The translations under genes were made by a program, and so were the position numbers. Below the pieces are notes generated by a model. That model saw only the letters and a program-made list of their open reading frames with translations. It had not been told where the DNA came from and did not search any database. 64,000 bases of DNA from Chrysophaeum taylorii (taxonomy: Eukaryota > Sar > Pelagophyceae > Pelagomonadales > Pelagomonadaceae): contig JAQMWT010000023.1 of NCBI GenBank assembly GCA_029834535.1, forward strand, positions 1 through 64,000, written 5' to 3'. Below, in pieces: positions 1-64,000 of the stretch (positions within the stretch are counted from its first letter, which is position 1; each line of letters starts with the position of its first letter).

Positions 1-15
1 CTGAACAGATATTCG

Positions 16-563
16 TTACATTAGCGGCAATGTGCGGCGAAGAATCTCAGGTTGCTGGTGGTGGATGCGGTGCCAGCGAGTGACCAAAAGCTCTCTTTTA
101 GCGTGCTGAATGGTGCCGGGCTTGTGCAAGGGGGGGAGAGCGGCAGTCGAAGCGCTAGGGGGGCTGGGTCGCTTGTCAACTCGGACTCTAGCAACTGTTG
201 CCTCGGCGAGGAGCGTCTCGAGGTTTTTCGAGTTGCTTGGCTTGTGGATCGCATCATGGTGAGCATCTGCTACGGCATCGAAGAGGGAGATGAGGTTGAG
301 GTCCTCCGATGCTTAGAGACGGCTGGAGATGTTCAAGAAGAATTCTGCAACCTGAATGATGTCACCGGGGCTGGGGTTGCCATTGCGTATTGTTGCCCAT
401 TCGATGTGAAAGTTCACGTGGTGATGTGATTCGTGGAGTGCGAGGACAGCGCTGTACTTGGCCTGCAGCATGTTGTGCGGGACGGCGTTGGCCAGTGCCT
501 TAAACGCGAAGTACGGCGGGTGCTGTTGGAACAGGCGGAGCAGTTCCGGGTCCGAGTGGTGTC
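16..563 (-). pseudogene. Element R MTase, C-terminal end with motif X
   Basis: This is the last part of the element R C5-MTase. It continues in frame from 766-1561 once the solo LTR and one CGAAC copy are removed. Near 480-500 it encodes LANAVPHNML, which matches the GNAVPP-type motif X that packs against the cofactor site in C5-MTases. The frame reaches TAA at 313-315. It then stays open for about 98 more codons to a second stop at 16-18, so the first stop may be a nonsense mutation. Plus-strand ORFs here are shadows. Confidence 0.7.
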
Positions 564-568
564 CGAAC

Positions 569-760
569 TAGAGATAGAAATTTCCATTTAGGGTTAGGAA
601 CCCCCCTCCCCCCTTAACCACCTCACTTCACACCTACAACCACTAAATCGCTGTGTCGCACACCGTGCTGCTCTTAGTGTCGTTAGAGGACAGGACGAAA
701 GGCAGCACTACCACTGCCATCATTCTCTACCAGAGGCAGAGTGACTTTTACTGTTCTCTA
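569..760 (+). mobile_element. Solo LTR, element S/T family
   Basis: This 192-bp LTR starts TAGAGATAG and ends GTTCTCTA. It is closely similar to the LTRs at 4274-4459, 13216-13405 and 41926-42111. It is flanked on both sides by CGAAC (564-568 and 761-765), a perfect 5-bp TSD, and no internal sequence remains, so it is a solo LTR left by LTR-LTR recombination. It interrupts the element R MTase exactly where the protein reads EIAKF. Confidence 0.88.
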
Positions 761-765
761 CGAAC

Positions 766-1561
766 TTTGCGATTTCGTTGAGGGTCGCATAGCGGATGTG
801 GTCGGGAGAGATCAGCAGTCGTGCGTTGGAGTAGCTCGTGTTGGTTGGGTACGAGCCAGTGACCGAGTGGCACTTTGTGCTTTTCGGAAGCGTGTCGCCG
901 ATGAGGCCGATATAGTCCGCGTAAGTGGGACGTGCTTCGGACATTATGAGTCCCTTGGGGTCATCGAGCGTAATTCGCCCTCGTGAGTCGATCGCGGCTA
1001 AGTCGGGATGCGAGCGATTCCTGTAGTGAACCCAATTGGAGGGGCGCGAGCAGCTGTGAGCGGCTGCTAAGGAGGTGGTGTAGGCGACGACCAGAAAGGC
1101 GGTGCCCTTGGGAACATTCAGGGAGACGGCTTGCGTTGGGGAGAAGACTGCGGGTTGGTGGGAACAGTCCAATATCCGAAGGGGCCTGGAATGTAGGGTG
1201 AGGGAGGCGCGCTGGAAGTAGCCGCATGCGACGGCAGTAGCGACAGTGCCGGTGATGCCTCCGTCCAAATGGTAAGCACATTGGGACTCTGAGGCAGGAA
1301 AACAGCGGAGTGTGTTCCAAGCGGCGAGAGTTGGATGTTGCGACAAGTGGTTGTGGAGCAACGTGAATACCAGGAGATGGGAGATGTTGGTCATGGTAGT
1401 GTAGGGAGTGCCGTCTGCGTCTAGACCTATATCCGTGAAGGGCTTGTGGAAGCGTGCAAGCAGTTGGCAGATGCGCGCATTTTCGGAAATCGAGAGTTTA
1501 GGGGCGTTGGCGGGTTTGTAAGTAAAGGTGGCCTTGTGCTGGTAATAGTCCAACGTGGAGC
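766..1561 (-). pseudogene. Element R MTase, target-recognition and motif IX part
   Basis: A minus-strand open frame of about 265 codons lies between the LTR of element S (right) and the solo LTR (left). It ends with KCHSVTGSYPTN and IRYATLNEIAKF. These correspond in order to the motif IX region (a TxxY-type segment after the target-recognition domain) and the start of motif X in C5-MTases, where family members read LTPREAARLQGF or similar. It joins 16-563 in frame across the solo LTR. The join to 3786-4268 needs a one-base shift and meets a TGA. The identification rests mainly on continuity with the PCQ/ENV and NAVP pieces. Confidence 0.6.
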
Positions 1562-1566
1562 GGGTC

Positions 1567-1783
1567 TAGAGGTGGAAAATTTCATTTTCGCCATGACCCC
1601 CCCCCCACCACACCCCCTCGTCTCTCACTATCGCCAACCTACTACGTACTCGCTCAAGAAGCCCGTCACCGGACACTGTCAAGTGCTGTCCCTGCGTCGA
1701 AGGAGACAGGACGCACAGAGGACCAGCACTTCTACCACTGCGACAAGGACTCCGCCAAGGTGACAACAAATTTTCTGTCTCTA
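1567..1783 (+). repeat. 5' LTR of element S
   Basis: This 217-bp diverged LTR starts TAGAGGTGG and ends GTCTCTA. It aligns with the other LTRs here at the AAAATTTC start, the C-rich run, the segment around GGACAGGACG and the final ACTG..CTCTA. The internal sequence that follows, GTTTGGGCCC, is the same as that after the element T LTR at 4460. Confidence 0.7.
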
Positions 1784-1949
1784 GGTTTGGGCCCTTCTCA
1801 CAGTAGCGGAGTTCTTTAATCTCGCGTTACTCGGAGACAATCGCTAGTTCGACGTCCCGACCTCGACAGGCTATCGAAGTTCACTTCGACGCCACCCCCC
1901 CAACTCAAGTCAAGCCAAGATCCCAACCACGTCATCATCATCGCCCAAG

Positions 1950-3780
1950 ATGTCTCACGGCAACCAAGATATTCGACGAGAATTCGAACAACTTAAGCAA
2001 GATCACGCTCGCGATATCGATGACCTGAAGCAAGCTCACGCTCGAACTATCGACAAACTGAAGCACGATCACGCCACCCACGCAGACGCACTTCGGCAGC
2101 TGCAGAGCCAGCTCGCCAATCTTACCGGCGGAACCCCTCCTGCACCCGCTCCAGCGAGTACACCTTCACCCACCACCCCGGACCCCACCCCCAGCACGTT
2201 CCCAAGTTCGCCCAACGCTGCCGTCATGAAGGCCCTCGACCTCATGCAGATCTCCCACGACATGGTCCCTTACTTCATCATTCAGCTCTTTGCCGACCAC
2301 GTTAATGCCGAGACCGCCATCATCCAATACGCCACTCACCCGCTGTACACGTACGACTCCTTCGTGCGCGGTGACAACGCGTTCTCTGACGCTCTTATGG
2401 AACACTGCCTCACCCTCTACAAGCAGCACCCCGATCTCCACGAGACCGCCGGCAACACCACTCACAACTTCGAACCGAAGAGCTTCTACTTTCGCGGCGC
2501 CTACTACAAGTTCGGCCACGATTTCTACCACAACGTCTACCTTCCCAAGCACACCGAACTTACCAATGCTCTCAAGGACCCCCGCGACCCCTCACAAGGC
2601 CGCCTCTACCCGATCACCCTACCGTAACTAGTCGGCAAAGAACGAGAGTTTGTCACCTACCTCCGAACCGTCTTCCACCCAATGTTCCTCCGCTTCATCT
2701 ACATCCACTCCGCCATAGCCCCCCAACTCCCGTGTTACGACGAGATCAGCAAACTCGGACTCAAACACCCTATTGTGTCGAACTCATGCACCAAATTCGC
2801 CTTCTTCTCGAAACCCACCAAGGCCAACACTCATCTCTCCACGCTCATCAAGTCTTCAGTTACTTCCTCGACACCCCGTTTGACCCCACTCAACACGAAC
2901 CCCTCCATTACCTGCAATTCGCGCTGCACCTCCAAAAGCTCCTCCGTTAGATTTCCGACGACCCCAATCTGCAAATGACTGACGAGTACACCCTCAAGAT
3001 CGCCCACCAGATGTTCAGGTTCAAGTACCCCGAAGGAACTCCTCCCCAAGCACCGGGTCATGTTCAGGGCTTCGCGCAGCTCGCGCACTGTATCCGCTAT
3101 CGGACCTCGCCCCAGAACATAGAGGACGACCTCGCATGCCTTAACAATCACCATCGCTTCGTTGCCCGCGTTGCTATCATATCCGCTTACGGTCGCCCCT
3201 ACATCCCTCGCCTCAAACCCCCAGATTCCCTCACACTCGCGCCTCTTCGTCTCGTATCAGACTATGGCCGTTTTTGAAAGCAACACAGCCTCAACGTTAC
3301 CACCGATATTCCCTCCGACCCTTCCGTTCCTCCTGACCCCCCAGACAACCCAACCCTCGACATCTTTCTCAACACTCTCGATCCCCAACAAGACCAAGCG
3401 CTCATCGAACAGCTCCACGTTTACAAACAACGCTTCCGCAAGCCCCACCATCGCCCCCCCCCTCCCAAATCTCAATCCTACTACCAACCCCACGACTCTC
3501 CCCACGCCGCTCACCAACCTCGACCTCATCCCACTACAACAAACCAACCTCCCCCAACGTCGTTTCCCCCCCAAAGCCCGCCATCGAAGAGGACCGTTTC
3601 CAAGTTCCCCTCCCTATCGTTCGCCGCAAACTCCACGCTATTCGCAAACTCTCCGATGCCGCCATGACACAAATCCACGACCCCGACCAAATGTCTCGGA
3701 TCATGTCCACCATCTCTAACATAACCTCCGAAATTCTCCTCACCGCACACTCCGACCAAGACATCGCGAACCTCCTTCAA
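1950..3780 (+). pseudogene. Element S Gag-like protein
   Basis: ATG at 1950 opens a 225-codon frame. An N-terminal coiled coil has repeats of the type LKQDHARDIDD and LKHDHATHAD, followed by a proline-rich linker and a helical domain. The domain matches the element R Gag at residues such as DLHETAGNT, YYKFGHDFYHNVYLPK and GRLYPIT. The TAA at 2625 is followed in frame by similar protein. The C-terminal part continues in other frames: MTDEYTLKIAHQMFRFKYPEG from 2975, then QGFAQLAHC. The last recognisable residues, ISNITSEILLTAHSDQ, end at 3780. It is a structural retrotransposon protein, broken by several indels. Confidence 0.7.
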
Positions 3781-3785
3781 GGGTC

Positions 3786-4268
3786 ACTGTGCACGAAGAG
3801 CGGGGTGGGCGATCCAGAGATCGTCAGGGATAGTGTGACGGGGGTCCAGGAGAGGAGCCATGCTCGGGGGAGATGTTAACCAAGGAGAAGCGGTTTTCTC
3901 GAGGTTGTAATCGGTGAGCGGGTGTCGGGCATAGACAGCGAGGTAGCTGTTTTTGCTTATTACGTCACCAAAAGCGGAGGCATTGTAGACACCGGAGTGT
4001 CTGAAGTAACCGAAGCGCTGATAGGATTTGGCGAGTTTAGTGTACTCGTGATGAGCTCTGGGGTTGGGAGGTACGTTCTCGACAATGGCGTAGGTCGGGA
4101 GCGTGCAACGAACAAAGCGAATTTGTTCTGTGACGAAAAGGTCGGCGGTCACCGGAGTGGCATGGCCGTCGTGTTCTTTCATTACACTCAAATGTTGACA
4201 TGGCAGGGTGAAAACTGCAAAGTCAAAATGAGGTAGTCGTATTTTGCCGGTTTGCAGAGCGGCATTGA
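3786..4268 (-). pseudogene. Element R MTase, catalytic core (PCQ and ENV motifs)
   Basis: Reading in from the GCTTT junction, the minus strand encodes HFDFAVFTLPCQHLSVM. This is C5-MTase motif IV; the cysteine of PCQ (codons at 4195-4203) is the nucleophile that attacks cytosine C6. About 40 residues on comes YAIVENVPPNP, motif VI, whose ENV glutamate (4072-4080) contacts the base. Then YNASAFGDVISKNSYLAVYA aligns with motif VIII, although the usual QxRxR arginines are absent. The frame ends at TGA 3784-3786, at the element S junction. The order and spacing of motifs IV, VI and VIII make the C5-MTase call strong. Confidence 0.85.
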
Positions 4269-4273
4269 GCTTT

Positions 4274-4459
4274 TAGAGATAGAAAATTCCATTTAGGGTT
4301 AGGACCCCCCCCCCTTAACCTCACACTCACCACTACAACCCCAAAATCGCTGTGTCGTACACCGTGCTGCTCTTTGCGTCGCTAGAGGACAGGACGAAAG
4401 GCAGCACTACCACTGCCACCATTCTCTACCAGAGGCACAGTGATTTTTACTGTTATCTA
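4274..4459 (+). repeat. 5' LTR of element T
   Basis: A 186-bp LTR from TAGAGATAG to GTTATCTA. It differs from its partner at 13216-13405 by only a handful of substitutions and the length of the C run. The internal region begins GTTTGGGCCCAGTCCGG at 4460. Confidence 0.88.
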
Positions 4460-4679
4460 GGTTTGGGCCCAGTCCGGTACTGGTAGAGAAGCGTCCTCCG
4501 AAAGACATCGATCTCGATCGACGTTTCGGACAAAGGCCCAGGATTTCCAGGCAAGAGCAATCTCCTGAAGTTCCTGGAAGTCTAAAGACCGTAGTCAAGT
4601 CTCATCGCTAGCTATGGGTGAAAAAGTGTGAAAAAGTGTGAAAGGCAACCAACAACGCGCAAAACGCAACCCAAAAACG

Positions 4680-7646
4680 ATGGCGACTCACGACCCACAA
4701 GTCCCGAGTCTGGAAGTAGCGAAGCAATTCGCTACACGACAAGCTCTCATTCAACAGTTCCAAGCCGATGTCTTTGCTCAGTTCGCCGCTGATTGCCAAC
4801 GGCACAAAGCTAATTTCTTGGATCAAAACGCCGCTGATCAAGCTATTCTCAAAGCCAGAATCGCCGCTGATTACGCTGATCTCAGAGCCAAAATCACTGT
4901 AATCGAAGCTCAAGATGAGCAACTCGATCAAGACGTGCAACTCGATCAAGACGAGCAACTTGAACAAGCTCCCCAACCAGCTGTTCTTCCGGCAACTCCT
5001 CTTAAGCACAAGCAAACTTCTCACGAAGTCGCGACCTAAGACCCGATCATCTCGGTGGTCACCCCCCCTCATGCCGACAACCACACCGGATGTCCAACAT
5101 CCCACGGCAAAGTCTCAGACCCCACTGCCTTCCCTCCGGACCCAGGCATAGCCAAGGTTACTCCCCAACCTGGCACACCCCACATTCACGAGGACACTCC
5201 ACCTTGTTCGAATATCGCACCAGCAATGTTGAACACACCACCACCAATAAACCTTACTCCCTTCACTCCGCCAACCCCACCGGAGCCTCCACCTCATTCC
5301 CTGGAGCCTAACTCCCCACTATCGGCGACTCCCGCTACACCACCTATACAACTTGTAGTTCCCCAACATCCTCGTCAACCCCCTCGCCGCACCACTCATC
5401 TCCTTGATGAACATGCCATATACGGCCATGACGGCCCCGGCACCTTCATCCCTGACCAAGCCCCCACCGCGGCTCAAGCTCATGCCGCCCCGCTGTCGGA
5501 TTCCCTTGTCCGATATCCATCATCTTCCGCAAGTCACTCTCCTCAGGACTTTCCTCTCCATCCACAAGACCATGCCACCTACGGCCACGACGGCCCCGGC
5601 ACTTCCATTACTACCACAGCTCCTTCCGCGGCTCAAGTTCCTGCCGCCCAACCATCGGACCCTCCTGACAGACCTTCCTCACCTTTCGAAAGTCGCTGTT
5701 CCCCCGATTTGCCCCTCCACCCGCGTGAATATGCATTCCACGTCTACGACCATTCCTCCGTCCCCACTCAAGCAACCACCCACCTCCTTTCTCCAAGTTC
5801 CAATGCACCTCTGTCTGCGCTCCACCGCGAGTTGGCCGCCACTACGGCTGCATTCCGCTCCCAAGCCGCTGAATTGGCCGCAACCAAGCCCATGCTCATT
5901 CGCAAGGATGACGCATTGTCCTCCACAGCCAACAAACTCACCACCACCGACGCCGCCCTGGCTTTCGCCACTGCCCAGCTCGCCATCCAAGCCGACGAAC
6001 TGGTCTCCTCCCAAGCCGAACTCCATCTCACCCACACCCAGCTCAAGGCACTCGAAACTGCCCACGCTGACATCCGCAGCTCCCACCTTGAAACCAACGC
6101 CGCCCTCCAAACCACTCTTACCTCATTGGATGCCACCCACCTCACCCTAGATGCTGCATCGCATCTTTCACCTCCTTTCCCCATCCACAACCAACCTTCA
6201 TCCCCTTCCGAACCATCCTCCAATGCCTCTCCCCCGATTCTCTCCGAGTATCATCACCACCTCCACAGATGCCCCGGACCTGGTTCTCCTGGTTCACCAC
6301 CCCCTCCGTCTCTCTGTTCTCACCCCCCCGCCATCTCTGGGCCCTCCTCCTCTACCCACTCACTCTTCGCCTCTTTGGCACCCCCTGAACCCCTTTGCAC
6401 CCGCTCGCCTTATAAGCTACCTGGTTCATTCCAACTCGACCATATCCCCGCGTCCGAGTTGCGAGGGCGCACATTCAACACCGGCGACCGTACCCCTACC
6501 ACCAGCGACGATCTCCGCGAGCAAAGTCCCACCAAGAATCAAGACCACCCACATCAAGAGTCGACAAATTCCGAATTATCAAAAGACAGCTCTTTGCCTG
6601 ATGGTCATGCTCACCATCATGCTGCCAAGACATGCATAAGGGCTTCTTCTCTCTTCGAGCACAACGGCCCAGGAAGCAATCTTGTCGAATAGACACCAAG
6701 CCATCTCGTTCCCACTTTCGACAAGTCAAAGAACAAGACACCTCGAGATGTTCCCGAGTATTACGCCTACATCGACTATGGCAACCACACCCAAGAATCT
6801 AAGGCTCCGCCGTATTCCATGCACCGGGCACAAGAGCCGCAGGCCACTGACAACATCCCCCCTGATTCAGTCCCCTGGTATGATGCATACAGCGAAGTAG
6901 CAAGACCCACTTCACAAGTCTCGAAGATGGTCTCCTCGACCATTCCAGATCAGCCGCCTGATCCAAGCGCCACCAATGACCCCGCAATACCGAATCCACA
7001 AGGACAGGACACGCTGTCAACGGTCCCACGGTCAACATACTCGCAGGCACTCACCGCACCTGCAGGTATCAGCTCAGATTCACTCCCGCCTTATTCGATA
7101 TCTCGATCAGCAGCTCCCGATCACTTCGAAGCTGGTTCCGCCTCGCCGCATCCCCTCCTCGAAGACAGGCGCGCACTGCCGCTCACCGGCGCTTGCTGCT
7201 GCACCCACCATCCACCTTCTCGGTTGGATGCACTGGATGACACTGCTCAGCAGGTTGCATGGACCCATCTGCGACCACCGTGTAACGATTTGATGGATGT
7301 CTGCGCACGAGCACCAGTCGCAACACCTGATCACCCGCTCCCCAACTCTCAGTCAGAGGACGCACTCCTTTTTACTGCCGATCCTTATGTCTCACCGTTA
7401 CCAAGCCTCAGGAAAGTTTCCCCCATGGCTGCAGTAACAGGCTCAGATTTCGAGAGTTATGAACGACCCGATCAGCCGCAAACTATGCACGATTCCATTG
7501 CGTCCACTTCGGTCCTGTATGTCCCCTTGCATAGCTCTCTTCTGGACGCCACACGCTTGCGCTGCCTCCGGAAAATCGACGTTGCGCTCTCAGGAAACAT
7601 TCTCGACGCACTGCACAGACTCGCTCCAACTGACCCACTCCTGTAA
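4680..7646 (+). pseudogene. Element T long ORF, Gag-like N-terminus with proline-rich tail
   Basis: One reading frame runs from ATG 4680 (start of MATHDPQVPSLEV) to 7646, with only two stops: TAA at 5037-5039 and TAG at 6688-6690. The first 120 residues are helical, with QALIQQFQADVFAQF and repeated QLDQD units. The rest is rich in Pro, Ser, Thr and His, and repeats YGHDGPGT (near 5420 and 5580) and HNGPG (near 6660). NGPGT also directly precedes the protease of element R, which suggests a decayed Gag-protease junction. No enzyme domain is seen. The strand is G-poor, which favours chance open frames, but the shared frame across two stops argues for a once-functional protein. Confidence 0.5.
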
Positions 7647-8556
7647 GCATTTTTGCATCACTGGAATGCACGACAAACGTTCCACGCCAGCTGCCGGCTC
7701 CACCACAAACATGCACCCAAGTCACGTACGTTGCCTCCCTCAAAAGCGTCTTATCGCTCAGCACGTCACTCCTCATTTGAGGACGCATGTCACATGCCCG
7801 CACCTTCGAATGCTCTACACGCCTAAGGGCAACTCTGGTCACTACGGCACTCACTGCTCTGGTCCCAGCATCTCCGCTATTGAGGATGCACTCTGCAGGA
7901 CTGACCCTTACATTGCCCTTTGTTCTACTGCACTCTCCTTCGGCGACCCCTCTTTTCGAATTCCCGCACTGGACCCCAAGCATTTCAGGCCGGATACTCT
8001 CCACCATGGGAGCTCAGCTCACGCGCCCATCTGCCCTACCTCGCAGACAGGTCAGCCGCGAGCCACACTCCTTTTGGCACTGATTTCGGACCACCCGCAT
8101 CACGCGCTTTTGCTCTTGGAGCACGACACGCTTTTCGATGCTCTCCGCGTCACTGCCTCTAACACCACGCCACTCGTCATTTCCACCGACACTCCGCGCC
8201 ACAACGTATCTCACGATAAGTCGCTCGCGCCCGCACCACGTCGCGCACGCCTTACGAGTTTCAATTGGTGACCTCGCAGGTCTTTCGATGCATTTTCCGA
8301 CGTCCGACTTTGAACTTACGAGTTACTTTATGGCAATCCCCAATGCCAAGACGTCTGAAGCTGCGCAATCATGTCTCTGGAACTCCAAAGCCACAGAAAC
8401 TGCCAGACAAGAGAGCACTCAGCTATCAACAGCAGCTCAACCGCTACTTAAAGTCTCGCACACAGCAAACAGTACTCTATCGCAGTCTCTATTGGACGAC
8501 AAGACGAAAGATAAGACCACAACGGCCAGCTACACCAGCCAGCTCATAAATGTAGC

Positions 8557-8951
8557 TAACTAACTAACTTCAGACCTCTCCCGAGCATGGGGGCCAGGCC
8601 GGACAGGCAGGAGCCGATCCGGAATCACAGAGGAAAATCACGCACTTGGGGCAGAGGCGAGGGACGAGGACTCGTTGATGACGGACCGCCACTGCGCGCG
8701 GTCTTGTGCGAAGTCGTGCAAAAGTGTCGAAGGCCGCAAACGTGTTGGTCCACGAACAATCGACCTGTCCGTCGCGTTCTGCCCAACCGAGCGAACCCCA
8801 TCCCAGCGCGGACTTTCCGGGTGCTAACCGGCCAGCCCGGGAGGCGAGCAGGCACCGTCTCACTCCGGGACGGCCGGGGCCGCCGCAGGGAGCAAGCGTG
8901 GTAGGCGCCGTCCTCCATCGCAACCAACGGTTAGCGATCTCAGGGTTAATT
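8557..8951 (-). mobile_element. SINE-like element sharing the LINE 3' end
   Basis: This 395-bp minus-strand insertion ends in GTTA repeats (TAACTAAC on the plus strand) and is flanked by AATGTAGC (8549-8556 and 8952-8959). Its 3' part, including the last codons of the LINE ORF, matches the LINE at 16871-19715. Its 5' part (GCGATGGAGGACGG) matches the 5' parts of the elements at 46720 and 60997. It has no coding capacity. Confidence 0.8.
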
Positions 8952-10339
8952 AATGTAGCAGACGAGACAACGCAAACCAACTGCACAGCACGCTTCCAGA
9001 CTATGCAGACGATGCTCAGGTCCAACGCTCAATTACTCGACCACGCAAACGTTCTGTCACCTGACCTTGCACTGCTACTGGCTCCTGTCTCATTCATAAC
9101 TGATGCACCCCATCCGATGGACAATCCTTAAGATATGTCCCGCTCGCAGAAGCACCACCACAGGACACAAAGGTACATCATGAAGACTCAGGTAAGCGCA
9201 CCACGATCATGCGCACAAGCTCATTGCGCCTATCCAATCACGACGAGACGAAGCTACAGCTTTGCTTGACCCCTTCGCCTCTGGAAGACAAAGGCCGCCT
9301 CTCAGCCCCCCAGGCACCTGACCCTTCCCTGTCGCTGCAATCCGCATTAGCACAGACGATCTCGCCTCCCTGCACGACTGCAGATAAGGCACAAGGCAAT
9401 TTCAGCACCCTGCAGAGCTATGCGCACCCGCTGGAATCTCACCAGCACGGCTACCTCAACCAGTCAGGTCACCGCACCACCTCGGTCTCCCCTGACACCA
9501 GGTCGACGTATCGCTCATTCGCGACCACCTCAAGTCATCTAATGGGCGACTATGATCTCGAGCATGAAATCATCGCAACGCTTGAGTCATACCCAAGAAG
9601 GGATCCTACTTTGGAGTCACCTTTACCACGCCCACAAGAACTTTGGCCACCAGACGCCACCCATGTGCTCGTGGTTTCTCCATTGGTTTCCTCCAAAGCA
9701 TTTGACTGCAGCAGAGACAAAATGAAACCTCCCCATGCGACTATAACCGCATTCTCGTTTGGGACACAAGCATTTACTTCATGTCATTTGTCTACGCCCA
9801 TAGTACCGCGACACACGGCAACCAAGATAGAAGTGGACTGCGCTCCACCCTCATCTCTGTGCGCCACCTCCGACGTGCTGCTCCCGGCACTACTAGCCAG
9901 TCCCATCACGTCTGATTCAGCTCCCATCGCTTTGTATGACGTCGTATGTCATATTCCGATTAAAGCCCAGACACCGCACAGGCTACAATGCACTCGCGAC
10001 AGCACGCTCACCGCCCCTCTCGGTTTAGACTACAAACATTGCACCATACCCATGGTACACTCACAGTCAACTGAGACGCACGCTCGCTTGTCGCACAGTA
10101 CGATGCCCAAACACCTTTCGATTCATGATACGCAGAACACTGTCGTCTCAGCCACCGCTGAAGCGCCTCCTCCGACCGCCACCCGGCTCCGCGCTCGTTT
10201 CGCAATCATGGTCTCTCGGTCTCACCGGCAATTCGAAGATTTCACCCAGTTCGAATTACGATGGCGCATTAATTTTCCACCGACGACAAGATTCGTTTAT
10301 ATTCGTATCAGTCATGCCTCCCATGGCTACTCTGGCTAC

Positions 10340-10921
10340 TAACTAACTAACTAACTTCGGACCTCTCCCGGGCATGGGAGCCAGGCTGGGCCGGCAGGAG
10401 CCGGTCCAGGATCACAGAGCAAAATCACACAGTTGGGGTAGAGGCGAGGGATGAAAAGGCGTTGATGGCGGACCGCCACTGCGCGCGGTCTTGTGCGAGG
10501 TCGTGCCACGAGTTGAAGGGGATGTCGCATTTCCGGAGTGCCCTGGCGAGCGTCCTCCCGTACGTCACCTGCGGAGCCCCCAGTGGGCGCTTGGAGCGGA
10601 CCCAAGACGAGAGCATCTTGCGAGGGAGTCGGGAGAAGGGCATGCGGGCGACGTGACCGGCCCAGCGGAGCTGGCGGCGCGTGACGTAGACGTCGATGGA
10701 CTCGAGACCGAGGCGCCGCAGCAGGATCTCCGTTGAGATGAGGTGGAGCCAGGTGTGCTTCCGGGTCACACGACACATGACGCGGGCGCACTGCGCGTGG
10801 AAACACCGCAGCCGGCGGAACAGGACCTCGGTGAGGCACCACGATTCCGCACCGTGAAGGAGGATGGCCAGGACGAGCGAGACATAGACGAGGCGCTTGG
10901 CGCGAGCAGAGACGGACTTTG
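10340..10921 (-). mobile_element. 5'-truncated RTE-like LINE fragment
   Basis: A minus-strand LINE 3' end of 582 bp with a TAAC-repeat tail, flanked by TGGCTAC (10333-10339 and 10922-10928). It encodes the C-terminal RT region, including LRWAGHVARMPFSRLPRK and NSWHDLAQDRAQWRSAI, nearly the same as the copy at 16960-17450. Confidence 0.85.
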
Positions 10922-13215
10922 TGGCTACATCGGAACACAATTCAAGGCACGTACCGAAGTCCCTCTTTCTAAGGACCTCCGTCACACGCCAAGACCTGAT
11001 GAGTATTCGTCGTTCCTCCCCGCTTCAACGGGACTCCCGACGACCAAATCCCCGACGATTCGTGATGACACCAAGCTCCGTCATCAATGCAATTCAGAGC
11101 CACCCACGCTCCTTCATTAATCTCTCGCGGGTCACACCTCTCAAGTTTCAGCATTCCACCCTCGCTCGATTTTATCCAGCATGCTGCCATATGCAAACGA
11201 AGTTCAGTCACGCCAACGCCACACTTCGCAGTTATCGCTAGTCTCGCGCAATAAATGCCCGCCACCGAATGATAGCCGCACGCAAAGTCCTTTCTTTACT
11301 CATCTCTTTTCACGTCCCTCCCAGCACTATGCTTGACGTCGAAGCTCTGCACCACTGTGGTTCGGTTACAACACAACTTCACGCGAAATCCTCGTCCAGT
11401 TCTGATCATATCTCGCATCTGTCGACATTGTTATCGGAATCATGCTTCGGACACAGCTCAGACTGCACTAGCGTATTACGCTCCTATGACGCACTCGGTT
11501 CGCTCCTCTCCGTTCGCACTGCAGGTTCCATCTTGCAGAACTCTGAGCCCAACAGCTGCCATTGCGATTCGCACCCAGCCGACGCTTTCCGTAGCACCCG
11601 CGAGGATAACCCCCAATCTCCACAGGTTGGACACACGCTCTGCTCTAAGCATCCCACCGAATCTCACTGCCGCGCACCGCTATCCCCACCCAGTTGTGCT
11701 ACGAATCAATGGAAGTTAACTGCCATGCCTACCTACTTCTTCATTCCCACACACTCGCTGCTAACCACAGTCTCGCATGACTCATTGCCGGACAGTTCTC
11801 GCATTATGGACATGACCTCACATCATGTTCATTCTTCGGACATCCCCCGTCCACAGACTAATCCTCTCTTGCAACATACGCTCCCTACACGTTGTAAACT
11901 GTACAGCTCTCGCATATCGACAACACCCTCCTGTCGAATGTCTCCCCATTCAGTCACTGCACGATTCACCAGGGATGCACCACGCTCCCTCGCGCTTGTA
12001 CATCGAGGGAAGTTCGATTCTGGTGAAAACGCTTCGTTTGATTCTGATGTCAACGACTCCGGACATGAAATGAATAGATCAGTCGATCGTCACAGTTCAG
12101 GATTACTTTATCGAACAGAACACAAAAGATGCGACTTTGACCATATCTTCGAAGTCAACTCTCCCCCTGGCACGGACGCTATCTTCAAGCAGTCCATCGC
12201 CTTCAGGCATTTTCTTCTGTTGCCCAACTCTTCTGCATTTTCTGCACAGGGCACCGACTCGTCAGCACAGGACACACACCTGTATCCACCATCATACGCG
12301 ATACACTCGCAAACCTCCGTCTCCGCCCAATCATCTTTCGATGATAGCCACCGGCGACTTACACGAGATTACGAACCCCAACCTACAGCACATTTAGAGT
12401 TTTCATATTCATGGCCAACCCCAGACAACTTTATAACGATATCAACATCGCACTACGATTACACCCATACCATTTTAGACGCTCATAGCCTAGCTTCAGC
12501 TGTCCCACGCTACACTCAGGACGACAGCTTTGACACGTATGTGACAGGCAATTCTGGTTCTCTCATCTTCCAGAAACAGCTCCGCCTTACTCGCTCTCAT
12601 TACGACGATTACCTTACCATGTCGAAGCCGATTTGGTTAAATGGTCATATCTCTTCATGGGATCACGCTGGCGCTCCGTCACATCGTCAAATCTTTACTA
12701 GCCTAACTTTAGCCACAATAGAATCTCATCCCTACGGCCACTCTCATTATTCGCCTTTCGATCAAACATTGGTCTGCTGCACAATTCCCGACTGCCTGGC
12801 CCATGATCCCTCCTGTTATTATTCGCTAGACCCCCCGCTCTACTCAGATGCTCCCCCAACCACTTAGGATTTATCCACCGGTACGCACCTTCCCCTATCT
12901 CATTGGCCACTGAGCAAGATGATGATCTGATCTCTCGCACAACATTCGCCATACTTCATCGTTAGCCTACTTAGCATCTTCATCCACTTTTCTTCTTACT
13001 CACGGTCGATGCTTTTTCCTTTCTTTTATCATCCGCTCTTTATCCTTTCTCACTTCACACACTACCTGCGTTTCGTTTTCCTCTATCTCCTTCATGCACT
13101 TCGCACACTTTCCTTCAACGCCTCCTCACGACTCGACATCCATTTGTCCTTGGCTGGAGATTTGCTTTGTTTGTCCCATATTTCGCTCATCACCGAGTTC
13201 AATCTGCGAGGGCGT

Positions 13216-13405
13216 AGAGATAGAAAATTCCACATAGGGTTAGGAAATCCCCCCCCCCCTTTAACCTCACACTCACCACTACAACCCCAAAATCGCTGCG
13301 TCGTACACCGTGCTGCTCTTTGTGTCGTTAGAGGACAGGACGAAAGGCAGCACTACCACTGCCACCATTCTCTACCAGAGGCACAGTGATTTTTACTGTT
13401 ATCTA
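13216..13405 (+). repeat. 3' LTR of element T
   Basis: A 190-bp LTR, TAGAGATAG to GTTATCTA. It is followed directly by the TSD copy GCTTT (13406-13410) and then by the element R MTase on the minus strand. The minus-strand frame that appears to run on into it (NSKNHCASGREWWQW) is an artefact of the insertion. Confidence 0.88.
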
Positions 13406-13410
13406 GCTTT

Positions 13411-14540
13411 CTTAGATCCGCATAATGCTGAGCGTGAGGGAAGAGTTGTTGCGCGCGGGCGCGCATAATAGGGTGAATTTCACAGGCGACCACGACAGTA
13501 ATACGTTTGTCGAAGCGTTTGCGAAAAGAGGCGAAGCCTTCTTGGTGGATTCCACCTGCAATAATGGCTGTTTTTAGCGGAGGGGGTTGTGCTTGCACAG
13601 CGAGGTCCGCCGAGCCAGTGAATGCATATTGGGCGACAGTATGCGGGAGGCTAATGAGATCCGACAGAAATATTGAATGATGCTGTAACTTTGCGAAATC
13701 TAACATGTGGGATTGCGAGCGTGTCTTTGCGACATGCTGCGTGATGTGTGCGAGCTTATCCTTGAGTGACATTCGCGTTCCGGTGTGAAAACTAAGCACA
13801 GCGCGGAATGTTTGCTTCGGACGGGATGGCAGGGACAACAGGCCATTATTTTGGCGATTGGCGAGAACTACTGCTGTTTTACCTAGAAGCGCCTTATAAT
13901 TGTGGGGATCTGCGGTCGACGTGCTCATAAGCTCGTAGAGGTATGGTTCGTGTGGCAATGGCGGGTCGGTTGCTTGTACGTTCAGAGCTTTGAGCAGAGA
14001 TGTCGCTATAACCTGTAGACCTTTTCTGAATCGCGGGACGACCAGAAAGACGAGATATAAAACGTAACCTGTTGATTCTTTTATATCATTTGAGGAGAGA
14101 CCTGCGGCCTGCAAATACAACGGTATGACACCGACGAATTGGCTGGCTAAGGTGCCTCTTCCCATACGTATGGTGTGTTCGGGAATCCGTCGTATGGACT
14201 CGGGAACAAAGTGTTGAATTGTGCGAGTGAAGCAAAATGATGCGCCACCGTCAATTAAAGAAGTTTCAGTGCCGGGTCCATTGCATCCGTGCAGCGAGTT
14301 GGTCTTCTTGGATGTCTTTGCTGGAGTGTAAGTGGCACAAAGAAAATCCGCGACTCTGGGTGAGATTGTTGATGAGGTCGGGAAAGTCGTCATAGTGAGG
14401 ATAAGTGCCTGATTGAGCAAGATGTGGTTGGCGGCACCGGCGTCGTCGGCAACCATCAGCGAAAAAGCTGACTCTGGTGTAGAGCACGCATGTAGTCGCT
14501 GTGACGTGTGCGTAGTCTTCGGCGGAGTCATCTTCATCAT
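13411..14540 (-). pseudogene. Element R protease and MTase N-terminus (motif I)
   Basis: The minus-strand frame first encodes an aspartic-protease-like segment. NGPGTETSLIDGGASFCF has a D-G-G-A-S active site (14239-14253) instead of the usual D-[ST]-G-A. About 200 residues later comes TAIIAGGIHQEGFASF (about 13530-13575), which aligns with C5-MTase motif I (FSGIGGxxxGF). VVACEIHPIMRARAQQLFPH follows and matches motifs II-III, where an acidic residue binds the cofactor ribose. The frame ends at ADLRK, where element T inserted. Upstream it must be joined by frameshift to the acidic frame around 14266-14760. Confidence 0.75.
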
Positions 14541-15815
14541 CGATTTCGGGGATGGTGTCGTCGTAGAGGCCTAGCTGTCCGTGGTCATCATAGAAACCGA
14601 GGTGGCCTTGGTCATCTTTTTCGTCGGCTTCGCCCTCATCAGGTGGATCATCCTGAGGATCGGACGATAGCACCGGAAGAAACTCCGCGGCATCGCAATC
14701 GGCTTCGGAGAGAAGTATCTCATCGGAGATAGTGGTGATGAGGTTGATTAGATTGTTCATGCGCTCGGAGCTGGACGTATGTTGGCGACCGGCTTGGCTC
14801 AGGTTCCGTATGGTTTGGAGCTTGCGACGAACTTCACGAAGGGGGACCTTGAATCGTTGGTCAGGAGTAGATGGCTTTGGTGGATGCGGTTGAGTGGGAA
14901 AGGTGACCTTGCGAAGGTGCGGGTGCTCGCGTTTGTCTGGGGTGACAGTAGAAGCACGGGGGGGGTGCTTGTTCTTCGTTGGGTGACAGGGGGAGCCTTG
15001 GGCTTAGGGCTGTCATTGATGTCATAGTACGACGGGGAGCGAGGATTGGGAGGCTTTTTAGGTGGAGGCTTCTTGGGGTGGCGCGTGAGCTGCTTCTTTC
15101 TATAGGCGTAAAGATGTTGGATGAGATCACTGTCGTCATCTTGATCGAGGTTGGCTTCCGTGAGAAAGACGGCAACAGGGTCGGTGTTTTCGTTGGAGGC
15201 TTCATTGGGATCCGGTGGGATGTCATCTTCAGAGGGGGTGTCTTCTTCTTCTTCGGTGAAGTGGAGACCATAACGACGGGAGCGGAAACGTGGATTATCC
15301 TTGTCCTTGGTCGGTAGACGACCAAAGTCAGTGACGAATCGCAACGGCTTGAAGTTCAGGGTAGGATGAGGCTTAAGGTGAGCCCAAAAGTTGCGCTCGA
15401 AGGTGGAGATAACCATGATGCGGGCGATCAACTTGGGAAGATTGTTAATAGCTTCTTTGTCTTCGTCGAGTAATAGCGAGTCGTTTGGCGTACGCAGACA
15501 GTTGGCAAGACGCGCGAAGCCCTTGATATGCGTTGGGGCGCGGGAGTCAAGCAAGCTTTGGGGTACTTGAAGCGGAGAATTTGGTGGATTTCCTCGAGGA
15601 TCTTGTCGTCGGGAATTGGAGAGAGGCATCGTTGGTGATTTGGCGGAGTTGCTGCTGGACATGGCGCATATAATCGATATAGTGCGCAGGCTCGTGAATC
15701 TGTGGGTTGAACGGCGTGTCCAGGAAAGCATTTTAAACACAATGCGCATGGTGGACGTGGTTCTGGCCCGTGTGCTTGTAAAGTGCGAGGCGAACTTGGA
15801 GCACAAATTCGAGTC
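14541..15815 (-). pseudogene. Element R Gag C-terminal region and acidic linker
   Basis: Several minus-strand frames together give a protein collinear with the element S Gag. ILRFKYPKA and THIKGFARLANCL match the element S segment after 2975. LKPHPTLNFKPLRFVTDFGR matches its LKPPDSLTLAPLRLVSDYGR. MNNLINLITTISDEILL at 14760 matches the last residues of element S. An acidic run (SSDPQDDPPDEGEADEKDD, IPEIDDEDD) leads to the protease. At least three indels separate the pieces. Confidence 0.65.
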
Positions 15816-16625
15816 CTATCGGATGGGAAGATCCGAGTGCATCGATTTCGTCGTATGCTGGATGCTTGACGGAGTCGCTACCGGCATGTAGGAAACGGCG
15901 AAATAGGGGGTGTATCGCGGAGGTATGAAGTCGGCTTCTTTTCCTTGGAGGTGATGTTGTGTGATCGGATACAACTTCCCTTTCGTCGTATCCGTCGTGT
16001 CCTTGTCTTGGTCTTTAACTTCTTGGAGCTTAGGCTCGTAGACGTTCTCCAATAAGTGTTTACCGAACTTCCGGTAGACACCTTTGTAGTGGACATAACG
16101 GCCTTGGAAATCTTTCGTGTTCCCTGCTGTAGCGTGGTGGTCGGGGTCCTTGATGCAGTGGCTGAGAAGAGCGCCGGCGAGATCATTAGATCCGCGCAAC
16201 ACGGATTCCCACGTGTAGAAGCCCTGAAAAAAATATTGCGTTATGCCTGTTTGCATCAGATGTTCGACGAACAACTGCACAACGCGAAACGAAAGCATGT
16301 GGGGTGTGACTTGTGCGGAGTCCATTGACTTGAGGACGGCGCTAGGTGGGTCACTAGAGGTGTTAGCCTTGGTCTTGGGGCCTTGTTGAGCTGGAGTGGG
16401 GGGTGGAGCCGCAGCAGCGATGGCAGGTGATGGTGCTCCTTGCGTAGCTTGCATTTGTCTCAGCATATCGCGAAGGTCTGGAATGTCTTGTTTTTGTGCT
16501 GCCATCTCCCTTTGATGCCGAGCTTCGTACGCTTGAGCTTGTTGTTGCATGTCTCTTTGGTACTTTGCTTCTAAGCGAGCTTCTTGTTCTTTTATCTCCT
16601 TTTGGATTTCTTGATTGGTTGGCAT
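15816..16625 (-). pseudogene. Element R Gag N-terminal region
   Basis: The likely start is ATG at 16625 (MPTNQEIQKEIKEQEARL); the open frame extends further upstream into the leader. A coiled coil of about 75 residues, with repeated QREM and QRDMQ units, is followed by a Pro/Ala linker and a helical domain with HHATAGNTKDFQGRYVHYKG and KFGKHLLENVYEPK. This domain is shared with the element S Gag. It is a retrotransposon structural protein, here frameshifted at its C-terminal end. Confidence 0.7.
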
Positions 16626-16710
16626 CTTGTTTGGGTTCAGGAACGTCAGGGAGCGGGCCTCTTCTGGAAATCCTGGGGCTCTGCTGATACCGGGACTGGT
16701 GCCCAATACC

Positions 16711-16870
16711 TAGAGAATAGTAATTTCAACTGTGTTGCCATTCAGCAGAGCGAGAGCAGTGGTAGTCTGCCCTCGTATCTGTCTCCTAAAACGAGGACAG
16801 GCGGTGTGAATAACACAGCGTTTTTCTTAAATCAAAAGGTGCTAAAGTTAAGGGAACTAACCCGAGGATA
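16711..16870 (-). repeat. Element R 5' LTR, main part
   Basis: Minus-strand LTR sequence ending CTATTCTCTA at 16711, followed by the leader GTATTGGGCACCAG. On the plus strand it is cut at 16870 by the LINE. The first 37 bp of the LTR lie on the other side, at 19724-19760. Confidence 0.75.
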
Positions 16871-16959
16871 ACTAACTAACTAACTAACTTCGGACCTCTC
16901 CCGAGCATGGGAGCCAGGCTGGGCCGGTAGTAGCCGGTCCAGGATCACAGAGCAAAAAA

Positions 16960-18363
16960 TCACACAGTTGGGGTAGAAGCTTGGGAAAGTGCATGGATGG
17001 CGGACCGCCACTGCGCGCGGTCTTGTGCGAGGTCGTGCCACGAGTTGAAGGGGATGTCGCATTTCCGGAGTGCCTTGGCGAGCGACCTCCCGTACGTCAT
17101 CTGCGGAGCCCCCGGTGGGCGCTTGGAGCGGACCCAAGACGAGAGCATCTTGCGAGGGAGTCGGGAGAAGGGCATGCGGGCGACGTGACCGGCCCAGCGG
17201 AGCTGGCGGCGCGTGACGTAGACGTCGATGGACTCGATGCCGAGGCGCCGCCGCAGGATCTTCGTTGAGATGTGGTGGGACCAGGTGTGTTTCCGGGTCA
17301 CACGACACATGACGCGGGCGCACTGCGCGTGGAAACACCGCAGCCGGCGGAACAGGACCTCGGTGAGGCACCACGATTCCGCACCGTGAAGGAGGATGGC
17401 CAGGACGAGCGAGACATAGACGAGGCGCTTGGCGCGAGCAGAGACGGACTTCGAGGCGAAGATGCAGTCCCGCAAGGCACCGAAGGCCTGAGACGCCTTC
17501 TTGATCCGCGCGTCGACGTCTGAGTCGTCGCGGCAGTCGCGCGAGAGGACCGAGCCGAGGTACTTAAACTGGTCGACGACCGGTATGAAGCAGCCGCGCC
17601 CGAGCTCGATGTCCGAGAGGTTCGTGTCGTCGAACGACTTTGGGTCGCCGTACAGGTGTGCCGGGCGAGCGACGAACAGCATCTCCGTTTTGGACGCCGC
17701 TTTCGTGTGTCGGTTGCCGCAATGCACCTCCATGCCCCAGGCGTCGCAGTGTTCGATGAGGCGCGGTGTCTCGTTGGCGGCGATGTGGCGGTCCCAGAAG
17801 AGAAAGGCAACGTCGTCGGCGTACGCCGATTCATCGAAGGGAAACTCGTCGCCGCGAGCGGACCAACTCCGGTTTGTCATCTGAAAGTCTTTCCGCGTAC
17901 GGTAGACACATGGGGTGCGGCCATGGCGTCGTCGAAACGACGTCGTCAGTGCCGCCATGAACAGCACGAACAGGACGGGGCCCAGGACGTCGCCCTGCTT
18001 GACGCCGATGATCGAGTCAACCGAGGCGACGACGCCGCTGACCGAGAAGTGGACCTGGATTCGGTGGAGGCCCTTGATGGCTGCGACGAGCTTCGGCGGG
18101 ACGCCGAACTTCAGGAGCACCTCCCAGAGAAGCTCTCGCGGGACGCGGTCGAACGCCTTAACGAAATCGATGAACAGTACCCACGAGTCCTGACCGTGCT
18201 CACGCCGCTTCTTCAGCGCTAGCTTGAGCGAGAAGGTGGCGTCGGACGTACCGCGCTCGGGTCGAAAGCCACATTGAGACTCGTGATCGAGGGCCTCGCA
18301 GATGACGTTGAGTCGCGCACGGACGATGTTCGAAACGATCTTCTGCGCGACCTCGAGCATCAT
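16960..18363 (-). pseudogene. LINE reverse transcriptase (RT core and C-terminal region)
   Basis: A 467-codon frame covers most of the RT of an RTE-like LINE. Visible motifs include VLFIDFVKAFDRVPRELLWE (palm aspartate), GVKQGDVLGPVLFVLF, and YADDVAFLFWD, where YADD is the catalytic site. The C-terminal region carries RRQLRWAGHVARMPFSRLPR. It is out of frame with the upstream endonuclease part because of the 40-bp duplication at 18383-18462. The enzyme copies LINE RNA at a nicked target. This copy looks intact in its RT core but could not be made as one protein. Confidence 0.85.
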
Positions 18364-18382
18364 GATCCCGCGGTAGTTGCCC

Positions 18383-18462
18383 GGCAGGGAGAGGTCCCCC
18401 TTCTTGGGGAGAATCCCGAGGAGGCAGGGAGAGGTCCCCCTTCTTGGGGAGAATCCCGAGGA
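18383..18462. repeat. Exact 40-bp tandem duplication inside the LINE
   Basis: Two adjacent identical 40-bp units, 18383-18422 and 18423-18462, each beginning GGCAGGGAGAGG. Since 40 is not a multiple of three, the duplication puts the endonuclease side and RT side of the ORF in different frames. Confidence 0.95.
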
Positions 18463-19713
18463 GGCCTACGTCCCACTCGGCCGGCTGGACTTCAGACTCC
18501 CAGAACTCGAGGACTACACGCTCCAACAGCGGGAGCGTGCGAGCGTCGGTGGCGAGCGCCTTCCAGGCCTCCGCGCGCAGGCCCGATTCGCCGGGCGCGG
18601 TGCAGTTCAGCTGACCAACGGCCCGTTTTATCGCCTCCTGCGTCGGTGGTTCCCCGAGTTCCGGACGGATCGGCAACTGGTCAACGTCGTTGATCACGGT
18701 GGGGTCGTAGCGAGCTTGTCGACTGTAGAGCTGCTTGAAGTGCGCCTTGAACACGTCGGCGTTCTCCTGTGGCGACGAGCACCTGCTACCGTCGGCCTTC
18801 GTCATCTGCACCTGCCTAGCCAATGTGGTCTTCGTGAGACCGCGTCGGAGCCGTTCGACCGTATTCCAGTATTTCGAAGTGCCGCCGAGCGACTCGCTTC
18901 CCGCGTTGAGTCCGGCACACAGACGAGCAATCCATCGCTCTTTCGCCCGTGCTACGGCCTTCGCGAGCCGCGACTTGATCGCCCGAAGGTCGTCGAGGAT
19001 CGTGGACGCCGAGCGAAGACGGCGCCGGGCACCGAGCGAGAGCACAAACGCGTGGAGGGAGTTGCGTCGCTCGATCAGAGGCTGGAGTTCTTCCGCCGCG
19101 TCCTCAAACCATCCGGGTCGGAGGCGTCGGGTCTTCGGCAGTAAGGCGTCAGAGGCCGAGGCCGCCGCCCGCGCAAGGCGGGAGTACGGCGAGGACGGCG
19201 AGCTCTGGTCGGCGTCGGCCTGGTCGGCGTCGGGTATCTCGTCCGTGGCGTCGGTCGGTGCGTCGTCGGTCGCGTTGTCATGTGACCCACGGCCCAAGCC
19301 GAAGATGTCGAGCACTCTCGAGCACCACCGGCGCCGGAATCCGAAGCGCGTGCTTTCTGAGCGCAGGGGAGCGTAGTCAAGGCGCGCCAAAGAGGGCCGT
19401 GTGTCAGGAGGCCGTGCGAGGCGGACTTTGACGCGCAGGATGCACTTGAGAGCGCGGTGGTCCGAGTCCACGAGGCTGCTGGTCAAACCCACATCAGCGA
19501 ACCGGTGCACGTCGCGCCGCCGTGAGATCATGTGATCGAGCTGGTACGTTTTCCAGGAGCGCGGGTGCAGCCACGACGCGTAGGCGCGCTTGCGGAAGAA
19601 CGTGCCGACCGACGCCAGACGCCGTGTTGCGAGGAACGTGTGGAGACGGCGGCCAGCGTTGTTGACGTAAGGCGCCCCGTAGGGCCCACAGGGGCCGTCG
19701 ACGACGTACTTGG
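18463..19713 (-). pseudogene. LINE endonuclease C-terminus and RT N-terminal region
   Basis: Minus-strand frame starting inside an APE-type endonuclease. GRRLHTFLATRRLASVGTFF is followed by YQLDHMISRRR and SSLVDSDHRALKCIL, where the SDH triad motif of exonuclease III-like nucleases is visible. A linker follows, then the RT N-terminal region with TSKYWNTVERLR, PQENADVFKAHF and LLGILPKKGD. The N-terminal half of the endonuclease was never copied. The apparent upstream extension of this frame is element R LTR sequence. Confidence 0.8.
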
Positions 19714-19723
19714 AGCGAGGATA

Positions 19724-19760
19724 GGGGGGTACTAACCCTAATTCAAATTTTATATCTCTA
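19724..19760 (-). repeat. Element R 5' LTR, first 37 bp
   Basis: Read on the minus strand this begins TAGAGATATAAAATTTG and continues TTAGGGTTAGTACCCCCC. It matches the first bases of the other LTRs (TAGAGATAGAAAATTCC). It is separated from the rest by the LINE. Confidence 0.75.
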
Positions 19761-19790
19761 GTTTTGTGCCCGGGGGGGAGTCTGCGAACT

Positions 19791-19816
19791 CCCAGCACGA
19801 AAGTTTCGTGCTAGGG
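19791..19816. repeat. Short perfect palindrome in a G/C-run context
   Basis: Arms AGCACGAAA and TTTCGTGCT lie one base apart, extended by CCC and GGG. GTGT follows the G run. A related hairpin occurs at 20432-20462. Confidence 0.7.
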
Positions 19817-20073
19817 GGGTGTCTGACCACCGCGCACGCACTCTAGAAGAGGCCTCGAATGCTTGCCGAGCGCCCAGCTGGTCAGCAGAGCGATAGAACT
19901 ACGGACGGCCACGGACTGGGTGCCGACTCGGCCGGGAGGGAGCGCCTCTGCTAGCCTCGCGCTCTTCGCGGGCATTGGCGTTAAAAGAATCGGACAAGAG
20001 GAGGCGCGGCTGCAGGAAAATCAAAGTGGCTTAGCCATACGCGCGACTCCGAGCCGCAAAACTTGTCGGGATA

Positions 20074-20400
20074 TTGTACGCGCCCTGTCCTCAAGACGAC
20101 GACGATGACGACAAAGAACCGCCCCCCCCCGCGAACATGGCGAGGTCAACGAGCCAGACTCCGTCGACGAGCCCGCCCTCGATGAGGAGGAGGATGAGAG
20201 CCCAGCTCCAGAGGAGAACCTCCGCGACTACCTCATGGACCTCGGAGACGCCACATTCTACCACGAGGCCGCCACATTCCTTGCGACCCATTCAGCGTCG
20301 CCAAAGACCCCCCTCGAAACCCAATTTCCCTGCCAAACTGTAGCCTACATTGTAGAGCCACTCAGGTGCTGCGATGCCCGTCGTCCAAGGGGGGGGTGGG
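20074..20400 (+). pseudogene. Acidic protein remnant, unrecognised
   Basis: A plus-strand frame encodes an Asp run (QDDDDDDKEPPPP) up to a nine-C run at 20122-20131. A second frame then continues sensibly with EHGEVNEPDSVDEPALDEEE and LRDYLMDLGDATFYHEAA. The two join if one base is gained or lost in the C run. It resembles the acidic parts of Gag proteins in this window, but no domain is recognisable. The 200 bases before it, back to the palindrome, show nothing clear. Confidence 0.3.
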
Positions 20401-20431
20401 ACAGATCCCTCCGCACTATAGGGGATACCGA

Positions 20432-20462
20432 CCCCCCAGCGCCATGCTTTCGTGCTGGGGGG
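20432..20462. repeat. Hairpin with C9/G9-type arms
   Basis: CCCCCCAGC at 20432-20440 pairs with GCTGGGGGG at 20454-20462 around a 13-base loop. It shares TTTCGTGCT, the G run and GTGT with the palindrome at 19791. Confidence 0.6.
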
Positions 20463-20540
20463 GTGTTCTTTTCGTGTTCTCGCGCGCCCCCGGATGCGGC
20501 TGTCGCCAAGCCAGACTAAGCCCGGAATTAAGCCCTGGGG

Positions 20541-20832
20541 ACCGGATTCCAAGACCGAGCTCCGGGCATCCACTCGAACAGGTGCGCCGAGGCTGGGCTG
20601 ACCTCGACAGCGAAGAGCGCACCGCTGTCGATCGCGCTGTCGAGAGCGACAGGGAGGGCTGCTACAGCGACCTCACTCCGCCCTCGGGATGCCCCATCGA
20701 CGCGGAGTCGACGGTCGAGGAGCCACCGCGCCGGACGACCACGAGCCGTCTCAGCAGCAGCACGATGGCGCAGTCGAGCTTGCTTTCCGTTTGAAGGCCA
20801 AGCTGAAGGCGGTCATCAACGAGCGCTCGTGA
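20541..20832 (+). other. Possible coding remnant, unrecognised
   Basis: Two plus-strand frames look protein-like: one with GWADLDSEERTAVDRAVESD, the other ending HDGAVELAFRLKAKLKAVIN and stopping at TGA near 20830. It may continue the acidic remnant at 20074-20400 across the hairpin segment. No family is recognised. Confidence 0.2.
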
Positions 20833-20892
20833 GACATACTTAAGATTACAGTATGAGTCTTGATAAGGGTTCTAGTATGCAGCAGGACAGCG

Positions 20893-21090
20893 TCCCCCCC
20901 CCAAAACCACCACTGTTTTTACGGTCGCCCCCCCCAATTTCGACGCATGGTTTTAAGGTCGCTCCCCCAAAATCACCACTTTTTTTACGGTCGCACCCCC
21001 AAAAACAACATGTTTATAAGGTCGCCCCAGCAAAATCGCCACTTTTTTAACGGTCGCCCCCAAAAAAACACCATATTAATAAGGTCGGCC
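20893..21090. repeat. Degenerate tandem array, unit about 32 bp
   Basis: About six units of the form C-run, AAAA, CACCAC, T-run, then ACGGTCGC or AAGGTCGC. The GGTCGC core recurs every 31-33 bases. ORFs across it (repeating FLRS or FYGR) are by-products of the repeat. GGTCG cores with a G run recur at 21575-21635. Confidence 0.75.
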
Positions 21091-21370
21091 CCCAATACAT
21101 ACAGAATCCAACGTTGTCTCCCCCCCAATTCCCGCCTTTCCCCCCAAAAAAAAGGTTTTTAAGTCCGCATTAAGGAGCGACGACGCGGGGGGCTTGTTAG
21201 TCGGCAATGGCGATCCGTTGAGTGTTGGTGATACTGGATAGCAGAATTGGCGACTACGGTTCCGCCAAGCGCTTCTCATGAGATGAAGAGCTCCTACTAA
21301 TCAACAGGGGGTGCGGAACCCTGATACTAGATTCTAATTTGAACATCTCTAGGGTATCTGCGGTATATTT

Positions 21371-21730
21371 ATGACGAGACGTGCTGCCGCAAGAGCGAGT
21401 AATCCTTTGGTTCAAAAACTAGTCTCTCGAAGAGAGGCTGTTGCCAAAGATCTTCGGGTGGTTAATGCGTTCGCGAAACCGTCGTCGCCAGCTCAGAATA
21501 TCAGTGTATTGCATACTAAACGGACCCCTATAAACGGGAAGTGCAATGTGCGTCCCGTGTGTCTGTCTTTACAAGGTCGACTGCTAAGGTGGGGGGTGTT
21601 TGTCTTTAAAAGGTCGGGTGCTAAGAAGGGGGGGGGGGTGTTTAGTGCATCCCGTGTCTGTCCCCTGCGTCCCGTCTGTCGGTTACGGTGTTCTTCCGCA
21701 TTTTCTTTTTACTTTTTTTTTACTTGCTAA
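21371..21730 (+). other. Doubtful ORF of 119 codons
   Basis: ATG at 21371 opens a frame whose first 50 residues (MTRRAAARASNPLVQKLVSR) look protein-like. The C-terminal half is translation of simple G-rich and T-rich repeats. No homology is recognised. It may be the 5' remnant of a gene or chance. Confidence 0.2.
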
Positions 21731-21835
21731 AAAGAGAAATGACCTATAGGACGCAAGACTGCTTGGGGTGTTCTTCCGTATTTTCTTGCTACTTGCTAGA
21801 AAGAGAATTTACCTATAGGACGCAAGGCTGTTTCG
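21688..21835. repeat. Imperfect direct duplication of about 70 bp
   Basis: GGTGTTCTTCCG, a T-rich stretch, ACTTGCTA, AAGAGAA and CCTATAGGACGCAAG occur twice in the same order, from 21688 and from 21768. Confidence 0.7.
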
Positions 21836-22114
21836 GGCGTCTTTCGGTTTTTCTCGCGATAAACCGCGTCGTGGCTCGCGCCTTCGTGGCGAGCGACGGC
21901 GGACCGCCACGCGACTCGGGATAACGAGACAAACCGTCCGGCGGTCGGCGAGGCGGGAGACCACTCGCCGCACATCGCCGACCAGAACCCGCGCCTCGCC
22001 GTCCCGCTTGCGCTTCGCCACGCAGAAGGCGAAGCCATCGCCCGCGCACGCGAACCTTGACCTATAAGCTTCTGACTTGAACGCTGTGTTGTATAGTTTC
22101 TTATATACTTTCAA
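21809..22114 (-). other. Doubtful small ORF
   Basis: A 101-codon minus-strand frame with GDGFAFCVAKRKRDGEARVL and Arg-rich sequence. It lies in an unusually GC-rich stretch (about 21890-22060), where open frames arise easily on both strands. Function is not recognised. Confidence 0.15.
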
Positions 22115-22152
22115 CCAAAGGCCCTGCCGCGCCGGCCACTATTAACTAGTGT

Positions 22153-22248
22153 TGTTACAACTGGAATGGGGCGTTAGACTAGCGATAAGGGAATGACGTA
22201 TGGATACTAGATACGTGGTGCAGGGGTAAGTGTCATAGCTTCCTCACA
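22153..22248 (-). repeat. Copia 3' LTR
   Basis: 96 bp, starting TGTTACAACTGG and ending CCTCACA on the plus strand. One base differs from the 5' LTR, pointing to recent insertion. Confidence 0.95.
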
Positions 22249-22365
22249 CAGGTGCTGGAAAAGAAAGAAAAGGAAAAGGGGGTAAGTGAGGTCCTCACAC
22301 AGGTGCTGGAAAAGAAAAAGGAAGAAGGAAAAAGGGGTAAGTGAGACGCTCACAGAGGAGAAGCT
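22225..22365. repeat. Tandem repeats beside the Copia 3' LTR
   Basis: CAGGTGCTGGAAAAGAAA followed by a purine run and GGGTAAGTGAG occurs twice (from 22249 and 22296). The GTAAGTG/CTCACA part also echoes the end of the LTR itself. This is non-coding 3' sequence, and the RNase H frame ends at 22427. Confidence 0.7.
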
Positions 22366-22426
22366 TTGAGGAAGACGTCAATAGAGGCATTGTGGCAGAA
22401 AGAAACAGGAGAGATCAGGGCGAAGA

Positions 22427-23580
22427 TCACGAGGTGAGGTAACGAGCACGAAGCCGGAGGAAGGAAGGAGCTTCCGTACTGCGGGTGAAAATATCGCTAA
22501 GGTTGTGAAGGCGGGGAATGTGTTGGAGATCAATGATGTGGTTGCGATGATATTCGGCGGTGCTGTAAAAGCGAATGTCAATATGGCGGGTGCGCCGTGT
22601 GAGACATTGGAGACGGACTTGGGTGACGGTGGTGCTATTATCGACATACATTGGTGCCGTGTGACGAGGGAGATCAAAGTCATCAAAAAGTTTGAGAAGC
22701 CAAGAGAGCTCAGCAGTAGCGGCGTAAAGAGCGAGCAATTCAGCTTCAAAAGAATAGCGAGCAAGTAAGTACTGCGAGCGGGAGCAGTAGGCGATCATAG
22801 AGCGAGCAAGGAGAAACAAAAACCAGTTGTGGAGTGGCGGTCATCAGGGTCGTCGGCCCAGCTGGAGTCGGAATAACCACAGAGACGAAGGGTAGAATCA
22901 CGACCAAGAATAAGGGCAAGATCCTGAGAACCGTTGAGATAACGCAGAGTGTGAGATAAAGCGTGCCAGTGAGGTTTACCAGGATTGTGGGAAAAACGCG
23001 CACACTGATTGATGGACCAAGTGATATCAGGGCGAGTCATGATGGAGATAAATAGGACACAGCCAACAATACGACGAAAAGGGATGCGCGCCATGAAGAT
23101 TTGATCTGGAGAACCAGGAGCAGGACAATCAGCCGCAGAAGGACGAAGACCTTTGGAGCGGGAGTAAGTTCAGGTTTACTGTTGATGAAGCGATGTTCGG
23201 TAAGGATTTCACGGATAGCATGGGATTGGTCAAGAGTGAGGGTTCTCCGAGGGCGATCACGCGTAGTGCGAAGACCAACGTAAGTGGTGAGATCAAACTC
23301 ATTGACGTCAGTGAAGGTTCTGAAACGGAGGAAAAAGGCTTGGTAATGGCCAATGCAACGACGAGGGTGCGCCACAAGAAGATCATCAACGACAAGAACG
23401 AGACGTAGGACAACGGTAGAATTGTGCACGAGCTTATAATTGCAAGTGTCACCAGATCCGCGGACGAAGCCACAATCATTGATAAGGAAGCGTTCCAAAT
23501 AAAGCACCAATTGCGACAAGCTTGTTTGCAACCATACCAAGAGCGACGGAGCTTGTAAACGACTTGGAACCATCGGTGGG
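22427..23580 (-). pseudogene. Copia RT C-terminal half and RNase H
   Basis: This continues the pol gene in shifted frames. The RT catalytic strand reads RLVLVVDDLLVAHPR (VVDD in place of the usual YVDD), followed by RTLTLDQSHAIREIL. RNase H residues include RLCGYSDSSWADDPDDR, SFEAELLALYAATAEL and MYVDNSTTV, the usual D, E and D positions of Copia RNase H, ending with RTRHIDIRFYS. At least two indels separate it from the RT start at 23581-25494. Confidence 0.85.
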
Positions 23581-25494
23581 TTAGCGAGGAGCATAGCCTT
23601 CGGGTGGCCAGACATATATGTCTTCGTCAATGGGAGCTTGGATAAAAGCGGAGCTGACATCCAACTTGTGCAAATCCCAGTCATGAACAGCGACAAAGGT
23701 TAGAAAGAAACGGATCGTGACGATGTTAGCAACCGGCGAGTAGGTGTCATGATAATCAATGCCGTGAACTTGGGTGTAACCGCGGACAACGAGGCGAGCC
23801 TTGTACGATTTGAAGCGGCCAGAGTCATACTTCTTGCGGAGGATCCACTTGAGGGTACAAATGTTGCCAGAAAAAGTCGAAGGAAGGCGAACAACATCCC
23901 AGCAACCAGGCTGACCAAGGGAGCTGTACTCTTTGGCGATGGCTTGCAACCAGCCAGGACGCTCAGGATTGGTCTGAGCTAAAGCTTCACGTAAATGGGT
24001 GGAAGTAACGGTAGTTTCGTCAATGTATGAATACTGCGAGGTTTCTTCGGAAACAGAGTAATAAACATGTGCATGGGCATCAACAAGGGTGTTAGCTAAA
24101 CAAAGGGGAAGGAAGACATAATGAACTAACAAACGAAAGCTAACATAAGAGACATACAAAGAGTTACAGGAGGAAACAGGAGCGACAGAAGAGAGAGAAT
24201 CGATATTGTGACAGGATGAAACAGAATCGACATTGCGTTGTTGACAAACGCCAGTATGAAAGTTTGTTGGTTGTTGTAATGCGCTTTGGTCGACTTTGCG
24301 CGGTCGGCCCCGTTTGGCTCGACGTAATGGTGCACGTTTCGTATTGTCCGTTGACGGTTGTGGTATTGTTTCAGGGGTGATCAGTCCCGATAAGACCGGC
24401 TCCTGAGCATCACAAACAGAAGACAAGGGAGCAACGGCGGAAGATAAACGAGGGTCGTAATAAAATAAGTCAGGAAAACGAGAACCCACAAGAGGCGGAG
24501 GAAGGGGTTGAGAGGACAGAGACTTACGCAGAGAAAAAATTTCGTCAAAAACAACGTCAATCGAGGTGTGGATGACGGGACCAGTGGCGCGTTGAAGCAA
24601 TATGCGATATCCAGGGCCTGCAGAGGGATACCCAATGAAGATGCCGGTTATAGCTTTGGTAGGCCATTTGTCGCCAGTAAGAATTGCATCAGGACAGCCC
24701 CAAACACGAAGAAAATCGACACAGGGGAAAGTTTCATGTAGCATTTCACATGGCGTCATATATCCAGGGTTAGAGGCGTTTGGCATGCGCTCAGAGATGA
24801 AGTCAGCCGTTTCCATGGCCCAACGCCGAAAATCAGGTGGACGGTGCGCATGCACCAAAAGAGTGCGAGTAATATCAGCAGTTGCGCGATGAGAGCGTTC
24901 CACAACACCAGAAAAAGCGTGCGCCTGTGAAGTTTTGGACTGAGCTGCAGGAGCACGTTTGAGAGCGAGGTTGTTGCCCAGACAGAAGGTTTCGAATTGG
25001 CCCATAAGAGAGCGGTCACGATCGGTGTAGATGAGGGCAATGCGAGATCCAAATGGGCGAACCACGGTAGACAGAAAAAGTTCGAGTCGACGAGCGTTCG
25101 TAAGTGCATCGTGTCGTGGAGCAAAGTAACGTGTGCGGCGGCGCGTATGATCATCGACAAACGTGAGGACCGCGCGGTCTTGATATATGAAGGATGGGAC
25201 GCCTGCAAACATGAGATCGGCGTGGATAATAAGGTAGGGCGCAACGGCACGTGGACGAGACAAAGGCTCGGAGGCAGGAGGCGAAGTGGAAGCGGAAGCA
25301 TGTGCTTTACGTTGGCCAACATGCGCAGCATGCATTTTACCTAGAGCATAAGCAGGACAAAAAGAAAGAGACGCAGAGCTCGGGAAAAGCGGTGCGCCAA
25401 CAGCGAGAGAAGACAAACGGCGGATATAAGAGGGACTGTAGTGACCAAGACGAGCATGGCAAAGGTCGAAGGTAAGTTGAGTGCGTTGAGACAC
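23581..25494 (-). pseudogene. Copia integrase and RT N-terminal half
   Basis: The 637-codon frame starts in the integrase zinc domain with LCHARLGHYSPSYIRRL. The last Zn ligand is changed, CPAYALGK, where the related fragment at 49722 has CPACALGK. The catalytic core includes YLIIHADLMF, RIALIYTDRDRSLMG and FSGVVERSHRATADI (D, D, E). RT begins with WILRKKYDSGRFKSYKARLV, DYHDTYSPVANIVTIR and KLDVSSAFIQAPIDEDIYVW. The frame ends at TAA just before the KL..S.YG.KQ motif, which is read in another frame. It overlaps the gag frame by about 150 nt in the -1 register. Confidence 0.9.
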
Positions 25495-25513
25495 AGCACA
25501 AACGCACAGGGGT

Positions 25514-27284
25514 CATGGACACGAGGGCAAGAGGAAAATGCCACAAAAGGTGAAACGAAGTCCGCGTAGGGCGCAGCGGTCGTAATGCCGATCCAACAGA
25601 CGATCAAAAGAAGACCACAGCGACGAAGCAGGGGAATAACGTGATGCGTTTGGCGGTGACGTAAAATGCGTTGCGGATGAGCAGGGCCAATAGCCTGAAT
25701 TGTGTGGCAATCGTAACCAACTTGCTCAAGGGCATGATCCGAAAGAACCCGTTTGTCACCAAGGCCAGGAGAAATGAGGGTATGCGGGAACGCGACATGG
25801 ATACCATGAGGGGCGGAAAGAGTGGGTGGAGGAGAAGGAAGACCACGATTGTCGAGAGGACCAATTGAAGGAAACGTTAAGCGAGCAGTGCCGGAACCAG
25901 AAACCGAGCCAATGCCGAGTGCAGCAGTGATGGAGTGCTGCTGAGCATGGTCAAGGTCAGTGAAACCAGATGAAGAATTGAAGAGATTGACGTTTGCGCC
26001 GGTATCGTAGACGACGAGGCGAAGGTTGTTGCTGTGCAGGTAGTCGCGCTCACGAGCGGTGAGCAGAGCGGTAAGCGCATTGGTGGAGGAAAGAACTTGA
26101 TGAATGGAGGGGGAGATAGAAAGAAGATGGTAATGGAAAGACGGGCAGGTGGGGGCAGAAAGAGAAGGGTCCGGTGGGGAGATGGCAGGGTAAGGCGGGA
26201 CAGGGGGTGTGGTGGAGGGTGGCAAAGCAAGAAGCGGCGGAGAGGGTTGAGATGGAGGCAAGAGGGGGATGGGGGCGGAAAGATAGTTTTGGTAGAATGG
26301 TGGATGGGGCCGAGGTGGGTATTGGGGATTGGACCGAGGTGGGTATTGGGGCCGAGGGCGAGGGCGGGCGGTGGCTTGTGAGAGCAAATAGCGCTGGCGC
26401 TTACGACAATCTTTCTGGTGATGGCCAGGAATACCACAAAAGTGACAAAGGACAGTAGGGCGTGGGCGCTTGCGATGGAAACCACGGGAAAATGAAGACG
26501 AAGGTCGGTTACGGAAAGATGTTCGAAAAGATGGGCGAGGGCTAGAGCGCTGTTGGGAGCGCAAAGCATGGAGGCGATGAAGGCATTTATCAGAAGGATG
26601 GTTGGTACGACCGCAAAAGCTGCAACGTTCACGATGGCTGGGACTTTCACGGAACGTAACATGGACAAGCGCAGACTTGGTCTGAAGATAATCGAAAACT
26701 TTACTGTGGAGGCGATCAACGCGACCATCATATGTGCGCAGTTTAGGGTCAAGTGCAATGAGATCCTTAGACAAGATCGAGTCGGGGATTTTCGTCTGAA
26801 GCAATTGCAATGCAAGAGTGTCAGGGAAATCTTGATGATGCCGAGCAACTTGAACACCAGTGATGAACTTGTTAAGAAAAGACTCAAGTTCATCGATATT
26901 GTTGCATACCAAGGAATGCAAGGAAGCAATTACAGACTGAGCGACACGATCTCCATGGCCCATGTAAACATCAGTAATGCGCTTGTAAAGCCGCGTGAAG
27001 TTCATATCGCGGTTTTCACGGACATCCGCACGATCAGTATCATGCATTGGTAGCGCCATGAACAGTGCAGAGTACCAGCGTTGCTGCTCAAGACCAAATT
27101 CTTCTTCAGAGCAGCCAGAGGCGGAAATGCTAGTCCAAGTGTCATTGGTCAAGATAATGCGATCACCGGTGGAAATGATCATGTTTTCCAGGCGCCGGGT
27201 CCATTGGTGAAAAAGATGTCGCTCACCACTGAAGGCATCAAGTTTTTGCGAAAGCTTGCTATCTTTAATTTCGATCGAGGACAT
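25514..27284 (-). pseudogene. Copia Gag and protease
   Basis: The likely start is the Met at 27284 (MSSIEIKDSKLSQKLDAF). The N-terminal UBN2/Gag-type helical region includes FHQWTRRLENMI. Two CX2CX4HX4C zinc knuckles follow, CSFCGRTNHPSDKC and CHFCGIPGHHQKDC, separated by Arg/Ser-rich sequence. After a Pro-rich spacer comes the aspartic protease, LRLVVYDTGANVNLF. The frame runs on to 25341 out of register with integrase, so PR and IN are separated by an indel or a frameshift site. Confidence 0.9.
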
Positions 27285-27375
27285 GATAAACGATAACGAA
27301 CCGAACACGTAGCAATGAACTGAAGCCGAGGAGGTGTCGCCACGAAGTCAAGCACAGGATCGATGGAACGAACGA

Positions 27376-27393
27376 ACACTGCACCTGCTACCA
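27376..27393 (-). other. Copia primer-binding site
   Basis: Immediately inside the 5' LTR the minus strand reads TGGTAGCAGGTGCAGTG. The first nine bases are complementary to the CTGCTACCA 3' end of eukaryotic initiator tRNA-Met. Confidence 0.7.
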
Positions 27394-27489
27394 TGTTACA
27401 ACTGGAATGGGGCGTTAGACTAGCGATAAGGGAATGACGTAGGGATACTAGATACGTGGTGCAGGGGTAAGTGTCATAGCTTCCTCACA
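27394..27489 (-). repeat. Copia 5' LTR
   Basis: 96 bp, identical to 22153-22248 except one base. The TSD copy AGTGT follows at 27490-27494. Confidence 0.95.
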
Positions 27490-27701
27490 AGTGTCCAGGC
27501 TGGTCACCACAAATAATTAGTCACCAATTAAGAAGGGCTAACGCTGGGGCTGTTGATGGGGGCTATCCGTTTAATAAGTGCGTTGCGAATGACGTGACGT
27601 AGGGCAAATGCTGGGGGTTGTAATGAATGCGATGAGGGTTTTGCGAAGGTGTTGGAAGAAGGTTTGTGTTCGAGAGGGGCATTGATGGGGGATGATGGTG
27701 G

Positions 27702-28676
27702 TTAGGAGATGGGCTGGATGTTGGTTTTTTCGAGGAAGATTCCGGCGTGTTCGAGAAGGGTGCGGATGGTGGGCTCTTTTTCGGCTTTGAGGGCCCAGTA
27801 CGTCTTGTCGGGATTGAAGCCGTACACCATTGTGTGCGATATGCCTGGGATGGGTGTGGTGTCGTCATCCTCGGCAACGGAGGCGCGCGTAACTTTCCTG
27901 AAAAATCAGGTGTCCCCACTGACGATAAGGGCGACGGGGTCGTCTTTGAGTGTGAGGATGGTGAGATCGATAGCGAGTTGGGTAGGAATCGTCTGGACGT
28001 CTTCGTGCGTGTCGCCAAGGTAGTGAAGCTCGAGGGTGTTGGTGCGGCAGAAGTCGCGGAAGGTGTTGAGGATGAGATTACGTTGGCGCACACTCGAGAC
28101 CTCGACTTCGATGGTCTTGCGTAAATTGAGCCTTTCGCCGAAGTTGCGGAGGAATTCGTCGTGGATAGTCGCCCCTGGGCATTTTTGCCTGTAGCGAGGC
28201 GAGTAGAGGGAGGTTTTCATTGCGCCTCGAATCGTTGGATCTTCGCGTGCGTAGCCGTTGTTGAAGGCGGTGGCGTTATCGTCGAAGTACGTGCAGTCGA
28301 CGGTGAAAACTTGGCGTGCAAATTCTGTAGCGTGTTGGGGTTGGCCGAAGCCCACGTAGACGATGTGGACGTGGGCGTCGAAGTTTTGGATGTATTTTGG
28401 TGCTTCGGCAGCTGCGGCATAGTTCGCGTGGGTGTGGTTGTGTTTGCGCTTTTTTGTCGCGATAACGTTTGTGTTCGGGGAGGTGTCGACGAATTTCATG
28501 ATGTTATTGTCGTGGCGTGACTTTTCGAAGTTCACTGTCAGGGAAGGTGCAATACTTGTTGAAGTTGTGAATAGGAATTCGAGATTGAACGGCAATTGAA
28601 GTATGTCGTTGACACGCATTCTGTGTTGGAATTTGTGGACCGTCGAGGCGACGAATGGTGGAACGTTCCATTTCAT
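27702..28676 (-). pseudogene. NYN/PIN-like nuclease domain protein with internal TGA (candidate host gene)
   Basis: One minus-strand frame runs from ATG 28676 to TAA 27702-27704, broken only by TGA at 27906-27908. MKFVDTSPNTNVI resembles the ivDgsN start of NYN domains. QTIPTQLAIDLTILTLKDD followed by VALIVSGDT resembles the segment that holds the D..l..D...a.LvSGDsDF acidic cluster. The TGA falls exactly where the family has the second Asp of SGDxDF, and FFRKVTRAS continues in frame. The C-terminal part is HTMVYGFNPDKTYWALKAEK. NYN domains are metal-dependent RNases, so loss of this Asp would disable catalysis. A later Met at about 28499 may be the true start. No transposon motif is seen around it. 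Confidence 0.45.
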
Positions 28677-29189
28677 ACGGACGGACGGACGGACGGTCGC
28701 CGGGGGTCGGCATCATTTCTTCGGCGCTTTCCATCGGTTGTATTTTGCCAGGCGCCACGACGAGTTCTTCGCGGCATTCCATAGTATCTTGCAATTTTTG
28801 GGCCGTTGAACGGTTTCTAGCTTCATTGAACATTTAATTTTTTAACCATGGCTCAAGCATATTGAACTCTTCAACCTTCCCTCAAATATGAGTATTTAAT
28901 TGTTGTTATAGAAACGCATGGACCACGGCTGTTTCGCTACGGCGGCTTAGTGACAGCCCTCGCTAGAAACCCTAGTCGACATTTCAAAACGAAGTAGATC
29001 CGGAGGCCGAACGCCGTGGCGCCGGCCGTCGATGCTTGTGGAGGAGGAGTGACCAAACTCGCTGGGGGGCCTCCTTGACACATATCCATGTCATGGTGAG
29101 CGGCGCCGCGGCGCGCGAATTTGTATGTGTCGCGTGGGTGTTTGGTGTCTGTTTGGATTATGGACGCGATGCGCTTTTCTGGCCGAGCG

Positions 29190-29279
29190 CCGGCCGGCGT
29201 GCTCACGCCCCAAGCGATAAAACCCGGTCCGTGCGGTTAGCCGGACTTTTCTCGCCTGGGGCGTGAGCACGCCGGCCGG
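29190..29279. repeat. Perfect 23-bp inverted repeat with 44-bp spacer
   Basis: 29190-29212 and 29257-29279 are exact reverse complements (the core of the left arm is GGCGTGCTCACGCCCCA). The flanks outside are also GCCGGC-rich. It could be a hairpin or the ends of a very short inverted-repeat element. No TSD is obvious. From 28834 to 29189 no gene is recognised. Confidence 0.8.
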
Positions 29280-29280
29280 T

Positions 29281-29659
29281 GCCGGCCGCTTATTCGCATG
29301 AGCGTACCGTGACTGCGCCTCGACGCAGGTCCTCCTATCAAAGGTGCTGCTGGATGCGTTCGAAGGCCTCAACGTCAAGTTGAATGGCGCACTCCAAGGC
29401 ACCCCCTTCATAAATCAACTCTCCATCCTCAAGTTGCGAGGCTTGGAGTGAGTGAGCAAGTGTTGTGGCGAGCGTCGCCGACCTCGAGACCGTATTTGCC
29501 TCGATCAGTGAGGTCACCGGCGAGTTGGTGAGTACCCCCTTTGTCACCCTAGGGTCGGGAGCGTTTTTCTTTCCGTCACAGTTAGGTAGGGTTTCTCCCC
29601 GCTGATTGGAAAGAGCTCACGTCCCCACACTCGTGCTACACAATCCCAAGCCCCTCAAC
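29281..29659 (-). other. Non-TE segment with a doubtful small ORF
   Basis: A 69-codon minus-strand frame (29547-29338) encodes LIEANTVSRSATLATTLAHS and GALECAIQLDVEAFERIQQH, which looks protein-like. On the plus strand GTTGGTGAGTACC at about 29535 resembles a splice donor after a short open stretch. Either could be an exon of a host gene cut off by Gypsy-A. No family is recognised. Confidence 0.2.
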
Positions 29660-29664
29660 GCTCT

Positions 29665-29975
29665 TGTGGCGGTGACCCTTATACCGCCATCCTCACCCCT
29701 AGTTCTGTCGAGTTCTCTACCCCATTTCCTGTTTACTGGACTCCACTTCAACCCCTGACCCACGTATTTGCAACGCCACCAGGCGTCTACTTTTTTCAAA
29801 TCGACTAATCTCAACCATAAATCATATCACGAGTCTTCGGATCGAAGCTCGTGGGCAGTTTGAAGGTTGATCGACAGGAAGGAAGCGCTCCTCAACCCGC
29901 TCGGCACCCTCGAGACGCCGAGGGCACAGTCGAAGCAGGGTAAGAAGTCAGTGCGCATAATCCTTTCCTGCCGTA
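29665..29975 (+). repeat. Gypsy-A 5' LTR
   Basis: 311 bp, TGTGGCGGTGACCC to CCTGCCGTA. It is matched by 38723-39034 and, more distantly, by the Gypsy-B LTR at 39098-39409. Confidence 0.92.
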
Positions 29976-29999
29976 GGTGGTGGAGGATACGAGATCTTG
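29976..29999 (+). other. Gypsy-A primer-binding site
   Basis: GG followed by TGGTGGAGGATACGAGATC. The complement ends ...TCCTCCACCA, a plausible tRNA 3' end with CCA. The same site occurs in Gypsy-B (39410) and, with one change, in Gypsy-C (59031 downward, ending in a TTCGA-type T-loop complement). This supports a real and conserved tRNA primer; its identity is not determined. Confidence 0.6.
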
Positions 30000-30464
30000 C
30001 TACATCGGCGAGATCTCCAAACCTGCAACCGCAAGCCAAGCGTTGGGAACAGCACAAGCACCGCCGGTAGTTGCCGCGGGGATTGATCACCCCCGAAGCT
30101 CTTCAAGGCGCTCGAGAGAATACTAGCACACGTAACGTGCTCCGTACGGTCGTCGGCGAGATCGTACGCCCGCGTGAAGACACGCACAACAACAAGCAGG
30201 GTACCCGGCCGAGACAACATCTCTCGGCATCACCACCAGTTCGGGAACTGAGTGGCAAAGAAGCTTCCCGACGTGGTCCTGAGCGGAGCGTCGAGCGCGG
30301 CATACGTGTGAAAACGCATCTTTGCGCGCAATCCGGAGACGAGCATCGACTCGCCCGAAGAACCCGAATACAACAAAACAGCCGATCACCGGAAAAGAGT
30401 GAGCGGAGTCCAAGACGACGGGCCAAGCCAAACAGAAGCACTGAAAGAGACAGCGTCAGCAACA

Positions 30465-31350
30465 ATGCCGAAGCGACGCGTTATACGAGACGAAGACGCC
30501 CCCCCGACGCCGGGTGAGAATAGGCGGACAAAAAAGAGACCCCGCCGACGCAGCCACACGCGCCGGCGCCGGCCGCCGAACACGAGCAAGGCCGATAAAC
30601 CGAAAGACCGACAGAAGCCGAAGAGAGAAAAGAGGGAGAGTCGACGGGCGAGCAGCCAAGCGCCCCGACTACGACTCGAACCGAACCCGCCGACGAGCGC
30701 GCCGCCGAAAGCTCCCGAGCAGTTCGCGAGCAGCAGGAGATAGTATCGCTGCTCCAAGACCAGCTGCAGCAGCGCACCCGGCAAGATGAAGAAGTGCGAA
30801 GCCTGCTGCAAGTGCGGATCCGAATACAAGATGAGGAGAGTCGAAAGCAAGCGCAAGAGCGCGAGGAGGAGCGCGATCGGTTAGCCCGAGAGATACAGAC
30901 GCAGGAGCGCGAGGAAGAACGCAGCTTAATTGCCCAATAAATCGCTGCGCAGATCGAAGAGGCGGCGACGGCTCGACTCGAAACCGTCACCCGCGAGGAG
31001 AAGGAAGCCCTTCAGAACGAGCTCCGACGCGCTCGCGAGGACGCGGAGCACGCTCGCGAAGCCGCAACGACCGAGATTCAAGATCTCCGGGAGGAATTGC
31101 CCTCGCTCAAGACGCGTCGAGAGCAGCGAGCACAACCACCGCGACCCGAATCGCCCCGCGAATCGGATCGCGGAGAATCCGACTCCGAGCCGCCGAGCAG
31201 CGAACCGCCGATCCGACGCACGGAGCAGGCGAATCGCCCGCGAGCCCAAGAGGAAGAGAAGGAGCCCACGGAGGCCGACAAGATCGTCGCCGCGCTGGCG
31301 AGGGCCGCAACGGGCAAAGGGCCATCCGCCGCCCTGGCTTCCCGATGATA
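30465..31350 (+). pseudogene. Gypsy-A Gag N-terminal coiled coil
   Basis: ATG 30465 (MPKRRVIRDEDAPP) matches the Gypsy-B start at 39895. After a frameshift the protein is a long charged coiled coil: QLQQRTRQDEEVRSLLQ, RKQAQEREEERDRL and IQDLREEL. A TAA at 30938 interrupts it in frame. It ends with EADKIVAALARAATGKGP, shared with Gypsy-B. It is a structural Gag region of unknown detailed function. Confidence 0.65.
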
Positions 31351-31387
31351 CCAGGACGCGGCCGCCCCGAGGCACCGACGCCTCAAG

Positions 31388-32708
31388 TTGGAGATAAGCA
31401 AGCTGGACATCGAGGGCAAGGACCAGCGGCAGTTCGATCGCGAGGTCGCCCTCATCGTCGGAGAGTTGTCGAAGGACCACTATTCCATCAACTCGCTTTC
31501 GTTTGGCCTCGCGGACGACGTGCGCCAGGCCGTGCTACCGACGTTGGAGGAAGGGCGAATGGCGGCAGAGGTATTGTGTACTTCTCTCGGCCACCCCGAG
31601 TCGTTTATCTGCAATTCCGCGCCGAAAGCGACACGCCGTACAAGGAACAGATCCAGCAACTGCGCGACCTGAACCTTTCCCACTGCAAACGGATTCTCCA
31701 ACAGCTCCGCCAAGCCTGCCGACCCGCGCCTCGACCCGAGGAGGCGTTCCACAAGGTCCGGAACATCACGCAAGCCACCACGCCGAAGAAGGAGGGCGAA
31801 TCTTGGGTCCTGACCTACCTCAAGTCGCTGCAGAAGGAGGCTACGGCCTATAAAGCGCTGACGGGAACGTCGATGGATACATCGAGATGATTCACCAAAT
31901 GATCGCCGGACTGGCATCGACGAAGCTGCAGCGAAAAATCCATATGGCACGATGCAATCAGCCCAACCAATACAACACCTTCGCTGAAGTGCAAAGCCCT
32001 GAAGTGCAAAGCCTGATCCTCCGGCACGAGATCCAGTTCGACGCGTGGCAGAAGGCGCACCCCGGCAAGCCCACCAACCCGCCGCCGCGCGACCCGCGCG
32101 ACCGCAGGAAACCCGGCGCATACGCGACGCAGCAGGAAGGGCCCGAGGTAGACGCGGACCCGAGGCCCAGTATGCGAGACAAGGACGCCTGGATGCGGAA
32201 GATGTGCGACTGCGGAAATTTCAAGGTCGACCATACGCGAAACGCGGATGGTTCCCTCCGATGCCCTCGCCCGAACGCGTATAAGCAGGCGATGAAAGCG
32301 CGACGACGGCAGGGACAAGAACCCATCCCTTACGGAGTCTGGAAGAAAGAACAAAAAGCAGCACGAGCCAACGGCGACCGACGACCGCCGGCGAATGCGA
32401 ACGCCACCACGTCGTCGAATGCTGGCGCCGTCCAGGCCAACCAGATTGAAGCGATCGTTGAGTGCGTGCTCGCAGCTCGAAACTCCTCGACCTCGAGTAC
32501 GCAATCGCCGATGGATTACGCGGGGTCTTTCTTTGGGCCTCAATCGATAGACGGCGCATTCGGATGCTCCATCACCGACACCACGCTCCTCGGATCGGCC
32601 AGCAGCACCGACGGCGAGTTTTCGGAGCATTGCGGCCTCCTCCGTGCCCCCGGCGATACCATCGAGCGAACCGCCGCCGAAACCGTGCGCGATGGCTGCC
32701 CCGGCTGA
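31388..32708 (+). pseudogene. Gypsy-A Gag capsid and zinc-binding region
   Basis: KLDIEGKDQRQFDREVALIV and ELSKDHYSINSL begin a capsid-like helical domain that is also present in Gypsy-B and Gypsy-C. It continues in other frames through LNLSHCKRILQQLRQACRP, WVLTYLKSLQKEATAYKAL and IHQMIAGLASTKLQRKIHMA. A possible zinc-binding segment follows: CDCGNFKVDHTRNADGSLRC. Two frameshifts lie near 31600 and 31880. The product would package element RNA in virus-like particles. Confidence 0.7.
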
Positions 32709-34840
32709 CCCGACGTTCGACTCCACGACGGCTCTCGGCGTGGTCCCCGAGGACGAGCTGGACAAAATGCAAGCGGAGATCGCTATCGCACAGGCTAAGC
32801 TCACCTTGCTAGGAGTCCCGCTCCTGAACGAAGAGAACGCCGGGATCCCCGAGACCGACATCGATTCCGAGCCAGTGGTCGACCCGCGATCGCTCACCCC
32901 CCAGGCGCCTGATACCGGTCGGCCCGGTCAAGAGGAGAGCGCGCTATTGCTTCTAGCTAAGCCAGGACTCCGAAACATCGCCGACATCCAGTGGGGACCG
33001 CACGAGTCGGACGCGACATCCTCGGACGTCAGCGACAACTCCGAAGCCTCGAGCTCGCACGCCCAGGAGAAAGATGTTGCCAGTCGCATCAGCGGCGCAA
33101 GCGCGGAGGTCACGCACGACTCGGACGCCGACGTCCCCGACCTCATCGAGGACACGTCTGACAGTGATGACGACTCCGAATCGGGGACGGAAGAACTCGA
33201 CGTCCCCGATCTCATCGATGATGCGTCCGATACCGAGTCGGATCACGACTCCGACGGCCAAGGAAGACCTCGACGCACCCGATCTCATCGATGATGCGCC
33301 CGATACCGAGTCGGATCACGACTCCGACGCAGCCCGTCACTTCCGTAACGCCAACACGGAGGTCCCTCGCGCCTCGGACACGGACGTCCCCGACCTCATC
33401 GATGATGCGTCCGATAGTGACGACGACTCCGACTCGGGAACGGAAGCGACCGATGAGCACCCGTCTGACTCCGACAGCGACGATGACAGCGACGACGATT
33501 CCGACCCCGACGCTAACCGAACGGGATCACCGGAGGCAAATCCACATGACGCCGATGACGAACTCCCCGACCTCATCGACGATGACACCGATTCGGACAG
33601 CGGCAGTTCGGACGAACGGGAAAGCCAACCCGGAGAATTGTTCGATGCCCTATTCAGTCATCCGCGCGGACCCGAAACCGCCACCGCAATAACAGAAGCC
33701 CTCCTCCACGCATTCGCGGGCCCGCGCCGACAAAACCCCACGGATGCTGACGGCGACGCGCCCGACCGAAGCGGCCATGACGCCAACGGCAGCACGCCCG
33801 AGAACGATATCGACCCCGATTCAACGTCGAGGACGACGCCGCACTCTCCCCAAGGGGGTACCCGCCGCGGACTCGGCCGAGAGGTCGGCGGCGGAAGCAG
33901 CGAGTCGCCACCAGTCGAGGAACCCGCCCAGGAACCGAACACGCCAGAACCGGAAGGATCGGAACAAAAAGCCGAAACCGACAGGGAACCCCCGCGCGAA
34001 GCTCGGGAAGAGAGAAGCCTCGGGGAAGTTCGCGGATCGAAAGCGCCCCGCACGCAGTTAAGAAGCGCCAGATTAAGACAGCCGCGCCGAATGTTGGGGA
34101 TGTGGACGAGAGTCAAGCGGCTCTGGAACAAGAAGAGCCCCGAGCGAATCGACCCCCCAGCACGAAACCGAAACAAGACCCCTGACGGTGGCAGGGGCAT
34201 CCCCATACAAAAAGAAGAGAAGCCAATCGACAAGGAGCCCGAGCCACCCAAAGAACGAAAAGAGCATCGGAAAGACGAGGAACTAAGGTTTCCCGAATCC
34301 CCGGCTCGAGAGCGCGAAGAAAGAGGCCGTCGGCTGCTGCGGAGAATCCAAGAGCAACCCGCCGATCAGCGAACGCGCCGACAGAGCTGGTGGTCGAGAG
34401 CTCGCCGAGTCTTCGCGGGACGCGCGCACGTATCGATGCCGATGGCAGGGACGGAGGACGAAGCCATGTGGATGCACTCCTCTTTCGCTTCCATCAACGC
34501 CGAAACGATCGACAGAGACCTGCGCGTCCTTAACTGCTTGGACGCCTGTAGCCTGACGTTCATGCCCATCCATATATTCAACAAGCCGGGCGACTCGTCG
34601 TATGCCACGGTGATCGGTGTGGACGGAATGCCCGACGTCACCTACATCTGTCGCGACCTCGCACGCCTAATGAGAAAGCGAGGGATGTTGCTGGATAGCG
34701 GCGAGCTGCCTTTCGAGCGAACGCTCTTCGGATCGGGAAAGAACACGACCTCGATTTCAGAGTGGATCGCCCTGCGAGTATCCGTTTCGGACGAAATGGC
34801 CGGACCGGTAGTCGCAATCGTGGCAGACACCAACAAATAA
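32695..34840 (+). pseudogene. Gypsy-A acidic repeat region and protease
   Basis: The first part (to 33600) carries five repeats of the type DVPDLIDDASDSDDDS or DAPDLIDDAPDTESD, split by a frameshift between the second and third. After a basic/proline-rich stretch comes a protease-like domain. TVIGVDGMPDVTYICRDLAR has D-G-M in place of the D-[ST]-G triad and is followed by GPVVAIVADTNK. The frame stops at TAA 34838-34840, but the next codons (FQLGARDVRALGAVVDYP) continue the protein as in Gypsy-C, so this is a nonsense mutation. Confidence 0.65.
33110..33600 (+). repeat. PDLIDD minisatellite in Gag
   Basis: Five copies of a unit of about 60 bp encoding [VAL]PDLI[DE]D plus an Asp/Ser run. The acidic [VIL]xDL[IT] pattern resembles SUMO-interacting motifs; this functional reading is inference. 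Confidence 0.7.
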
Positions 34841-35683
34841 TTTCAGCTGGGAGCCCGCGACGTTCGAGCCTTGGGCGCTGTCGTGGATTATCCCCGAGAC
34901 CGAACTTCCTTCTCGCGAACCCAAACAGTCTACCAGATGATGAAGCTCCCGTACGCTGGGGAAATCGTTCGGTCACCCGCCATTCTTTATCGGGCAGCGT
35001 ACGAAAGACACCCTATCGTAGCGCCGATTTGCGGTTTTCGAGGGCAAGCGATGACGCAGAGTCGGAGTCAAGGTGGCAAGAGAGCTCTGCCACCACTGCT
35101 CACTGAGAAGGATCTCCCCTCGCCGCCCCCTCAGCGAGCTTCGGCCGCCGTAACCTTGGCCGAGGACCCGTCTATGCCGAGCAACGACCCGAAAACGTCC
35201 GCGCCCGAGATCCGAGCGTTCGCAACCGGCCCCCAGCGCATCGACCCCGGTCGAACCCACAACATCCCGGTCAAGCTGAGTCAAGCGCTGAAGCCCGGAG
35301 AAGCCTTCGTCGCCACGGCGCCAAGCGTGGAGCACCTCGGCATCGTAGCCGGAACCTGCTCGACGTGTGACCGCTCCGACCCGACCGCGGCCGCAGTGGC
35401 CGTGTCGTCGATGGGTGACACGCCGATGTCGATCATCCCAGATCAAGAGCTCGCACGGGGGGAAATCGTCAACTGCCAAGAAGAAGTTCAGGTGACAACC
35501 CCATTGCCAAGCGCCGACCCTGGAAACGCGCACGAGAACGAGCCCGAGGGCACGGCATCCTTCACGGTCTCGGTCACCAGTTACCCAACTCCAGATCCCG
35601 GAGAACCAGACGGCCAAGCAATCGAACGTCTTCGATCGAGCCGCGTCTGCAAGCCCCGAAGGCGCAGTCGCAAGAGCCGCTGA
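34841..35683 (+). pseudogene. Gypsy-A spacer between protease and MTase
   Basis: RALGAVVDYPRDRTSFSRTQ finishes the protease fold and matches VLGAVVDYPHDRICSYRTQ of Gypsy-C. Then FATGPQRIDPGRTHNIPVKL matches QIEPGRTYNLRVVL of Gypsy-C, the point at which family C cut that element. No catalytic motif is seen in this stretch. Confidence 0.6.
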
Positions 35684-37112
35684 AATCCCGGGCCGCCGAA
35701 CAAGCGATCCTCGACAAACACCAGGCACTCTCCTGGATCCCTCAGAACGTGACTCCCGTCGTGATGTTCTTCGGCGGGATTGGCGGGGGTACACAGGGCA
35801 TCTACCGGAGCAACGAATGGTTCGGAACCGCGTATAAGGTCCTGCTTGTCACGCATCCGACACCGCCAAAAAAGTTCATGAGAGAAACTTCCCAGGGGTA
35901 CCTGTCGTCCAGCACACCCTCGGCGGTCGGTAAGACGTGGTCTTATCTTTGGTCAAAGGTTACCTGCATGAAAGCCTATGGCCCACCGCACTTTTCGTCG
36001 GCACGCCACCATGCGTAGACTCCGCCTTGTGCAACCTTACGGCCCGCGACGCCGGGAAAGGGGTCTCTGCGACCAACTGGACTATCAAGCTTTTCCAGCT
36101 CTCCGGAGTCGGACGCTGGATAATCGAACAGGAGCCTTCCATCCGATCGAAAATCACGCTGCGGCAAGGTTTCATAACCGTCGTCGATCTATGGACGACG
36201 ACGCCGGACCTCATGAGTACCCGTCGGCGCATGATCATCACGAGTTGGCCTCTTCAGCTCATCCGACGTCCCAAAACGTGCGGCACTATTCAAGATACCT
36301 TCGCCGCCAAACTCGGATTCGACCCTTCGCAGCCTCTCATCCAGCGCAACAACTTTGGATGCACGCGAGATGCCACGGCACCGATATACACCATCACGCG
36401 GAACGGAGTGCGAGCAGGACCCGCGCCTTCGGACACCAAAGCGCTCAAACTAGAGATGCTCGCGGAGGCTCTCACGATGCCGCGCGATCTCGCATGGGGT
36501 AAACTCACAGTCACGGACCGAATGAAGCATCTAGCAGCCGTGATACCCCCGTCCGCCATGGCGTACATAGCCCTCGACGCCCACAACGCGTTGCCGCCCA
36601 CGCTCCGTAATATCGGAATCGCGCGCCCGAACGTAGTCACACCAACCGACGAACCTGCCGAAGCATACCTCGTCGAGCGCGCCCCCTCCGACCACACCCG
36701 CACCGGAGTCACCGCACCCGAGCCTCGGAGCGCCCTCGTGAACGCTTCGACTCGCGCAATCCAGTGGGTGCCCAACCGCGACCTCCAGGACAAAGCGAAA
36801 TGGCAACCGCCGGATCTTCCTTTGACCCCTCCGAAGCCCGCTGCATCGGGGACGATGCACTCATCTTCCCAAGGGGGTACCCGCGCGAGCAAAAACGACG
36901 CGACCTCGAAAGGCGAACCGAGGAGGGACGAAAAACCAACCAAGAAACCAACAGGCGACAAGACCAAAGAGCCCGTCCGGTTCAAGTATGAGGAACGGTC
37001 TGACGTGCCATGGAAAAACGCACCAAGGGACAAAGGCGGCTCCCCGCTACCGCAACAGGCCAACCATCTGAAAGGGAACGAGGCCATGATCGTCAAGAAC
37101 CCCACAAATTAA
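35684..37112 (+). pseudogene. Gypsy-A cytosine-5 DNA methyltransferase-like domain
   Basis: VTPVVMFFGGIGGGTQGIY is motif I (AdoMet binding). KVLLVTHPTPPKKFMRE and, after a frameshift, NFPGVPVVQHTLGG follow the motif II-III pattern. ALFVGTPPCVDSALC (cysteine codon near 36012) is motif IV with PPC; RDAGKG lies just beyond, as in many C5-MTases. WIIEQEPSIRSK occupies motif VI, though ENV is not conserved. MSTRRRMIITSW fits motif VIII. APIYTITRNG and RMKHLAAVIPPSAMAYIALD fit motifs IX and X. A frameshift near 35890 and a TAA near 35930 break it. A basic linker (KTKEPVRFKYEERSDVPW) leads into RT. Confidence 0.75.
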
Positions 37113-38051
37113 GAAGTGGACAAGGTAGTCGACGAGCTAGGCATCCCGACCAACTCCCACTTGGACGAGGACGCCAAACTCATGTTGGCGCACTGCGTTC
37201 GATACTATTGGGCCTTCTTCGATCCCATTATGAGGCCCGGGGACCCTCGACGGGTGTCCCTCCGATTCAAAGACACGAACCAAAAGCCCATAGAGACGTC
37301 GCCGTACCGCATCGCTCCAGCCAAGATCGAATATCTTCGCAAGCAGATTTCCGAATGGCGCCGAGGTGGAGTCGTAAGACCCGCCAACTCCCCTCGGGAG
37401 TTCCCGATCTTGATGCTTCCGAAGAAAGGGGCAGAGCTCGGGACATCTAACGCTCTCCACGCGGCCGTCGACATACGTCCGCTCAACGACCCGTTGGGTG
37501 AAGACAGCTGGCCGAACGCGCAGCAAGAGGACGCCATAGCGTTCCGGGCCGGCCGAAAGTACAGGACGCCGATACCATACCACGCCCAAGCGAACCCCGC
37601 GGAGCAAGTCAATCGACTCCTCAAAGCGTTCCTCCGGGCCTGCCTCGAGGGTTGCAGCATCACCGACTGGCCGGCCTTCGTCCGGTACGTGTCGTTTTGC
37701 TACAACCGAAAGTTCACCCCCGGACGCAAATCTCCCCAGTCATGTTGCGCCCGAACCGGCAGCCGACGTTGCCCACGGACTACACCTTGTTGGTTCAGCC
37801 TGACCCCGTTCTCCCGCGACCCCGATCCGACGCGTTGCTGGAAGTCCAGCAGAACTTCCAGTATTACTCGAGAGTAGTCGCTAAGCACATGATCATGCCA
37901 AGAAGACGCAGAAACTCGCTTACGACGCCGAGCACGTTGATGTCGAATACAATGCCAATTCGCACGTATTACTGTAGTTCCGCAGTCCCAAAACAAGCTG
38001 CGACCGGAGTGGCGCGGCCCCTTCCTCATCACCGAGCGTCTGTCGCCCGTT
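37113..38051 (+). pseudogene. Gypsy-A RT fingers fused to integrase C-terminus by deletion
   Basis: EVDKVVDELGIPTNSHLDED through LRKQISEWRRGGVVRPANSP and LPKKGAELGTSNALHAAVD matches the start of Gypsy-D RT. Straight after EDAIAF, near 37545, the same frame continues as KYRTPIPYHAQANPAEQVNR, which in Gypsy-D is the integrase region with the catalytic Glu. RT palm, RNase H and the integrase HHCC and DD parts are gone. The frame is kept across the junction, then shifts near 37720 (LRPNRQPTLPTDYTLL). Confidence 0.85.
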
Positions 38052-38692
38052 TTGTACAAGATCCGATCGGTATGCGGAGCCGCCGAAGAGCGAATCGTGT
38101 CAGTCCAACAGATCACCCCAGTGTCGATGCCTCCCACGCTCGATGCCACGATCCGTCGTCCGAGCCCCGGATTCCGCGACGAGTACGAGCGCGGCAAGTT
38201 CGTCATCTTCCGCATCCCATCGCCCCGAGACCCCGGTTGGCGCAAGAAGCTCTACGTCGCCGAGGTTTTCGAGGATTATGATGATGTTTAAGACCGAGTC
38301 GCCCTCCACTTTTACTCCGATCTGGGCCCGCGCGACGACCCATCGTATTTCGACCCGACCTCACCGCTCGAAGGTCGCACGCTAAGCCCGGAATTCAAGA
38401 CGGCACTCGGTCGCAGCTTCACCCGCACCGAGAAATTAACAACTCAGTGCACCCCTTGCGTTACCGACTTCGGCCCATACGAGATCGACGTCCTGGTTCC
38501 CCGGTTCAAGCTCCAGGGTAAATCAGTTCCTCCTCCGATCGTCCAGCGCGTCAAAGATATTCTCGCGCATAGCGTGCGCCAAGAACAAGAACAAATCCAA
38601 GCTCAACAACGCGCTCATCAGACGCGCGCTCAAGTCCCGTCCACCGACGGTCCGCGCCGAAACTCTCGTCAGTCGCACCACCGCCGTCGCTG
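38052..38692 (+). pseudogene. Gypsy-A pol C-terminal module
   Basis: YERGKFVIFRIPSPRDPGWR, KKLYVAEVFEDYDD and, after an in-frame TAA at 38289, RVALHFYSDLGPRDDPSYF. Gypsy-D has the same module (GKFVVFRIPDRKRSDWRKK, AALHFYSELGPNDDVAYF). Then CTPCVTDFGPYEIDVLVP. The aromatic beta-rich pattern after the integrase suggests a chromatin- or DNA-binding module, as in chromodomain-bearing integrases, but the family is not recognised. Confidence 0.55.
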
Positions 38693-38722
38693 AGGACAGC
38701 TCCTATCAAAGCAGGGGGGTCC

Positions 38723-39034
38723 GGTGGCGGTAACCCTTATACCGCCATCCTTACCCCTAGTTCCTATCGAGTTCTCTACCCCACTTCCTGTTTACTGGAC
38801 TCTACTTCAACCCCTGACGCACGTATTTGCAACGCCACCTGGCGTCTACTTTTTTCAAATCGACTAATCTCAACCACAAATCATTTCACGAGCCTTCGGA
38901 TTGAAGCTCGTGGGCAGTTCGAAGGTTGATCGACAGGAAGGAAGCGCTCCTCAGCCCGCTCGGCACCCTCGAGACGTCGAGGGCACAGTCGAAGTAGGGT
39001 AAGAAGTCAGCGGGCATAATCCTTTCCTGCCGCA
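38723..39034 (+). repeat. Gypsy-A 3' LTR
   Basis: 312 bp ending CCTGCCGCA, followed by the TSD copy GCTCT (39035-39039). The next 58 bp (39040-39097), with CCTTACCCTA repeats, are target DNA before Gypsy-B. Confidence 0.92.
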
Positions 39035-39097
39035 GCTCTGCCCTTTAACCTTACCCTACTCCTTACCCTAATCTGCTTGCGTCAACGCCTTCCTTGC

Positions 39098-41874
39098 TGT
39101 GGCGGTAACCCCTGAACCGCGTTCCTTACCCCTCCTTCTATGGAATTCCATTTCTATATACCCCGGTTCACTGGACTCTCCCTCACCACTGACGCACGTA
39201 CTTACAACGCCACCTGGTGGTTACTCTTTTCGAACAAGCGAATCTCAACCACAAATCCTCTCTCGAGTCTTCGGATTGAAGCTCGTGGGCAATTTGAAGG
39301 TTGGACGACAGGGAGGAAGAGCTCCTCAACCCGTTCGGCACCCTCAAGACGTCGAGGGTAAGGTCGAAGCAGGGTAAGAAGAAAGGGCGCTCAGTCCTTT
39401 CCTGCCGCAGGTGGTGGAGGATATGATATATTGCCATATCGGCGATATCTCCGAACCGGCATCCACAAGCCAAGCGCTGGCAAATCACAAGCGCCGCCGG
39501 TAGTTGCCGCGGGGATTGATCACCCCCGAAGCTCATCACGGCGCTCAAGAGAAGGCGAGCACGAATTACGTGTGCCGTACGGTCGTCGACGAGATCGTAC
39601 GATTGCGTTAAGACACGCACGACATCAAGGGAACCCGACCGAGATCTCGACTCTCGGTATCGCCACCAATTGGGAGCTGAGTGGCCAATTCGAAGCTTCG
39701 CGACGCGGTCCGAGGAGGAGCGTCGAGCACAGCATACGCGTGCAACGTATATTCGTGTGCACCAATAGACGAGCATCGACGTGTCCGACCCGCCCGAAGA
39801 GAACAAGCACCCGATCACAGGAAGAGAGTGAGCGGAGTCGAAGAAAACGGGCCGAACCAACAAGCAGGCCGCGGTAGAGCAGACGTCATCAACGATGCCG
39901 AAGAGACGTCTCATACGCGAGGCAGACGACGTCCCAGCCGATAGAGAAGGCGCAGACGAGAAAGAGCCCCAGCCGACGCAACCGCACGCGCCGGCGCTGG
40001 CCGCCGAAGATTTGCGGGGCCGAGAGAACGAAATACCGGCGGATGCCGAAAAGAAAAAGGAGGGCGAGTCGACGGGCGAGCAGCCAAGCGCCACGACCAC
40101 GACTCGACCCGAACCAGCAGACGAGCGTCCCGCCGAGAGCTCCGAAGAGATTCGGGAGCTGCGAGAGATGATGTCGCTGCTCCTAAACGAGCTGCCGCAT
40201 CAAGTCAGGCAGGACGAAGAAGTGCGAAGTCCATTGCAGGAACGCATCCGAGTACAAGACGAGGAGATTCGGAGGCAAACGCAGGAGCGCGAGGACGAGC
40301 ACGGCCTGCTAGCCCAAGAAACTGCGGCGCAGATCGAGGAGGCGACGGCACGGGCTCGAAACCGTCAACTTCGAAGAGAAGGAAGCCTTTAAGGACGAGC
40401 TACGGCACGCTCGAGAGGCCGCGGCGACCTAGATCCGAGATCACCGGGAGGAATTACGCGCGTTCAAAGAGCGTCGAGAGCCGCGCGCGGAACCACCTCG
40501 ATCCGATGCATCCCGCGAATCGGATCGCTACGAATCCGATTTCGGAGTCGTCATCGCTCAAAGAGCCACCATCTCGAAGCGCGAAACGAGCGAACCGCCA
40601 GCGAGCTCACGAGGAAGAAGAGAAGGGGCCAAGTGAGGCCGACAAGATCGTCGCCGCGTTGGTAAGGGCAGCCGCGGGACAAGGCCCATTCGCCGCCCCG
40701 AACTCCCGAGGCTACGCGCACCCGGCCGCCCAGAGACACCGACGTCTCAAAAGGGGGATGATCAAGCTGGACATCGAGGGAAAGATCAACGGCAGTTCGA
40801 TCACGGAGCAGCCCTCGTCGTGGAGGAATTGGCGAAGGACCACTATTATATAAACCCCTTCTCGTTTGTCTAGTGGATGCCATGCGCCAAGCCGTGATGC
40901 CGACGTCGGAGGAAGGGCGAGAGGCGGCAGAGGCGTTGTGCGTATCCCTGAAACACTCGGAACAGTTCTACTTGGAACGCGCCGAAAACGACCCGGTTTA
41001 CAAGGAAGACATCCAACAGCTCCGTGCGCTCAACGTATCGTACGTGAAACAAGTACTGCAACAGCTCCGCCAGGCGTGCCGACCCGCGCCCCTGCCCGAA
41101 GAATCGTTCCACAATGTCAGATGAATCATACAAGTGACCATGCCGAAGAAGGAGTGCGAGTCATGGGTTATGACCTACCTTAAGTCGCTGCAGAAGGAAG
41201 CCACGGCCTACACAGCTCTCACGGGGACGTCGATGGATAGCATCGAGATGATCCACCAGATGATCACCGGGCTCGCTTCGTCGAAACTACAGCAAAAGAT
41301 CATTCAGGCGCGATGCGACCAGCCCGGCCGGTACAATACCTTCGCCGAGGTGCAGAGCCTGATCCTCCGGAACGAGGTCCAGTATGAAGCCTGGCAGAAG
41401 GCTCACGCCAGCAAACCTATCGCTCCGCCGACGCGCGATGCGCGCGACCGTCGGAAGCCCGGCGCGCACGCGACGCAACAGGAAGAGCCCAATGTGGAAC
41501 AAGCACGACGGCCCAGCATGCGAGACAAAGCGGCCTGGATGAAGGCCGTGAGTAAATGCGGGAATTTCGAGGTCGACCATCAGCGAAACGAGGATGGACC
41601 TACCCGATGTCCTCGTCCGAACGCGTACCGGTAGGCGATGCTGGCGCGGGTGCGGCAGGGACAAGACCCCCTTCGTTCGGAGCCTGGAAGAGACAACAGC
41701 AAGCGGAAGGCGGAAACGGAGACCGACGACCGCCAGAAAACCCAAACGCCACCGTTTCGTCACATGCTGGCGCCGTGCAGTTCAACCAAATCGAGGCTAT
41801 AGTCGATCGCGTGCTCGCGGCCCGCAACTCCTCGAGTTCGAGCACGCAATCATCGATGGAATACGCGGGATCCT
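39098..41874 (+). mobile_element. Gypsy-B: 5' part of a Gypsy-A relative
   Basis: The 5' LTR (39098-39409) starts TGTGGCGG and ends CCTGCCGCA. The primer site GGTGGTGGAGGATATGA and a gag gene follow. It is cut at about 41874 by the 3' end of an element T relative, and no pol is left. Its LTR is clearly diverged from those of Gypsy-A, so it is an independent insertion 58 bp away. Confidence 0.85.
39895..41870 (+). pseudogene. Gypsy-B Gag
   Basis: ATG 39895 (MPKRRLIREADDVPADREGA) opens 165 codons of acidic then coiled-coil sequence (EEIRELREMMSLLLNELPHQ). Frameshifts follow near 40385 and 40840. The capsid part continues with YVKQVLQQLRQACRPAPLP, WVMTYLKSLQKEATAYTAL and QMITGLASSKLQQKII. The zinc segment is CGNFEVDHQRNEDGPTRC. 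The Gag ends in a frame with MEYAGS, where foreign sequence begins. Confidence 0.7.
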
Positions 41875-42111
41875 TGCTTTGTTTGTTCCAGATTTCGCTC
41901 ATCACCGAGTTCAATCTGCGAGGGCGTAGAGATAGAAAATTCCATTTAGGGTTCGGACCCCCCCCTAAGTCTCACACTCACACTTAAAACACCCAAAATC
42001 GCTGTGTCGAACACCGTGCTGCTCTTTGTGTCGTTAGAGGACAGGACGAAAAGCAGCACTACCACTGCCACCATTCTCTACCAGAGGCACATTGATTTTT
42101 ACTGTTCTCTA
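41875..42111 (+). mobile_element. Element T-like 3' end with LTR
   Basis: 41875-41925 matches 13156-13215 (TTCGCTCATCACCGAG, then GCGAGGGCG). 41926-42111 is a 186-bp LTR from TAGAGATAG to GTTCTCTA. The flanks do not form a TSD (left flank is internal sequence), so it is the 3' end of a truncated copy, not a solo LTR. It separates Gypsy-B Gag from a Copia RT relic. Confidence 0.8.
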
Positions 42112-43165
42112 GGTCCGGACGAATACAAGGTCCAAGAGGCCGACGTATCCATTGACGAGTATAAGCTCAAGTGTCTTCAAGGCCTTTCTCCGGAAGACAG
42201 ACAAGCCTACGTCAAGGCCATTACATAGGAACTGCACGATAGTGCACTCCGGTTGCTTCAAGCTAGCTCTACCTGATGCTTCGACTCGTCCAATTGACAG
42301 TCGCCTGGTACTCAAGATCAAGACCAACTCCTCCGGGGAGTATATCAAGCACACGGCTCGGTTAGTCCTGCGTGGCTTCCTAGCTTCACTTGGCGCCGAT
42401 TTCTTTGGGACGTTTAGTCCTGTTCTATGGCAACGATGACCGCTATACGTGTCACTTTAGCTATTGCTGCATACAAGAACTAGCCCGTGTACCACAGTGA
42501 CGTGCCCAACGCGTCCATCCAATCTGATATCGATGCGCACGTCTACGTACAGCTCCTTGAAGGCATCAAGTTACTCGATCCTCTAGACGCCAAATACCGT
42601 GGCCGCCGTTTACCCATACTGCTGAAGTCTATGAACTCAGACTATCTCCTTCTCTCTGGAACAAAAAGATCGACAGCTTCTTTCGGAGTCTAGTATACAC
42701 GCGACTCCATGCGGATACCTTTTTTTTATATGTTCGTACTTCTCCGCACGCTCAATTCGTTATTTGCTGTCTATCTGCGGACGACATTGTTATATTATCG
42801 AACGACGACACACTATGCACTGAGCTCCAAGAAGCACTGCGTAAGCGCTTCTCTATGGAACAGGTCGAGCCAGGTCACACTCTTCTGGAAATGCGTGTCT
42901 TCGGAACGTCGAATGGATATACATCGTTAGACGTTCAAGCCAAGCTAGAAGCACTATTCGATGCCCATATTATATTGAACACACTCACTTCTGAAGCACC
43001 TTACGTTATCAACCTTCACCTACAAGGAAGGTTCCCCTTCCACTGATGTGGAAATTCACATCCATGACCACTTCGCCACTTTACCTGGCAAGTTATTTTT
43101 CATGCAAGTTGCCTGTCGCCTAGATTTCTCCCAAGCTCTAGGACACTGTTCCCGAGTAGAAAGAT
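42112..43165 (+). pseudogene. Copia-type RT relic, second lineage
   Basis: Degenerate plus-strand RT: SRLVLKIKTNSSGEYIKHTA, RLVLRGFLASLGADFFGTFS, HSDVPNASIQSDIDAHVYVQ, ADDIVILSNDDT and VEPGHTLLEMRVFGTSNGY follow the Copia RT order. VACRLDFSQALGHCSR is near the end. It has many stops and frameshifts, and no LTRs are seen. It is clearly older and different from the Copia at 22153-27489. From 43166 to 43337 nothing is recognised. Confidence 0.75.
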
Positions 43166-43337
43166 ACTGCTACTGACGAGTTTTAACCCCTGGTCGCTTT
43201 GGCGGATGCTGACAATGCTTCTTCACTGGCACAGGAAGATAATAAGTCCACTACTAGCTTAGTGCCTTCCACCCGTTCAACTGTTTATGCTGATTTACCG
43301 CCGGCGACCGAAAATGTCGTTAAACTACCTGCCAGCA

Positions 43338-43598
43338 GTAGGGTCGGATAAGAAAACGAGACTAGCCCGCGCCGCAACGACGGGTCCTACAACGCGTGGG
43401 CTTTTCCCTTTTTTTGCGTGAGGGGACGAAAGGATGCCGACTTCACTATGGGGACTAGTTCCATCGCGACGATCTCGCGGCGTGGCGGCACATACTGCTT
43501 GAGTACAAATGAACATAGCTCAGCGATCCGTTGAGTATGTCTTAGTACAAACTGAAACATAGTTAACGGCTCGTACGAACTTTCTTATCCGACCCTAC
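43338..43598. mobile_element. MITE-like element with 18-bp terminal inverted repeats
   Basis: GTAGGGTCGGATAAGAAA at 43338 is an exact inverted repeat of 43581-43598. The 261-bp unit has no coding capacity. CAGCA occurs on both sides (43333-43337 and 43599-43603), a likely 5-bp TSD. If the TIR is taken as GGGTCGGATAAG, a TA duplication is also possible. The superfamily is not determined. Confidence 0.85.
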
Positions 43599-44627
43599 CA
43601 GCAGCACCCACTGGCTTGGCACCAGCTACTGCCTCTCCCTCAGACCTTGAAATCTTATCACCCCATGTGACTCGGCTTGCACAACAGGTTTAGACGCTCC
43701 ATATGTCGCGTGACCTTCTCACTCGACGCTTTTATTCCTCCAGAGAGCTACACTATTATGTGTACGACACTGGAACATTTCACGCCTTTCACACCTATCT
43801 CCGCAAGAGGGTTTTCTCTCCGTAATACGGCTTTCCCTCTTTCCTTCCTTACCCTTCCGTCCTTCTATCTCAGATTATGAAGAATTAGATCTGCAGTTCA
43901 CTTCCAACAAGGAGTAGACCTCCAGGTGCGTACCGTCAGGTATGGGGCTGTCTGTTTAAGTAATGGAAGCTTCGTTCCTCGTTGTCAGTGTAAACGCTTC
44001 TATGGGACCTAATGTCCTTAAGGAGTTAGGGGTTAAATCCCTACCTTGTGTAGTAGCATGTGACAAGCGGAATGGTCTGTACACGCCTAAGACTGCACGC
44101 AGTCTCTACCATGTACCCGGAGAGGGTCAAATCTCTCCAGGTTATGGGCCCAGATGCGTAGGTGTGTCAGCCCAACTGTGTTGTGCGTATAAATGGAGTG
44201 ATCAGTTTGCGCCTGATTACGAGTACAATGCGACAATGTGTTTGGCGGTAGTCTACTGTACATATCTGCTGTGTGACGGTATTTGACCACCAGTTAATTT
44301 GGTTTGTGACCGAGTTGGGTCGGCAACTGGTCATATGCACTCGCATAGCCAATAAAATTAAAATTTGTCCTACACAAGCCGCGGAAACTTGTACGGGTTT
44401 TTCTTTTTCTTCCATTCCCCAACAAAAGACTGTCTGCTCGAGAATTAATCCATTATTCAGTCTCAAATCATCATGCTTAAATGGCATAATGATTTGTTTG
44501 GTCTTGTATATATGCTCACGCTTAAAATAGCGAAATGTACATATCCCTCTACATGTTAGAAACCCTTTATTCGAACATGTCAAATTGTTTTATCCTTCCT
44601 ATAACCTATTTTCCATAGGTCACAACT
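43599..44627 (+). other. Unassigned segment, then LTR/leader of family C copy 1
   Basis: 43599-43900 shows no recognisable gene. From about 44100 sequences such as CAGGTTATGGGCCCAG match the LTR-leader regions of family C copies 2 and 3, so this part is the diverged 5' end of copy 1. The exact LTR limits cannot be set. The AT-rich tail leads to the ATG at 44628. Confidence 0.5.
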
Positions 44628-46207
44628 ATGTCAAAACAAAAACCAATATCCACTACGGATATTTATAAGCAAGAACAAATCCTCGTTGATAAACTCAACG
44701 CTGGATTGCGCTTCCAAGACAACTCGACGAAGGTAAGCTTGCAAATTGAGATGCTTCGCAGGCATATGACAAGTCCATACGTGGACGCGTTATTCTGCTT
44801 CGATTCGTATGACGCTTACACCCGGAATTCTCCGGAGTATAACCAACTTCTTGAACAAGAAGTTGATATCATCTTCGCTCAATGGGAAGCTGAAAAAATA
44901 AACGACTTACATTTACCTAATGAAGATGCCTTGCCTGATCATCTTAAAACTTGGCACGTTAACTCTTCACATCAACTATCAGTCGATGTTCGAAATTACA
45001 TCGAACGACTTTACTACCAAGAGTCGTACAATCTCGTTCGTCCCGAATTAAATGAGGATGTTAAGCGTGTTCTCACTTTAGTAGATACCCGATTCCCTAA
45101 ATCAATTGTGTATGATTCATCTCTAACAAACATATCCTTTACAGGTCTCTCTAATGCCGATTGGATCAAACACTGCGATACTTACGCTGGTTTCTTGCAC
45201 ACATTCTTCAATATAGAACCACAAGAACGCCCTGCTCTCGCCATGTGGCCTCAATTAAAGAAGATTTATGCACTGACTGCACATCCTAATAAACTACGTG
45301 CAGTAATGCTTTTAGCTTACCATCACTATGAGACAGTGTCATGTACAGATGTCACTGAGCTTGAATCCCAGTTTAATCGAATGTCCTTAAATGTTAATTG
45401 GTATGCTCATGTATTTGTCGAACAACTCCTTGCTTTCCAAACTCAGGCAAAGCAATTAAATAATGATGAAGCATCAATCCAATTTAATGATTCCATAATC
45501 ACACTCGAAGCTCACGAGGAGATCTATCGTCTATATGCTAATCCCTCGGATCACGAGCGCTATTCTCAGTCTTTATTGGAATGGTGTAAACTCTACGAGA
45601 CACGCTCTGGGAACAACTCGACTCACGATCCTGAAGTTTTAAAGCTAGTTGATCCTAACGACGTTCGTCCGTTATTGGAGTTCCTGTTAAAGATATATAA
45701 TGAAACAAAATTTTCATCTAACCGACGCTTGGATAAACCAGCATCATGGATTCCATACATCCCTGGTACTACCGCTACCAAGCCACGTACGGTATTATTG
45801 ATGGATACTATTCATCAATCCCGCGACTCGCTAAACAATGCTTACTCATTGTTAGCTACTGTGGCTGGTCAGTCCGGCTTTGACGCTCGCAAGCTTCGTA
45901 ATGCAAAAGATAAAGCATCGACAATTTCACCTCGTGATACGTCTTACTATCGTCCACCTTCAAATTATAACGTTAAAGGCACCAGTTTCGACCGTCCTGT
46001 CTACTCACATTCCCCTAACCGCAACTCACGCTCTAACATGTCTCTTATGGACCGGGCTACTTATCAAGTTGATCGTCTTCGCCACCTGTTTGGTAAATTA
46101 CTGGAAGCGAATCCCAATCCCCCCACCGATTCTAATATGGTACTGGAAGAAATGAAGAGCTTTCTGAGTACCCTTTGGACAACTGCCTCTCAAGCTTCGA
46201 CACAGTC
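44628..46207 (+). pseudogene. Family C copy 1 Gag, truncated
   Basis: ATG 44628 opens an undamaged frame of about 527 codons (MSKQKPISTTDIYKQEQILV). It is the cleanest Gag in the window. Regions shared with copies 2 and 3 include VSLQIEMLRRHM, FCFDSYDAYTRN, TYAGFLHTFFNIE, LEWCKLYETRSG and DARKLRNAKD. At 46208 the LTR of copy 2 begins, so the last ~28 codons of the apparent ORF are LTR sequence and the protease and rest are missing. The base composition is AT-rich, unlike the Gypsy elements. Confidence 0.75.
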
Positions 46208-47411
46208 TGCAGAGAAATCTGCTGCCTCTTACCCTTATCCGTCCGTTGAGAACGTGATCTCTTCCTCACCCTTCTTCCTTTCTACACAATAAAATAGTCC
46301 TCTGATTTGTGCTTACGCTCATCATCATGGTCTAGCGCGTCCCGAGGTATGTAGCACTATACACTTTACCTTTCTCGTGTAGTTCTAGATGCCGCCTGTC
46401 GTGTTCTGAGGATATAGGGAACATACCTTTTCATTCCCCGAATTAAATACTGCCAGACGTTCATGATGAGACGGGATGGTTTCCCAGGTGACTTGCCACT
46501 GCTTGCTAAATGCTCTGCAGGTTATGGGCCCAGGCGGGTCCCTGATAAACCATGTGTTAAAACGTGCACGTAACCTATGGGTATTGGGCTGTTACCGCGC
46601 CGGCCCAGCCTCGCCACGTAAACACGCTTGTGAATACAACGCCATTACCATTGGGCTGTATATAACACATTTTGCACACGTGATCGTGTAACCTTGTGTG
46701 CACCTGTTCATAGTATCGTAACTAACTAACTAACTTCAGACCTCTCCCGAGCATGGGAGCCAGGCCGAACCGACAGGAGCCAGTCCGGAATCACGGGCCT
46801 GTAGACGAGGAGCGCCGAAAGGTCGGTCGGCGGAGAGTGACCATCAAGCTTGTCGCCATGCGACGAGGAGACGGCGATGTGACTGACAACCAACTCGTCG
46901 ATAACCTTCCGTCTTCGCCCCCGGCCATACCCCGTCCCACTGCGAACGTTCCGGCTGCCAACCGGCCCGCTCGGGAGGCGAATAGGTGCCAACCTACGCC
47001 GGGAGGGCGGATGCCCTCGCAAGGCTCAGGATTCATGAGGCACCGTCCTCCATCGCAACCGCAGTCGGCGATCAGGGTTAGCATAGTATCGTATTGTCAT
47101 GTCAATGTTGATGTGTGTGTAATTGGCTAGCCTGTACTCTTGCACACATGTTATGGAATATTTTGGGTACGTCCACTCGTACATTCCATGGCAATGCACT
47201 TAACAAGCTCCTTGAGAGCACCAAAACTAACCAGCTGCCTGAGTGACTACGCTTAGCGGCACTACTCTGGACTTACAGCTTGCACAGTCGTCAAATAGAC
47301 ATCTTTCCATCGAAAACGATGAGTGTACATAGACGCCGATAGACAGACCCCCTTAGAATGTCTAGACAGTGTAAACTGCGTGACTGAACCCACAGGTTCC
47401 CCGTCAACTGC
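46208..47411 (+). repeat. Family C copy 2 LTR and leader
   Basis: It starts TGCAGAGAAATCTGC and is collinear with the reverse complement of 53690-54472 (shared CTCATCATCATGGTCTAGCGC, TGAGACGGGATGGT and GGAATATTTTGGGTA). The SINE-like element at 46720-47081 interrupts it. The boundary between LTR and leader is not resolved because no second LTR of the same copy is present. Confidence 0.65.
46720..47081 (-). mobile_element. SINE-like element in the family C LTR
   Basis: A 362-bp minus-strand element with TAAC-repeat tail, flanked by the 11-bp duplication CATAGTATCGT (46709-46719 and 47082-47092). It is nearly identical to 60997-61364. Only the final ~60 bp match the LINE 3' end. Confidence 0.88.
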
Positions 47412-49721
47412 TATGGCAGAACACGCAGCACGAGCCGCACCCAAGGCGATCACAGGTGCGGATATATTAAGCTCGAAGCTCCTGTAGTTGAGTTTCTTAA
47501 CGATGGAAATCGATTTCAGCTTCAGACTCGCAAGGTATCCTTGCAAATCAAGCATATAAAGCAATTGTTACGGTCCAGTCATGCCGATGCCTTCCTCGAG
47601 TACGACTCGTACGAAGCATGTACTCGGTCATGCAAGGACTACGAGATCCTCCGGAATCAAATTCTCGATCGCGTTTTCCTGGAATGGAAGACCGATAGGG
47701 CTGCTGATCTCCGTTTAGCTGTTGATGAATTGCCCCCTGAGTATCAGGAATGGCATTTCACCAACGAAGCTTTCCCCAACTTACTTGATGCAGAAGTAGC
47801 TCAGCTAACTACTGTCTGTTACTACTATGAAGTCAAGGCATTACGTCCTGAAATCAATGCTCGTTGCTTAGAAGAGGAACGAATCTTAAATCGCGCGCAC
47901 CCGAAGGCACTAGCTTTCGACACCCGTGTTCGTGCCCCGGTTACCATGTTTTCGTTAACTGCAGCTGACTGGCACACTTACCAGAACACGTACGCTACAT
48001 TCTTGCATACTTACTTCAATCTTGAAAGTGTCGGAAAACCGGCACTTGCGGCCTGGCCCGCCATCAATGAGGTATACAACAAAAGTTATTTACCCAACAA
48101 GGCTCGAGCTATTATGCTCATTGCCTTTAGTCACTACGAGTCTGTTACGACTACTGATGTGTCTTATTTGAAACAGCAATTTAACTCTGTTGTTTATAAT
48201 CCTAACTGGCATGTCCATGTATTTATCGAAGCTGTCCTAGCATTTAGGCAAATCTCTTACCAACTTAACCAGGAAGAGACTGACCTTCAATTCGACTTTG
48301 GCACTCTTTGCAGAAAAATCTATGAAGAGATACATCGGCATTATGCCGATAATACCAGCAACGGCCGTTACGATCGTGGTTGGGTAGATTGGTGTTATAT
48401 GTACGAAACCCGATCTTCATCTCGACCTGTGCCAGAAGCTGAACGATTGTGTCACCCTACCAACCCTAGCTACATTATAGAATATGCATTAGACTTATAT
48501 AATGTAGTATCAAATGGGTCGAACAAAAGACGCTTAGAACGCCCCGTTTCTTGGCAACCCTATGTCGAAGGTCTATCATCTCAACCAAAGCCAAAGTTAC
48601 TACTTACAAATACGCTGGATTTAGCAGACAAAAGTCCGACTCAAACTGCCAACACACTCGCCTTCATCACTGCGTCTCAACCTGGTACATCTTCCACGTT
48701 TAATGCTAGACGCTTGCGTAACTCTAATGATGCTCGCTAGCCTTTCTCTCGCAGCGACTTATCGTATTATCGTTCTGGTGATTCTTACGTCACCAAGAAA
48801 ACTGCTGGGCAGTCCCATGACCGTCCAATTTACCCCCGCACTTTTGACAGGTCCTCTCGGTCTAACATGCAATTATTAGATCGAACAAATCACACCTTAA
48901 ACACCCTGCGAGAACAGTGTAGTGAACTTACGAAGCAAGTGACAGATAATGATACCACGGCTCAGCTACAACCGAATATCAACAAGTTATTTGAGACTCT
49001 ATTACAATCAGCTGACATTCTGTCAACGACATCTACTGATGACAACAGTAATTTACTTCGTATAAACGAACAACTCATGTTTGCAGAAGACATCATTTAT
49101 GATGTAGACGTTCATCTATCCTCGACCGAAAAGTCGTTAAACTACGTGGAGCCACAACACCATACTGTTGTTACTGCTCCCATCCCAAAGGCAACTCCTC
49201 CTACTACAGACACGAAGAATCCCCCCAACACACAGGGTAATCCCTCCAATATTGTGCCTAGCCTCTTTACTGCTTCCGCCATCTCGGCTTTACCACCAGC
49301 GTTACTGTCCTCGCTATCTTCACAGGTCCAATCTGCCCTCAACCTACCACCGCAAGCCGAAACCAAAAGGGATGCCGATCATACTTCGCTATCGTCATTT
49401 GATGAAAAGCACGGCTTGGCTGATGAGGCTGACGAACCATCACCACCTGTTCAACCGATAATTATTCAAACGAATCTGCTATTGCTGGAGAACTTCTTCA
49501 CAGCCAGCCTCTCCACTACTTGCCCACATTCGGAAAACGCCTTCCTCACCAACTACATGAAGGTAAACAGTGTCCCTCCACATTGTTCTTTTCTATATTT
49601 TGACTCTTGTGCTACCATCTCATTGATGTCCACTTACGATTTTGCAATACCCAATCACATTATTCCACTGGACTCCAAATACGCGCCGATTGTTATTCAA
49701 ACAGCCACTGGACAACAACGT
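47412..49721 (+). pseudogene. Family C copy 2 Gag and protease
   Basis: ATG 47412 (MAEHAARAAPKAI) is followed by a frameshift near 47480 and then a long Gag frame (VSLQIKHIKQLLRSSHADAF). TAG at 48738 interrupts NSNDAR/PFSRSDLSYYR in frame. Coiled-coil and Ser/Thr/Pro-rich parts follow, and the protease core FLYFDSCATISLMSTYDF has D-S-C-A for D-[ST]-G-A. At 49722 the frame enters a Copia fragment. The layout matches copy 3, where an MTase domain follows the protease. Confidence 0.7.
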
Positions 49722-50544
49722 GCCGTTTGTCTTCTCTCGCTGTTGGCGCACCGCTTTTCCCGATCTCCGCGTCTCTTTCTTTTTGTCCTGCTTGTGCTCT
49801 AGGTAAAATGCATGCTGCGCATGTTGGCCAACGTAAAGCACATGCTTCCGCTTCCACTTCGCTTCCTGCCTCCGAGCCTTTGTCTCGTCCACGTGCCGTT
49901 GCGCCCTACCTTATTATCCACGCCGATCTCATGTTTGCAGGCGTCCCATCCTTCGTTTATCAAGACCGCGCGGTCCTCACGTTTGTCGATGATCATACGC
50001 GCCGCCGCACACGTTACTTTGCTCCACGACACGATGCACTTACGAACGCTCGTCAACTCGAACTTTTTCCGTCTACCGTGGTTCGCCCATTTGGATATCG
50101 CATTGCCCTCATCTACACCGATCGTGACCGCTCTCTTATGGGCCGATTTGAAACCTTCTGCCTGGGCAACAACATCGCTCTCAAACGTGCTCCTGCAGCT
50201 CAGTCCAAAACTTCACAGGCGCACGCTTTTTCTGGTGTTGTGGAACGCTCTCATCGCGCAACTGCTGATATTACTCGCACTCTTTTGGTGCATGCGCACC
50301 GTCCACCTGATTTTTGGCGTTGGGCCATGGAAACGGCTGACATCATCTCTGAGCGCATGCCAAACGCCTCTAACCCTGGATATATGACGCCATATGAAAT
50401 GCTACATGAAACTCTCCCCCGTGTCGATTTTCTTGGTGTTTGGGGCTGTCCTGCTGCAATTCTTACTGGCGACAAATGGCCTACCAAAGCTATAACAGGT
50501 ATCTTCATTGGGTATCCCTCTGCAGGCCCTGGATATCGCATATT
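49722..50544 (+). mobile_element. 823-bp Copia integrase fragment, inserted without LTRs
   Basis: Matches the minus-strand Copia segment 25421-24599 over exactly 823 bp with no net indel and few substitutions (PFGYRIALIYTDRD and FSGVVERSHRATA versus nearly the same). It keeps CPACALGK where the resident Copia has CPAYALGK, so the donor was another copy. Breakpoints lie inside the integrase gene on both sides and no LTR is present. It looks like filler DNA from break repair or template switching. Confidence 0.85.
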
Positions 50545-51050
50545 CGCACAGATAGGTAGGGAAGCGGTCGACTACATCAACAGTGTAGTCCAGTGTGGCG
50601 TGAATGTGGTTAGCTACGGTGATGTGATCCTTGTGAATGCACTTGTGAGGGGGTGTTATCTCCGCAAGTAGAACTAAAGGTTTGAGTAGTTTGATGACAG
50701 ATAGCATACTGTCAAAGAGGGAGTCATCGAGCAAACTGGCCAAGTCGGATGTTTTGGTGCTCTTGAGAAGATTTCGGTTGGTACAAGGGGGGGTGATTTC
50801 TATCACATCACAGTAAAAATTCCGTCTTTCATCCTCCGTTATAGACTGGAGATGATTGAGGAAGGAGGGTAGAGATTCGAAAATAATAATCTTTGGAAAG
50901 TGTTTGCGCAACATGCGTACAAGCGTTTCGTCGGACTCAACAGCAATCTGCAATCTTAACGTGGATGTTTAAGCCCAAGTCAATGGTGGCCTGTGACAGG
51001 AACGCAGGTCTCGACAATCCAGAGTATAGTAACATGACAGTTGGTTTACG
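50545..51050 (-). pseudogene. Family C copy 3 MTase-like domain
   Basis: The minus strand encodes TVMLLYSGLSRPAFLSQATI, aligned with C5-MTase motif I, then VESDETLVRMLRKHFPKI (motifs II-III). RNFYCDVIEITPPCTNRNLL follows (motif IV; PPC codons about 50783-50791, PCT in place of PCQ). LVLLAEITPPH stands at motif VI with the Glu but not ENV. A 7-bp direct duplication (ATTGCAG) near 50945 shifts the frame just after motif I. The Copia fragment cuts off the C-terminal half. The assignment rests on motif order and similarity to the element R MTase. Confidence 0.6.
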
Positions 51051-51563
51051 AGAACCATTGTTGGTAGTTGATAGGAATGCTGGACGGGTGCGTAGCCAGG
51101 TGAGAGGTGGAGTGTTGTTTCTTGCATATTCATTCTGCTTCCGAAGGTTGAGAAGTAGAGTACGCAGCCACGGTCGAGTTTTGAGCTTGGTGACCAGGAA
51201 ATTGTAATAGTGGTAACGGTCACGGTTTTCGTTGTACCTCTTCAGCGGGAAGGATAGTGAACGTAGCTCAAGGTTCCTATCGCGTGCAAGTGTGTAGGGT
51301 AGACACGGTAGTGCCGGGAGGTCATGGTCGACGTAGTGAATGGGCACATGCACGTCTTTGTCAAGTAAGCTAGTGAGATGCGACATATTTGGCTGTTCAC
51401 TGTCATTGAGAGTGACAGTTAGCTGAGCCTTGTTCCACTCAGGGGCACTTAAGATGAATAAGTGTCGACCCTGCACCGGTTTGAGGAATAGGGCATAGTC
51501 AAGCTTGACGTAGCCAATGTCTGGGTGAGCAGGTAAAGGGGATACTATATTTTTTGTAACCAT
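51051..51563 (-). pseudogene. Family C copy 3 region between protease and MTase
   Basis: The frame begins MVTKNIVSPLPAHPDIGYVK, DYALFLKPVQGRHLFILSAP, which reads like the C-terminal half of a retroviral-type protease, and continues with LPYTLARDRNLELRSLSFPL up to motif I. It is short of any other motif. In element R a spacer of similar length separates protease and MTase. Confidence 0.5.
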
Positions 51564-51619
51564 GATATGCGATACCTGCTGTTGTCCAGTGGCAGTTTGG
51601 ACAGTTAACTAGGGCACAT

Positions 51620-53590
51620 TTAGCGTAAATCAAATGTAGTCATCAGCGAGATGGAGGCACAACTGTCTAAGTATGGAAATTGAAAATGGAGGGGAAGATT
51701 ATGGTCTCTCCGGTATTTGGTGAGAAAAGCGTTTTCGCAGGGAACACTGGTAGAAGGAATGCTGGCTGCGAACAAATTAGTTTGAGTGAGCAGTTTTGAG
51801 GTGACCACAACTTGTGAAAAGGTAATAGGAACGACGGGCGCGGTAGGTTCCCCGTTGTCCTTGCCGAGACCGTTGTTAAGATCGAAGGGTGAGAGATCTT
51901 GTGGGTTGCTCGACAATGTAGTATTGGCCGCTGCTTGATCGGAACTCCTTCGGCACATTGCTGCAGTGACATGTGACGGGAGCTCAGTATATCGCTCAGA
52001 TGACAATTTTGCTATAGTGTCAGCAGTACAATTGACTGGTTCCGCGGCAGCACTGGCCGGTGAAGAGCTGGTACCACTCGAGTTAGATGGAGTAGAGGTG
52101 TTGGGTGCAGACATGGTAGGTTGGTCTCCCCCATAGTTTAACGACGCTTCGGTCGAAAGCAGATGTATGTCAACATCCCGAACGATATCTTCGGCATAGG
52201 AAAGTTGATCATTTAAGCGGAGTAGGTCTGTATTGTCGTCAGGGTTGGACGTAGTAGCGATAGTATATGCAGATTGCAACAACGTTTCAAATAGCTTTGT
52301 AATCTTATCTTGCAGCTGAGAGGTAGTGGTAGTTTGATTGACGTGTTTGGAGAGCTCCCGGATTCGGTATTTGAGTGCGTGCATAGTATGCTTAGTGCGA
52401 TCTAACAATTTCATATCAGATCGAGAAGGTCTGTCACAGGTGCGAGCATACACAGGGCGATCGTTAGATTGACTAGAACTGCGGGCTCTGGTGACATAGG
52501 AGTCACCGGATCGGTAGTAGCTAAGATCATTGGGCGAGAAGTGCTGACTAGCGTCTTTCGAGTTACGTAGGCGTCGAGCATTAAATGCGGGTTTCGACTG
52601 TTGTCCATTGGCTGAATTGGTAAGTGACGCAAATACATGTGCTGTGTGCGCCAGTTCAGTGTCTGTGGAGTCCAGCAGCTGAGTTCGCAGTAGTTTGGGC
52701 TTTTGGTGTGCGGACAATCCTTCTACGTAAGGGACCCAAGAGACTGGCGGTTCTAGGCGTCTTTTATCGCTTGTGGTATTGGACACTGAATTGTAGAGGT
52801 CCAGTGCGCACTCAAGAATGGCAGAACAGAGTCAGACGGATGACATAGTCTGCTGGCTTCAGGTTGCGCTCTAGTGGAGGTGCGTGTTTCGTAGATGAGG
52901 CACCAGTCGACCCATCCTCTATCGTAACGATTGTTGCTGGTGTTGTCAGAGGATAGTTGATTTTAGCTGCTCCTGAGAAAGCTGGGCAAGGGCAGCTTCA
53001 GTAAAGTTTGCGGACTCGGCAGTATGGCATAAGGAAAGCCGGCCATTGGAATCAGTAGTAAGAATAGCGCTGGGTCCAGACTCAGTAAAACGTTCTGGCC
53101 CATAGTTTAACGACATTTCGGTCGGAAACAGATGTGGGAAAGAGTTCCGCGTGAGGTCAAGTTCGAAAACGTGGGTGTCCAACGGTTGATTTGAAACAGG
53201 AGATGCTTGAAAGAATGCACACATTTAATGAACAACATGTACACCAATTATACACAACAGCGTTTAATTCTCGACTCAAGTACGAGACATCATTCGGAGA
53301 CACTGCTTCGAAAAAGGTTAAGTATTTCTTGGTAATGGCTGGCTAGGCCGAGAGCAAGTTCGCGAGAATGGGTGAGGTTAAGGTTGCATTCACCATCCTC
53401 AAGGCGATCGTTAATTTCGGGCGGAAAAGCCCTGACCTCGTTAGCGTAGCAAACAGTAGCCAACTGTGCTACTTGGTCTGATATGAGTGGGGACGCCTCA
53501 GATATGAGGCACCGTCGCTCTGGTGTTGGAGTGGTTGTTCTCGCCGAGAAAATCAACGGGAACCTTAGGTAAGGGAATGTCAGCACCCGG
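51620..53590 (-). pseudogene. Family C copy 3 Gag and protease core, rearranged
   Basis: The minus-strand N-terminal part (from 53586) has LISDQVAQLATVCYANEVRA, matching copy 2. At about 53300 it jumps to a piece of the protease-proximal spacer (TEMSLNYGPE), then returns to Gag at RYDRGWVDWC near 52930. The main frame 52786-51620 carries RRLEPPVSWVPYVEGLSA, MKLLDRTKHTMHALKYRIRE and the protease core QFPYLDSCASISLMTTFD. The internal jump means part of Gag was deleted or replaced. Confidence 0.65.
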
Positions 53591-53689
53591 ACTGCTTTGG
53601 GTGCGACCTTTACTGCTCGTTTTACAAGAGAACTGTGACTGAACCTGTGGGTTGTCGGGGAGCAGAATTGACACCATATAGAACATTAT

Positions 53690-54472
53690 AGGGGGCTCTG
53701 TCTAGCGGTAGTGTCTATGTACACTCATCCGGTAAAACAATGGAAGCGCCTATGTGGCAACTGTGCAAAACTGTGGTTCCTGCCAGTGTTAAAGGGGCAT
53801 ACACTAAACAGGCAGTTGGTAAAGGGGTGCTCGGAGAGCGGCATGTTGTGTACTATCGTGGAGCATCCAAAAAAGAGGACATACCCAAAATATTCCAAGC
53901 GTGCGTGCAACCAATACAGGACTTGTACAGCCTACACACACACTGACACTTTCACGACAATACGATACTATAAACAAGCACACAGGGGGTGCGCAGTCTT
54001 AACGTGTGCGATGTAGCTATGTACAAACCCAGGTTATAGCGTATACAAACAACCGTGTTGCACGGCGAGGCTAGATCCGCGCGGTAACGATCCAAAACCC
54101 AATGGTAAACGTGCATGCAACACATGATCTCTCAGGACCCCGCTGGGCCCATAACCTGCAGAGTATTCCGCTAGGCAGTGGTTAGATCACTGAGAGACCA
54201 TCCCGTCTCACCGCGTGAGTCTGGCAGTCTGGTAGGTTTCAGGGAACCCAGGCAGTGGTCCCCCTAGCCTCTTCACACGACAGACGATACATAGCAACAC
54301 ATCAGGGTAACATGTAATTACTACGTACCTGCGGGGCGCGCTAGACCATGATGATGAGCGTGAGCACAGATCAGAGGACTAATTGACTGTGTAGAAAGGA
54401 AGGAGAAGGGTAAGCAAGAGATCGCGTGCTCAACGGACGGAATAAGGGTAGGAGTTAGCAGATTTCTCTGCA
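53690..54472 (-). repeat. Family C copy 3 LTR and leader
   Basis: On the minus strand it starts TGCAGAGAAATCTGC at 54472 and is collinear with 46208-47411. Its start interrupts the Gypsy-C protease-spacer gene exactly after KPMEK. The other end of this insertion is not visible in the window. Confidence 0.7.
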
Positions 54473-56249
54473 CTTTTCCATAGGCTTCGACAAAACAACC
54501 CGCAAATTGTAAGTTCGACCGGGCTCGATTTGTAGCGTGCGCGCGGCGTAAGCAACAACTTCCTGCGCGGCTTCTCCCGGAGCTGGGGGAAGTTCGGTCG
54601 TAGAATGTCCCCGCGTCGTCAAGGCTGCTTTTCGTTCCGGCGGCTGGCTGCGGAGATCTTTGATCGTGCTCAGACGAGCGTAAACTCGGGTCTTGACCAG
54701 GTCGAGACTCTGCCGAAAGGCGTCGTGCTGATGGTTGTAAATCGGCACGGTTGCCGGGTTTCGATCGTATGTGGATCTAAAGGTCACGATGGGTGCATCG
54801 ACTCGTTCACCCTTGACTTCAATCTTCTTGCGCCCGTAGACGACTTGGGTTCGATAAGAACAGATCCGATCGTGGGGGTAGTCCACGACGGCTCCTAAAA
54901 CTCGGATATCGCACCCTCCCACCAGCAACAGATAGTTGGTGTCGGCCACAATAGCGACAATGGGGGCAGCGATGTCGTCGGCGAGGGCGACCCGGATCGC
55001 GATCCAACGATAGATCGTCGTCGTATTCAACCCCGATCCGTACAGCTTGCGCTTAATCGGAAGCTCGCCTTCATCGAAAATCAGACCATCTTTAGCCAAC
55101 TTGCGGGCCGTTTCACGGCAAATATAGGAAACATCTGCCATTCCATCCACACCGATGGTCGTCGAGAATGTCGGTCCGTCACGATTTCTGTAGATGTGAC
55201 AGGCCATAAACGTCCGAGTACCCGTATCCAAACAACTGAGGGTAACCAGATCTTCTTCGATAATCTTGCCATCCCGCGGCGTTAACGTGGTGTGAGAACA
55301 CTGGGCTCTGACTCGCTCGACGCCGGGGTTGGGCATCGACACCGCGGCTTGAGCTCTCGTATCATTTGTCGTCGTCGTCATCGACGCAGCGCTCGCGGCA
55401 GCCTCTTTATCTGGTGGCTTCCGCTCTTCCTCCATGGTAATCTCGGAGGAAATCAATGCTGGTAGGGGATCCCGATCTTCGGCGTTCTCTGAAGCGAAAG
55501 ACCTCCCCCATAGATCGTTCATTTCGTCTTTCCAAAATGCATCCGTAGATTCATTCATCATCGGTTGATGTCGCTCGCATCCGGTGCCGATCGGTTCCGC
55601 GTCGGCTGCGGCTTCGATACCATAGCTGATCGATCGAATATTCTTTAGTTCTGGTGGCTTCTTTAGCAAGAAGTTCCGAGTTCTCGTCCACCAACTCTGC
55701 AGGTTCCATGTCGGCTCTGCTTCGTCCAAATCGAGAACGCTGCCAATCTTATTCTTAAATCCACATTCTTCGGTTGGGTTAGGCTCAACTCCGGCAACGC
55801 CGTCACGCCTCTCCTCTCTTGGCGGTGACAAGTCCGGGCATTGCTCCATTGGAGAAGCGTCCCTTTCGTCTTCGGACCGTGCACGTAGCCTCTCGTCCGA
55901 CGCATTCTGCGTTTTCGTGTCCTTTTCTTCCGGCGGCGTGTCCGAGGCTCGATCCGTCGTAACCGAAACCGTTTCGGGGGGGGTCCGCAGGAAAAGATGG
56001 CGTCGTCCCCGACGTCAACTCTATCGTAAGATTGTCGTCTGCATCGCTCGAAATGGTCATCGTCTCAACTGTCGAATGATCATCCGTGCTATCGCTGCAG
56101 AAATCCATGTCTGGCTCACTGCCAGTCCAGTCGCCAAAGGTCGTCTCGGGGGGATCCAAAGATAAGCCGATGGCGTCGAGGGCTTCCTCATCAAAAACAA
56201 ACGGTGTGTCGTCCTTGGACGACTCGTCAAGTATCGCAATCGAGGACAC
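54473..56249 (-). pseudogene. Gypsy-C acidic region, protease and spacer
   Basis: A 464-codon frame (55849-54455) follows an acidic frame (56249-55803, LDESSKDDTPFVFDEEALDA). CLDTGTRTFMACHIYRN is followed by STTIGVDGMADVSYICRETA, LFGSG/LYGSG-type and APIVAIVADTNYLLLVGGCD. All of these match Gypsy-A, but here the protease has no stop. DTG occurs in CLDTGTR and DGMA in VDGMADV; which is the active site is unclear. It ends with LQIEPGRTYNLRVVL and the family C LTR. Confidence 0.7.
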
Positions 56250-56300
56250 TGGCTCACAAGGTACGGCCTCTTCGTCTTTCGAGTCCGAATCGCTTTCCCA

Positions 56301-58705
56301 CTATCGTGGAGCTTCGGGTTCATCGCTCGACTCTTCGAGTTCATCGCTCGACATCTCCTCGTAAATCTGTGCCAAAGACCGACGATCGGTCAGCACAACG
56401 TTCGGTGGCTCGTCCGGCTGCGGACGAGCAATATCTTCGAGTGCGGCCGCGGCAAAAACGTCGGCAGCGTGGTCGGAGCGGGCGTCCGTGTTAAGGTACA
56501 TCATCACGCCGAATGGTAGCTGTTGACCGCAAGGGGTCGTAAACGCAAACGTCGCGGATGAATGTCCCGAGTCTTCTCTATAACGTCCACCACCAGAATC
56601 GCGGCCGCGTGATCTGCGTCGCCGGCGTCGGCGCGGATGTCTGCTAGGGCTCCGGCTGTCTTTCTGTCGGCGCGAACGTGAGCTGTGACTACGGCTCCTG
56701 TCGCGGCGTCGGGGACTACGGCTGTCTCGTCGGCTCGATCGTGTAGAGGACCATCGGCCATGTCCATCTTTCAAGTGTTTCACTGAATCCATTACTGTGG
56801 TCAGTTGCGTTCCCATGTCGTTGAGCCTGCTCTGCATGTCTTGAGCAGCGCTCGTACCGAGAGTGGCATTCGAACTGCCATCATCGCGCGACTGGGTGTC
56901 CTTCTTCTGACGACTCTCCCATCTGCCTCGAGATGGAGGTTTCTTGTCGTTTTCGATGAGCTTGCACATCGCGACATAACAATCATCTGGCTCGCGGTTG
57001 CATATAACTCGGCTTCCATGCTCGTCCTTGTCGTGGGTCGAGAGGAAAAATACACTACTCTTGCAAGTTAGCTCGTACCACTTCATTGGGTTGTCTTCCA
57101 CTCGCAGCGGCTCGTATTTCGGTTTCTTTTCTTTCTGGCCCGAGGCCAAGGCTCGGCCTCCGCGTCCCTGCGGCGGTCGTTGCGTTTTCGGGTTCGACGG
57201 ATTCTTCGCGTTGCGGTTATTCCGCTCTCCCAACGCGGTCGCGTGGTCGTTTTCGAGACGCGTAATCAATGACAACGTCGACGTAAACGTCTTATACGTC
57301 GCCGGGTGCCCGCTGCGCATGGTCCGCACGCGGGACCGTAAATCGCTGGACTCCAGTCCTCGTATCAAATAGGAAATAATCTCAACATCGTTGATGTCTC
57401 GTTTTGCTGAAGAGCGGAAGGCCATCGCCTCGCTCTGAAACTTGGCACAATAAGTGTGCACGTGTCGTTCCCCAGACCTTTTGGGAACGGTCGCCTGGGT
57501 CGTACTCTGAAGTTTCCGTAGTGACTCCTCTGTCGTCATAGGCAGAGGACAAGTCGACCGAAAATACTTTAAGATTCGGTGACAGTGCTCTTTGTTCAGC
57601 CGTCGTAACCGTCGTACCACTGTCCCGTATTCATCGTCGTCAACGTCCCGACGTAGATAAAAAGACGCTGGGCGATCGAGGTCCTTGCACTCTTCCTTGT
57701 ACTTCGTAAGATGTTCACGGAAGATCGGTGCTACCGTGTCGCGTAAACTGACCGGTAGTAAATATCGTAACTTCTCCATGCTGTAATGGTCTTCGGATAG
57801 CGTGCTCATCACGGCGTCCGCATCTAAATCGAACTGGTCCTGGTCACGACCGTCAAGAACCAATGTAAACGTCTCGGTCTTCAATCCGGAGGTTGACCGC
57901 CGATCCTTATTGCGATCGTGCTTGGCCAACGCGCTGGCGAATCGATCGGTGAAGTCCAAGAGGAACTTCTGGTTGTTGTCCTTCCCATCGTCGCGCGTCT
58001 CCTCCTTAGTCTCGTCATCGTCATCGTCGTCGCGCGGCTTCCTAACTTTCGCGCGCGTTCGCGTAGGCGGCGGTTCTTCCGAGGGTCGGGATCTCCCTCA
58101 GGACTGCTCGCTCGCCTCGAGCGACTCGGCGTACGCAACTCATCCCTCTCGCAGGTCAATAATCGTGCTTGCTCGTATGGCTCGTCTGGTCGAGCGTGTG
58201 CGTGCCGCAGTTGCTCTTGCATTTCTTCTATCTCCTTCTGGCGTAGCCGTTCACGACGCATATTCTCTTCTTCTACCTGCTGGATGAGGATCTCTTGGGC
58301 GCGCTCATTTTCTCGACGTATATCGCGCTAATGTGCTTCGTATATTTCGGTAATGTTCGGTGGTTCGTCGTCTCGCGCACGTTCTGGATGGGCTGCCGAT
58401 TGCCTCGCCGGCGGCGCTCTCGGCAGTTCGTCGCCGTTGTAGTTCAGCTCCTCTTCGCCATCATCATCATCATCATCATGCCGTTCGTTCGTCCCCTCGG
58501 GACGAGTTGAAGGTTCGGGTTCTCGTACCTGCTCGTCTGCGGTTTCCGCTTCGTCTTCCTCCATATCGGCGTCGGCTCGCTCTAATCGGCCAAAATCAGA
58601 GCGGTTCCACAAAGGTTGGGTCGTCGTCGTCCTTCTGCTCCGAGGGCTCCTGGACGTTGGCTTGTCCACGCTACGCGTAATATCGTCGCCGCGTGCGTCT
58701 TCCAC
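56301..58705 (-). pseudogene. Gypsy-C Gag with coiled coil and RS-rich domain
   Basis: ATG 58705 (MEDARGDDITRSVDKPTSRS) starts an acidic N-terminus. TAG at about 58328 interrupts the frame, which goes on as coiled coil (RRERLRQKEIEEMQEQLRHA). After one frameshift near 58040 the capsid-like domain follows (57959 on): FTLVLDGRDQDQFDLDADAV, NKEHCHRILKYFRSTCPLP, VHTYCAKFQSEAMAFRSSAK. A Cys/His segment (YELTCKSSVFFLSTHDKDEH) stands where Gypsy-A has its zinc region. Then comes an RS-rich stretch near 56600-56720 (DRSRSHSSRSRRQKDSRSPS). The RS domain is absent from Gypsy-A and B. Confidence 0.75.
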
Positions 58706-59007
58706 CGACCAATCTATCTATATGGTTCCGGCGGGTAGCAGAGTTCGTCTCTGCTCGGCAATCAATGCCCAAGTGAGCGGCAAGCTCACTCCGCTCGCCT
58801 GCGGCAGCGGTACCCGGGTTGCGCGTCGGCTCGAACCGATTCGCGCGTCGTCACCTCCGACGACTCTCGTATCCGACCGTGGACCTCTCCCACGGCGATG
58901 GTCCCTCTCGAACTCTTCGTGGGCGCGCTTGATCAGGGCGCGCACGGCTTGTCCGGACCGTGTAGAGAATGCAAGATGCACTCGTCCGCTGCGACCGACA
59001 TGACCGG

Positions 59008-59031
59008 TCGAATCTCATATCCTCCACTACC
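59008..59031 (-). other. Gypsy-C primer-binding site
   Basis: Directly inside the 5' LTR the minus strand reads GGTAGTGGAGGATATGAG and ATTCGA. Its complement resembles a tRNA 3' end with TCGAAT (T-loop), a 12-nt stem region and a near-CCA end; one base differs from the TGGTGG of Gypsy-A and B. Confidence 0.6.
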
Positions 59032-59366
59032 TGTGGCGGACTGGGAAATTTTATCTAGGCACACCTTGAGTCTAGTCGCCGCTCAGCCCGTGTTCTTGAT
59101 AAAGTCGCCGGGTGTAGAAAGCAGCCGTTCCCCCGCCACAAACCACAGACATCTTCTTCGCTCAATCCTCCCAACTTGAGGATCGGCTGTTGCTTTATGC
59201 TTCAGATACCCTTGAATCACAGAAATCAGGGTGACGTAGGTCACAGAAAAGGGAGATGATGTCATAGAGAAAACTGACATCATCAGATCGGAGTAGGGTA
59301 CCCCTGATAAGGGGGGGGGGGGGCTAAAGGAGGGGTAAGCCTTCGGAGGAGGGAGTTTCCGCCACA
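59032..59366 (-). repeat. Gypsy-C 5' LTR
   Basis: 335 bp bounded by TGTGGCGG and CCGCCACA. It is clearly similar to 59522-59857 (shared CTGACATCATCAGA, CCCCTGATAAGGGG and GGGGTAAGCCTTCGGAGG). Confidence 0.88.
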
Positions 59367-59521
59367 ATTACATTACACACTTTTTGAATAAAGTAATACG
59401 TAAAGTAAAGATCGGGCATTACAACGGGGTGTCGCGTAGAGTAATGTAAAGGCTGCTCGGGCTGAAAATTTAGCTTGCTGCATAGCTACGATTCCAGTGC
59501 CAACCTCGTGCCTTACACAGC
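59367..59521. other. 155-bp spacer between two Gypsy LTRs
   Basis: AT-rich at one end (ATTACATTACACACTTTTTG). No gene or repeat is recognised. It is target DNA between Gypsy-D and Gypsy-C. Confidence 0.6.
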
Positions 59522-59857
59522 TGTGGCGTAACAAGAAATTATGCCTACCTGGCTCACCTTCGAATCTAGGCTCGCCGCTCACGTCCGCGCTCTTGGTCGA
59601 GTCACTGGACGAGGAAGGCCGTTCGCTCGCCACACAACCACAAACAACTTCCGTGCCTGGTCCTCACAACTTGAGGATCGGCTGTTGCTTTATGATTAAG
59701 ATACTCTCGAATCACCGAAATCAGGGTGACACATGTCAAGGAAAAGGAAGATGATGCCATAGAGAAAACTGACATCATCAGAACGGAGTAGGGTGCCCCT
59801 GATAAGGGGGGGGCCTAAAGGAGGGGTAAGCCTTCGGAGGCGGGAGTTTCCGCCACG
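59522..59857 (-). repeat. Gypsy-D 3' LTR
   Basis: 336 bp from TGTGGCGTAAC to CCGCCAC, similar to the Gypsy-C LTR next to it. The integrase reading frame runs into it without a stop. Confidence 0.85.
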
Positions 59858-60987
59858 GGACTCCCCTGGTGAGAATACGAGCTGCCCCAGCGAGCGGCTA
59901 GCGCGAGGAGCGCGGCTTCGCCTTACGAGCGTCTCGTGAATTATCTTCTTGTAAACGCGGGTGATGATCGGTTCGGGAACTCGACCAATGCGCACAGTAA
60001 ACTTGGGGACCAACACATCAATCTCGTGCGGAGCGAAATCCGTGACACAAGGAGTTGTGCTGGATGAGATCTTGGACTTGTCGGTGAAACTGCGACCGTC
60101 AACGTCCTTGTACTCAAGCTTGAGCTTGCGGTTCGAAGGGTGAGAGGTCGGCTCGAAATAAGCGACATCATCGTTCGGACCCAACTCGGAATAGAAATGC
60201 AGAGCAGCACGATCATTCTGGTAATCGTAAGGCTCGTAAACTTCAGCAACATAGATCTTCTTGCGCCAGTCAGAGCGCTTCCGGTCAGGAATCCGGAAAA
60301 CAACAAACTTACCGTGCTGATAATCATCACGGAAGGTTTCTTCGGGTTTGCGGATGGCTTGATCAACGATCGGAGGAACCATCACAGGCGTGATCTGACT
60401 AACATGAACACTTCGTTCTTCGGGCGGAGAGTCGAGAGACTCACTCCTATAAGTGACCGGGGAAAGGCGCCCCTTGATAATAAACGGTCCTCGCCATTCC
60501 GGTCGAAGCTTGTTCTGAAGGAAAGGAATGTAGAGCAAAACATGCGATCCTTTCTTGTATTCGACATCGACATGATCGGCGTTGTAAGCCAATCGTTGTT
60601 TATTCAAAGCTTTTTCACGAGCTTTGTGGACGATCTTCGTACAATACTTCAATCGTGCACGAGTTTCAGCGACTGCATCTGAGCGAGTCTTTGGCAACAG
60701 TCTTGTATCGAAATCCATAAGCGTATAATCGGTCGGCAACATCGGCTGACGGTTCGGGCGTAGCATAAAGGGGGAAATCTGCGTGCCTGGAATAAAGTTG
60801 CGTTTGTAGCAAAACGCAATATATATAGTGGGCAAAGTCGGGCCAATCCGTGATGTTCCGGCCCTGACGACAGGCACGGAGGAAGGCCTTGATAAATCGG
60901 TTCACACGCTCAGCAGGGTACGAATGGGCATGATAGGGGATCGAAGTTTGGTATCGCGTGTTGAAGGGATGGCAAAACTTGCGCATC
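59858..60987 (-). pseudogene. Gypsy-D integrase C-terminal part and terminal module
   Basis: It begins MRKFCHPFNTRYQTSIPYHA with the catalytic Glu in SYPAERVNRFIKAF. A frameshift near 60790 leads into FMLRPNRQPMLPTDYTLMDF, EYKKGSHVLLYIPFLQNKLR and PEWRGPFIIKGRLSPVTY (integrase C-terminal beta-barrel). The extra module GKFVVFRIPDRKRSDWRKK, AALHFYSELGPNDDVAYFEP and TPCVTDFAPHEIDVLVPKF follows, shared with Gypsy-A. The last codons come from the LTR. Confidence 0.8.
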
Positions 60988-60996
60988 AACTTGTTC

Positions 60997-61364
60997 TAAC
61001 TAACTAACTAACTTCAGACCTCTCCCGAGCATGGGAGCCAGGCCGGACCGACAGGAGCCAGTCCGGAATCACGGGCCTGTAGACGAGGAGCGCCGAAAGG
61101 TCGGTCGGCGGAGAGTGACCATCAAGCTTGTCGCCATGCGACGAGGAGACCGCGATGTGACTGACAACCAACTCGTCGATAACCTTCCGTCTTCGCCCCC
61201 CGGCCATACCCCGTCCCACTGCGGACGTTCCGGCTGCCAATCGGCCCGCACGGGAGGCGAATAGGTGCCAACCTACGCCGGGAGGGCGGATGCCCTCGCA
61301 AGGCTCAGGATTAATGAGGCACCGTCCTCCATCGCAACCGCAGTCGGCGATCAGGGTAAGGGGT
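60997..61364 (-). mobile_element. SINE-like element inside Gypsy-D integrase
   Basis: 368 bp, TAAC-repeat tail, flanked by AACTTGTTC (60988-60996 and 61365-61373). Removing it with one TSD copy rejoins EFVNKL and MRKFCH of the integrase in frame. Confidence 0.9.
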
Positions 61365-61373
61365 AACTTGTTC

Positions 61374-61990
61374 ACGAACTCTATACCGTCGTCGGTACGA
61401 ATCATCTGGGGCAAGTAGCCCTTGAGGAGGATGTTAATGACAAAAGATTCGAGAATGGATTCAGCAGGCTTATCTTTCAAAACATCCAAAATCAAGAAGT
61501 GCGAGAACGGATCGAAAAATTCCAGAAGATACGTCTCGGGACCAGCGCTGGGCAAATGTCCAAATAAATCCATGCATAGAACAGCGCCATCACCGTCGTA
61601 GACAGGCTGTTGCAAGAGTCCAGCTCGTTTTGGCTCAGGCGCACGAGCCTTCTGGCAAACTAAACATTCAGCAATGAAGACTCCGACTTCGTTCGACATG
61701 TGGGGCCACCAAATTCGTTCCTGGATAGCCTGGACAGTATTGTGACGTCCCATATGACCTCCGTTGACCGGAGTGTCATGGTAGAGTCGAATAATGCGTT
61801 TGCGCAACGTGGCAGGGGCCACAATCATCGAGTGCAAATCAGCAGAAATGCGGTAAATTATGTCTTTCGCAACTTCATGTCGTTCGTTAGTTCGGTAAAG
61901 TCGCGACGTATGACCTTGGGCCATCCGATAGCGAATATCCTCGCAAGTAGCATCAGATTCTTGCTCACTCGCGATCTCATCGAGCGTCAT
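61374..61990 (-). pseudogene. Gypsy-D integrase zinc and core domains
   Basis: HHCC domain: LYHDTPVNGGHMGRHNTVQA, IQERIWWPHMSNEVGVF, CLVCQKARAPEPKRAG. Core aspartates: GAVLCMDLFGHLPSAGPETY and LPQMIRTDDGIEFVN. It inserts the element cDNA into host DNA. The frame starts one base out of register with RNase H (PDNMTLDEIASEQE) and is broken by the SINE-like element. Confidence 0.85.
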
Positions 61991-62817
61991 ATTATCGGGA
62001 ATTTATCAATATAATCCTTGTAGGCGGCTGCGTCCTTGCGGACCTGCGGCTCATCGCGCACGCGGTTCTTCCGACGTTGTCTCGTAGCGTGAGACGCAGC
62101 CAATCTCATCGGATCTTTTTCGGGGTCTTCTTCCTCGTCTTCCGGCAGTTCGGTCGTGACAAACGACAATATAAAGTGACAGCCGGAGGCAGGAATTCCT
62201 TGGTCATCAATAGGTCGGGGAAGCTCTTGGAACACCAAATAAGCGTGGTTCAAAGGTTCTCCAAACTCGTCAGTCTCGATGACATGATCTATCGGATTGC
62301 GGGAGAGACAGTCAGGGATACTCATTCCCGGTGACTTTCCCGGCTTGTAACCAAGTTCAGGGTCAAAGTTGGCGAGGCGCATCGCCCAACGAGCAAGCTG
62401 TCCAGACGAGTGCGTCGCCTTACGTAAAAACGTCAAATTTCGGTGATCGGTCTCCAAAACAGTCCGGTGCCCTTCGATATAGGCTCGAAAGTGCTCTAGA
62501 GAAAGGATAACAGCCAGCAGCTCCAGCCGACGGGGCTCATAATTGCGCATCTCCTTCGGCACGGCTCGGCTCCAGTATTCAATCACTCGTTCTTCTCGAG
62601 TCACTCTTCCTGCCTTGTCCTTGACTTCGACAATCTGGAAGAGATATGCTCCAAGTCCATCCTTGGAAGCGTCGGATCGGATCTGAAAGGGCAGATCATA
62701 ATCGGGGTGGTAGACTCCTCTGGAATCAACCAAAGCTTCAATAATCGTATCCCAAGCCTTTTGACACTCGGGCGTCCACTCGAACTTTACGCCTTTGATA
62801 CATAATCGTATCAGCGG
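61987..62817 (-). pseudogene. Gypsy-D RNase H
   Basis: In frame with RT after a TAG at 62818-62820: KFEWTPECQKAWDTIIEAL then FQIRSDASKDGLGAYLFQ (Asp), RRLELLAVILSLEHFRAYIE (Glu) and VLETDHRNLTFLRKATH (Asp). These are the standard Ty3/Gypsy RNase H residues that remove the RNA strand. SIPDCLSRNP ends the domain. Confidence 0.85.
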
Positions 62818-63911
62818 CTATACAATCTTCGAGTAGCCCTTCACATATCGCCGGCAGTAATTACTCATGCCGATGAAAGAGCGTATCTGGGTCTTCGGAG
62901 AAGTATTCGGCAAAGTACCTGGAATCGGCATCTTCTGCAGTGCTTCCAGCGTCTTCGGATTCGGCTTCAAGCCTTCTGGGGTCGAAATGTGTCCCAGAAA
63001 TTCTATCTCATCCTTGAGAAGGTGGAACTTTGCGGTTCGACCGCTGTACCCTCCCTGTGCCAAATGACACATAACTTCGATCAAAACCTGTAAATGTGGA
63101 TGAAGATCGTCGGTTCCCATCACAATATCGTCGACAAACGCAACGAAGTCTCGATACATCCATTTCGAAAGGTCGCTCGCCATCTGCTTGCAGAAAAGTG
63201 CACCGACCGTCTTCACACCCAGAGGTAATCGCAAGAAACTATGAGCACCAAGTGGGCTAACCATCGTGACAGCGTCTTGCGCTGCCGGATCCAGACGAAG
63301 GTTGTGGTATCCCCATCTAATATCAATGCATGTCCGCCATCGTCTCATCGCGAGAAAGGCTAAAGCATCATCTTGTCGAATGTTCGGCCAACTGTCATTG
63401 ACCAATTGATCGTTGAGCTGACGTAAGTCAACTGCAGCACGGAACGCGTTTGACGTTCCAATCTCAGCTCCTTTCTTGGGAAGCATCAACACAGGAAAGC
63501 CCCAAGGTGAGTTGGCCGGGCGAATGACTCCATCCCGACACCACTCACTGATCTGCTTGCGGAGACAATCGAGCTTCGCAGGCGTCAGTCGGTAGGGCGT
63601 CATCTTAATCGGTCGCGGATTCGCGTCTTTGAATCGTAGAGATACAGGAGGCGAGTCCACAGGTCTCATAATCGGGTCGAAAAAGGCCCAAGAATATTGC
63701 ACACAGTGACGGAGCATCAGCTTCGCATCGTCATCTAGGTGCGGATTGTCAGGAATTCCAAGCTCCTGAACAACCCTGTCAACTTCTTCCTTGGTAGGAA
63801 TCTTCACTTTCATAGCGCGGTGATCCTTGACATGCTCGGGAGTTTGCGGCAGCGGTGCACCATCAGCATCGCGCGGCGCAACTTTCCATAGCACATCGAA
63901 CTTTTCTCTTC
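62818..63911 (-). pseudogene. Gypsy-D reverse transcriptase
   Basis: About 360 codons: TPYRLTPAKLDCLRKQISEW, GVIRPANSPWGFPVLMLPKK, RAAVDLRQLNDQLVNDSWPN, FLRLPLGVKTVGALFCKQM and the catalytic FVAFVDDIVMGTDDLHPH (FVDD). Then EFLGHISTPEGLKPNPKTLE and RSFIGMSNYCRRYVKGYSK. This is a nearly intact Ty3/Gypsy RT. The frame ends at TAG 62818-62820, and PLIRLCIKGVKFEW continues beyond, so the stop is probably a mutation. The upstream joint is frameshifted. Confidence 0.88.
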
Positions 63912-64000
63912 TCGTATTTTAGTCTCACTTCCGGGTGGCTTTTGTTGATCTTCTCGCCTTTGACACGAACGCTCGGCTCACTCTTAATCTTCGGTTCCCG
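63912..64000 (-). other. Gypsy-D linker upstream of RT
   Basis: EVRLKYEKR near 63920 matches PVRFKYEERSDVPW, the linker between MTase and RT in Gypsy-A. An MTase gene may therefore lie just beyond the right edge of the window. Confidence 0.5.

What the first reader, a model, noticed from the sequence alone, without database searches (positions are those of the whole stretch)
16..14540. A retrotransposon-borne C5 DNA methyltransferase hidden in four pieces
Reading the minus strand across three insertions gives motif I (about 13530-13575), FTLPCQHLS (4195-4203 = PCQ), VENVPP (4072-4080), an S-A-F-G motif VIII region, a motif IX-like segment (about 800-880) and LANAVPHNML (about 490). These come in the right order, downstream of a Gag and a protease. 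Cytosine MTases inside LTR retrotransposons have been reported from dinoflagellates and charophytes (de Mendoza and colleagues, 2018). No single ORF shows this gene, so standard annotation would miss it.
Basis: partly seen in the sequence, partly recalled or inferred. Interest (0 to 1): 0.88.

Follow-up and report, generated by a model that had tools for sequence, protein, structure and literature searches.

The report
Jumping genes carrying DNA-methylating enzyme
An alga's genome holds many copy-and-paste mobile elements of the Copia type whose replication polyprotein also contains a cytosine DNA methyltransferase, the kind of enzyme cells normally use to silence such elements; the window holds one such copy, broken apart by later insertions.

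Summary
On the minus strand lies a relic of an LTR retrotransposon whose pol gene is cut by three insertions (4274-13405, 1567-3780, 569-760). One unjoined piece (3784-4272) hits Pfam PF00145, C5 cytosine methylase, at 6.5e-9. The pieces are colinear with one open pol frame of another copy in the same genome.

Other copies show a Ty1/Copia element: gag, protease-like motif, C5-methyltransferase, integrase, reverse transcriptase, LTRs of about 200 bp and 5-bp target duplications. The genome gives 151 matches, a lower bound. The methyltransferase motif regions are constrained about as strongly as the reverse transcriptase; the middle region less. Two further Copia families carry a diverged homologous domain that Pfam misses.

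Methyltransferases in LINE, DIRS and Gypsy elements are published (PMC5890265). A Copia host, an enzyme with no close relative found, and an ochrophyte-like alga with DNMT5 as the only DNA-type host enzyme found are new as far as I searched. That it methylates the element's own cDNA is inferred; no activity or methylome data exist here, and copies show no consistent CpG decay.

The parts
19718..19760 (-). Outer 42 bp of the element's 5' LTR
   Evidence: blastn of the C96 and C681 5' LTRs, 86%; sequence read
16711..16870 (-). Rest of the element's 5' LTR, separated from its tip by the insertion 16871-19717
   Evidence: blastn with the C96 and C681 LTRs; the inner end 16711 is extrapolated from the 208-bp C96 LTR
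16871..19717 (-). Insertion inside the 5' LTR, LINE-type by eye (ORFs 16963-18465 and 18203-19810 run into it); borders approximate
   Evidence: gap in the LTR match, ORFs; no profile was run on them
14509..16067 (-). gag of the element; the stretch has 5 stops when read straight through
   Evidence: tblastn of C96 gag, 55% and 83% identity pieces; stop count
13401..14495 (-). Start of pol: protease-like D-G-G-A-S (14238-14252) and MTase motifs I (13551-13571), II (13473-13487), III (13404-13424)
   Evidence: tblastn to C96 pol 1-365, 79%; the protease label rests on a motif only (no Pfam hit for the C96 counterpart)
4274..13405 (.). 9.1-kb LTR insertion in pol; LTRs 4274-4459 and 13215-13405, 94.8% identical; 5-bp TSD GCTTT
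3781..4272 (-). MTase core: catalytic PCQ (LPCQH 4192-4206), ENV (VENVPP 4066-4083), motif VIII (3964-3984)
   Evidence: PF00145 E 6.5e-9 for 3784-4272; C96 pol 363-526, 87%
1567..3780 (+). Insertion with TSD GGGTC; starts TAGAGGTGG and holds gag-like stretches 33-49% identical to C96 gag; no second LTR found
750..1562 (-). Large middle region of the MTase (recognition-domain position) and motif IX (762-797)
   Evidence: C96 pol 527-797, 86%
569..760 (.). Solo LTR, TSD CGAAC, related to the LTRs of the 9.1-kb insertion (81-93% over the shared repeats)
28..567 (-). MTase motif X (475-495) and the following pol segment; the contig starts at 1
   Evidence: C96 pol 793-972, 87%

Best explanation
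It is a relic of a Ty1/Copia LTR retrotransposon whose Pol polyprotein carries a C5 cytosine methyltransferase between a protease-like segment and integrase. Shown by sequence: the domain with motifs I-IV, VI and VIII-X in order; its place in one open pol frame with integrase and a Copia reverse transcriptase; many copies; selection on the domain; a homologous domain in another Copia family and a like one in a third, so one old capture followed by divergence is likely. Inferred: the methyltransferase is released from Pol, travels with reverse transcriptase and integrase, and methylates the element's own double-stranded cDNA before or at integration. In a host whose only DNA-type methyltransferase found is a DNMT5, such new marks could then be kept through cell division by DNMT5. 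The benefit to the element (shielding its cDNA, choosing or shaping the insertion site, tempering its own expression) is open.
For: PF00145 on the window piece and on the C96 frame; same frame RVT_2 1.2e-38 and weak rve 0.0056. 55 of 57 PF00145 matches listed for the genome overlap the element (123 of 474 first-look candidates were scored). LTR identity 89.4, 97.5, 94.2 and 95.5% in the 4 copies fetched in full, and 5-bp duplications CTCAC, GTATA, GAATT, TCTCC, read from the printed flanks, in 4 of 4. PCQ found in 44 of 49 loci and ENV in 37 of 49 (some loci are the same copy twice, misses include truncated or shifted ones). Median pairwise dN/dS 0.19 (motifs I-VIII, 11 copies), 0.27 (middle, 26), 0.15 (IX-X, 28), from the 30 best of 115 matches. 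In the 4 full copies dN/dS is 0.08-0.13 for I-VIII, 0.08-0.19 for IX-X, 0.23-0.42 for the middle, against 0.11-0.23 for RT and 0.05-0.11 for IN. Families 1 and 2 align over about 500 residues with motifs IV to X opposite each other, z 6.6 and 7.2, 0 of 500 shuffles; gag control z 1.1, 76 of 500. Host DNMT2 (3.9e-39 to PDB 1g55) and DNMT5 (3e-143 to 7r76, named 'DNA repair protein Rad8' there; that this is Cryptococcus Dnmt5 is recalled). Weakly for methylation: CpG o/e 1.01-1.04 in 3 whole copies against 1.17-1.46 in the five other stretches measured outside these elements.
Against: No activity, expression or methylation data. The motif I loop is shorter than the usual F-x-G-x-G-G (recalled). 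Motif VIII in family 1 (ISKTR) lacks the usual Q and first R, and the ENV slot reads EMT or EMR in families 2 and 3. No consistent CpG decay between copies: C/T change 6.8% at CpG against 7.2% at CpH; G/A 8.4% at CpG against 5.4% elsewhere; C/A 3.4% against 4.6%. Families 2 and 3 have no Pfam methylase hit. hhalign of the shallow profiles was not significant: families 1 and 2 0.071, gag control 0.11, family 2 to DNMT2 0.11 and DNMT5 0.8; family 1, which Pfam does recognise, also failed against DNMT2 (0.23), so this test is insensitive. The protease is not found by Pfam. The middle region is less constrained than RT.
Confidence: 0.72

Rival explanations
1. The domain is a real C5-MTase fold by descent but catalytically dead or weak, kept for DNA or RNA binding (packaging, target choice).
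For: Shortened motif I, altered motif VIII in family 1, EMT or EMR for ENV and PCT for PCQ in families 2 and 3; no consistent CpG decay.
Against: The Cys of the PC motif and the Glu of the ENV slot are kept in all frames read of family 2 (5) and family 3 (1); PCQ in 44 of 49 family-1 loci; dN/dS of motifs I-VIII 0.08-0.13 in 4 copies; a canonical QxRxR motif VIII in 4 of 5 family-2 copies, L065 differing, and in the family-3 one.
Confidence: 0.2
2. It methylates RNA (its own genome or tRNA primer), as DNMT2 does, rather than DNA.
For: PMC5890265 raises RNA methylation for the LINE-borne enzymes (Discussion); absence of consistent CpG decay.
Against: The library profiles it matches are named DNA methyltransferases, as is the phage match; it sits in Pol with integrase. 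Neither point is decisive.
Confidence: 0.12
3. Not an element gene: a host or bacterial MTase gene or its retrocopy lying next to a retrotransposon.
For: None found beyond the window copy being fragmentary.
Against: One uninterrupted frame with integrase and RT in C96 (1952 aa); 151 matches in the genome; host DNMT2 and DNMT5 are different genes.
Confidence: 0.02

Closest known systems
KnitGypsy-Dnmt3 (Klebsormidium nitens), PMC5890265
   Same: LTR element, DNMT inside the Pol polyprotein, purifying selection on the DNMT (section 9 read)
   Different: Gypsy domain set with DIRS-like repeat structure, against Copia with direct LTRs here; its DNMT is DNMT3-related, whereas motif IV here is PCQ or PCT (DNMT3's PCN is recalled, not tested)
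SymbioDIRS-Dnmt3 and SymbioLINE-Dnmt (Symbiodinium), PMC5890265
   Same: Many DNMT-bearing retrotransposon copies in an alga; purifying selection; the SymbioLINE enzyme is an orphan lineage (passages)
   Different: LINE or DIRS (tyrosine recombinase) machinery; the paper states that Symbiodinium Copia elements lack a DNMT (passage)
Eukaryotic 'orphan' DNMTs and a Copia mention in PMC12344493
   Same: Orphan DNMTs outside the named families; one sentence says DNMT3 members occur in 'LTR Copia and DIRS families', citing the 2018 paper (section 5 read)
   Different: The cited 2018 paper describes Gypsy in the section read, so that sentence may be a slip; no ochrophyte Copia element is described in section 5
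DIRS-type elements with Dam-like adenine methyltransferase
   Same: A DNA methyltransferase encoded by a retroelement (named in PMC5890265)
   Different: Adenine enzyme, structurally unrelated according to that passage

Membership tests
C5 cytosine methyltransferase (PF00145) | Profile match over the curated cut-off | tested here: met
   36.1 bits against 22, family 1 only; families 2 and 3 no methylase hit in Pfam
C5 cytosine methyltransferase (PF00145) | Ordered motifs I, II, III, IV (PCQ), VI (ENV), VIII (QxRxR), IX, X | tested here: met
   but motif I is short and motif VIII reads ISKTR in relatives of family 1; 0 of 20,000 shuffles (pattern widened post hoc)
C5 cytosine methyltransferase (PF00145) | Transfers methyl to C5 of cytosine | not testable with these tools
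   needs an enzyme assay
Ty1/Copia LTR retrotransposon | Copia-type RT (RVT_2) with integrase upstream of RT in one pol | tested here: met
   RVT_2 1.2e-38 at 1384-1631; rve at 714-808 with E 0.0056, below its cut-off
Ty1/Copia LTR retrotransposon | Direct LTRs and 4-6 bp target duplication | tested here: met
   LTR pairs and 5-bp duplications in 4 of 4 copies fetched in full
Ty1/Copia LTR retrotransposon | Aspartic protease ahead of integrase | tested here: inconclusive
   LIDGGASFCFT motif only; no Pfam hit
DNMT3-bearing retrotransposons (KnitGypsy, SymbioDIRS) | DNMT domain falls in the DNMT3 clade | not tested
   no DNMT3 reference set fetched, no tree built; only motif IV (PCQ) noted
2OG-Fe(II) / TET-JBP dioxygenase (for the middle region) | Conserved H-x-D ... 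H metal triad and profile match | tested here: not met
   diverged copy L056 has Q and N in the His slots; no Pfam hit in 19 members and no PDB hit; PF20515 0 matches (nothing rang in the controls either), PF12851 1 weak match elsewhere

The most novel reading that the evidence does not exclude
A whole Copia clade in this alga, at least three families with hundreds of matches, inherited a methyltransferase from one ancient capture. In a nucleus whose only DNA-type host methyltransferase found is the maintenance-type DNMT5 (maintenance character recalled), these elements are the main source of new 5mC: parasites write the marks and the host copies them.
Probability: 0.25. Interest if true: 0.9.

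Novelty: new variant of a known kind. Interest (0 to 1): 0.74.

Why it matters
Retrotransposons are normally the targets of cytosine methylation, so elements that keep their own methyltransferase under selection are a puzzle, set out in 2018 for LINE, DIRS and Gypsy elements (PMC5890265). A Copia clade with direct LTRs and high copy number in a 71-Mb genome would add another capture and show that the trait can be stable and successful. Because the host appears to have DNMT5 but no DNMT1 or DNMT3 (six-frame search with its limits), it offers a place to ask whether mobile elements can supply de novo methylation.

Tried and rejected
Middle region as a TET/JBP-like dioxygenase: by eye both families show H-x-D / G-x-F / distal H features, but the metal ligands change in the diverged copy L056 and no profile supports it (the PF20515 search rang in no control, so it proves little). 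Rejected as an active oxygenase; the origin of this region is unexplained. The single-sequence structure model of window 750-1562 had pLDDT 31, and no fold search was run on it.

Close relatives in viruses, prokaryote genomes, plasmids and phages: pattern scans matched 38 and 69 stretches, none confirmed by tblastn; plasmids none; phages 2 records, 26% identity, both entries of one virus name. The two scans used only two short peptide patterns each. PDB: single frame, best 0.15 and unrelated; profile of family 1, best 8yf3, a cytosine-specific methyltransferase, 0.069, not significant; profile of family 2, nothing relevant, best 0.12.

CpG-decay signature: no consistent one. hhalign between shallow profiles: not informative. 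NCBIfam on family 2: no methylase. A tree to place the enzyme among DNMT families was not built, for lack of a reference set.

For one search, rows with stops or under 75% identity to L026 were dropped (11, 26 and 28 of 30 kept). Alignment A3 kept 9 of the 15 rows of A2; L027, L029, L036, L042, L044 and L046 were left out.
Full report
What was claimed and what is there. I searched the stretches one by one. Of ten frames given to Pfam, window 3784-4272 matched PF00145 at 6.5e-9 (36.1 bits, cut-off 22). None of the other nine matched a methylase; their few hits (UPF0515 and coiled-coil models such as FBF1 at 3.5e-4) were all below the cut-offs. The same piece matched TIGR00675 at 1.1e-5, below that model's own cut-off, and PHROG DNA methyltransferases at 7.8e-4 and 2.2e-3.

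Relatives in the same genome settle the rest. The window is C23:1-64000 of a 70.8-Mb, 697-contig genome. The 162-aa piece has 151 matches there, from 537 first-look candidates of which 150 were scored; this is a lower bound for the number of matches, but some copies give two. The copy on contig C96 has a gag frame (61399-63132), one pol frame of 1952 aa (63096-68951) and a further stretch of the same frame after one stop (68955-69842). In the part of the pol frame held in L010, Pfam finds, in this order, PF00145 (9.2e-8), rve (0.0056, below its cut-off) and RVT_2 (1.2e-38). RVT_2 after integrase is the Ty1/Copia arrangement (recalled). The C96 pol frame aligns with the window in four colinear pieces, 79-87% identical, that meet at the insertion borders. 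The window copy is therefore a relic: gag has stops, pol is cut three times, the 5' LTR is cut once, and the integrase-RT part lies beyond the contig start.

Element anatomy. Four copies fetched in full have LTR pairs of about 200 bp that begin TAGAGA and end TCTCTA, 89.4, 97.5, 94.2 and 95.5% identical. From the flanks printed I read 5-bp target duplications in all four: CTCAC (C96), GTATA (C681), GAATT (C446), TCTCC (C523). The LTR divergences suggest different ages. In C96 gag and pol overlap in different frames (coordinates).

Is the methyltransferase kept by selection? In the 30 best of 115 matches, median pairwise dN/dS is 0.19 for motifs I-VIII (11 usable copies, 50 of 55 pairs under 0.5), 0.27 for the middle region (26 copies) and 0.15 for IX-X (28 copies). 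In the four full copies the values are 0.08-0.13 for I-VIII, 0.23-0.42 for the middle, 0.08-0.19 for IX-X, 0.05-0.11 for integrase and 0.11-0.23 for RT; one of the 30 comparisons could not be computed. The choice of best copies favours intact ones. PCQ is present in 44 of 49 loci scanned and ENV in 37 of 49; some of these loci are the same copy fetched twice.

Other Copia families. While looking for a Copia element without the domain, I found the opposite. C483 (L062, L063) belongs to a second family and C560 (L068) to a third. In the second, upstream of the integrase, frames read LLC[SA]G..TPAF, VE[SG]D, SPCT, EM.PP, CGD[YF]Q with RW after it, RIRHYSTRELARANNF and NAIP; the full QxRxR is there in 4 of 5 copies, not in L065, and motifs IX-X were read in C483, L066 and L067 (X not in L065's frame, and L064's frame ends before them). 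The third reads PPCTNRN, AEMTPP, CGDYQSRERW, LRYPTRPEL and NALP; its RT match lies about 2.5 kb downstream, but its integrase was not fetched. Pfam gives no methylase hit for either. The only PHROG hit is phrog_116 'DNA methyltransferase': 4.3e-4 and 1.2e-3 for two of three family-2 frames given, none for the third, and 0.02 for one of two family-3 frames. A direct alignment of family 1 with family 2 runs through about 500 residues with motifs IV to X opposite each other, z 6.6 and 7.2 for two family-2 proteins, 0 of 500 shuffles for each; gag against family 2 gives z 1.1, 76 of 500. hhalign with the shallow profiles was not significant, also where homology is not in doubt. Family 2 has at least 150 scored matches, of 792 candidates. 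I take this as one old capture in a Copia ancestor, but I have no tree.

An ordinary Copia element lies in the same window: pol part 23584-25512 with RVT_2 5.3e-26 and gag_pre-integrs 3.1e-6 (just below its cut-off), gag part 25344-27347 with a weak zinc knuckle; Pfam finds no methylase in either, and the stretch between knuckle and integrase is too short for a domain of this size. So both kinds probably live side by side.

Host. The genome has a red-lineage plastid rbcL-rbcS-CbbX cluster (rbcL and CbbX named by eye) and a light-harvesting-protein-like frame beside DNMT2 (by eye). That this points to an ochrophyte is recalled knowledge, not a test; the rRNA search failed twice. Of 57 PF00145 matches, 55 overlap the element; the other two are a DNMT2 and a DNMT5. 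The search is six-frame without introns and scored 123 of 474 candidates, so a split DNMT1 or DNMT3 could be missed. PMC9998398 reports DNMT5a in pelagophytes, diatoms and others (passages).

How it probably works. The place in Pol means the enzyme should be delivered with RT and integrase, so its natural substrate is the element's own cDNA or the DNA at the insertion site. PMC5890265 proposed cDNA methylation for DIRS-borne enzymes and showed de novo CG methylation by retrotransposon DNMTs (abstract; Discussion). For this element, delivery and substrate are inference. Sequence traces of methylation are mixed. Between copies, C/T change is 6.8% at CpG and 7.2% at CpH, G/A change 8.4% and 5.4%, C/A change 3.4% and 4.6%, so there is no consistent CpG decay. 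On the other hand, CpG o/e in three whole copies is 1.01-1.04 with TpG and CpA at 1.13-1.14, while five other stretches have CpG o/e 1.17-1.46 and TpG and CpA below 1; the window pieces themselves have 1.17. Coding bias could explain that.

What is in print. The listings, and the parts read of three papers, showed no paper describing a Copia element with a C5 methyltransferase. PMC12344493 has one sentence naming 'LTR Copia' while citing the 2018 paper, whose section 9 describes Gypsy. Of PMC5890265 I saw the abstract, passages and sections 9 and 11; of PMC12344493 passages and section 5; of PMC9998398 passages. Subscription papers and preprints are not in that library.

Open points. The middle region between motifs VIII and IX has no match in Pfam or PDB. 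I tried and dropped an oxygenase reading. No activity, expression or methylome was available.

Noticed in passing
window 4274-13405: A 9.1-kb LTR element (LTRs 186 and 191 bp, 94.8% identical) has large plus-strand frames; the four given to Pfam had no match up to E 0.1. Its LTR shares short end sequences with that of the MTase element.
   Followed up: partly
window 1567-3780: A 2.2-kb insertion with a perfect 5-bp duplication starts like an LTR (TAGAGGTGG) and carries gag-like stretches, but no second LTR is detectable at 3780; how it inserted is unclear.
   Followed up: partly
window 8553-8719, 10340-10506, 16889 onward: Repeated sequence (first two 87% identical; the third by eye), apparently the 3' end of the LINE-type element that also split the 5' LTR; an (AACT)n tract lies at 16870-16889.
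   Followed up: partly
window 23584-27347 and 49604-50668: Copia-type elements in which no methyltransferase domain was found (Pfam on the first; the second judged by eye).
   Followed up: partly
G000 C621:16962-17498 (L019) and C634:8824-9801 (L018): Host DNMT5 (3e-143 to PDB 7r76) and DNMT2 genes; no DNMT1 or DNMT3 seen.
   Followed up: yes
G000 C548:84498-84761: Weak Tet_JBP match (20.6 bits, cut-off 34.9) in a 509-aa frame: a possible host TET/JBP-like oxygenase.
   Followed up: no
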